DNA from: Methylotuvimicrobium buryatense 5G
GTDB taxonomy: Bacteria; Pseudomonadota; Gammaproteobacteria; Methylococcales; Methylomonadaceae
NCBI RefSeq assembly: GCF_000341735.1
Contig: NZ_KB455575.1
Location: 3,971,317-4,005,503 of the forward strand
Reading direction: 5' to 3'
Length of the DNA: 34,187 nt
In this document: piece after piece, positions 1-34,187 of the stretch
How positions within the stretch are numbered: position 1 is the first letter of the stretch
Layout: the number at the start of each line of letters is the position of its first letter
Made by a program: the position numbers and the translations under genes
The notes under the pieces: generated by a model
Told to the model about the DNA's origin: nothing
Seen by the model: only the letters and a program-made list of their open reading frames with translations
The model's database searches: none

Positions 1-996
1 GCCGAGCCCGGGCGAGGCGCCGACGAAGATGGCTGGAGCGTAGCCCTGAGCGAATGGCATCTGTGCGGCCCTCGGTTGGTTAGCTTTTTGGTTTATCTCT
101 CATTGTCCCTACGGGCATCGCGCAGCAGAATCCAAGCCTATTTGCGCGATTGGCTGGGGATCGACCTCAGCACCAGCACCATCAATCAATGCATTCATGA
201 AGCGGGACGTGCCGTTGCGCCGGTCGTCGACGAGCAGTTGATCGCGGAACTCAAGGCCGCCGGCCTCTTACATATCGATGAAACACCCTGGAAAGAAGCC
301 GGGCAGTTATTTTGGCTCTGGGTCTTTGTCAGCGCACAGACGGTGATTTATCAAGTGGGCAAACGCCATCGTCTCGTCGTGAACCAGCTCTTAGGGGAAG
401 CGTTTTGCGGCTTACTGATGACCGACGGCTACAGCGTCTATCGCATCTTTCCTAGGCGCTTGCGCTGTTGGGCGCACTTGGTGCGCAAGGCCCGAGCACT
501 GTATCAGTGCTTGGATAGCGAAGGACAAGCTTTCGGCGAAGCCTTGTTATTGGCCATGATCCTGTTGATGCGCAACATCCACCGACTCCGCGAATCGCCG
601 CCGGATGCCGAATCCTTATGGGCGCAGAATCAACAGTTGCTGACCTTGCTGCGCTCGCTCTGCGAGACGCACCGAGACATCGCGCATGTTGACAGCCGAC
701 AATTAGCCGGCGAATTTCTCAACGATTGGGAGGCCATCGTGCGCGTGGTCGAAACGCCGGCGCATCCATTGACCAACAACGTGGCGGAACGCAGTTTGCG
801 GCACTGGGTATTGCTGCGCAAAATCACCTTCGGTTCGCGGACGGCACAAGGCAGTCGCGTGGTTGCCTTGCTGGCGAGCGTGATTGATACCGCGCGTTTG
901 AGAGACCTGAATCCTTGGGAGTTTATTGCTCAAACACTGGCCGAACGCCGTAAAAACCAACCCGTCCCTCGTTTGCCTATGCCGGTTTTGGCGTGA
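1..996 (+). CDS. tnpC: IS66-family transposase (TnpC), 5'-truncated by window edge
   Basis: DDE transposase of the IS66 group, which moves its element by DNA cleavage and strand transfer. The frame is open from base 1 through the stop at 994-996, so the gene enters from outside the window; a TTG at 76 is not the true start. The catalytic triad is visible: Asp in HIDETPW (codon 277-279), Asp in LMTDGYSVY (424-426) and Glu in TNNVAERSLR (787-789). The last motif, with its following arginines, is typical of IS66 TnpC. The C-terminal tail (FIAQTLAERR) also fits. The N-terminal zinc-finger region and any tnpA/tnpB would lie upstream, unseen. What is visible looks intact, so the element may be active. 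Family assignment is confident; completeness cannot be judged. Confidence 0.9.
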   Translation, partial: AEPGRGADEDGWSVALSEWHLCGPRLVSFLVYLSLSLRASRSRIQAYLRDWLGIDLSTSTINQCIHEAGRAVAPVVDEQLIAELKAAGLLHIDETPWKEAGQLFWLWVFVSAQTVIYQVGKRHRLVVNQLLGEAFCGLLMTDGYSVYRIFPRRLRCWAHLVRKARALYQCLDSEGQAFGEALLLAMILLMRNIHRLRESPPDAESLWAQNQQLLTLLRSLCETHRDIAHVDSRQLAGEFLNDWEAIVRVVETPAHPLTNNVAERSLRHWVLLRKITFGSRTAQGSRVVALLASVIDTARLRDLNPWEFIAQTLAERRKNQPVPRLPMPVLA

Positions 997-1002
997 TAGG
1001 AA

Positions 1003-1024
1003 CAGGGGGGGGCTAAACGATTAC
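1003..1024 (+). mobile_element. Probable right terminal end of the IS66-type element
   Basis: After the transposase stop the sequence runs through a G-rich block (1004-1012) to GATTAC ending at 1024. Read on the other strand this end begins GTAATCG, and IS66-family terminal repeats commonly begin GTAA. If 1024 is the boundary, the next 8 bases (1025-1032, TTTTATTC) would be one copy of the usual 8-bp target duplication. The left end is outside the window, so the inverted repeat and the duplication cannot be confirmed here. Confidence 0.4.
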
Positions 1025-1042
1025 TTTTATTCAGTGGAGTAA

Positions 1043-4000
1043 TTGTTGCAAATGCCTGTTCACAAACCGGTTTGGAGCCAGTTGCCCAAATTGGCCGCTA
1101 AATTAGCCGCCTTTGAGCAAGCACCCGTTGCTAATTTATGGGTCGACGCCTCAGGGGCTATCGGCTATGCCAATGAGCGCTTTTTACAGACTTTCGGTTA
1201 CGCCGATGACGAATTGAGCGGTATGTCATTGGATCGTTTAATTCCGTCGCTCGATGTTGATAAATGGCGGGAAGAGTGGTGGCCGCTTATCGAAAATGAT
1301 CGCTATCTTCCAATTTTTCCTTTGTCTTGGCGGCATAGCAAAGGAATCCGTATGGAATATACCGCGTCGGTGTCATGCGTCGAAGTTTCCGGATTGAGTT
1401 TTGTGGCATTTCATCTGTGGCCCAAATACTTAGAGCAAAGCAATAACGCTACATTAGCACAAAGCGATGTGTTAAGTGTTTTGCAATGTTTGGGGGAAAG
1501 TGTTTGCTTGCTGGATGATTTGGGCGTGATTCGTTTTGCCAATCCGGCGTTATGTAAGTTGGTCGGCGGTGCAGAGGCGGATCTGGTTGATGTTCCTCTT
1601 CTTGAAATCATATCGCCGGCAAAGTCGCATTTAACCAGGGTTTGGGATGTGTTAAGAAAGAAAAGGTCCGAAACCGAATGCGAATTTGAAAATCTAGCCG
1701 GAAAGTCGCTGCATGTGCGTATGACATCGGCACCCTTGCAAGCTCACGGGCAAGGTTTAGCTAGATATTTGGTCAGTTTTGTCGACATAACCGAGCAAAT
1801 CAAAATAGCGCGTCAGTTGGAGGCTCAAAATGCCAGCTACGAGCGATTGGCGTCCAATGTACCTGGATTCATTTATAAATTTAGGATGACGCCGGAGGGT
1901 GTTTTTTCATTTCCTTATGCAAGCCGAGGCTGTAAGGAAATATTCGGCGTCGAGCCTGCCGCTGTCGCCAATGACGCTACGCCCATTGTACACACGATAC
2001 ATCCGGACGATCTGCCCGGATTTCAAAGTAGCGTTCTGGATTCCGCGATTCATTTATCTCCTTGGAATTTCGAAGCACGCCAGATGACGGCCAACGGCGA
2101 ATGGAAATGGTTTCATGCCGCTTCCAGGCCGCATTTACAGGATAACGGCGATATTATTTGGGAAGGCTTGGTCATGGATGTGACTGCCCGCAAGCGATCC
2201 GAGGAAGAATTGGCCAAGGCTAAATTGGCTGCGGAAGTCTCGGCAAAAGCGAAAGCCGAATTTTTGGCCAATATGAGCCATGAAATCCGGACGCCGCTGA
2301 ATGCGATCATCGGTCTAAATCGTCTGGTGCTTAAGTCGGAACTGAATGATGTGCAGCGGGATTATTTGCACAAAGTTCAGCTATCTTCGGAAAATCTGCT
2401 CGGCATTATTAATAATATTTTGGACTTTTCTAAAATCGAGTCGGGTAAGCTCGATGTCGAGCATGTCGAATTCAATTTGGATGCGGTATTGGAAAATATC
2501 GGCTCGATGTTAGAACCGGTCGCGGCTGAGAAACATTTGGATTTGTTGATCGACCGCGGGCTGGGGGTGCCATTATGCATGATCGGCGATTCGTTACGCT
2601 TGATTCAAGTGCTGACCAATTTGTGCAGCAATGCCATAAAGTTTACCGAACAAGGCGAAGTCGTTATTTCGGTCAAAACCGAAGGAGACGATCAATTGCG
2701 CTTTAGCGTCAGGGATACCGGAATCGGCTTGTCCGAAAAGCAAAAAAGCCGGATTTTCGAATCATTTACGCAAGCCGATAGTTCGACGACACGCCATTTC
2801 GGCGGGACAGGCTTAGGTTTGACGATCAGTAAACACTTGGTCGAAATGATGGGCGGAGAACTCGGTGTCGTCAGTGCCGAAGGCGCCGGAAGCGAGTTTT
2901 ATTTTACACTGCCGTTGAATGTCGTTCCCGATAGTCAGTCAGTCGATCATATGCCGGCCGAATTGGAAGGTTGGCATGTATTGTTGATCTGCGAAAATGA
3001 AACAGCATGCGGGATATTCGAAACGATGCTGCGCGATTTGCGCTTTAATGTGACTCTGTGTTCTCTCGGAAAAATGAAATTACAGGACATATTGCGGGAA
3101 CACCAAGATTCCGAGCAGTCCACGCTGGAATTGGTTTTGCTGGATTGGAAAATGAGTGACGCCGATAAGGCGGATATTCTTAAAGCTTTGGAAACGAGTG
3201 CGTTCGGGAAAAAGACACCGATCATCATCAATGTTTCGTCGCTCGAAGCCGAGAGTATCAAGAAAGTATCGGGACAATTCGCCAATATTACGCTGATGAA
3301 TAAGCCGAGTACGCCGTCTTGTCTGATGGATGCGATCTTAAATGCTTGCGGTAAGGAGGCATTGATTGAAAACCTTAAAAACCGTCACGATACGGCAAAC
3401 GCACTATTTTTCGAAGCAGCGGTACGAGGGATTCGAGTATTGATTGTCGAAGACAACGAAATCAATCAGGAGGTTGTGCGCAAAACTTTGGAAAGCGCCG
3501 GTGTTGTCGTTGATATTGTCAACAATGGATTGGAAGCGGTAAACCTGCTTCGGCAAACTGCCGACGAGCCGATATATAATGCCGTGCTGATGGATTTGCA
3601 GATGCCGGAAATGGACGGTTATGAAGCGACGACGATTCTGCGTAAGGATTCGCGTTTCGATAAGTTGCCCATTATAGCGATGACGGCGCATACGATTGAA
3701 TCGGACCGGCAACAATGTTTGGCGACCGGTATGCAAGATCACATCGGTAAGCCGATCGATCCCGAACAATTATTTTCAAAATTGGCCCGATGGACAGTAT
3801 TGAGCGGGGATCATGAGTCCCCCGTATTGCCTGAAAACCAGGCGCCGACAATGGAGTCGAGTCAATGCTTGCCTGCACTGGCTTCTCTTGAGACCGTTAA
3901 TGTCCAATCTGCCTTGCGTTTATTGCAGGACGACGAGTCTCTATTACTCAAACTCTTGCTTAAATTCGCAGACGAACAGGGTAGCGCAGCGGATTCGATC

Positions 4001-4498
4001 GCGGGGATGTTAGTCGAAGAAAAACCGGAAAATGCAGCCGATAAAGCGCATCTTATTAAAGGCGTTGCCGGCAATCTCCATATTTTGAAAGTCTTCGAGA
4101 CCGCCGCTCAATTAGAATCTGAGTTGCGGCAGTCGGACGCGTCGATGGTTGCTGAAGCACTCTCTAATTTTGCTTACGAAATGAATCGATTTGTCGAGGA
4201 AATGGACGGTTGGCGACAGCTAAGCGCTACTCCAGGTCTCGTCGAAGAGTCACGGAATTGTTCGGAAATGACAACCGAGGTTGTCAATGAAACCGTGACA
4301 TTGTGCGGGCGTTTGATCGATTTTCTGGAAGCGAATAATTGGCAGGCAGAAGATTGTTTAGAGGAGCTGGAGCTCCGGATGGGCGGCGGATATGCTCAAG
4401 AATTGGCAATAATAAAAAATTATTTGATGGATCTTGAATTTGCCGTGGCTGCCGATTGCGTTAAAGAATTGAGGGACCGTTTACGTACGTCGATTTAA
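1043..4498 (+). CDS. Hybrid sensor histidine kinase, PAS3-HisKA-HATPase-REC-REC-HPt
   Basis: Large multidomain sensor kinase of about 1150 aa with no clear membrane segment, so probably cytoplasmic. In order: PAS-like domains at about 15-130, 140-255 and 268-385; a HisKA dimerisation helix with the phospho-acceptor His413 in SHEIRTPLN; a HATPase domain with N box (SNAIKF), G1 (DTGIGL, about 557) and G2 (GGTGLGL, about 586); a first receiver-like domain (about 635-765); a canonical second receiver (about 805-930, Asp851 in LMDLQMPEMDG); and a C-terminal HPt domain with His1003 in AHLIKGVAGN. The first receiver keeps LLDWKM and a late Lys-Pro but its acidic pair reads CENE, so it may be a pseudo-receiver. 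Start is uncertain: TTG at 1043 or 1046, or ATG at 1052, all behind GGAG at 1036-1039. The gene begins just after an IS66-type end. The next gene on the strand is a receiver-GGDEF protein, a plausible relay partner. Confidence 0.92.
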   Translation: MLQMPVHKPVWSQLPKLAAKLAAFEQAPVANLWVDASGAIGYANERFLQTFGYADDELSGMSLDRLIPSLDVDKWREEWWPLIENDRYLPIFPLSWRHSKGIRMEYTASVSCVEVSGLSFVAFHLWPKYLEQSNNATLAQSDVLSVLQCLGESVCLLDDLGVIRFANPALCKLVGGAEADLVDVPLLEIISPAKSHLTRVWDVLRKKRSETECEFENLAGKSLHVRMTSAPLQAHGQGLARYLVSFVDITEQIKIARQLEAQNASYERLASNVPGFIYKFRMTPEGVFSFPYASRGCKEIFGVEPAAVANDATPIVHTIHPDDLPGFQSSVLDSAIHLSPWNFEARQMTANGEWKWFHAASRPHLQDNGDIIWEGLVMDVTARKRSEEELAKAKLAAEVSAKAKAEFLANMSHEIRTPLNAIIGLNRLVLKSELNDVQRDYLHKVQLSSENLLGIINNILDFSKIESGKLDVEHVEFNLDAVLENIGSMLEPVAAEKHLDLLIDRGLGVPLCMIGDSLRLIQVLTNLCSNAIKFTEQGEVVISVKTEGDDQLRFSVRDTGIGLSEKQKSRIFESFTQADSSTTRHFGGTGLGLTISKHLVEMMGGELGVVSAEGAGSEFYFTLPLNVVPDSQSVDHMPAELEGWHVLLICENETACGIFETMLRDLRFNVTLCSLGKMKLQDILREHQDSEQSTLELVLLDWKMSDADKADILKALETSAFGKKTPIIINVSSLEAESIKKVSGQFANITLMNKPSTPSCLMDAILNACGKEALIENLKNRHDTANALFFEAAVRGIRVLIVEDNEINQEVVRKTLESAGVVVDIVNNGLEAVNLLRQTADEPIYNAVLMDLQMPEMDGYEATTILRKDSRFDKLPIIAMTAHTIESDRQQCLATGMQDHIGKPIDPEQLFSKLARWTVLSGDHESPVLPENQAPTMESSQCLPALASLETVNVQSALRLLQDDESLLLKLLLKFADEQGSAADSIAGMLVEEKPENAADKAHLIKGVAGNLHILKVFETAAQLESELRQSDASMVAEALSNFAYEMNRFVEEMDGWRQLSATPGLVEESRNCSEMTTEVVNETVTLCGRLIDFLEANNWQAEDCLEELELRMGGGYAQELAIIKNYLMDLEFAVAADCVKELRDRLRTSI

Positions 4499-4574
4499 GT
4501 TTAACGCTAATGACGCATTCACAATCCTGAGCAGCCGAATCCTAAAAGGTTATGTTCGCGCTAATGGTTGAAAG

Positions 4575-4679
4575 GAGGGTACGGTTGCTCGATTGACAGG
4601 TGTCGGCGGCAGGGAAAGCCGCCGTCAAGCCTACATGGATGTATTTACGGCGTCCTGTCAAGCGAGTAATCGTACCCTC
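4575..4679 (+). repeat. Dispersed palindromic repeat family A, copy 1
   Basis: A 105-bp element bounded by imperfect 26-bp terminal inverted repeats (4575-4600 and 4654-4679, three mismatches) beginning GAGGGTACGG, with an internal GC hairpin (GCGGC/GCCGC near 4605-4620). Related copies are at 15596-15681, 24339-24492 and 27261-27365. In one frame the conserved core reads AYMDVFTASC, which creates false short ORFs in other copies. No coding capacity of its own. It fills most of the 300-bp gap between the kinase and the diguanylate cyclase; the remainder holds nothing I recognise. Confidence 0.85.
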
Positions 4680-4798
4680 TTCCACGCTCAGTGTTTTGGA
4701 AAGCAATCATAGACTATTTCCTAAATGGTTTATTTAGTAGCAAAGAGAAACGTTACAACTGCTAACGCGAACATAGTCTCCTAAAAAGGTATAACACC

Positions 4799-5743
4799 AT
4801 GACCGAGCCCGATACCATGCAAACGATACTGATTATCGACGATGCCAAGGAAAATATCGTCGTACTTTCAAGGCTATTGAAATCGCAAGCCAATATTATT
4901 TTTGCCCTAAGCGGAGAAGAAGGCTTGAAAATAGCAGGCACGCGTTTGCCCGATTTGATTTTGCTGGATATTTCGATGCCGGGACTCAACGGTTTCGAAG
5001 TATTGGAGCATTTAAAGCAATCCCAGACCACAGCGGATATTCCGATTATCTTTATTACAGGCATACCCGATGCCGAAACCGAGGAAAAAGGTTTGAATCT
5101 CGGTGCTGTCGATTACATTACCAAGCCCTTTGCTTCGGCCGTAGTCAAGGCAAGGGTAAGGCATCAATTAAAATTGCAACGATTGACGACGGCATTGAAA
5201 GAAGCCAATACCCGCTTGACGCAATTAGCAATGAGCGACCCGCTAACCGGCGCATATAATCGGCGTTATTTTTTGGACGCGCTCAAGAAAGAGCTCGAAC
5301 GCGTGCAAAGATATCGGCATCCCAGCATTTTGATGGTATTCGACATAGATTGTTTCAAAAGCATTAATGATAACCATGGGCACGATATCGGCGATAAAGT
5401 GATCATAGAAATGGTTAAAGTCAGTACGACAATGCTTCGGAAAAACGATATTTTCAGCCGATTCGGCGGGGAGGAGTTTACGATCTTGTTGCCGGAAACT
5501 CCATTGGCCGAAGCCGCGCAAATCGCGAACCGCTTATGCCTGCAAATTGCCCGCACAACAATCGAATCCGGCAATAAAGCCCTTTCGTTTACGGTTAGTT
5601 GCGGCGTGACTCAATTGCGCGATGACGATAAGTCTCCGGATTCGATAATGAAAAGAGCCGATGTCGCGCTCTATCAAGCCAAACAGAGCGGGCGCAACCA
5701 AGTGGTCATTGCCGATGCGACAGAGCCTTCGGTATCGAATTGA
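4799..5743 (+). CDS. Receiver-GGDEF response regulator, diguanylate cyclase (PleD-like)
   Basis: Phosphorylation-controlled enzyme making cyclic di-GMP from two GTP. The receiver domain spans about 10-125, with the phospho-acceptor Asp57 in LILLDISMPG, the acidic DDA near the N-terminus and Lys in YITKPF. A short coiled linker leads to a GGDEF domain (about 150-305) with the intact signature GGEEF at 223-227. The product-inhibition I-site RxxD (RKND, 214-217) lies exactly five residues before it, so an active and feedback-inhibited cyclase is expected. The start at ATG 4799 has AAAGG nine bases upstream (4785-4789). It lies 300 bp after the hybrid kinase on the same strand, with a family A repeat between. 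Receipt of phosphate from that kinase's HPt domain is inference. Confidence 0.93.
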   Translation: MTEPDTMQTILIIDDAKENIVVLSRLLKSQANIIFALSGEEGLKIAGTRLPDLILLDISMPGLNGFEVLEHLKQSQTTADIPIIFITGIPDAETEEKGLNLGAVDYITKPFASAVVKARVRHQLKLQRLTTALKEANTRLTQLAMSDPLTGAYNRRYFLDALKKELERVQRYRHPSILMVFDIDCFKSINDNHGHDIGDKVIIEMVKVSTTMLRKNDIFSRFGGEEFTILLPETPLAEAAQIANRLCLQIARTTIESGNKALSFTVSCGVTQLRDDDKSPDSIMKRADVALYQAKQSGRNQVVIADATEPSVSN

Positions 5744-5802
5744 TCGTTTAAGCGCTACGTTATATGGATATGGCTAATGGGTGCGCTTTCATCGGCTTCC
5801 AA

Positions 5803-5831
5803 TTGAGAGCCTTGGAGTATGTGTTTATAAT
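5803..5831 (+). promoter_or_regulatory. Sigma70-like promoter for the GAPDH-like gene
   Basis: TTGAGA at 5803-5808 and a perfect TATAAT at 5826-5831 are separated by 17 bases, the optimum sigma70 spacing. Transcription would begin near 5838-5840 and give a leader of about 38 bases before the ATG at 5877. The element lies downstream of the diguanylate cyclase stop, indicating that the dehydrogenase has its own transcript. Confidence 0.6.
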
Positions 5832-5876
5832 CCAAGTCCGGTAAACATCATAATAATAAGAACAAAGGGGGATAAA

Positions 5877-6926
5877 ATGAGTTTACGGGTTGGCATTGTC
5901 GGTCTCGGTCGAATCGGTCGCGGCATGTTGCGGGCAAATTACGCCGAACTAGCCTCCGGGCGTTTCGATATCCAAGTCATGTGCGACGTGATGTCGGTGG
6001 ATCAGGTCGCTTATTTATTGTCGCACGATAGTACTTACGGCAATCCTCCCTTCAGCCTCGATTGCGACGGCAATAACTTAATCGTGGCCGGTAAGACGAT
6101 ACATTACCAACGAGTCGATAGGCGCCGTGCTTCGCCGGAGGAAGACAGCTTCGGGCATCTGCGTAAGTACGAACTCGATGTATTATTCGATGCGACCGGT
6201 ACCGCCACTATCGAAGATTTGCGCTCGATCATCAAGCATAAAGTCGCAAAAAAAGTCGTTTGTACCACCAATATATCCGGTTGTGATTTGAGTATGGTCT
6301 ATGGCGTCAACGACAATCAATACGACCCGGCTCGGCATCATGTCATTTCGGCGAGTACTTGTACCGGCAATGCGTTAGTACCGTTGTTTTCGATTTTGGA
6401 AAAACATATCGGCATCGATTACGCGAGAATCATTACGATTCATCCCGCTCTATCCGATCAGCGTGTGCTCGACGGTTATCATGCGACTTCTCATCTCGGT
6501 AGATCCAGTGCGGTGTCGATTTTGCCGACCAAAACCAATGTCGCCCATTCGGCTGCGTTGGTGCTACCGGCACTCCAGGGTAAGCTCGAGTCGATTTCGT
6601 ATCGAATTCCCACCGCAATCGTTTCGGTTATCGATCTGACCGCCAATTTATCGAGGGATACGTCGCGCGAAGAGTGCATGGAGTTGTTCGAACATCATGC
6701 CCGGACCGATATGGCAGGGATAATTCATTGTGACTACGGAGCCTGGGGTCATGAAAAAGCCAGTATCGATTATCTAGGGCTACCGTATTCGGCGGTTTTG
6801 GTAATGAACCATTTGTCGCTGAATAGCGCTCGGCACTTGGGGCTTTCGTTGATGCACGATAATGAATTGGCCTATTGTTCGCGCGTGATTGACGTATTAG
6901 GCGTGTTGAGTCGCGGCGGGCTTTGA
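5877..6926 (+). CDS. Divergent glyceraldehyde-3-phosphate dehydrogenase paralogue
   Basis: Member of the NAD(P)-dependent GAPDH family, 349 aa, close to the usual length. ATG 5877 is chosen because an AAAGGGGGAT ribosome site ends four bases before it and the Rossmann motif VGIVGLGRIGRG follows at once; the open frame extends further upstream but with no family sequence. The catalytic pair is kept, Cys162 (in SASTCTGN) and His189 (TIHPA), with the canonical 27-residue spacing. The context departs from the norm: TCTGN replaces SCTTN, and the late motif reads MHDNELAYCSRVID where typical enzymes have YDNEWGYSNRV. It could be an auxiliary GAPDH, an erythrose-4-phosphate-type enzyme or an enzyme for a related phosphorylated aldehyde. 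No Calvin or glycolysis neighbours help decide. Family certain, substrate not. Confidence 0.85.
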   Translation: MSLRVGIVGLGRIGRGMLRANYAELASGRFDIQVMCDVMSVDQVAYLLSHDSTYGNPPFSLDCDGNNLIVAGKTIHYQRVDRRRASPEEDSFGHLRKYELDVLFDATGTATIEDLRSIIKHKVAKKVVCTTNISGCDLSMVYGVNDNQYDPARHHVISASTCTGNALVPLFSILEKHIGIDYARIITIHPALSDQRVLDGYHATSHLGRSSAVSILPTKTNVAHSAALVLPALQGKLESISYRIPTAIVSVIDLTANLSRDTSREECMELFEHHARTDMAGIIHCDYGAWGHEKASIDYLGLPYSAVLVMNHLSLNSARHLGLSLMHDNELAYCSRVIDVLGVLSRGGL

Positions 6927-6931
6927 TCCTA

Positions 6932-7038
6932 AAAAGAGCAGTTTGAGGCCTCACCAAGCCGGTGAAAGTGTTGTAGACCCTTCATGCTTCGACTTAGCTC
7001 AGCACGAACGGTCTACAACACATGTCAACAGCTCTTTT
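6932..7038. repeat. Nested inverted repeat carrying a TTCGAC...CACGAACGG core
   Basis: Outer arms AAAAGAGC (6932-6939) and GCTCTTTT (7031-7038) enclose an 11-bp perfect stem, TGTTGTAGACC (6969-6979) with GGTCTACAACA (7010-7020). The loop contains a degenerate form of the widespread sequence CTTCGAC..GCTCA.CACGAACGG, also present twice at 8891-8992. Located directly after the GAPDH-like gene, so it could end that transcript, although no T-run follows the inner stem. Confidence 0.65.
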
Positions 7039-7089
7039 AAGGTTGATAGATGACGACCGAAGAAAGCCATGACCTAAAGCGCGATTAGA

Positions 7090-7119
7090 TTGGATTGATC
7101 TTAAGAGTCGGGGTATAGT
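7090..7119 (+). promoter_or_regulatory. Candidate promoter of the small coiled-coil gene
   Basis: TTGGAT (7090-7095) and TATAGT (7114-7119) with an 18-base spacer match sigma70 boxes moderately well. They lie about 55 bases before the ATG at 7174. This rests on sequence resemblance only. Confidence 0.35.
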
Positions 7120-7173
7120 CAAATTTTGATCGACTGATGTAATTGATTAACCAAGTAATTTAAAGAGGTTATT

Positions 7174-7440
7174 ATGGGCTTACTACAAGAATTAAATAAA
7201 TTTGCCGAGGGTTTGGAGCAATTAAGGGACGAGGTTAAGGTTCAACTCCATTTGGCAAGCTTGGAATCCAAGCAGGAATGGGATCGGGCCGAAAAGCAAA
7301 GAGATCATTTTTTAGCCGAGCTGAACAAAATTAGCAAGGAAGCCAGCGGGAGTAAGGAAGGATTGATCGAAAAGGCGGAAGTGATCGGCGAAGAATTGAA
7401 ATCTACTTACCAGCGTATTAAAGATAGATTATCGGAGTAG
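7174..7440 (+). CDS. Small charged coiled-coil protein, function unknown
   Basis: An 88-aa soluble protein, rich in Glu, Lys, Leu and Gln and almost free of Pro and Cys. Heptad-like spacing of hydrophobic residues (LLQELNKFAEGLEQLRDEV and later segments) predicts long alpha-helices, probably a helical hairpin or coiled coil. ATG 7174 is preceded by AAAGAGG at 7162-7168, a good ribosome site, which together with a candidate promoter argues for a real gene. No signal peptide or membrane segment. I do not recognise the family; small helical proteins of this type in related bacteria are often hypothetical or stress-associated. No neighbour suggests a role: a repeat precedes it and a convergent reductase gene follows. 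Confidence 0.7.
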   Translation: MGLLQELNKFAEGLEQLRDEVKVQLHLASLESKQEWDRAEKQRDHFLAELNKISKEASGSKEGLIEKAEVIGEELKSTYQRIKDRLSE

Positions 7441-7497
7441 GCTATTGGGTTGAGGCGCCGGATCGTTGCTTGGCGCGTACTCCGGCTAGCAACAAAT

Positions 7498-8352
7498 TTA
7501 CTTTCCTGTTACAAAGCAACAGGGCAGACTGAATTGGGCGAAAAACTGACCTGCGCCGGCGGGAGAGCCCAATTCCAGGAATAGCGATTCGAGTTTTAGA
7601 TTTCCTACTTGTCCTAATGCGGAACCGGTCAGTAAGGTACGAAAATCATTGCCACCCATCAATTGATGGGTGAGCGTCAAATACAGCCTCGATAATTGTT
7701 TGTCCCGAACTACGGTATCAAGCATTTTCGGGCCGGCAATCAGATAAATACTTTTGAGCCCAAGGCTTGCCAATATATTGAGTAAAGGCGTGCCTTCGAC
7801 CATCCTGTCGGTGCCGGCCGATAACACTGGAAATCCTTGTGCTTGCCAAAAGCGAATGCGTTCGGGCGATGCATTTCTTCCGGTGGCGATATAAACTGTT
7901 TGTTTTGTTTCCAGCAGACTGCTATGGATGGGAAAGTTCAAGCTGGCGCTAGCAATAACGATTGCAGGTTGCTCGGGTAAACCGTTGATGCGTCGCCATT
8001 CGAGCAGATCTTTGTCCGTGACCTGCAAAATATTGCCTAATCGTTTTTCGCCCAATGCGCGCATGTAGCCGCCATGTGTTATCAGACAGTCGGCTTGTGC
8101 ATGCAACTCCATGAATAAACTGAAATCGGAATCCGTCGTTAAATGCTTCGGTATAAAAGAAAGGCCTTTATCAATATCTTCAAGAGCGATACGCCCGTCT
8201 AAGCTGGAAAGAAAGTTAGCATAGACGAAGGGTAATCCCGGACGGCCTAATTCATGAGCTCTATGCGCTAAATACAAGCCATTGATGGCTATTTCCTGGG
8301 ATGGGACGGGATAAAGACGTAAGAGTTTTTTTGTTGAGTCGGCTCGAGTCAT
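7498..8352 (-). CDS. RibD C-terminal/dihydrofolate-reductase-like reductase
   Basis: A 284-aa cytoplasmic protein of the RibD C-terminal (pyrimidine/pterin reductase) fold. Support: FVYANFLSSLDGRIA near residues 42-56, matching the family's SLDGR substrate motif; the nucleotide-binding-type segment IYLIAGPKML near 204-213; and late strands IVIASASLNFP and LYLTLTHQLMGG. It lacks the deaminase half of bifunctional RibD, so it is a stand-alone reductase domain. Substrate could be the riboflavin diaminouracil intermediate or a pterin; the sequence does not decide. Start ATG at 8352. It is transcribed away from the DUF2956 gene with a 97-bp shared upstream gap and converges with the coiled-coil gene. 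No flavin biosynthesis genes are nearby. Confidence 0.78.
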   Translation of the reverse strand: MTRADSTKKLLRLYPVPSQEIAINGLYLAHRAHELGRPGLPFVYANFLSSLDGRIALEDIDKGLSFIPKHLTTDSDFSLFMELHAQADCLITHGGYMRALGEKRLGNILQVTDKDLLEWRRINGLPEQPAIVIASASLNFPIHSSLLETKQTVYIATGRNASPERIRFWQAQGFPVLSAGTDRMVEGTPLLNILASLGLKSIYLIAGPKMLDTVVRDKQLSRLYLTLTHQLMGGNDFRTLLTGSALGQVGNLKLESLFLELGSPAGAGQFFAQFSLPCCFVTGK

Positions 8353-8449
8353 GATTCACCGTAATACTTCTTAATCGCAAGTTAAGGCTGTCGCTTATCC
8401 CTTACAGCCTACACCTGGCGCTTAATCCTATAAACAAGGAAAACAGAAA

Positions 8450-8791
8450 ATGGCCAAAAACATTAAGCAAAAACCGTCGCCGGAAACTCAAGCGGAGGCG
8501 CTGAAAATCGCCAAGGCAACACAGCGTCCGGCACAAACCAAAGAACAAACCAAACTGATCGCCCAGGGTATTGAAAAAGGTATCGATCTTTATAAAAAGC
8601 AGCAAAAGGAAAAGGCGAGAGAGTTGAGCCGGAAGCTCAAGAAAGTTTCCGATCAACAATCGGATTCTTCCGGGTCTGAAAATCAGACTACTGTTGAACG
8701 TATCGTTTATCGGCAACATTGGTTGCCTTGGTTATTATTGGTTCTGAGCTGGTTGGGGTGGGGATTTTATTTTTTTGGTTTCCAACAGTAG
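8450..8791 (+). CDS. DUF2956 family small membrane-anchored protein
   Basis: A 113-aa protein. The N-terminal part (residues 1-60: PSPETQAEALKIAKATQRP, then TKEQTKLIAQGIEKGIDLYKK) matches my recollection of DUF2956, a gammaproteobacterial family of unknown function. A strongly basic and helical middle is followed by a Ser/Asp-rich linker and one C-terminal membrane helix (about 91-112, WLPWLLLVLSWLGWGFYFF), so it is probably a tail-anchored inner-membrane protein facing the cytoplasm. ATG 8450 has AAGGA about eight bases upstream. Divergent from the RibD-like gene. No function can be assigned. Confidence 0.82.
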   Translation: MAKNIKQKPSPETQAEALKIAKATQRPAQTKEQTKLIAQGIEKGIDLYKKQQKEKARELSRKLKKVSDQQSDSSGSENQTTVERIVYRQHWLPWLLLVLSWLGWGFYFFGFQQ

Positions 8792-8876
8792 GCGAGCGCT
8801 CTTGCTATAAATTGTTACCTGATTAGCAAGTTTCTTCAGCTAAAGCCCAAAAACCAGCATATCCCTAGCAGGCACT

Positions 8877-9001
8877 GCCATTAAGTTAAGGACTTTTCCG
8901 TTCGCCCTGAGCTTGTCGAAGGGTGAACGGAAAAGTCCGAGTCGATAAGTTAAGCCGTCCATGGTTCGACAGGCTCACCACGAACGGCTTAACTTAATGG
9001 C
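8877..9001. repeat. Nested cruciform-forming palindrome flanked by TCCCTAGCAGG direct repeats
   Basis: Outer 14-bp perfect inverted repeat (8877-8890 with 8988-9001) encloses two hairpins. The first has a 13-bp stem (8891-8903 with 8925-8937) around CCCTGAGCTTGTCGAAGG. The second has a 12-bp stem (8947-8958 with 8984-8995) around GGTTCGACAGGCTCACC. An 11-bp direct repeat TCCCTAGCAGG lies on either side (8862-8872 and 9007-9017), and the right copy is also the start of the family B element. The arrangement suggests insertion of the palindrome into a pre-existing repeat. Confidence 0.75.
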
Positions 9002-9007
9002 ATTGAT

Positions 9008-9147
9008 CCCTAGCAGGACGGGGTTTGAAACCCCGTCCTAAACGTTTTGACTTTGGCCGAAGTCAGCCGAAATGTTTAGGGCAAACCGAAACGTTGGGGA
9101 CGGGTTAAATAACCCGTCCCGCAGAAGTGGCTACGACTGGCCACTGC
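9008..9147 (+). repeat. Dispersed repeat family B, copy 1
   Basis: About 140 bp starting CCCTAGCAGGACGGGG and containing two strong hairpins: AGGACGGGGTTT/AAACCCCGTCCT near 9016-9040 and GGACGGGTT/AACCCGTCC near 9098-9119, then GCAGTGG-type palindromes at the right. Near-identical copies occur at 22725-22864 and 22917-23032. Non-coding. Confidence 0.85.
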
Positions 9148-9192
9148 TCGGACAATTGGCTTCAGCAAGCTGAATCATCTTGCTAATCAGGA

Positions 9193-9891
9193 ATTGTTGT
9201 AATTATTCAGCATAAGTCATGCCTGACACCAACCTACCGCATGCGCTGAATAGTTACGAATTGTTAAGGTCTGTTTTTCAAGCTTCCACGGTCCTCCGCT
9301 TGTCATAATACGCAAATCCCACGCCTTTTATCCTAAATTCGGCAATCACCCCACGCAAATCACGAAATACACAAAAGTAACCTTGCGGTTACATACTCCC
9401 ATCTGATCGTAAAAGCGTCTCATTGTCGCCGAACACGAGTTACCGACCTCTTAACAAAGCTCATAGTTACAGGGCTTTATTTATCGCGAAATCCTTAGAA
9501 ACAAGCACTGCCAAAAAGTTTCTCGCTTTACTGCTGCGTATGCGAAAGGCTATAAAAGTATCGAATCGATAGGTAACTTATACATCATATATATTGTATA
9601 AGTTACATTGTTGTGCCATAGTGACCCTGCCTCGCGACTTTCATAAATCGAATATCCGGTTAATAACCACTTTTTCATTCGATTGTCGGATGTTTCGGTT
9701 AATGGAAGTCGCAGGCTTCGATATCGGGGATTTTAGAAGGCGAATTCTTGCTTTCCGATTGTGATATCTACCAATGTGTCGAAGACTGAAAATTAACAAC
9801 TGCTAATACTTAGGCTTAGCGGCTTATTCCTTATTTGTTAATGCAAAGCAACAAGTCTTCGGTAACTTTTTAACTCAATGAGGCAATCGAT
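9193..9891. other. Gene-less upstream region of the copper operon
   Basis: No convincing gene in about 700 bp. It contains an imperfect inverted repeat (GTAATTATTCAGC 9199-9211 with GCTGAATAGTTAC 9244-9256) around ATGCCTGACACCAACC (9219-9234), whose inverse recurs near 27091-27106. An AT-rich 11-bp inverted repeat at 9573-9606 is listed separately. The long, AT-rich 5' region could hold control elements for the downstream copper genes, but I cannot assign a promoter with confidence. Confidence 0.5.
9573..9606. promoter_or_regulatory. Perfect 11-bp inverted repeat, candidate operator
   Basis: GTAACTTATAC (9573-9583) and GTATAAGTTAC (9596-9606) form a perfect inverted repeat with a 12-base AT-only-rich spacer. 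It lies about 285 bases before the multicopper oxidase start. It could be a regulator binding site or a transcript hairpin; which regulator, if any, is unknown. No repeat copy was noticed elsewhere in the window. Confidence 0.5.
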
Positions 9892-10851
9892 ATGTATAAA
9901 ACAATAGCAGTCTCTATGTTTGCCGGATTGATGGCAATTTCCATGCTTGCTGGAGCCGAGACGGGGTCTGTTCATTCGATCACACTGAAAGCGGTGGCTC
10001 TGGACTCCGGTCAATTAGCCTATCAAATGGTCAAGCACAAGATTAAAAGCCCTTCCGGTAAAGTCGAAGACATCACGAAACGTTACAGTCAGGAGGCATC
10101 GATACCGGGGCCGGCTATCGTCATGACCGAAGGCGATAAAGCGGAAGTTACCTTGGAACACGGCATCAAGGGCTCTAACGATCCGGTTAGTATTCACGTT
10201 CATGGCGTACATTACAAAATCGATAGTGACGGAACCATGAAAATACTCAATCACGTCAATGACCAAGCCGCCTTTCCCGGCAAACCTTACACCTATAAAT
10301 GGACGGCTGCAGCCGGCACCGCCGGTGCTTGGCCTTATCATGATCATACTTTCGGCAATCCCATGCTAGGTGCCGAGGATAAAGGTTTATACGGAACTTT
10401 GATTATCAATCCGAAAAGCGGCAAGGTACCGGCTCTGATCGACGGCAAAGTCCAAAACGTGGCTATAAAAGACATTAAGCGGGAATTTATTTTGTGGATG
10501 AATGAAACCACGTTCTGGGGCATGGAAGTCAATAATATCGTGAATCGTCAGGTACCGCTTTGGACTAACCCCACTCTTGGCGCTCGTGAGAACGATCTGG
10601 TTCGTTTTCACGTCATCGGTATCGGCACAGGTTTTCATACCTTTCATCTTCATGCCCATCGCTGGATTCAACCCGGCACGACACATATCGTCGATACCTT
10701 CAATATCGGGCCGATTCAACGCGAATCGTTCGTAGTCAAGGCCGGCGAAGGCGTCGGTCCGGGCATGTGGCATTATCACTGCCATGTATTACAACACATG
10801 CAGAGCGGCATGATGGGAGCATTCAAAGTATTCGAATCGGCTCCAAATTAA
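9892..10851 (+). CDS. Two-domain small-laccase-type multicopper oxidase, secreted
   Basis: Periplasmic copper oxidase of 319 aa with an N-terminal signal peptide (MYKTIAVSMFAGLMAISMLAGA). Two cupredoxin domains carry the four histidine motifs of the family: HVHG (His102, His104), YHDH (His150, His152), HTFHLHAH (His249, 252, 254, 256) and HYHCHVLQHMQSGM. In the last, Cys297, His302 and Met307 match the type 1 site spacing (+5, +10) of SLAC-type two-domain laccases, which are trimers with the trinuclear centre between subunits. The reaction would be one-electron oxidation of a substrate coupled to O2 reduction to water; the substrate (phenol, Cu(I), Mn(II) or other) is unknown. GAGG lies upstream at 9880-9883. 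The next gene follows within 37 bp and encodes a copper-site propeller protein, so the two probably act together. Confidence 0.93.
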   Translation: MYKTIAVSMFAGLMAISMLAGAETGSVHSITLKAVALDSGQLAYQMVKHKIKSPSGKVEDITKRYSQEASIPGPAIVMTEGDKAEVTLEHGIKGSNDPVSIHVHGVHYKIDSDGTMKILNHVNDQAAFPGKPYTYKWTAAAGTAGAWPYHDHTFGNPMLGAEDKGLYGTLIINPKSGKVPALIDGKVQNVAIKDIKREFILWMNETTFWGMEVNNIVNRQVPLWTNPTLGARENDLVRFHVIGIGTGFHTFHLHAHRWIQPGTTHIVDTFNIGPIQRESFVVKAGEGVGPGMWHYHCHVLQHMQSGMMGAFKVFESAPN

Positions 10852-10888
10852 TCCGTAAAACAAATACAAAAATTGGAAGGTGAATATC

Positions 10889-12709
10889 ATGAAGAGCTAC
10901 AAAAAAACTTATTTAGCAACGATGGTTGCCGGTATTATCCTGAGTTGGAATGTACAGGCGGCTAAAGCCGATTTGGATGATGCTGTCCTAAGTACGCCGG
11001 GGTTGATGCCATCGGCAACCTTGGAGATGACCGACGAGCCCGGTTTGTGGTTTAAAGATCCGGTCGACGGTGATGCCTTAGTGGTGTTAAAGCCGGGGCA
11101 AGCGGTTCAAATAAAAATGGGCGATACCCGAACGGAACACACCATAACCAGTTTGCTTTGGCCGGCGGGAGCGAAGGATTTTCCGATCGATCAAGACCAA
11201 CCGTCTAACGTGAGTATTACTAAAGCTTTGGACACACCGGGGCTTTATGTCTTTACCTGTAAAGTTCATCCGTATATGTTCGGCGCCGTCGTGGTCGACG
11301 ACCCGGCAACCGAAGGTCTCGATATCGGTTCCGAACTGACATTGGTAACGGGCGTAACAGTCCCGGCCGATAGCGATATTGCCAAGCGTTTGCTGCGTAC
11401 CTTTTTCGTGGTCACTACGCCGGACTTATGGCGCGATTACCGGGAGCCGGAATGGAAAGTGAGTCTTCCGGATATACCCTTGAATATCAAAGGCCAAACC
11501 ATCAGTCTCAGCGCGTTGAGTTTGTCCATGCCTAATAAGTTGTTCAACCCTAAAACGCCCGGAGTCGGCGAGGTTTGGGTGAATACCCAATTCGAAATGA
11601 TCGAAGGGAAAACGAAACCCGGTTCGGCGACGCGTATCGACGCGGCTAACTGGAAATTAGTCAACAAAGTCAAAGGGGTAGAGCAAGACTTGAATCACCC
11701 GCATAATATGTGGCCCGATCAGCGCTATCAATATATTTATCAGACGCAATGGTTCGATAAAAGACTGATGACCTTCGAGCGCGAAAGCGGTAAAGTGACC
11801 AGTAACGTCGAAGTCGGTGAATCGCCATCGCATGTCTTGACACGTCCCGGCGATGATAATCTGTATGTCGCGATCAACAATAGCGAACATGTCGTTAAAA
11901 TGAAAGGCGGTAGCCGCCCCGCGGCAATCAAAAGCATCAGCACCGGGAAAAATAGCGGACCTCATGGGCATTTTATTACCGATGACGGAAAATATATGGT
12001 GACCCCGAATGCCTTGGCAAGTAGCGTGTCGGTCGTCGATCTCGACACCGAAAAAAATACCATGATTCCGACCGGAGGCGTCATTCCGATAGCGGTGTGG
12101 GGAACGCCTGACGGTCAACGTGCCTACGTCGCCAATCTGTTGGGCACGCCGCCGCTGTTAAGCAGTTTGACGGTCATCGATATTCCGGGCAAGAAGAAAT
12201 TGTCCGACATCGACCTGGCCGCCGATTACGATCCGATATCGGGAAAAATCAGCGGCGAGGCATACGGGTTGTTGCCGATACAAACGCCGGTTAGTCCTGA
12301 CGGTAAGTATGTAGTGACAGCGAATACCTTGAGCATGAGCATCACGATTGTCGATACCGCAACCAATAAAGTCGTCAAAAGCTTGCCTTGCGAGGCGGGA
12401 TGTCATGGCGTTCATTTCGGCATGAAAAAAGGCGGCGGGTACTATGCTTATGTGGCCAGCAAGTTCGCTAATAATCTGTTGGTTGTGGATATGGATAAGC
12501 TTGAGGTGGCCGGCAGTATTTTATTGGCCGATGACAAAGATAGCAGCATAAAAGCCCATAACGGCATGGGCGGGCAGGGCGTGTTGCCGTTGCCGTTGGT
12601 TGAACACGGCTATTTGGCGCAAACCTTGAAATTAAGCGGAAAAAAAGAGTTGAGTCCGCAAGTGGAAGGCTGGTTGAAGCAATTGACCAAGGAACAAAAA
12701 GGGATTTGA
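10889..12709 (+). CDS. Secreted cupredoxin / NosZ-like beta-propeller protein
   Basis: A 606-aa periplasmic protein; ATG 10889 is preferred over GTG 10880 because GGAAGG (10875-10880) is correctly spaced and a signal peptide follows (YLATMVAGIILSWNVQA). Residues about 35-145 form a type 1 cupredoxin domain with likely ligands His84 (TEHTI), Cys124, His127 and Met130 (CKVHPYM). From about 255 a beta-propeller follows with YVTN/NosZ-like blades (DDGKYMVTPNALASSVSVVD; PDGKYVVTANTLSMSITIVD). Blade starts bear histidines: HPHNMW (270, 272), PSHV, GPHGHF (359, 361), CHGVHF (506, 509), KAHNG. HPH followed by a DQRYQYIY strand recalls the nitrous oxide reductase CuZ propeller, where HHPH occurs, but there is no binuclear CuA domain and several CuZ ligands seem absent. 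It follows the laccase gene at 37 bp and is surely cotranscribed. Likely an electron-transfer or substrate-binding partner; the reaction is unknown. Confidence 0.8.
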   Translation: MKSYKKTYLATMVAGIILSWNVQAAKADLDDAVLSTPGLMPSATLEMTDEPGLWFKDPVDGDALVVLKPGQAVQIKMGDTRTEHTITSLLWPAGAKDFPIDQDQPSNVSITKALDTPGLYVFTCKVHPYMFGAVVVDDPATEGLDIGSELTLVTGVTVPADSDIAKRLLRTFFVVTTPDLWRDYREPEWKVSLPDIPLNIKGQTISLSALSLSMPNKLFNPKTPGVGEVWVNTQFEMIEGKTKPGSATRIDAANWKLVNKVKGVEQDLNHPHNMWPDQRYQYIYQTQWFDKRLMTFERESGKVTSNVEVGESPSHVLTRPGDDNLYVAINNSEHVVKMKGGSRPAAIKSISTGKNSGPHGHFITDDGKYMVTPNALASSVSVVDLDTEKNTMIPTGGVIPIAVWGTPDGQRAYVANLLGTPPLLSSLTVIDIPGKKKLSDIDLAADYDPISGKISGEAYGLLPIQTPVSPDGKYVVTANTLSMSITIVDTATNKVVKSLPCEAGCHGVHFGMKKGGGYYAYVASKFANNLLVVDMDKLEVAGSILLADDKDSSIKAHNGMGGQGVLPLPLVEHGYLAQTLKLSGKKELSPQVEGWLKQLTKEQKGI

Positions 12710-12720
12710 TAAAACGATTG

Positions 12721-12743
12721 GCCGGGAAAGTAATTTTCCCGGC
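12721..12743. terminator. Hairpin after the copper operon
   Basis: GCCGGGAAA (12721-12729) and TTTCCCGGC (12735-12743) form a perfect 9-bp stem with a five-base loop, eleven bases after the propeller stop. No U-tract follows, so it is either a weak intrinsic terminator or a 3'-end stabilising hairpin. Confidence 0.55.
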
Positions 12744-12871
12744 AGCATTATGTATTGATTAAGACTCTAAATATCTTCTGGGCTAGTCAAATGCCCGTCA
12801 AAGGACGCTATGAATACTGACCCACCCGCGCTTTTGGGCGTGCGGTACATGACGAAAATCCTGGCGTAAAG

Positions 12872-12932
12872 TCAAGAGCGTCCGGTCAAGTGCTCAGGCG
12901 CGAAATCGTCGACCGCGATCGCTTTCATTTTC
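12872..12932 (-). pseudogene. Relic of a second fadE 3' end
   Basis: On the minus strand the sequence reads ...KAIAVDDFAPEHLTGRS-stop, with the stop at 12872-12874. This matches the last residues of the intact fadE (KAIAVDDFAPDQLSGGT), and 34 bases are identical (12894-12927 against 13219-13252). Upstream homology stops at about 12932, where a palindrome-rich repeat begins. The tail differs in sequence from the real gene, so it is not a recent exact duplication. It suggests either an old second fadE copy or exchange of the gene's 3' end during repeat insertion. Confidence 0.7.
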
Positions 12933-12935
12933 ACG

Positions 12936-13135
12936 CTCTTTCCCAAGCTCCAGCTTGGGAAAGACACACCGGAAGCTCCAGCTTCTTGAGACCGACACAA
13001 CCTCCGCGCATTCTCAATCACCCCCGACTCGCTCGCTCGTTCAATCTTTCTTGATTATCGGGAAGCTAGAGCTTCCTGAACAGGTTACCCAAGCTGGAGC
13101 TTGGGTAACAGCATATTTTAGTTTTTGCGACTACG
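12936..13135. repeat. Palindrome-rich repeat family E, copy 1
   Basis: About 200 bp built of short perfect palindromes: CCCAAGCTCCAGCTTGGG near 12952-12969, GGAAGCTCCAGCTTC near 12971, GGAAGCTAGAGCTTCC near 13061-13076 and ACCCAAGCTGGAGCTTGGGT near 13088-13107, with a conserved spacer around CTCGCTCGTTCAATCTTTCTTG. An inverted copy lies at 22415-22595. Open frames across it are translations of the repeat. It is followed by a CTTGCTAATCAGG end (13155-13193) like that at 9180-9192. Together these fill the gap between the copper operon and fadE. Confidence 0.85.
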
Positions 13136-13196
13136 ACTAACCCCAGCTTGGACACTTGGCTTCGGCAAGCTGAAGCATCTTGCTAATCAGGTGAAG

Positions 13197-15500
13197 TTAA
13201 GTACCACCGCTCAATTGATCAGGCGCGAAATCGTCGACCGCGATCGCTTTCAGTTTGGCTTGCTCGGCTTTTTCGAGTAATGCATATTCGTCCTTGTCGA
13301 TCAATTCCGATGCCAAAGCCTGCTGCAGTAGGGATGACGGCATTCCTTTGGGCAACGCTCCTTGTTTTTGCGCGGCGCGGATTTTTGCCTCGGCCGGTGC
13401 GGCCTCGAGTACTGCCTTGAAGGCCGTCTCGATGCGGCCGGTAGGATCGTCCGGGTCGGTGTTGATATAAATACCGTCGGTTAAACGTTCGCGCGCAGGG
13501 TTGTCGCTCAACAGCAGTTTTGCGAGAGGGCCTGTCAAGGTATCGCGCGGCGGCGCGCAGGGACTTCCGAGCGGATACAACAGGGCACGCAGCAAGCCGG
13601 CCGAAAGTGCCGCCGGCAGTAGCCGAAGTGCTTCCGATAACGATTGTTGGGCATGATACAGGCTGTCTTGGCAGGCCCAATGCAACAGCGGCAGGTCGTC
13701 CGAGGGCGCGCCTTGATTGTCGAAATGTTTGAGTACGCAGGAACACAAGTATAAGTGGCTCAGCACGTCGGCCAGCCGCCCGGAAATGCGTTCCTTGCGT
13801 TTGAGTCGGCCGCCCAGCGTCAGCAGCGCGACATCGGCGGCCAGCGCAAAGCCTGTGCTAAGCCGCGTCAATTGCCGGTAATAACGCTTCGTATGCCGGT
13901 TACCGGGCGCGGCGGTCAGTCGCGAACCGCCAACGCCGAACCAGAGCCCTCTAAGGATGTTCCTTAGAAAAAAACGGATATGCCGCCACACTACCGAGTC
14001 GAATTCACGCAAGGCTTGGGCCGTATCGGTTCGATTCAATGATTGTATTTCTTGCTGCACGAAGGGATGGCAGCGCACCGAACCTTGGCCGAAAATCATC
14101 ATTGTGCGAGTTAGAATGTTCGCGCCCTCGACCGTGATGCCGACCGGGACGACTTGATACAAACGGCCAATTGCGTTGGAAGGCCCCAGACAAATGCCCG
14201 AACCGCCTTGAATATCCATGCCGTCGTTGACGATCCGCCGCATGCCTTCGGTGAGTTGGTATTTCAATATCGCCGAGATCACCGCCGGTTTTTCGCCGGC
14301 ATCGAGCGCCGCGCAGGTTACTTGGCGAGCGGCGTCCATCAGATAGGCGCTGCCGGCCATGCGCGCCAGCACCTCTTCAATGCCTTCGAAGGCTCCGATC
14401 GGCAGATTGAACTGGTGCCTGATCCGCGCATAGGCGCCGGTGTTGCGGCAGATGAATTTGGCCGCGCCGACGCTCAGCGCCGGCAGCGAAATCGCGCGGC
14501 CGGTGGCGAGGCATTGCATCAACATTTTCCAGCCTTGACCGGCTTGTGCCGCGCCGCCGATGATCCAGTCGAGCGGAATGAAAACATCCTTGCCCCAGTT
14601 AGGGCCGTTCTGGAAGGCCGAATCGAGCGGAAAGTGGCGGCGGCCGATCGAAATACCCGGCGTATCGGTCGGAATTAGCGCGACGGTAATGCCGATGTCT
14701 TCGGTTTCGCCCAACAGCCGGTCGGGATCGTAAAGCTTGAACGCCAATCCCAGAACCGTGGCGACCGGGCCTAGCGTAATATAACGCTTCTCCCAATTGA
14801 GCCGTATGCCCAAAACTTGTTCATTGCCTTCGAACGCGCCGTAACAGACGATGCCGGTATCGGGCATCGCGCCGGCATCGCTGCCGGCCAGCGGGCCGGT
14901 TAGCGCGAATGCCGGTATTTCGAGGCCGTCGGCTAAACGCGGCAGATAATGATTCTTTTGCTGTTCGGTGCCGTAGGCCAGCAATAATTTGGCCGGTCCC
15001 AATGAATTCGGGACCATGACCGTGACTGCGGCGGTCGTGCTGCGGCTGGCGAGTTTCATGACGATTTGCGAATGCGCGAAATCGGAAAACTCCAGACCGC
15101 CGTAGCGTTTCGGTATGATGATGCCGCAAAATTTATGTTGTTTGATATAGTCCCAGACTTCCTTCGGTAAGTCTCGGCGCTTGAAGGTGATGTCCCAGTC
15201 GTCGAGCATCGCGCACAGGGTTTCCACAGTTCCGTCGATAAAGGCGCGTTCCTCGTCGCTCAGACGCGCCGCAGGCAGCGCCGCGATTTTGGCCCAGTCC
15301 GGCCGGCCCGTGAACAGTTCGGCGTCCCACCAGGTATTGCCTGCTTCGAGCGCTTCGCGTTCGGTTTGCGACATCGGCGGCAGATTGCGGCGCATGACCT
15401 TGAACAGCGGCCGGGTCAGTAGACTGCGGCGTATCGGAGCATAGGCAACGAGTCCGGCTAGGATAAGCCCGCTCGATACGGCGATAATGAATTCGGTCAT
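13197..15500 (-). CDS. fadE: Acyl-CoA dehydrogenase, FadE type
   Basis: FAD enzyme catalysing the first step of fatty-acid beta-oxidation, acyl-CoA to trans-2-enoyl-CoA. At 767 aa it is of the long FadE class (the E. coli protein is about 814), not the 380-aa class. An N-terminal hydrophobic helix (residues 4-21) suggests membrane association. Family features: PLFKVMRRNLPPMSQTERE (31-49), the flavin/substrate segment TGPLAGSDAGAMPDTG at 201 onward, and GGSGICLGPSNAIGRLYQ with VEGANILTRTMMIFGQG later. The start is ATG 15500 with AGGA upstream. It is the last gene of the acyltransferase-fadA-fadN-fadE order but is separated from fadN by 254 bp containing a family A repeat, so it may be expressed separately. 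A relic of another fadE 3' end lies downstream. Confidence 0.93.
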   Translation of the reverse strand: MTEFIIAVSSGLILAGLVAYAPIRRSLLTRPLFKVMRRNLPPMSQTEREALEAGNTWWDAELFTGRPDWAKIAALPAARLSDEERAFIDGTVETLCAMLDDWDITFKRRDLPKEVWDYIKQHKFCGIIIPKRYGGLEFSDFAHSQIVMKLASRSTTAAVTVMVPNSLGPAKLLLAYGTEQQKNHYLPRLADGLEIPAFALTGPLAGSDAGAMPDTGIVCYGAFEGNEQVLGIRLNWEKRYITLGPVATVLGLAFKLYDPDRLLGETEDIGITVALIPTDTPGISIGRRHFPLDSAFQNGPNWGKDVFIPLDWIIGGAAQAGQGWKMLMQCLATGRAISLPALSVGAAKFICRNTGAYARIRHQFNLPIGAFEGIEEVLARMAGSAYLMDAARQVTCAALDAGEKPAVISAILKYQLTEGMRRIVNDGMDIQGGSGICLGPSNAIGRLYQVVPVGITVEGANILTRTMMIFGQGSVRCHPFVQQEIQSLNRTDTAQALREFDSVVWRHIRFFLRNILRGLWFGVGGSRLTAAPGNRHTKRYYRQLTRLSTGFALAADVALLTLGGRLKRKERISGRLADVLSHLYLCSCVLKHFDNQGAPSDDLPLLHWACQDSLYHAQQSLSEALRLLPAALSAGLLRALLYPLGSPCAPPRDTLTGPLAKLLLSDNPARERLTDGIYINTDPDDPTGRIETAFKAVLEAAPAEAKIRAAQKQGALPKGMPSSLLQQALASELIDKDEYALLEKAEQAKLKAIAVDDFAPDQLSGGT

Positions 15501-15595
15501 GGCTTAATTCCTGTTGCTGTGTCAGTTCGTAGGTTTGGGTTCTTTATCTAATTTTTCGATATGCAAAACTCCGTTCTGGCAATGCCGGTTCCGGA

Positions 15596-15681
15596 GAGGG
15601 TGCGGTTGCTCGATCGACAGCCGCCGTCGAGCCTACATGGACGTATTCACGGCGTCCTGTCGGGCGAGTGACCGCACCCTC
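15596..15681 (+). repeat. Dispersed palindromic repeat family A, copy 2, in the fadN-fadE gap
   Basis: An 86-bp shorter version of the element at 4575, beginning GAGGGTGCGGTTGCTCGATC and ending CGCACCCTC, lacking the internal GGCGGCAGGG hairpin. Similarity to other copies extends outside the terminal repeats: the left flank (TTTATCTAATTTTTCGATAT, 15542-15561) matches the right flank of the 27261 copy, and the right flank (CTTTCATTTGCCGGGGCGAT, 15693-15712) matches that of the 24339 copy. The full unit may therefore be about 190 bp. Confidence 0.85.
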
Positions 15682-15754
15682 CGTCACCAGACTACTTTCA
15701 TTTGCCGGGGCGATGGCCAGGCCTTCATGAACGTTACGTTGCTCGATTGCCCCG

Positions 15755-18067
15755 TCAGTTTCTCAACGGCTTGCCGGTTTTTAGCATGTGTTCGAGCCTT
15801 GCTGCAGTGCCGGGTTGCTTGACCAGGTGCAAAAAGGCTTGTCGTTCCAGGTTCAATATGTCTTGTTCGCTAAGCGGATCGAGGGAGTCGGTGTCTCCGC
15901 CGCTCAATACGAAAGCCAGTTGGCCGGCGATTTCCCGGTCGTAGGCGGTTGCTTTGCCCGAGAGCGCTAAGTTGCGCACGGCTATGTCAAGCGCCGCGCG
16001 GGCCGAAGCGCCCGGTAAATAATAAACATAAGGTTCCGGCGGTCGGTAGTCGGCGATCATTGTCAGGACGCGCGCTTTTGCGTCGGCCAGCAGACGGTCC
16101 TTGTTCATTGTGATGCCGTCGTGTTCGGATAAATAGAGTAATTCCTTCGCCAGCAAGGCCGATTTGGACGTTTTGGCGAGCGCGATGGTCTCGAAGGCTT
16201 GCGAAATCGCCGGCATCGGTCCGCTCGGGCGGTTAGGCAAGCTAAGCCATCGGCGCAATAATTCCTTACAGCCGCCCCAGCCCGGCACCAGACCGACTCC
16301 GGTTTCGACGAGGCCGGTATACAGTTCGGCATGGGCTTGCACCGCATCGCAATGCAGCAGAATTTCGCAGCCGCCGCCCAGCGCCAAACCGGACGGCGCG
16401 CCGACGACCGGGAAAGGCGCGTATTTCAAGGCTTGATAAGTTTGTTGCCCGAGCTCGACGATTCGGGCGACGGTGTCCCAATCTTGCCGCAGCAATGCCG
16501 GGGCCAGCAGAGTTAGATTGGCCCCGGCCGAAAAATGCTCGGCTTCGTTATGGATGACCATGCCATCGAAATTGTCACGGACGACGCCGATACTTTGTTG
16601 TGTCAGGCTCAGGCTGTCCGGGTCCAAAGTATTCATTTTGCTATGAAATTCTAGGCAAACGATGCCGTCGCCGATGTCCCACAAGCTGGCCGATGTATTT
16701 TCGAGCAAGGGCGCAGCACGCCGTTTGATGTCGCCGAGCGACAGCATGCCTTCGGGACGGTGAATCGGCCGATAGCGTCGCTCTTCGTCCTTACACTCCA
16801 GGACGCCTTGCTCGGTGCGATACAGGCTTTGCCGGTCCGCGAGCAGATAGGGAATCGGTTGGTGTTTTTTTTGAAGCCGCTCGACGAACCAGTCGACGCC
16901 GAGACGATCGAGTAGTTCGAATGGACCGTAACGCCAGTTGTAGCCGAGGCGCATCGCAGTATCGATCGCAAGCGGATCGTCGGCGATTTCCGGAATCAAG
17001 CTAGCCGCATAGCTTAGCGTGTCCGACCAGACTCGCCAGGCATAGCGATTGAGCGTTTCGCCGCCGGATAAAAAATTTTTCAAATCTTCGGGTCTGTGAC
17101 TGACGCCGTCGATGCGAAATTTTTCACTGACACGATAGTCGCCGGTTTGAAGGTCGACCGCTTCCTTGATTTTGGTGTCGGCATCGGGCTTGAGACGATA
17201 AAATCCGCCGAGTCCCTTGCGACCTGTGTAGCCTTTTTCGATCATGGCGCGTAGCAACGGCGGCACGGCGCCGATCGCCCGCAAACGGTCCTTGGCCGGC
17301 AGGCTTTGCTTGAAGCCGCTCAGAACATGCGGCATCAAGTCCAGGCCGACCAGGTCCAGCAAGCCGAACACGCCGGTTTTCGGAATGCCGAACAGCGCCA
17401 TCGCGGCATCGCATTCTTCGACGGTCAAGTTATTCGCGATCGCTTCAAGCAATGCCGTTTGTATCCAAAAGGTACCGATCCGATTCGCGATGAAGCCCGG
17501 CGTGTCCTTGCAAGTGACGCAGCCTTTACCGAGGCGCAGGTCTGCGAACATCGCGACCGCATCGAACAAATCGGGTGCGATGTCGGGCGGCGCGATCAGT
17601 TCCAGTAGGCGCATGTAGCGCGGCGGATTGAAAAAGTGCGTGATCATGAAGCGCCGCTTGAAGCTTTCGGATTGTTGCAAGGTCAGCATCTTCAACGGCA
17701 GTGTCGAGGTGTTCGACGATATCAGCGCATCCGGTCGGCAGACCGCTTCCAGCTGTCGATAAAGGATACGTTTGATGTCCGGATCTTCGAGCACGGCTTC
17801 GACGATCCAATCGGCCTCGGCCAGTCGGCCTAAATCGTCCTCGATATTGCCGGGCGAGATCAGCCGAACGTTGTTCGGGTGCATCAGCGGCGAGGGTTGG
17901 GCGGCAAGCATTTTGGCGATCGCTTGCTCGGCTATTTGATTACGGTTCGTTGCGTTATCCGGGACGATGTCCAATAAGACCACCGGAATACCCGCATTGG
18001 CGATATGCGCGGCGATGCCGGCACCCATTACGCCGGCGCCGACGACCGCTGCTCGTTCGATATTCAT
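15755..18067 (-). CDS. 3-hydroxyacyl-CoA dehydrogenase / enoyl-CoA hydratase, FadN-type
   Basis: Bifunctional beta-oxidation enzyme, 770 aa, hydrating trans-2-enoyl-CoA and oxidising the 3-hydroxyacyl-CoA with NAD. The order is dehydrogenase first, hydratase last, as in Bacillus FadN and opposite to E. coli FadB. The dehydrogenase half shows GAGVMGAG at 10-17, SSNTSTLPL and HFFNPPRYMRL; the hydratase half (about 500-640) shows GLALGGGCE and GLVETGVGLVPGWGG, keeping both expected glutamates. ATG 18067 is chosen because the Rossmann strand starts immediately and the codon overlaps the fadA stop (ATGA); upstream residues in the longer open frame are unrelated. Translational coupling with the thiolase is likely. 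Confidence 0.92.
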   Translation of the reverse strand: MNIERAAVVGAGVMGAGIAAHIANAGIPVVLLDIVPDNATNRNQIAEQAIAKMLAAQPSPLMHPNNVRLISPGNIEDDLGRLAEADWIVEAVLEDPDIKRILYRQLEAVCRPDALISSNTSTLPLKMLTLQQSESFKRRFMITHFFNPPRYMRLLELIAPPDIAPDLFDAVAMFADLRLGKGCVTCKDTPGFIANRIGTFWIQTALLEAIANNLTVEECDAAMALFGIPKTGVFGLLDLVGLDLMPHVLSGFKQSLPAKDRLRAIGAVPPLLRAMIEKGYTGRKGLGGFYRLKPDADTKIKEAVDLQTGDYRVSEKFRIDGVSHRPEDLKNFLSGGETLNRYAWRVWSDTLSYAASLIPEIADDPLAIDTAMRLGYNWRYGPFELLDRLGVDWFVERLQKKHQPIPYLLADRQSLYRTEQGVLECKDEERRYRPIHRPEGMLSLGDIKRRAAPLLENTSASLWDIGDGIVCLEFHSKMNTLDPDSLSLTQQSIGVVRDNFDGMVIHNEAEHFSAGANLTLLAPALLRQDWDTVARIVELGQQTYQALKYAPFPVVGAPSGLALGGGCEILLHCDAVQAHAELYTGLVETGVGLVPGWGGCKELLRRWLSLPNRPSGPMPAISQAFETIALAKTSKSALLAKELLYLSEHDGITMNKDRLLADAKARVLTMIADYRPPEPYVYYLPGASARAALDIAVRNLALSGKATAYDREIAGQLAFVLSGGDTDSLDPLSEQDILNLERQAFLHLVKQPGTAARLEHMLKTGKPLRN

Positions 18068-19206
18068 GATGCTGCCTCCAGAATGGTTGCAATGCCTTGG
18101 CCGCCGCCGATGCACTGTGTGGCCAGCGCATAGCGCTTACGCTCTCGGTGCAGTAGGCTGGCCGCCTTGCCGGTGATGCGCGCGCCGGTCGCGCCGAGAG
18201 GATGGCCTAGCGCGATCGCGCCGCCGTCCAGGTTGAGTTTTTCGATAGGGATAGGCAATTCTTGTAATACGGCCAAAGCCTGCGCGGCGAAGGCTTCGTT
18301 CAATTCGACCAGATCGATGTCTTCCAGCGACAAACCGGCTCTCTGCAAGGCCTTGTGCGTCGCGGCAACCGGGCCGATACCCATGATTTCCGGCTGGCAG
18401 GCGGATACCGCGATCGATTTGATACGGGCCAGTTTCGGCAGTCCGTGCGCGTCGGCATAGGCTTCGCTGCATACCAATACCGCCGCGGCGCCGTCGGTCA
18501 GCGGCGACGACGTCGCGGCCGTGACGCTGCCGTTTTGCAGAAATGCCGGCTTGAGCTCGGCCAGACCTTCCGCAGTCGAATCGGGGCGCGGACAGCCGTC
18601 TTGATCGATGCGATCGCCTCGGTGCGTTAGAATAGGCACGATCTCATCGGCAAAGTCGCCGTTTTGTCGGGCGTGCTGCGTTTTGCGCTGGCTGGTCAAC
18701 GCGAAATTTTCTTGATCCCGGCGGGCTATGGAATAGCGGCGCGCTAGGTTTTCGGCGGTCTCGCCCATGCTCATGTAGGCCTCCGGGTGATTTTTATAAA
18801 GCTCCGGGTGCGGCAAGGTATTGAATCCGCCCATCGGCACGCGGCTCATCGATTCGACGCCGGCGCAAATGAAAACTTCGCCGGCGTTCATTTGAATCGC
18901 GCCGGCCGCGATATGAATCGCTTGCATCGACGAGCCGCAGAAACGGTTGACGGTCATGCCCGCGACTGAAATCGGCAATTCCGCCAGATGCACGACGAGG
19001 CGCGCGAGATTGAGGCCTTGCTCGCCTTCCGGAAAGGCGCAGCCGAGAATCAAGTCTTCGATGGCGTTCGGATCGACGCCGCACTTGTCGATCAGGGCCT
19101 TGACCACTTGCGCGGCCAAGTCGTCGGGTCTGACGTGGGCTAACTCGCCTTTGCCCGCCGGCGTGAACGGCGATCTGGCATATCCTGCGATGACTACATT
19201 ATTCAT
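18064..19206 (-). CDS. fadA: Acetyl-CoA acyltransferase (thiolase), FadA-type
   Basis: Thiolase that cleaves 3-ketoacyl-CoA with CoA to acetyl-CoA and a shortened acyl-CoA. It has 380 aa, the usual length. The active-site cysteine is Cys90 (NRFCGSSMQAI), with His335 in GGAIALGHPLGATGAR and Cys365 in CIGGGQG completing the triad. ATG 19206 overlaps the stop of the upstream acyltransferase-hydrolase gene by an ATGA junction, and its own stop overlaps the start of the downstream dehydrogenase-hydratase gene in the same way. The longer frame upstream of this ATG lies inside the previous gene and is rejected. Expected to form a complex or channel with the FadN-type protein. Confidence 0.94.
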   Translation of the reverse strand: MNNVVIAGYARSPFTPAGKGELAHVRPDDLAAQVVKALIDKCGVDPNAIEDLILGCAFPEGEQGLNLARLVVHLAELPISVAGMTVNRFCGSSMQAIHIAAGAIQMNAGEVFICAGVESMSRVPMGGFNTLPHPELYKNHPEAYMSMGETAENLARRYSIARRDQENFALTSQRKTQHARQNGDFADEIVPILTHRGDRIDQDGCPRPDSTAEGLAELKPAFLQNGSVTAATSSPLTDGAAAVLVCSEAYADAHGLPKLARIKSIAVSACQPEIMGIGPVAATHKALQRAGLSLEDIDLVELNEAFAAQALAVLQELPIPIEKLNLDGGAIALGHPLGATGARITGKAASLLHRERKRYALATQCIGGGQGIATILEAAS

Positions 19207-21542
19207 GATGCTGTCTCCTCTTCGGGAATGGCTTGCGTTATGGGGCGGCTGGTGTCCTCGGTTTGTTGCAGCGAGCTTAAAAAATCGTCGATCACCGACC
19301 AAGTCTCGCCGATGTTTTCCATCAGAATGCCGTGCCGGTCGGCATCGATCGAATGTAAATATTTTCTTGCCGCGCCTAATTTGGCGAATACGGCTTCGGC
19401 GCTTTCCGGCGCGACGATTGGGTCCCGGTTGGCATAGAGTAATAAAGTCGGCGTTACGATACCGGGCAATAATTCGTCAAGATGCTGAATCAGTCTGCGT
19501 AATTCGAATAGCGCCCGGATCGGCGTATTGCAGTAATTGATGTCGGGATGTTCCGGCGTGTTGTCGATGAACGGTTTGACGCCCTCGAAAGAAGACAGCC
19601 AGCGTACCAGGCTATTGGTGTTGTGCAGTAAAGACACCAGCATAAAAGACGGATTCAAGAATTTGACAGGCACTGAAACCGCGACAACACCGGCGATTTC
19701 GGGACGGTTTTCCGCCGCGAGCTTGAGCGCCAAAGCGCCGCCGGTCGAAAAGCCGATCAAGACGATTTTTCCGCAGTGCGCTTTGAGGATAGTAAAGCCT
19801 TTGCGCACGCTGTCGAACCATTGCTCATAACTCAAATCTCTCAAGGCATTGGGTGACGTGCCGTGGCCCTTCAACCGAATCCCAAGCACCGTGAAGCCTT
19901 GGTGCGCCAGCTTGCGGCCGTAATCGCGAAGTTCCGCGGGGCTGGCCAACAGACCGTGTATCAACAGAATACCGATGCCGTTGGTTCGGGCCGGCTTCAT
20001 CAAGAATGGAGACGGGTCGGCTATGGCGCTTTCGTGTTGCTTGATTGCGCCGTTTTGCAGCGTGCTGTAGGTCTGCTGTTCGTAGGCCAGCGCGATCAGT
20101 TCGTCGTCGAAATGCCAGGCCGCCAGTTGTTCGGGAGAGATCTTGGCATAGGCTTGGTCGGCGGCCGAAAGCGTATCGCGCACGGTGCTAAGCGGCGCCG
20201 CTTCGTTATTGTAGACCGCGACCGGATTTTCCAGACGGATTTGATCGAAGTCGTGGTCTTCGCACAATTTCGGCAAGAAATGGTAGCATTCGTCTTCTTC
20301 GGCAATGAGTTGCGATTCTTTGGCGATGCATATGAAGTGCTCGAAGCGGTCGTTGACGCAATGGGTCAGATCGCTGTACTCGTCTGGGTTCAAGAGGCTC
20401 CGATGTAAATGGATGACGGGATTTTTTTGCAGATTTTTTATCGCGATATACAGTACGGTATAAAATCGGCACTTTTCGATATGCTTGAGTCCGGCGCCGA
20501 TTTTGCTCATGATCAGCGTCGAGGCCAGATGGCTGAGGTTCACCGTAACATTGGCATAGATCGCTTTCATGTATTGATTGCGCGAACAGCTTGCATTTTT
20601 GACGAATAGATAGCCGAGCAGGCGTTCTTTCCAAGTTCTCGGCGCGCTTGTCAAGTTGAACGCATCGTCCGGATCGCGTATGTCCGGCGCCGTTTTGTCC
20701 ATGACCCAATGCGTGCGCCAATCCCAGACGCAACAAGGATTGACCGGCTCGCCCATGCGGATGTCCATGTCGGTGTCCTTGAGCAAGATATTACCTTCGA
20801 TCAAGAGCTCTTCGGTTTGCCGAAGGCTCATCGTGTCCGAAAACAATTCGACGCTTTTGAACAATAGGTTTTCGGAGTTGCGAATCGGATAAAATGTGAT
20901 GTTGGCCGGTACGATCAAGGTCGGTTTTAAGGCGGCCGCCATTAATTGATCCAAGCTGTCGAATTCGAGCAGGGACTGCCAGTGCAGTAAGCGCTCTTTG
21001 TCTTTTGTTTTGAAGGCATGGCGAATCGCCGACTTCAATGCTTCTACCCCTTGTCCTAACACGGCAGGACCGGTGTGATGCTTACGTCGAAGTCCGTTCA
21101 TGCGCGAATAAATACTATATTCGCCTTTTTTGTCGATGACGCGCCGGTCCTTGACCATGCCGCCTTCGGGAAAAATAATGACTTTACGTCCGCGCAGGAT
21201 TTGGCCGGCCAAGATAGCGAACAAACGGGGGTGATCGTGCGGAAATACGCCGACATGCTTCAAATAATTCGACAGTACATTGTCTTCCTTGAAGAATTCG
21301 CCCGATGCGATCGAGCAGCTGTAAGCGCCGGTTTGTTCGAAAAATAGAAATTGAGGAATGAAGGTTTCGAAGCGGGAAAAATGGTTGAACAGGAAAATAT
21401 CGCCTTGTAATACCTGGTTGTCGGCGAACAGTTCGAATTTGACGCTCAATAAGTTTTTGACGGCCCTGAACAACTTGACCGAGCGAATATAGAGCGCGGT
21501 GTCGATGTCGTGCCAGTTTTCGGGGTAATCGGCATACTTCAT
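19203..21542 (-). CDS. Acyltransferase fused to alpha/beta-hydrolase
   Basis: A 779-aa two-domain protein. The N-terminal half (about 40-330) is a PlsC/LPLAT-like acyltransferase: NHFSRFE places the catalytic His54 in an HX4E version of the usual HX4D motif, and IIFPEGGMVKD (FPEGG 124-128) is the acyl-acceptor motif. A helical middle region follows (about 340-520). The C-terminal part (about 545-770) is an alpha/beta-hydrolase of the esterase/lysophospholipase kind: LIHGLLASP, nucleophile Ser599 in GFSTGG, Asp in ANRDPIV and His in ADRHGIL. ATG 21542 is chosen because family sequence starts there with GGGAG upstream. It is first in the operon and overlaps fadA by ATGA. A cycle of acyl removal, re-acylation and beta-oxidation of membrane or storage lipids is the inferred role. 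The fusion itself is clear; substrates are not. Confidence 0.85.
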   Translation of the reverse strand: MKYADYPENWHDIDTALYIRSVKLFRAVKNLLSVKFELFADNQVLQGDIFLFNHFSRFETFIPQFLFFEQTGAYSCSIASGEFFKEDNVLSNYLKHVGVFPHDHPRLFAILAGQILRGRKVIIFPEGGMVKDRRVIDKKGEYSIYSRMNGLRRKHHTGPAVLGQGVEALKSAIRHAFKTKDKERLLHWQSLLEFDSLDQLMAAALKPTLIVPANITFYPIRNSENLLFKSVELFSDTMSLRQTEELLIEGNILLKDTDMDIRMGEPVNPCCVWDWRTHWVMDKTAPDIRDPDDAFNLTSAPRTWKERLLGYLFVKNASCSRNQYMKAIYANVTVNLSHLASTLIMSKIGAGLKHIEKCRFYTVLYIAIKNLQKNPVIHLHRSLLNPDEYSDLTHCVNDRFEHFICIAKESQLIAEEDECYHFLPKLCEDHDFDQIRLENPVAVYNNEAAPLSTVRDTLSAADQAYAKISPEQLAAWHFDDELIALAYEQQTYSTLQNGAIKQHESAIADPSPFLMKPARTNGIGILLIHGLLASPAELRDYGRKLAHQGFTVLGIRLKGHGTSPNALRDLSYEQWFDSVRKGFTILKAHCGKIVLIGFSTGGALALKLAAENRPEIAGVVAVSVPVKFLNPSFMLVSLLHNTNSLVRWLSSFEGVKPFIDNTPEHPDINYCNTPIRALFELRRLIQHLDELLPGIVTPTLLLYANRDPIVAPESAEAVFAKLGAARKYLHSIDADRHGILMENIGETWSVIDDFLSSLQQTEDTSRPITQAIPEEETAS

Positions 21543-21808
21543 GGTGCGGTGACTCCCTGGCGTCTTTTGAAGGCCGCCGTTTGAGGTCTTGCATAAAACC
21601 GGTCGAACCGATCGATGTCGAATGGTAGCTTTATGTAAAGACTTTCTACTTTTGCATCGGTTCCCTAAGATTGAACGTATATGCCTGTCGTAGATCAAAA
21701 CGCGGGGCTGGGTGAATACGTTCGTATAGGTTCTTGCCAGCACCTATGCCGGAAAAGTTTTTAGGAAAATATGCACAAAATAACTTCTATAATTTGTAGC
21801 TGTTCTTT

Positions 21809-22312
21809 ATGAACCGGAGCATGCAAGAAAAAATCGAACTCGAACACGAGGCGGCCAAGCTGTTCATGCGGCTTTACGAACAAAAAACGGGCATTCCGAT
21901 GCGGCATATTTGGCATAACGAGCCGAAAAAGCCGGATGTATCGTGTTACCTAGGTGATCGGCGCTTGGATTTGGAAATTGCGCATTTGTACGGTAGTGAA
22001 GAAGAAGCCCAACTGATTTTGGGTCGCAAAGTCAGTATCCGGACGCTAGAGGCGTTGCATCGCTTGATTACCGTTCCGGTCGGCGGGCGCCTGTTGAATG
22101 CATTGAATGCGATTTTAGCCAGCAAGGCCGAAAAGTCCTATCACAGCGACCGGGTTTGGCTGGTTTTGCGTAACGCCAATCCGCTTTGGAGCCGGGAGGA
22201 ACTGGCAGATAATTTGCACAGAGTGACGCTGCCGGAGTCTCATCCGTTCGAGCAGATTTGGGTCGTCGGAGACATGGAAGGAAAGTCCGGTATTTTGCGG
22301 CTGTTTCCTTGA
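21809..22312 (+). CDS. Uncharacterised 167-aa protein, possible PD-(D/E)XK-like fold
   Basis: Soluble protein that I do not recognise by name. It has a charged N-terminal helix (EKIELEHEAAKLFMRLYEQKTG), then KPDVSCYLGDRRLDLEIAHLYG (about 51-72), then a helical segment, a hydrophobic strand VWLVLRNANPLW and a final strand FEQIWVVGDM before FP at the C-terminus. The PD...LDLEIA pattern followed by alternating strand and helix resembles degenerate restriction-nuclease-like folds, but the catalytic Lys is not evident, so this is only a hint. ATG 21809 has no clear ribosome site; ATG 21821 is possible. Divergent from the lipid operon with a 266-bp shared gap. Confidence 0.65.
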   Translation: MNRSMQEKIELEHEAAKLFMRLYEQKTGIPMRHIWHNEPKKPDVSCYLGDRRLDLEIAHLYGSEEEAQLILGRKVSIRTLEALHRLITVPVGGRLLNALNAILASKAEKSYHSDRVWLVLRNANPLWSREELADNLHRVTLPESHPFEQIWVVGDMEGKSGILRLFP

Positions 22313-22331
22313 GCTATCCTGATACCCTGTG

Positions 22332-22411
22332 GCCCGGATGCCCTGTGGGAGCGATCCCCTGATCGCGATTTTGAGGTCGAGACGGTTGGATAACAATAAA
22401 TGGTATCGAGG
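22332..22411 (+). repeat. Dispersed repeat family H, copy 1
   Basis: About 80 bp with CTGTGGGAGCGATCCC, a GATCGCGATTT segment and the end ACAATAAATGGTATCGAGG. A second copy in the same orientation is at 28852-28932. The end overlaps the left arm of the 21-bp inverted repeat around the family E copy. Confidence 0.75.
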
Positions 22412-22667
22412 CCGCAAAAACTAAAATATGCTGTTACCCAAGCTCCAGCTTGGGTAACCTGTTCAGGAAGCTCTAGCTTCCCGACAATCAAGAAAGATTG
22501 AACGAGCGAGTCGGGGTTGTTTGAGAATGTACGGAGGTTGTGTCGGTCCCAGGAAGCTGGAGCTTCCGGGGTGTCTTTCCCAAGCTGGAGCTCTCATCGT
22601 TATACGTAAGTCAAAAATTACCCTTTTGCAACCTTAACCAATGAGACCTCGATACCATTTATTGTTA
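22391..22667. mobile_element. MITE-like unit with perfect 21-bp terminal inverted repeats
   Basis: The 21 bases at 22391-22411 (starting TAACAATAAATGGTATCG) are the exact reverse complement of 22647-22667. Between them lies the inverted family E copy (22415-22595) and about 50 bp more. Total length is 277 bp with no coding capacity, the form of a non-autonomous mobile element or a palindromic repeat that trapped another. No clear target-site duplication was seen. Confidence 0.6.
22415..22595. repeat. Palindrome-rich repeat family E, copy 2 (inverted)
   Basis: Reverse-complement copy of the 12936-13135 element, with the same order of AAGCTCCAGCTT, GAAGCTCTAGCTTC and GGAAGCTGGAGCTTCC palindromes and the spacer CAATCAAGAAAGATTGAACG. 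Together with copy 1 it brackets the lipid operon in inverted orientation, about 9.3 kb apart. Confidence 0.85.
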
Positions 22668-22724
22668 CTTATAGAGCCCGTGATTAATTAAGCTACATTC
22701 GAAGCGTATTTAGTATCTTCCAGT

Positions 22725-22864
22725 CCCTAGCAGGACGGGGTTTGCAACCCCGTCCTAAACGTTTTGACTTTGGCCGAAGTCAGCCGAAATGTTTAGGGCA
22801 ATCCGAAACGTTGGGGACGGGTTAAATAACCCGTCCCGCAGAAGTGGCTACGACTGGCCACTGC
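22725..22864 (+). repeat. Dispersed repeat family B, copy 2
   Basis: Near-identical to 9008-9147: CCCTAGCAGGACGGGG start, GACGGGG/CCCCGTC and GACGGG/CCCGTC hairpins, and the GCAGAAGTGGCTACGACTGG end. Separated by 52 bp of unrelated sequence from copy 3. Confidence 0.85.
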
Positions 22865-22916
22865 ATAGGTCGCACCGTTTAAGACTGAGCCGTTGGTACC
22901 TGCGACTCACACATAT

Positions 22917-23032
22917 CCCTAGCAGGACGGGGTTTGCAGCCCCGTCCTAAACATTTTGACTTTGGCCGAAGTTAGCCGAAATGTTTAGGGCAATCCGAAA
23001 CGTTGGGGACGGGTTAAATAACCCGCCCCGCG
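22917..23032 (+). repeat. Dispersed repeat family B, copy 3
   Basis: Third copy, same orientation as copy 2, truncated at the right: after ACCCGCCCCG it runs into the pilU 3' end 12 bp further on. Its hairpins sit immediately downstream of pilU and could act as that gene's transcript end. Confidence 0.85.
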
Positions 23033-23044
23033 CGGGAAAAAGGT

Positions 23045-24208
23045 TTAGGTTTGCCCCTCTTCCTCCTGATCCTTTTCAATCGCCTCGAGCGAGAATCTTG
23101 AAGTCAAGCCGCCAGTCGATTTAGCGATCGCTTCGGTCGCCGATCCCTTGCCTTCGCTGAGGTTGATTTTCAATTTCAAGTTATTCGGCGAGTCGGAGTT
23201 TTGCAAGGCTTCTTCGAGCGAAATTTTGCCTTCCTTGAAAAGTTTGAGCAAATGGCTGTCGAAGGTTTGCATGCCGATGTTTTCGGATTTTTCCATCGCT
23301 TCCTTGATCGTATGAATTTCGCCTTTATGAATCAAGTCTTTGACCAATTGCGTCCCCAGCAAAATTTCGATCGCCGCGACCCGTTTTCCGTCCACGGTAG
23401 GAACAAGTCTTTGGGAAACAAAGGCCTTCAAATTCAGCGATAGATCCAGCAATAATTGGTTACGCCGCTCTTCCGGGAAGAAATTGATGATACGGTCCAG
23501 GGCCTGATTGGCGTTGTTGGCATGCAGCGTCGACAAGCATAAATGCCCAGTTTCGGCGAAGGCGAGTGCATGTTCCATCGTTTCTTGAGAGCGGATTTCG
23601 CCGATCAGAATCACGTCCGGTGCCTGGCGTAGCGTATTTTTCAACGCGTCCTCGTAACTGAGCGTATCGACGCCGACTTCGCGTTGATTGACCAGGCAGC
23701 GTTTGTGCGGATGAAGATATTCGATCGGGTCTTCGATCGTGATGATGTGCCCCGACGAATTGCTGTTGCGGTGATCGATCAGTGCGGCCAGGGAGGTCGA
23801 CTTGCCGGAGCCGGTGCCGCCGACGAATAGAATCAAACCGCGCTTTTCCATGATGACTTTTTTCAGCACTTCGGGCAGGCCTAATTGATCGGCATTCGGA
23901 ATATCGACCTTGATGTTTCGAATGACCAAGGCCAGGTTGTTGCGCTGTTTGAAAATATTGACCCGGAATCGGCCGATGCCCTGTTCGGTGATCGCCAGAT
24001 TCATTTCCGGGACGTGTTCGAAGTCTTTTTGCTGATCGGCATCCATTAAACTGTAAGCGATAGCCTTGATGCGTTCGCCGGTCAGTTTTTCGCTTTCGAG
24101 CGGTTTCAATGCGCCTTGAAATTTTGCCGCGGCCGGCGCGCCGACCGTTAAGTAAAGATCGGAACCGTCTTTGCTGACCAAAATTCTTAGATAATCTTTA
24201 AAATCCAT
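23045..24208 (-). CDS. pilU: Type IV pilus retraction-associated ATPase PilU
   Basis: Hexameric secretion-type ATPase of the PilT/PilU group, 387 aa, at the inner-membrane base of type IV pili, assisting retraction and twitching. Motifs: Walker A GGTGSGKST (130-138), IEDPIEYLH (Asp box), Walker B DVILIGEIR, the His box HLCLSTLHANN, and the MNLAITEQGIGRFRVN N-domain. PilU is preferred over PilT because of the C-terminal extension after about residue 345 (SPNNLKLKINLSEG onward) and the length close to known PilU (about 380). The usual pilT partner is not adjacent: the gene stands alone, with family B repeats downstream and repeat-filled sequence upstream. Confidence 0.9.
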   Translation of the reverse strand: MDFKDYLRILVSKDGSDLYLTVGAPAAAKFQGALKPLESEKLTGERIKAIAYSLMDADQQKDFEHVPEMNLAITEQGIGRFRVNIFKQRNNLALVIRNIKVDIPNADQLGLPEVLKKVIMEKRGLILFVGGTGSGKSTSLAALIDHRNSNSSGHIITIEDPIEYLHPHKRCLVNQREVGVDTLSYEDALKNTLRQAPDVILIGEIRSQETMEHALAFAETGHLCLSTLHANNANQALDRIINFFPEERRNQLLLDLSLNLKAFVSQRLVPTVDGKRVAAIEILLGTQLVKDLIHKGEIHTIKEAMEKSENIGMQTFDSHLLKLFKEGKISLEEALQNSDSPNNLKLKINLSEGKGSATEAIAKSTGGLTSRFSLEAIEKDQEEEGQT

Positions 24209-24228
24209 AATGAATCCATTAGTTTACA

Positions 24229-24262
24229 TGTAGGATGGGTAGAGCGGAGCGAAACCCATCGG
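24229..24262 (+). repeat. Short GTAGGATGGGT repeat (family C), single arm
   Basis: TGTAGGATGGGTAGAGCGGA followed by GCGAAACCCATCGG is one arm of the repeat found complete at 29046, 30364 and 33934. Here it stands alone just upstream of pilU, next to family A copy 3. Confidence 0.75.
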
Positions 24263-24338
24263 GGAGCGCCACGAAAGCCACTGTAACGCTTATGAAGGCC
24301 TGGCAATCGCCCCGGTAAATGAAAGTGAGAGGGTGAGG

Positions 24339-24492
24339 GAGGACGCGGTCACTCGCCCGACAGGACGCCGTGAATACGTCCATGTAGGCTCGACGGCGGA
24401 ATCTGATTGCCATGGATGGCATGAATGCAGATTTTGCAGGAGCAAAAATCTGCCCTGCCGCCGACGCCTGTCGATCGAGCAACCGCACCCTC
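24339..24492 (-). repeat. Dispersed palindromic repeat family A, copy 3 (inverted, with insert)
   Basis: Reverse orientation relative to the first two copies; ends GAGGACGCGGTCACTCGCC and CGAGCAACCGCACCCTC. It carries about 50 extra bases (24400-24450, including GATTGCCATGGATGGCATG) between the two halves of the internal hairpin, making it 154 bp. Minus-strand frames through it read AYMDVFTASCRAS and are not genes. The rest of the 452-bp gap between pilU and the PP-loop gene contains a family C arm and the promoter region at 24567-24622. Confidence 0.85.
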
Positions 24493-24606
24493 CTTGGAAC
24501 CGGCATTGTTTTTCATATCGAAAAATTAGAGCCACGGTGCCAAAAATTTGATGGCTAGCTATTCTAGGTGATAATCACCGAAGTTGAACCCTGTTTAGCC
24601 AAGAAA

Positions 24607-24622
24607 TGCGTATAATGACGCA
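24607..24622 (+). promoter_or_regulatory. -10 box inside a TGCGT-N6-ACGCA inverted repeat
   Basis: TATAAT at 24611-24616 lies within TGCGT (24607-24611) and ACGCA (24618-24622), so a dimeric regulator bound there would cover the promoter of the PP-loop/TusA/CDF operon (start 24661). A further short palindrome, GGTGATAATCACC, is at 24567-24579. No well-spaced -35 box is clear, consistent with activator dependence, but this is inference. Confidence 0.4.
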
Positions 24623-24660
24623 ATTTTTTAAACAAGCATTTTAAACACGATAATAGCGTT

Positions 24661-25704
24661 ATGTCCGAACAAAGAAAAGCGGCGGCATTGATATCCGGAG
24701 GATTGGATTCGATGTTGGCCGCCAAAGTAATCATCGAACAAGGGGTGCATGTCGAAGGCATCAATTTTTTCACCGGCTTCTGCGTGGAGGGACACACGCA
24801 TGCGATTCGCGAACGGGACCGCGCCAAGCCCAAGCGCAATAATTCGCTGTGGGTGGCCGAACAACTCGGCATCAAATTGCACATCGTCGATGTCATCGAG
24901 GAATACAAGGATGTGCTGATCAATCCTAAGCACGGCTACGGCAGTAACATGAATCCTTGTCTGGATTGCAAGATTTTCATGGTCAACAAGGCTAAGCAAT
25001 GGATACAAGAGAACGGCTTCGATTTCATCATCACCGGCGAGGTCATCGGTCAACGGCCGATGTCGCAGCGTAAACAAACGATGCCGATCATCGCGCGCGA
25101 ATCCGGTGCCGACGATTTGCTGCTCAGACCCTTATGCGCCAGAAATCTTCCGGAGACTCTGCCGGAGCGCGAAGGCTGGGTCGACCGCGCCAAATTGTTC
25201 GGCTTTAGCGGACGATCCAGAAAACCGCAAATGGAATTAGCGCAGCAGTTCGGCTTCGTCGATTATGCGCAGCCGGCCGGTGGCTGTTGTTTTTTGACCG
25301 ACGAGAGTTATTCGGCGAAATTAGTCGATTTATGGCAAAACCGGGGTACGAAAGACTACGAACTCGACGATGTAATGTTGTTGAAAGTCGGGAGGCATAT
25401 CCGTCCCAAGTCCAATTTCAAAGTCATCGTCGCGCGCGAGGAGGGCGAGAGCCGTTTTCTCGAAGGCTATAAAAAAGAATTCACCAGCTTGATCAGTAGC
25501 AGTCACAGCGGACCGTTAGCGTTGATCGACGGCGAACCGACCGATGAGGACTTAGCCTTGGCCGGACGCATCATTGCACGTTACGGACAAGGGCGCGATG
25601 CCGATCAGGTCGATATTTTGGTTAGAAGTCAAAAAGGTCTGGAACAAACGATTCAGGTGGCCCCGTTCGCGCCGGAGCAAATTGTCGAGGAGTGGTTCGT
25701 ATGA
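24661..25704 (+). CDS. PP-loop ATPase, tRNA-thiouridylase-like sulfurtransferase
   Basis: A 347-aa cytoplasmic protein of the adenylating PP-loop group, related to MnmA/ThiI-type tRNA sulfurtransferases but shorter and distinct. The PP-loop SGGLDS is at 13-18. Two cysteine pairs follow: CLDC (Cys100, Cys103) and CC in GGCCFLTD (Cys209, Cys210), candidates for sulfur transfer or a metal cluster. The C-terminal part (about 235-345; ELDDVMLLKVGRHIRPKSNF) resembles the NFACT-R/DUF814-like domain seen in predicted thiouridylase subunits. It overlaps the TusA-like gene by ATGA, so activated sulfur is probably delivered by that carrier. The target (a tRNA uridine or another thiolated molecule) is unknown. 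Confidence 0.8.
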   Translation: MSEQRKAAALISGGLDSMLAAKVIIEQGVHVEGINFFTGFCVEGHTHAIRERDRAKPKRNNSLWVAEQLGIKLHIVDVIEEYKDVLINPKHGYGSNMNPCLDCKIFMVNKAKQWIQENGFDFIITGEVIGQRPMSQRKQTMPIIARESGADDLLLRPLCARNLPETLPEREGWVDRAKLFGFSGRSRKPQMELAQQFGFVDYAQPAGGCCFLTDESYSAKLVDLWQNRGTKDYELDDVMLLKVGRHIRPKSNFKVIVAREEGESRFLEGYKKEFTSLISSSHSGPLALIDGEPTDEDLALAGRIIARYGQGRDADQVDILVRSQKGLEQTIQVAPFAPEQIVEEWFV

Positions 25705-25928
25705 GCCGGGAAACCCTAAATGCGCGGCGTCTGCTTTGCCCGTTGCCGGTGATACGAACGCAAGACCGGGTCAAACGCATGGCGGCCGGAGAACAATTGG
25801 AAGTTATTTGCACCGACCCCGGCGTGATGCAGGACATCCCCGCCTGGTGCCGCATCAATGGACACGCGATCCTTGAAACCAAAGCCGAGGACGGCGAATA
25901 TATTATTGTTCTCGAAGTAGGCGAATAA
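25701..25928 (+). CDS. TusA-family sulfur carrier protein
   Basis: A 75-aa protein with the TusA fold: LNARRLLCPLPVIRTQ holds the persulfide-bearing Cys13 in the CPxP motif, and the following helices and strands (MAAGEQLEVICTDPGVMQDIPAWC) match the family. ATG 25701 overlaps the upstream stop (ATGA) and has GAGGAG at the right distance; the GTG at 25692 is rejected. Its stop overlaps the next ATG as TAATG. The neighbourhood suggests it passes sulfur to the PP-loop enzyme; E. coli TusA plays such a role for MnmA through TusBCDE, which are not seen here. Confidence 0.92.
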   Translation: MSRETLNARRLLCPLPVIRTQDRVKRMAAGEQLEVICTDPGVMQDIPAWCRINGHAILETKAEDGEYIIVLEVGE

Positions 25929-27070
25929 TGATCGAAGCGCGCCAGTCAGTCGAATCCGATCGGCTAAAAGCGAAGGTCAGTATCGTTGCTGCATGGACCA
26001 ACCTAGCATTGTCGGTTCTGAAAATCGGCTTCGGTATACTGGGTCAATCGGCGGCCTTGATCGCGGACGGTGTCCACTCCTTATCCGATCTGGTCAGCGA
26101 TTTACTGGTCATTACCGCGATTAAACTGGGCGCGCGAGAGGCCGATTTCGACCACCCGTACGGGCATCGGCGTTACGAGACGATCGCGACGGTCGCGCTA
26201 GGCGTCGGGTTGATTATAGTGGCCGGCGGCATCGCCTATGATGCAATGGAAAGAGTTCGCCAGCCCGAGCGCTTGTTGATGCCGGAATTCGAGGCGATGG
26301 CGATAGCCGCCTTATCGGTATTGACTAACGAATGGCTCTATCAATACACCAAGCGCATTGCCAAGCAAACCCGGTCCAAATTATTACTGGCCAATGCCTG
26401 GCATCATCGTAGCGATGCGATATCTTCGATCGTGGTGATCATCGGCGTGGCCGGCGTTTGGGTCGGTTATGAATATGCCGATGCGGTCGCCGCCGGGATC
26501 GTCGCATTGATGATCGCTAAAATCGGTTTAAGTCTGGTGATTCAAAGCGTCAAGGAGTTGGTCGATACCTCATTGCCCGAGACCTTGATCCGCGAGATAC
26601 GCAGAGTGATCAAAACGACTCCCGGCGTGCGCGGCATTCATCTGCTCAGAACCCGCCAAATGGGCGAAGATGCCTATATCGACGCGCATATCGTCGTCGA
26701 TGCCAGAATCAGCGTTTCCGAAGGACATATGATCGGCGATGCGGTCCGGCAAAATCTGAAAGCCGAATTCGACGACGTGGTCGACGTATTGGTCCATGTC
26801 GACCCCGAAGACGACGAATTCATCGACGAGCCGGTCGATGTGTTGCGTGCGGATGTGCAGGGTTACTTGCGTAACTATCTGGCCGAATTATTCGAAGATA
26901 TCGAAGATTTCAAGATTCATTATCTGGAAGGGACAATCGAAATCGAAGTGATTTTGCCGCATCTGATGGGAAGTCAGCCGGAACGGATGGAAAAAGTTAA
27001 GCAACAATGCGCGCTGATGCAAGGCGCGTTTCCCAACATTAGCAAAATAAGCGTTTTATTGAAGATTTAG
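25928..27070 (+). CDS. Cation diffusion facilitator metal exporter with extra C-terminal domain
   Basis: Inner-membrane proton-coupled divalent metal exporter of the CDF family, 380 aa, with about six membrane helices in residues 15-215. The metal site residues are present: His50 and Asp54 in VHSLSD (helix 2) and His159 and Asp163 in HHRSD (helix 5), the HX3D/HX3D arrangement typical of zinc-type members. DFDHPYGHRRYE is the conserved loop. A cytosolic ferredoxin-like domain spans about 215-295. A further 85 residues (VDVLRADVQGYL to the end) extend beyond the usual 300-residue family length and look like a second domain of alternating helix and strand. It starts at the last base of the TusA-like stop (TAATG). 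Link to sulfur transfer is inferred from the coupling only. Confidence 0.9.
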   Translation: MIEARQSVESDRLKAKVSIVAAWTNLALSVLKIGFGILGQSAALIADGVHSLSDLVSDLLVITAIKLGAREADFDHPYGHRRYETIATVALGVGLIIVAGGIAYDAMERVRQPERLLMPEFEAMAIAALSVLTNEWLYQYTKRIAKQTRSKLLLANAWHHRSDAISSIVVIIGVAGVWVGYEYADAVAAGIVALMIAKIGLSLVIQSVKELVDTSLPETLIREIRRVIKTTPGVRGIHLLRTRQMGEDAYIDAHIVVDARISVSEGHMIGDAVRQNLKAEFDDVVDVLVHVDPEDDEFIDEPVDVLRADVQGYLRNYLAELFEDIEDFKIHYLEGTIEIEVILPHLMGSQPERMEKVKQQCALMQGAFPNISKISVLLKI

Positions 27071-27260
27071 TATCTAATCAGTGTATGTGGTTGGTGTCAG
27101 GCATTAATTTCTAAGGACGCGTGAATATATCCCTGTAAGCTCTGACTGCAACGTCCTGTTGCAGACTGCCTTATAAATTAATGCTCGACATCTTCTTACT
27201 TATCCTAATGATTATGAAAAAGCTGTCATCACACTGGCAAATAAGAGTGCGAGGGGTGGG
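27071..27260. other. Gene-less stretch after the CDF gene
   Basis: Contains GGTTGGTGTCAGGCAT (27091-27106), the inverse of 9219-9234, and a small hairpin CTGCAAC/GTTGCAG (27146-27152 with 27158-27164, loop GTCCT) that may end the operon transcript, although no U-tract follows. Then family A copy 4 begins at 27261. No gene seen. Confidence 0.5.
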
Positions 27261-27365
27261 GAGGGTACGGTTACTCGCCCGACAGGACGCCGTGAATACG
27301 TCCATGTAGGCTCGACGGCGGCTTTCCCTGCCGCCGACGCCTGTCGGTCGAGCAACCGCACCCTC
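27261..27365 (-). repeat. Dispersed palindromic repeat family A, copy 4 (inverted)
   Basis: A 105-bp copy in the same orientation as that at 24339, ends GAGGGTACGGTTACTCGCCC and CGAGCAACCGCACCCTC, internal GGCGGC/GCCGCC hairpin complete. The right flank (ATATCGAAAAATTAGATAAA, 27400-27419) is the inverse of the left flank of copy 2. It sits about 110 bp before argJ. Confidence 0.85.
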
Positions 27366-27473
27366 TCCGGAGCCGGCATTTTCTCTGCCGAGCTTCTTAT
27401 ATCGAAAAATTAGATAAAGAGCCAAAATCTACTAACTTTCACAGTAACAATTACAAGATTTAAAGGAGTCTAT

Positions 27474-28688
27474 ATGGCGGTGGGGCAGGTGACGTTTCCG
27501 GTAATGCACCAGGTGGACGGGATTGAGTTGGGCACGGCGTGCGCGGGCATCAAGCAAACGCAACGCGACGATCTGTTGCTCATACAAATGCGCGAAGGAT
27601 CGACTTGCGCGGCGGTGTTTACACAGAACGCGTTTTGCGCGGCTCCGGTAGTTGTCGCGAAGGAGCATTTACAACAGGCCCCGCGTTGGCTGCTGATTAA
27701 TTCCGGTAACGCCAATGCCGGCACCGGAAAAAGGGGGCTTGACGATGCCTTGTCGACCTGCGCGGACTTGGCAGAACTTGCCGGCGCGGATGCCCGGCAA
27801 GTTCTGCCGTTTTCGACCGGCGTGATCGGCGAACCGTTGGCCGTCGATAAAATCAAGGCGGCTTTACCGAAGGCCTTTGCCAATCTGGCCGAGGATCATT
27901 GGGAACAGGCCGCGCGCGCGATCATGACCACCGATACCTTTCCGAAAGGTGCATCGTTTACTCTCGAAATCGGCGGCGAGACGATCACGTTGACCGGCAT
28001 ATCCAAAGGCGCGGGCATGATTCAGCCGAACATGGCGACGATGCTGTCTTTCATCGCGACCGATGCCAAAATCGAGCGGGAATTGCTGCAGGCTTGTTTA
28101 GCGCGCGCCACCGAGTTATCGTTCAACCGCATAACCGTCGACGGCGATACCTCGACCAACGACGCCTGCGTCTTGATGGCCAGCGGCTGTTCCAAAGTAC
28201 CCGAATTGACCGAAGGCAGCCCGGCCTACCAAGTCTTTGCCGACGCCGTGTTGAAGATTTGCAAGCAACTCAGCGAAGCGATCGTCCGGGACGGCGAAGG
28301 CGCGACCAAGTTGATGCGAATCGTTATAAATCAAGCCTTAGATGATGAAGAGGCCGTGCGCGTCGCCAAGACCATAGCCCATTCGCCGCTGGTCAAGACC
28401 GCGTTTTTTGCCAGCGATCCGAATTGGGGTCGCATTCTGGCGGCGGTCGGCAGGGCCGGCGTCGACAACATGGACCTGGAGCGGGTCGATATACACCTGG
28501 GCGACGTGTGCATCGTGCGCGGCGGCGGCCGCGCCGAAGACTATACCGAAGCGGCCGGCCAGCGAGTGATGAACGAACCGGAAATTACCGTAACCGTAAC
28601 GCTCGGACGCGGCAGCGCCTCGCAAGAAGTCTTGACCTGTGATTTTTCCTACGACTATGTGCGGATCAATGCGGAGTATCGGACTTAG
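27474..28688 (+). CDS. argJ: Bifunctional ornithine acetyltransferase / N-acetylglutamate synthase
   Basis: ArgJ moves the acetyl group from N-acetylornithine to glutamate in the cyclic arginine pathway and can also make N-acetylglutamate from acetyl-CoA. At 404 aa it has the normal length. The autoproteolysis and nucleophile site is GAGMIQPNMATML, with Thr189 becoming the N-terminus of the beta chain; upstream GVIGEPL and later DGDTSTNDAC and SDPNWGRI are also family landmarks. ATG 27474 has AAGGAG seven bases upstream. The stop at 28686-28688 abuts a heptamer tandem array, so the array lies in the 3' untranslated region. No other arg genes are adjacent. Confidence 0.96.
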   Translation: MAVGQVTFPVMHQVDGIELGTACAGIKQTQRDDLLLIQMREGSTCAAVFTQNAFCAAPVVVAKEHLQQAPRWLLINSGNANAGTGKRGLDDALSTCADLAELAGADARQVLPFSTGVIGEPLAVDKIKAALPKAFANLAEDHWEQAARAIMTTDTFPKGASFTLEIGGETITLTGISKGAGMIQPNMATMLSFIATDAKIERELLQACLARATELSFNRITVDGDTSTNDACVLMASGCSKVPELTEGSPAYQVFADAVLKICKQLSEAIVRDGEGATKLMRIVINQALDDEEAVRVAKTIAHSPLVKTAFFASDPNWGRILAAVGRAGVDNMDLERVDIHLGDVCIVRGGGRAEDYTEAAGQRVMNEPEITVTVTLGRGSASQEVLTCDFSYDYVRINAEYRT

Positions 28689-28849
28689 GTGAAAGGTGAA
28701 AGGTGAAAGGTGAAAGGTTAAAGGTTAAAGGTGAAAGGTGAAAGGTGAAAGGTTAAAGGTTAAAGGTTAAAGGTTAAAGGTTAAAGGTTAAAGGTTAAAG
28801 GTTAAAGGTTAAAGGTGAAAGAGGAAAGAGGAAAGAGGAAAGAGGAAAG
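28689..28849 (+). repeat. Tandem heptamer array, 23 units
   Basis: Exactly 23 contiguous 7-bp units (161 bp) start at the base after the argJ stop. The order is 4 GTGAAAG, 2 GTTAAAG, 3 GTGAAAG, 9 GTTAAAG, 1 GTGAAAG and 4 AGGAAAG. The strand is strongly purine-rich. Block-like distribution of variants indicates growth by slippage or unequal exchange. A variable-number locus between strains is expected. Confidence 0.95.
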
Positions 28850-28851
28850 GA

Positions 28852-28932
28852 AGCCCGGCGCTCTGTGGGAGCGATCCCCAGATCGCGATTTCGAAGCCCG
28901 AGAGTGTTAAGTGACAATAAATGTTATCGAGG
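28852..28932 (+). repeat. Dispersed repeat family H, copy 2
   Basis: CTGTGGGAGCGATCCC, then GATCGCGATTTCGAAG and GACAATAAATGTTATCGAGG, similar to 22332-22411 over about 80 bp in the same orientation. Confidence 0.75.
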
Positions 28933-28942
28933 TCTCATTTTC

Positions 28943-29032
28943 TCGTTCCCAAACTCTGTTTGGGAATGTCTACCCGGACGCTCTGCGTCTAACAACGCGG
29001 AGCGTTGCGGTATGAATTCCCACGGAGACCCT
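28943..29032. repeat. CGTTCCCAAACTCTGTTTGGGAATG-type palindromic repeat
   Basis: A perfect 9-bp hairpin, TTCCCAAAC (28946-28954) with GTTTGGGAA (28958-28966), is followed by an imperfect palindrome around ACGCTCTGCGT and CGCGGAGCGT (28979-29005) and a final AATTCCCACGGAG. This is the form of repeats scattered through many methanotroph-like genomes. Only one copy is in the window. Confidence 0.6.
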
Positions 29033-29045
29033 AGGAACTAGCCCT

Positions 29046-29301
29046 GTAGGATGGGTAGGAGCGTAGCGGAAACCCATCATGGTCTCCCTCGAACGCCAAA
29101 AAAACATAGCGGACGGATTGATAAAACCCGTCCGAAGAAAGAACAGGCGGCGGTGAAAAACGATGGGTTTCGGCTTCCGCCTCTACCCATCCTACGCAAG
29201 AGCCGCTATGCGGGATGTGCTGAGCTGTTTTTATCGTTCCTACGCTCCAGCGTCCAGTAAGGCCGTAGGATGGGTAGCAGCGAAGCGGAAACCCATCATG
29301 G
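29046..29301. repeat. GTAGGATGGGT repeat (family C): full unit plus extra arm
   Basis: A left arm (29046-29082, GTAGGATGGGTAGGAGCG to CCCATCATGG), about 80 bp of core with ATTGATAAAACCCGTCCG, and an inverted right arm (29161-29195, CGATGGGTTTCGGCTTCC to CATCCTAC) make a unit of about 150 bp with terminal inverted repeats. A further left arm stands at 29264-29301. These repeats and the preceding ones fill the gap between argJ and the MutT-ThiE gene. Confidence 0.85.
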
Positions 29302-29396
29302 GGCACGATAAACGGTAGGGAAACAATACGGAGCCATTCGAATAGTCCCCATAGCGTGAAAACCATTTGAAACAGCATCAACAAGAACAACAACTT

Positions 29397-30335
29397 ATGA
29401 AATCGGTTTTAGAAGTCGCCGTTGGCGCGGTTGTCGACCGGCACGGTAAAATTCTGATCGCCAAGCGCCCCGACGATAAACATCAAGGCGGCCTATGGGA
29501 ATTTCCGGGCGGTAAAATCGAGCCGGGCGAAACGCAGCGTCAAGCATTGGACCGCGAGCTCCATGAAGAACTGGCCATCGACGTTAAAACCGCAACGCCG
29601 CTGATCACGATTCATCACGACTACCCGGACCTCAGCGTAAGACTCAAAGTTTGGCGGATCGACCGGTTCGAAGGCGACCCGCATGGCAGAGAAGGACAAG
29701 CGGTCGAGTGGGTCGCTCCGACCGATCTTCAAAACTATTCCTTTCCGGCGGCGAATCGTCCGATCGTGACCGCGCTCCGCCTGCCGCCGTTTTATGCCAT
29801 CCTGGACGACAGCACCCCCTCGGCGTTATTCTCTAACTTAAAAACCATTCTCGCCAACGGCATCAAACTGATTCAATTGCGCTTGAAAAAAGTAACGGCC
29901 GGCGAAGCGGCAGAATTTATCGCGCGCATCCTTCCTTTATGCCGCCGTCATGGCGCATCAGTCTTGCTCAACTCGGCCGTATCCGGAATCGAGGCGAGTG
30001 CAATAGACGGCATACATTTAACCGGAAAGGATTTAATGGCGTTACGCGAACGGCCGGACAGCCAAGGCTGGCTGGCCGCCTCTTGCCATAATGAAGCGGA
30101 ACTGCGCCATGCCGAAACCGTCGGCGTCGATTTTGCCGTCTTGGCGCCGGTATTGCCGACCGCCACGCATCCGGGAGCCCGAATACTCGGTTGGCAAGGC
30201 TTTACAGCGCTCGCCGAAACCGCGAATATTCCGGTTTTCGGCTTGGGAGGCTTAGCAAAGGACGATCTGGCGCGAGTCCGTGAAGCCGGCGGCCAAGGCG
30301 TGGCCGGTATCCGGGCGTTCATCGAAACAGAATAA
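29397..30335 (+). CDS. MutT Nudix hydrolase fused to ThiE/TenI-like domain
   Basis: A 312-aa two-domain protein. Residues 1-130 are a MutT-type Nudix hydrolase that removes 8-oxo-dGTP from the nucleotide pool: the Nudix box runs from Gly39 (GGKIEPGETQRQALDRELHEE), keeping Glu45, Arg53, Glu54, Glu57 and Glu58, with Ala60 in place of the late Gly. Residues about 133-312 form a thiamine-phosphate-synthase-like TIM barrel (FYAILDD, IKLIQLRLKK, GIHLTGKDLM, VDFAVLAPVLPTATHPG, PVFGLGGL). This fusion is known in many gammaproteobacteria and its ThiE half may be degenerate. ATG 29397 is favoured over the TTG at 29367 because MutT homologues start at this point; no strong ribosome site is seen for either. 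Confidence 0.92.
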   Translation: MKSVLEVAVGAVVDRHGKILIAKRPDDKHQGGLWEFPGGKIEPGETQRQALDRELHEELAIDVKTATPLITIHHDYPDLSVRLKVWRIDRFEGDPHGREGQAVEWVAPTDLQNYSFPAANRPIVTALRLPPFYAILDDSTPSALFSNLKTILANGIKLIQLRLKKVTAGEAAEFIARILPLCRRHGASVLLNSAVSGIEASAIDGIHLTGKDLMALRERPDSQGWLAASCHNEAELRHAETVGVDFAVLAPVLPTATHPGARILGWQGFTALAETANIPVFGLGGLAKDDLARVREAGGQGVAGIRAFIETE

Positions 30336-30363
30336 AAGCGTTCCCATGTTCCGGCATTCAGCA

Positions 30364-30553
30364 GTAGGATGGGTAGGAGCGAAGCGGAAACCCATCATGG
30401 GCGCCCGCAAACGGCAGGAAAACCTTACGCGGCCGAATCGATAAAACTCGCCCGACGGGGAATAGGAGTTTAAAAACCCGTATGGCGGAGGATTTGCCGG
30501 CGGGGTGAAAACGATGGGTTTCGGCTTCCGCCTCTACCCATCCTACGCAAGAA
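30364..30553. repeat. GTAGGATGGGT repeat (family C), full unit
   Basis: A left arm (30364-30401), a core with CTTACGCGGCCGAATCGATA (30425-30444), and an inverted right arm (30511-30545) followed by GCAAGAACGG. The core matches that of the unit at 33988-34100, so the element is a defined unit and not a chance pair of arms. It is most of the gap between the MutT-ThiE gene and the thioredoxin/DsbD-like gene. Confidence 0.85.
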
Positions 30554-30632
30554 CGGCGATGCAGGGTGTGCTGTAGGGAACCCCGCACACAACCGGCACC
30601 CCAACAGTTTAAGACCCTAAAAGGCAAAACCA

Positions 30633-31913
30633 ATGCGATTCGACCCCCCTCGATTTTTCTTGATAATGTTCTTGCTGACGCTCCTAAGCCAAACGGTTAC
30701 GGCAAAGACCGACCCTGAACTCGTCATGGACGTGTTTTGGGGTCAAAACTGTCCTCATTGCCTGGATCAAAAGCCCTTTCTGAGCGAATTGGCAGCCCGT
30801 TACCCGCAATTGCAAGTCCGGCAGCATGAAGTGTGGCGCAACCGCTTCAACCGGGAACTCTTTCAATTGACCGCGCGAGAACACGGCGTAGAAGCCGGCA
30901 GCGTGCCCGCCGTATTTGTCGACGGCAAGGTTTTTTTCGGCGATGCGCCGTTTATCCGGAAACAAATCGAAGATACGGTTAGGGCCTCCCTAAACCGAAA
31001 GCAGCAGCCGGACGACAGGCTAAAGGAAACGTTGGCGCAGCAGTCTCAAACTGACCGAGGATCGCCAACTAACGTCTCAACTACAATCGACGTCCCCTGG
31101 CTCGGCACCATAGACCTGGTCCGGCAACCGCTGATATTCAGCACCCTCTTGATTGCCTTTGTCGACGGCTTTAATCCATGTTCGTTATGGGTGTTGACGC
31201 TGCTGTTAGGCATGGTGATACATTCAGGCTCCAGAAAACGAATGTTGCTGGTCGGCCTGGTGTTCTTGTTCACCACGGCAACCCTCTACGGCGCCTTTGT
31301 CGCCGGCGTCTTTAAAGTGCTGGGCTATGTCGCCTATCTAATCTGGGTGCAGTGGCTGGTGGCCTTGTTCGCACTGCTATTCGGTTTGGTCAATGTCAAA
31401 GATTATTTTTGGTTTAAAAAAGGCATTTCGTTCACGATATCGGACAAACATAAACCGGGTATTTATCAATCGATAAGAGGCTTGTTGAATCCGGAAACAA
31501 AAGGTCTTGCGCTCGCGGGCGCTACCTTCGTCATGGCCTCGGGCATCGCATTGGTCGAATTGCCTTGTACGGCAGGCTTTCCGGTGATATGGAGTCAACT
31601 GGTCAGATCGCAGCAAGTCGGCACGATGGAATTTTTAGGCTTATTGCTGATTTATCTATTGATCTATCTTTCGATCGAAATCATTATTTTTTTGACGGCC
31701 TTGATAACGCTGAAAAGGCAAAAATTTGAAGAAAAGCACGGTCAAACGCTCAAACTTATCGGCGGCATGATCATGATCGCGCTGGGGATCGTCATGATCG
31801 TCGCCCCGGATATGATGAACGATCTCACCGGAACCTTAATCGTATTCTCGGCCGCCTTGTTCGCGGCGGCAGTAATCATACTCGTCCAAAAAATGCGAAC
31901 CGATGCGGAATAA
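30633..31913 (+). CDS. Thioredoxin-like domain fused to DsbD/CcdA-like membrane reductant conduit
   Basis: A 426-aa membrane protein for thiol-disulfide exchange. A signal peptide or anchor (residues 7-24) leads into a thioredoxin-fold domain (about 28-120) with the redox motif Cys40-Pro-His-Cys43 and the cis-Pro segment SVPAVF near 90-95. After a polar linker, about six to eight membrane helices follow (165-420), with one cysteine in FNPCS (Cys183) and another in ELPCTAGF (Cys312), positions resembling the paired cysteines that carry electrons across the membrane in DsbD and CcdA. The fused domain would be the periplasmic electron acceptor. Possible jobs are cytochrome c maturation or copper-site thiol reduction; none is proven. 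AAGG lies upstream of ATG 30633. A Cys/His-rich membrane protein is next. Confidence 0.85.
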   Translation: MRFDPPRFFLIMFLLTLLSQTVTAKTDPELVMDVFWGQNCPHCLDQKPFLSELAARYPQLQVRQHEVWRNRFNRELFQLTAREHGVEAGSVPAVFVDGKVFFGDAPFIRKQIEDTVRASLNRKQQPDDRLKETLAQQSQTDRGSPTNVSTTIDVPWLGTIDLVRQPLIFSTLLIAFVDGFNPCSLWVLTLLLGMVIHSGSRKRMLLVGLVFLFTTATLYGAFVAGVFKVLGYVAYLIWVQWLVALFALLFGLVNVKDYFWFKKGISFTISDKHKPGIYQSIRGLLNPETKGLALAGATFVMASGIALVELPCTAGFPVIWSQLVRSQQVGTMEFLGLLLIYLLIYLSIEIIIFLTALITLKRQKFEEKHGQTLKLIGGMIMIALGIVMIVAPDMMNDLTGTLIVFSAALFAAAVIILVQKMRTDAE

Positions 31914-31925
31914 GCCGTATAGCGC

Positions 31926-31962
31926 AGTAGGATGGCTAGCAGCAAAGCGGAAACCCATCATG
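31926..31962 (+). repeat. GTAGGATGG repeat (family C), single degenerate arm
   Basis: GTAGGATGGCTAGCAGCAAA followed by GCGGAAACCCATCATG is one arm with a GGGT to GGCT change, located between the DsbD-like gene and the Cys/His-rich membrane protein gene. Confidence 0.75.
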
Positions 31963-32003
31963 ACAGCCATTGCAAAAGATGCGTCTAAAACAAGATTGTC
32001 GTA

Positions 32004-32426
32004 ATGAATACAATAAAGCCATCACTTAAATACAAACTCATTGCCGCATCGCTGATGGGGTTCATTGCCTTGATTGCCATCACGCCGTTGTGCGGCTTTC
32101 TATTTCAATGCGGCTGTGATTGGCCTTGGCTGGGTTTGGATGCCGGGTGTAATTATCACGATTTGCATGCCAAGCATAAATGCCCGTGGTGCGCTTCGCT
32201 GGCGACGGGAGTTTTGTCGGCAGTCGCGGCAACGTTGCTGTCGGTGTTAACCGTAATGATCGCGCCTGTTCCGCGCTTCTTGCGGTTCGTTAATGAATGG
32301 GTTTTAAGGATTTCCTTTGGATCGGCAATTTTTGCGGTGACCGCTTTGGTAATGGCCGCAATCGCCGCAGTCCGGCAAGACTACCCTTTAGGCGTGGGAA
32401 GATTGTTGATAAGCGCTACGATCTAA
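32004..32426 (+). CDS. Cys/His-rich small membrane protein, function unknown
   Basis: A 140-aa protein with about three membrane helices (residues 11-34, 64-88 and 103-127). Between the first two lies a dense cluster of possible metal or redox ligands: Cys30, Cys36, Cys38, Cys49, His52, His55, His58, Cys60 and Cys63 (the last two as CPWC). The CGCDWPW and HDLHAKHKCPWC patterns do not match c-type haem (no CXXCH), so a metal site or disulfide relay is more likely. I do not recognise the family. It follows the thioredoxin/DsbD-like gene by 90 bp, with a repeat arm between, and might be its redox partner. No strong ribosome site is seen before ATG 32004. Confidence 0.7.
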   Translation: MNTIKPSLKYKLIAASLMGFIALIAITPLCGFLFQCGCDWPWLGLDAGCNYHDLHAKHKCPWCASLATGVLSAVAATLLSVLTVMIAPVPRFLRFVNEWVLRISFGSAIFAVTALVMAAIAAVRQDYPLGVGRLLISATI

Positions 32427-32521
32427 TCCTTATCGCACCCACGCTTCAGTGTGGGAGCCATTTGAAACCTTGATGAAGAATAACAGAAAATAATCGAGCC
32501 AATTGTCATTGGCCTATTAAA

Positions 32522-32538
32522 TTGGCAGAATATGCCAA
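32522..32538. promoter_or_regulatory. TTGGCA-N5-TGCCAA operator candidate upstream of parD
   Basis: A perfect 6-bp inverted repeat (32522-32527 with 32533-32538) ends 21 bases before the parD ATG. Antitoxins of this ribbon-helix-helix type bind palindromes in their own promoter. A partly similar CCAATTGTCATTGG lies just upstream (32499-32512). GGAG before the ATG (32549-32553) is the ribosome site. Confidence 0.5.
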
Positions 32539-32559
32539 CACTAATCATCGGAGCTTACT

Positions 32560-32841
32560 ATGCCTACGCGCAATGTTGTTCTTACCGATCCACAAATGCA
32601 ATTTGTGGAGCAATTGGTCCAATCGGGTCGTTATCAGAATGCCAGCGAAGTACTGCGAGAAGGATTGCGCTTGATGCAGCAGCGAGAACAAGAGCAAACT
32701 GTCCGCTTGCAAGCGTTGCGTGAGGCTGTCGCTGTGGGTATCGACGATATGGAGGCGGGCCAGTATACGACGCTGGAATCGGCCGATGCCATTCGCATGC
32801 ATATGGCTGGGTTGGTCAAACACGCTACGTCACCGCGCTGA
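32560..32841 (+). CDS. parD: ParD-family antitoxin
   Basis: A 93-aa type II antitoxin of the ribbon-helix-helix (CopG/MetJ-like) group. The N-terminal half (NVVLTDPQMQFVEQLVQSGR, YQNASEVLREGLRLMQQRE) is the DNA-binding dimer domain; the C-terminal part neutralises ParE. Its stop (32839-32841) overlaps the toxin start by one base (TGATG), as is usual for co-translated antitoxin-toxin pairs. An operator-like inverted repeat is just upstream. Confidence 0.93.
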   Translation: MPTRNVVLTDPQMQFVEQLVQSGRYQNASEVLREGLRLMQQREQEQTVRLQALREAVAVGIDDMEAGQYTTLESADAIRMHMAGLVKHATSPR

Positions 32842-33167
32842 TGACCTGTTGGACGGTCCGTCTTGCTCGGCAAGCCGAACAAGACATTGCGGATATTTTA
32901 ACCTGGACAGCCGAGCGACTCGGCCCGCAACAGGCCGAGGTCTATAGGGAAACCCTGACTCAAGCATTGGCAGCCCTCATCGATGGACCCGGTATTATGG
33001 GTGCCAAATGCCGTGATGACATTCAGCAAGGGGTTTTTGTTCTTTCCGTTGCGAGGCACGGGCTGCGCGGTCGCCACATCCTTGTCTTTCGGCAAAGCGA
33101 AGCATGCTTTGTCGATGTTCTTCGCGTGCTTCACGACAGCATGGACATGGCTTGTCACATCGAGTGA
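32841..33167 (+). CDS. parE: ParE-family toxin
   Basis: A 108-aa RelE/ParE-fold toxin. Characterised ParE members block DNA gyrase. The sequence WTVRLARQAEQDIADILTWT with the following QAEVYRETLTQAL helix, DIQQGVFVLSVARHG and GRHILVFRQ strands fits the family. It is the second gene of the parDE module and starts inside the antitoxin stop. The reading frame is complete, so the toxin is probably functional. Confidence 0.92.
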   Translation: MTCWTVRLARQAEQDIADILTWTAERLGPQQAEVYRETLTQALAALIDGPGIMGAKCRDDIQQGVFVLSVARHGLRGRHILVFRQSEACFVDVLRVLHDSMDMACHIE

Positions 33168-33260
33168 TAAATCGCTAAGGTCGGTGTTTAGATGACTTTC
33201 ATCATTCCCACTCTCCGGCTAGCGTTCACACGTTTCAGCGTGGGAGCCATGTAAAATGGC

Positions 33261-33563
33261 TCAAGCCGCCTCGCGCGGCAAAACCTCGCGCTCTATGGCG
33301 TCAAGCGAGGATTGCTGTGCCCGGCGTAAGTCATAAGCTGTTTGCAGGTTCAGCCAGGATTGTGCATCTCCGCCAAAATAACGCGCCAAGCGCAAAGCGG
33401 TATCCGGCGTAATCGCGCGGCGTTCCTTAACGATTTCATGCAAACGCGTGGTCGGAACGTGCAAAGCGGTTGCCAACCCGTTTACGCTTAATGCCAAGGG
33501 ATTCAAAAAATCTTCACGCAGGATTTCGCCGGGGTGTATCGGACGCATACGGTTTTCTATCAT
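33261..33563 (-). CDS. higA: HigA-family antitoxin
   Basis: A 100-aa helix-turn-helix (XRE/Cro-like) antitoxin: MRPIHPGEILREDFL, then LSVNGLATALHVPTTRLHEIV as the HTH and ITPDTALRLARYFGGDAQSWLNLQ as the family signature. ATG 33563 has GAGG upstream at a suitable distance; an inner ATG gives MRPIHPGE. It follows the toxin gene by 12 bp in the toxin-first order usual for higBA, and would repress the operon and bind HigB. Confidence 0.94.
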   Translation of the reverse strand: MIENRMRPIHPGEILREDFLNPLALSVNGLATALHVPTTRLHEIVKERRAITPDTALRLARYFGGDAQSWLNLQTAYDLRRAQQSSLDAIEREVLPREAA

Positions 33564-33575
33564 GAAATTTTTTCC

Positions 33576-33854
33576 TCAATGGTAATCAACAATTTCAACC
33601 TCAAAAGCATCGTTATCCAACCAGCGAAAACCCACTCTCCACTGGTCATTGATGCGAATGCTGTATTGTCCCGCACGACTCCCTTTTAGCGCTTCCAGGC
33701 GATTGCCCGGAGGGCTGCGTAAAAACGCCAGGCTAGCCGCGGCATGCAGTTGCGCCAACTTACGTTCGGCAATAGCTTGAAACGCGCGAAAACGTTTAGG
33801 CGATTCTCCTTCGAACAAGGCTTGGGTGTCTTTGCAGTGAAACGACTTAATCAT
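33576..33854 (-). CDS. higB: HigB-family toxin
   Basis: A 92-aa RelE-like toxin; the family cleaves mRNA on ribosomes. ATG 33854 is preferred: from there MIKSFHCKDTQALFEG matches the standard HigB N-terminus, while the longer frame adds 20 unrelated residues. Also seen are RKLAQLHAAASLAFLRSPPG, RLEALKGSRAGQYSIRIN and QWRVGFRW, the conserved core with the expected Arg and Tyr residues. First gene of a minus-strand higBA pair that converges with parDE. Confidence 0.93.
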   Translation of the reverse strand: MIKSFHCKDTQALFEGESPKRFRAFQAIAERKLAQLHAAASLAFLRSPPGNRLEALKGSRAGQYSIRINDQWRVGFRWLDNDAFEVEIVDYH

Positions 33855-33933
33855 TCGGAAGAGAATATTACGCAAAGCGTAATACGTCAAGCAGGCGATT
33901 TTTATCGATTCCACACTCCAGTGCCCAGAAAAA

Positions 33934-34187
33934 CGATGGGTTTCGGCTTCCGCCTCTACCCATCCTACGCAAGAGCCACCCTGTAGGATGGGTAGCAGCG
34001 AAGCGGAAACCCATCATGGGCACCCCGCAAACGGCAGGGAAACACTACGCGGCCGAGTCAATAAAACCCGTCCGGCGGGAGATTTAGCGGCGAGGGTGAA
34101 AACGATGGGTTTCGGCTTCCGCCTCTACCCATCCTACGCAAGAGCCACCCTGTAGGATGGGTAGCAGCGAAGCGGAAACCCATCATG
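33934..34187. repeat. Array of GTAGGATGGGT repeats (family C) running off the right edge
   Basis: An inverted arm (33934-33968) with GCAAGAGCCACCCT, a forward arm (33981-34019), a core with ACTACGCGGCCGAGTCAATA, another inverted arm (34103-34137), the same GCAAGAGCCACCCT spacer and another forward arm ending at 34187. The pattern repeats with a period of 169 bp, so this is a tandem array of the element and continues beyond the window. Confidence 0.88.

What the first reader, a model, noticed from the sequence alone, without database searches (positions are those of the whole stretch)
9892..12709. Two-domain laccase paired with a cupredoxin/NosZ-like propeller protein
The two genes are 37 bp apart and both products are secreted. 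The first has a complete SLAC-type copper set (Cys297, His302, Met307 plus trinuclear-site histidines). The second joins a type 1 cupredoxin (His84, Cys124, His127, Met130) to a propeller whose blade starts carry HPH, GPHGH and CHGVH motifs similar to those around the CuZ site of nitrous oxide reductase. The domain order is reversed relative to NosZ, where the copper domain is C-terminal and binuclear. An intermolecular electron path from propeller to cupredoxin to laccase to O2 would be a copper redox system of undescribed function, perhaps copper(I), nitrogen-oxide or metal oxidation.
Basis: partly seen in the sequence, partly recalled or inferred. Interest (0 to 1): 0.75.

Follow-up and report, generated by a model that had tools for sequence, protein, structure and literature searches.

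The report
Copper oxidase with a histidine-lined propeller
Some methane- and ammonia-oxidizing microbes carry a conserved set of secreted copper proteins, a small oxygen-reducing oxidase joined to a copper electron carrier and a histidine-lined propeller, which probably burn a reactive by-product with oxygen, though the substrate is not yet known.

Summary
9892-10851 encodes a complete type B two-domain multicopper oxidase (MCO). 10880-12709 (likely start ATG 10889) encodes a type 1 cupredoxin plus a seven-bladed propeller (pLDDT 88.5). In the host's order 19 of 101 genomes have both, adjacent in all 19.

Fetched relatives are mainly ammonia and methane oxidizers. In most ammonia-oxidizer loci the MCO is fused to the cupredoxin-propeller. 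Five propeller histidines are near-invariant (65-66 of 66 rows): H275, H318, H362, H364, H509.

Strongest new result: in 34 of 34 loci with a separate MCO beside the fused one, copper ligands are complementary. One keeps only domain-1 trinuclear histidines, the other only domain 2 plus T1, so an O2-reducing site needs both. This supports one path: propeller, cupredoxin, T1, trinuclear site, O2.

It is not a NosZ (far below cut-off, no CuA, at best five of seven CuZ-type positions) nor MCO4/Nmar_1354 (about 444 aa). Substrate is inferred: a nitrogen intermediate is favoured (NO-reductase and NnrS genes follow the pair on Methylocystis plasmid-type loci); Cu(I) is the main rival.

The parts
9892..10851 (+). 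two-domain multicopper oxidase (type B, SLAC-like), 319 aa, signal-like N-terminus by eye
   Evidence: complete ligand set
10195..10347 (+). domain-1 trinuclear-site histidines H102, H104 (10195-10203) and H150, H152 (10339-10347)
   Evidence: same four His in 21 of 21 unfused single laccases of relatives
10636..10812 (+). domain-2 ligands: T1 H249, C297, H302, M307; trinuclear H252, H254, H296, H298
   Evidence: second alignment
10880..12709 (+). cupredoxin-propeller protein with signal-like N-terminus, 609 aa from GTG, 606 aa from the likelier ATG at 10889
   Evidence: AF2 pLDDT 88.5, pTM 0.87
11057..11305 (+). type 1 cupredoxin domain, about residues 60-142; ligands H87 (11138), C127 (11258), H130 (11267), M133 (11276)
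   Evidence: weak pseudoazurin matches; ligand conservation
11552..12592 (+). seven-bladed YVTN/lactonase-type propeller, about residues 225-571
   Evidence: blade count is mine
11702..11704 (+). H275 (HPHN motif), conserved 65 of 66
   Evidence: strand 274-279
11831..11833 (+). H318 (SPSH motif), conserved 66 of 66
   Evidence: strand 316-321
11963..11971 (+). H362 and H364 (GPHGH motif), conserved 66 and 65 of 66
   Evidence: between short strand bits at 361 and 365-366
12404..12406 (+). H509 (CHGV motif), conserved 66 of 66, next to C504 (65) and C508 (59)
   Evidence: strand 508-516

Best explanation
The two genes encode one periplasmic copper oxidase. Steps: (1) a small reductant binds in the mouth of the propeller, at a copper site made by five histidines (H275, H318, H362, H364, H509), and is oxidized; (2) electrons pass to the T1 copper of the N-terminal cupredoxin; (3) from there to the T1 copper of the two-domain MCO; (4) the trinuclear copper site reduces O2 to water. 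The reductant is most likely a reactive nitrogen intermediate (hydroxylamine, nitroxyl or NO) arising from ammonia oxidation by ammonia or methane monooxygenase, so the system would protect the cell or clear the intermediate. Shown by sequence: domains, ligands, gene pairing, fusion, complementary half-MCOs. Predicted: propeller fold and strand positions. Inferred: that the histidines face inward and bind copper, the order of electron transfer, and the substrate.
For: Pairing: of 101 order relatives 21 have the propeller protein, 20 the laccase, 19 both (Fisher 2.5e-17), adjacent on one strand in all 19 (coordinates). Fusion: in ammonia oxidizers MCO, cupredoxin and propeller share one frame (47 fused frames of 766-1127 codons stop to stop, the shortest cut by contig ends). 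Complementarity: 34 of 34 two-MCO loci, repeated with another alignment (34 of 34), although the A proteins differ down to 36% and the B proteins to 43% identity. In type B enzymes the trinuclear site takes histidines from domain 1 of one subunit and domain 2 of the next (PMC13151041 passages). Conservation. Distribution: 63 family loci of 64 fetched; AmoC in 26 of 33 carrier genomes tested. Nitrogen link: (a) in Methylocystis rosea plasmid pGW6_2 and similar loci the pair is followed by folE and nitrogen-oxide genes: a NorB cytochrome-like gene, a COX1-family gene, SirB and NnrS in L040, SirB2 and NnrS in the pGW6_2 table; (b) strong HAO-type cytochrome hits in 17 of 21 carriers against 24 of 80 others in the order; (c) MCOs encoded on plasmid pBSC2-2 of Methylocystis SC2, which also bears norB and nosZ, rise under high ammonium (PMC9600857 passages; not shown to be this family); (d) Nmar_1354, a related archaeal MCO type, makes HNO from hydroxylamine (reported in PMC12448741 passages; original not held).
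Against: No direct evidence for the substrate or for copper in the propeller. Nmar_1354/MCO4 is not the same family: mean MCO4 gene length is 1333 bp (PMC11849493 passages), too short for the propeller. The HAO association is confounded by ancestry (genus level 7 of 9 vs 10 of 33, p 0.019); six genomes with weak hits were dropped from it. AmoC does not discriminate inside the order (20 of 21 carriers, 92 of 101 in all). The set is patchy: 10 of 121 sampled Nitrosopumilaceae match the window protein. Seven of 33 carrier genomes, all MAG records, showed no AmoC, and some of the 26 hits are short fragments. L052, L082 and L093 show no MCO near the propeller gene, and some ammonia-oxidizer genomes hold shorter propeller frames not followed up (G404:C161, G472:C43). 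Heavy-metal efflux genes lie near two Methylocystis loci. Electrons sent to O2 would be wasted energy. Most neighbours give no pathway.
Confidence: 0.44

Rival explanations
1. A cuprous oxidase for copper homeostasis: the propeller histidines bind Cu(I), and the cupredoxin and MCO oxidize it to Cu(II), protecting copper-rich cells or aiding copper uptake.
For: Carriers mostly depend on a copper monooxygenase. MCO4 genes of N. viennensis rise under copper limitation and Cu(I) oxidation was proposed (PMC7785015 passages). In L038 an outer-membrane efflux gene and a HlyD/CusB-type gene lie downstream; CusA/CzcA-type efflux genes lie about 17-18 kb away on both sides in pGW6_2. MCOs such as CueO oxidize Cu(I) (recalled).
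Against: Among 45 picked neighbour proteins of relatives only the L038 efflux genes and a weak, below-cut-off NosD match in L087 point to metals. MCO4 is a different family. The genome-contig scan found the family only in the lineages listed, though that scan reaches close relatives only.
Confidence: 0.22
2. The propeller is a passive scaffold, docking platform or assembly factor; only the MCO and cupredoxin are redox active and the substrate is organic or a metal ion oxidized at T1.
For: YVTN propellers are common binding modules (recalled); the best fold matches are surface-layer, NirF/NirN and lactonase propellers.
Against: Five histidines at blade starts are near-invariant across bacteria and archaea, whereas the non-family propellers aligned from relatives mostly carry other residues there (the second Methylocystis propeller excepted).
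Confidence: 0.2
3. An N2O reductase relative: the histidines form a CuZ-type cluster that reduces N2O, with the cupredoxin as electron donor.
For: Profile alignment to clade III L-NosZ puts H362 on L-NosZ H90 and H509 on H223, with H318 one residue off H36; HPHN of H275 resembles EPHN of H341.
Against: 59.7 bits against a cut-off of 700; the two L-NosZ members score 753 and 786. No CuA domain. Two of seven positions (H180, H283) have no His here. Coupling to an O2-reducing MCO makes a reductase unlikely.
Confidence: 0.06

Closest known systems
Type B two-domain laccases (SLAC family)
   Same: Two domains and full T1 and trinuclear ligand set in methanotrophs
   Different: Paired or fused with a cupredoxin-propeller; in ammonia-oxidizing bacteria and one Nitrososphaeraceae MAG split into two complementary half-enzymes
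Clade III lactonase-type N2O reductase (L-NosZ, NF052460)
   Same: YVTN/lactonase-type propeller with histidines at blade starts and a cupredoxin-type domain in the same chain
   Different: L-NosZ: seven blade-start His (my reading of two sequences) and C-terminal CuA-like motif; here five, N-terminal T1 copper, score far below cut-off
Archaeal MCO4, including Nmar_1354
   Same: Two-domain MCO with an extra blue copper domain (PMC7785015 passages)
   Different: About 444 aa (1333 bp), no room for the propeller; the hemerythrin neighbour reported for Nmar_1354 was not seen in the AOA regions read, by a crude motif scan and Pfam on a few neighbours
Hydrazine synthase beta subunit
   Same: YVTN propeller, sequence similarity E 3.9e-15, fold rank 16
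   Different: Below cut-off (55.8 vs 560 bits); no cupredoxin or MCO partner (recalled for hydrazine synthase)

Membership tests
Type B two-domain MCO | Two cupredoxin domains with T1 ligands in domain 2 only | tested here: met
   H249, C297, H302, M307 in domain 2
Type B two-domain MCO | Four trinuclear His in each domain | tested here: met
   window protein; 21 of 21 unfused single laccases of relatives
Type B two-domain MCO | Homotrimer with interfacial trinuclear site | not testable with these tools
   no oligomer prediction offered; arrangement taken from PMC13151041 passages
L-NosZ (NF052460) | Score over the curated cut-off | tested here: not met
   59.7 of 700 bits
L-NosZ (NF052460) | C-terminal binuclear CuA domain | tested here: not met
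   only an N-terminal T1 cupredoxin; chain ends after the propeller
L-NosZ (NF052460) | Seven CuZ histidines | tested here: not met
   five conserved His, two positions empty; the seven L-NosZ His are my choice among the His shared by two sequences
Archaeal MCO4 / Nmar_1354 | Two-domain MCO plus blue copper domain in about 444 aa | tested here: not met
   family members have an extra propeller of about 350 aa; MCO4 length; Nmar_1354 sequence itself not seen
Hydrazine synthase beta | Score over the curated cut-off | tested here: not met
   55.8 of 560 bits

The most novel reading that the evidence does not exclude
An apparently undescribed class of copper oxidase shared by methane and ammonia oxidizers across two domains of life. 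A five-histidine, CuZ-like propeller site oxidizes a nitrogen intermediate (possibly NO to nitrite, the step for which no enzyme is identified in ammonia-oxidizing bacteria), with electrons passed through two T1 coppers to O2. In ammonia-oxidizing bacteria and some soil archaea the O2-reducing site is assembled from two complementary, individually dead half-oxidases.
Probability: 0.2. Interest if true: 0.9.

Novelty: new variant of a known kind. Interest (0 to 1): 0.73.

Why it matters
Methane and ammonia oxidizers shape the methane, nitrite and nitrous oxide budgets (recalled). How archaea handle hydroxylamine and how ammonia-oxidizing bacteria oxidize NO is unsettled; [quoted passage not shown] A conserved copper oxidase in these organisms is a concrete candidate for such chemistry and can be tested by gene deletion in methanotrophs. 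The complementary half-MCOs are a natural case in which two paralogues lost opposite halves of one active site, which predicts an obligate heteromer.

Tried and rejected
NosZ membership: rejected (cut-off, CuA, missing histidines), although the histidine placement is similar. The L-NosZ E-value alone was discounted because at E 0.001 the model rings in 7 of 14 control genomes (at 1e-60 it rings in none).

Identity with archaeal MCO4/Nmar_1354: first favoured, then rejected on gene length. A PDB detour to find one of its sequences gave nothing usable. The hemerythrin scan was a crude recalled motif that lit up only on most of the fused frames themselves, so it is weak.

Structure of L-NosZ for a blade-by-blade comparison: model too poor (pLDDT 34), not used.

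Neighbours annotated: 20 proteins of the window and 45 picked ones of relatives, not every neighbour. In the window a cation-efflux (CDF) gene lies 13 kb away.

NCBIfam named neither the NorB-like nor the NnrS-like Methylocystis proteins; Pfam did.

The first version of the second-alignment check had wrong column mapping (0 of 34); it was corrected by aligning the window protein itself (34 of 34).
Full report
OBSERVATION. The window lies in a 5.07-Mb genome of two contigs; the nearest named relative fetched is Methylomicrobium sp. wino1. The genes read as described: a 319-aa MCO at 9892-10851 and a 609-aa (606 from the likelier ATG 10889) protein at 10880-12709. The MCO matches Cu-oxidase_3 and Cu-oxidase_2 and two-domain laccases in the PDB. 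The second protein matches YVTN-type propeller models over its C-terminal part and pseudoazurin weakly over its N-terminal part. AlphaFold2 with 36 aligned sequences gave pLDDT 88.5 and pTM 0.87; I count seven blades between about 231 and 571. Foldseek's best PDB matches are the YVTN surface-layer protein, NirF, NirN, lactonases and, at rank 16, hydrazine synthase beta; NosZ is not among the 50 rows shown.

WHO HAS IT. A scan of genome contigs gave 64 loci; 63 are family members, the last is an unrelated propeller at 26% identity. By record title they are gamma- and alphaproteobacterial methanotrophs, Nitrosomonas, Nitrosospira, Nitrosovibrio, Nitrososphaeraceae, Nitrosopumilus, one Methylomirabilis MAG, and a few MAGs labelled Chloroflexi, Chromatiales or Methyloversatilis. 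The scan used peptide patterns from the window protein, so distant members may be missed. AmoC was found in 26 of 33 carrier genomes tested (33 of the 63 loci were given); some hits are short fragments, and the seven misses (L047, L048, L054, L082, L087, L092, L093) are all MAG records. In the order, 21 of 101 genomes have the propeller protein and 20 the laccase, 19 both, adjacent in all 19. Of the exceptions, G025 and G094 have the propeller match at a contig edge, and G079 has a laccase match that stops at residue 291, before the copper motif HCH. AmoC is in 20 of the 21 carriers but in 92 of all 101, so it does not discriminate there. Of Nitrosopumilaceae, 10 of 121 match the window protein at 1e-40 and 14 of 250 match a fused archaeal member at 1e-100. 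Among 72,556 plasmid records the propeller protein is found in two, both Methylocystis rosea and rated mobilizable, with the laccase beside it.

THREE ARCHITECTURES. Methanotrophs have two adjacent genes. Most ammonia-oxidizer loci have MCO, cupredoxin and propeller in one frame; exceptions are L052 (propeller protein alone) and shorter frames in G404 and G472 that I did not follow up. I examined 102 MCO frames of at least 150 codons. In 34 loci a separate MCO (A) lies directly upstream of the fused one (B), the frames being between -45 and 64 bases apart. In 34 of 34, A keeps all four domain-1 trinuclear histidines and has lost the T1 cysteine and the domain-2 histidines (0 of 4 in 33, 1 of 4 in one), while B keeps all four domain-2 histidines and the T1 His-Cys-His and has lost domain 1 (0 of 4 in 13, 1 of 4 in 21). 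A profile-based alignment gave the same count (the earlier attempt had a mapping error). All 21 unfused single laccases are complete. Of 13 single fused frames 11 are complete, L062 is cut by its contig and L080 has lost domain 1 without a visible partner. The 34 are not 34 independent events: in a tree of 41 MCO domains the A forms make one group and the B forms another (the latter with L080), each holding both bacterial and Nitrososphaeraceae sequences. The two archaeal A/B loci (L076, L079) come from one MAG. One old split, later shared between domains, is my inference; what counts is that the pattern holds while A proteins differ down to 36% and B proteins to 43% identity. Because the trinuclear site of type B enzymes is built from domain 1 of one subunit and domain 2 of the next (PMC13151041 passages), A and B should need each other. 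How two kinds of subunit fit a trimer is not known.

PROPELLER HISTIDINES. Of 84 homologous frames I dropped 19 (fragments, among them the Methylomirabilis one, or near copies) and added the window: 66 rows, still with close relatives among them. H275 65, H318 66, H362 66, H364 65, H509 66; C504 65, C508 59. H273 17, H512 10, H337 4, H560 11, H576 19. In the 36-row alignment H318, H362 and H509 are invariant and H275, H364 at least 90%. The three archaeal fused proteins printed keep the same motifs. The five lie on or beside the first strand of blades 2, 3, 4 and 7 (strands; blade numbers mine); by the usual propeller layout that is the innermost strand (recalled, not measured). Non-family propellers aligned by tblastn mostly carry other residues there. 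The exception is a second propeller encoded near the pair in four Methylocystis-type loci (L037, L039, L040, L050), with His at two or three of the aligned positions.

NOSZ COMPARISON. Two true L-NosZ proteins were found among 299 genomes of the phylum (786 and 753 bits). They share seven histidines at blade starts, by my reading, besides other shared His; at 78% identity the two say little about conservation. A CuA-like motif lies at the C-terminal end. Profile alignment (probability 91-92%, E about 1e-6) places H362 on H90, H509 on H223, and H318 next to H36; I467 faces H180, so that His is missing; none matches H283. H275 lies outside the local alignment; its HPHN resembles EPHN of H341, which would match if the ring is closed circularly. 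So five of seven CuZ-type positions are filled at best, two of them by exact alignment. A smaller copper site is plausible but unproven. Since generic propellers also hit the L-NosZ model, descent beyond the propeller fold is not shown.

FUNCTION. Fusion and complementarity make a shared electron path the simplest reading. The nitrogen substrate rests on four leads. (a) In L040, and by protein clustering in L037, L039 and L050, the pair is followed by folE, a COX1-family protein, SirB and NnrS (E 1.3e-111); L040 also has a protein with the NorB cytochrome c-like domain (E 2.1e-72) just before the COX1 one (folE was annotated in L037, the others in L040 only); in pGW6_2 the table shows folE, SirB2 and NnrS. 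NorB is NO reductase and NnrS is linked to NO stress (recalled). (b) HAO-type cytochromes in the order: strong hits (my threshold, set after seeing two classes) in 17 of 21 carriers and 24 of 80 others; with the six weak genomes included 17 of 21 and 30 of 80. The name HAO for this Pfam family is recalled. (c) Plasmid-borne MCOs of Methylocystis SC2 rise under high ammonium (PMC9600857 passages); whether they are this pair was not tested. (d) Nmar_1354 is reported to make HNO from hydroxylamine (PMC12448741 passages); this is analogy only, since MCO4 genes average 1333 bp (PMC11849493 passages). Against it, efflux-type genes lie near two Methylocystis loci, which would fit copper. Regulators differ: a protein cluster found in 24 loci, nearly all AOB, has a LuxR-type response regulator as its one annotated member; in nine Methylocystis-type loci there is an ECF sigma factor cluster (three members annotated), followed in L038 and L040 by a small protein with HX3CX2C, in L040 weakly similar to RsrA (20.3 of 62.5 bits). 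That would fit a response to thiol-reactive species, but is weak evidence.

LITERATURE. I searched open-licence PubMed Central papers only and saw passages of eleven papers, none in full. No listed title or abstract start, and no passage seen, describes an MCO-cupredoxin-propeller protein or complementary half-MCOs; subscription papers and preprints were not searched.

Noticed in passing
L040 4493-5599 (also L037, L039, L050; YncE family protein in L142): Methylocystis loci encode a second YVTN propeller upstream of the ECF sigma gene, with several blade-start histidines at positions like those of the main propeller.
   Followed up: partly
L142 (plasmid pGW6_2 of Methylocystis rosea) 16625-27085: The pair sits on a mobilizable plasmid in a run of second propeller, sigma factor, small protein, MCO, cupredoxin-propeller and folE, with SirB2 and NnrS family genes nearby.
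   Followed up: partly
window 12940-13175: Several copies of a palindromic repeat with AAGCT and AGCTT arms between the propeller gene and the convergent acyl-CoA dehydrogenase gene, seen by eye.
   Followed up: no
window 32560-33167: ParD/ParE-type toxin-antitoxin pair.
   Followed up: no
window 13197-19302: A fatty-acid beta-oxidation set (acyl-CoA dehydrogenase, hydroxyacyl-CoA dehydrogenase/hydratase, thiolase) in a genome that also has AmoC/PmoC.
   Followed up: no
L052 7857-9734: A Nitrososphaera MAG with a stand-alone cupredoxin-propeller gene and no MCO hit in the fetched region; in the tree it groups with a Chloroflexi MAG protein (L093).
   Followed up: partly
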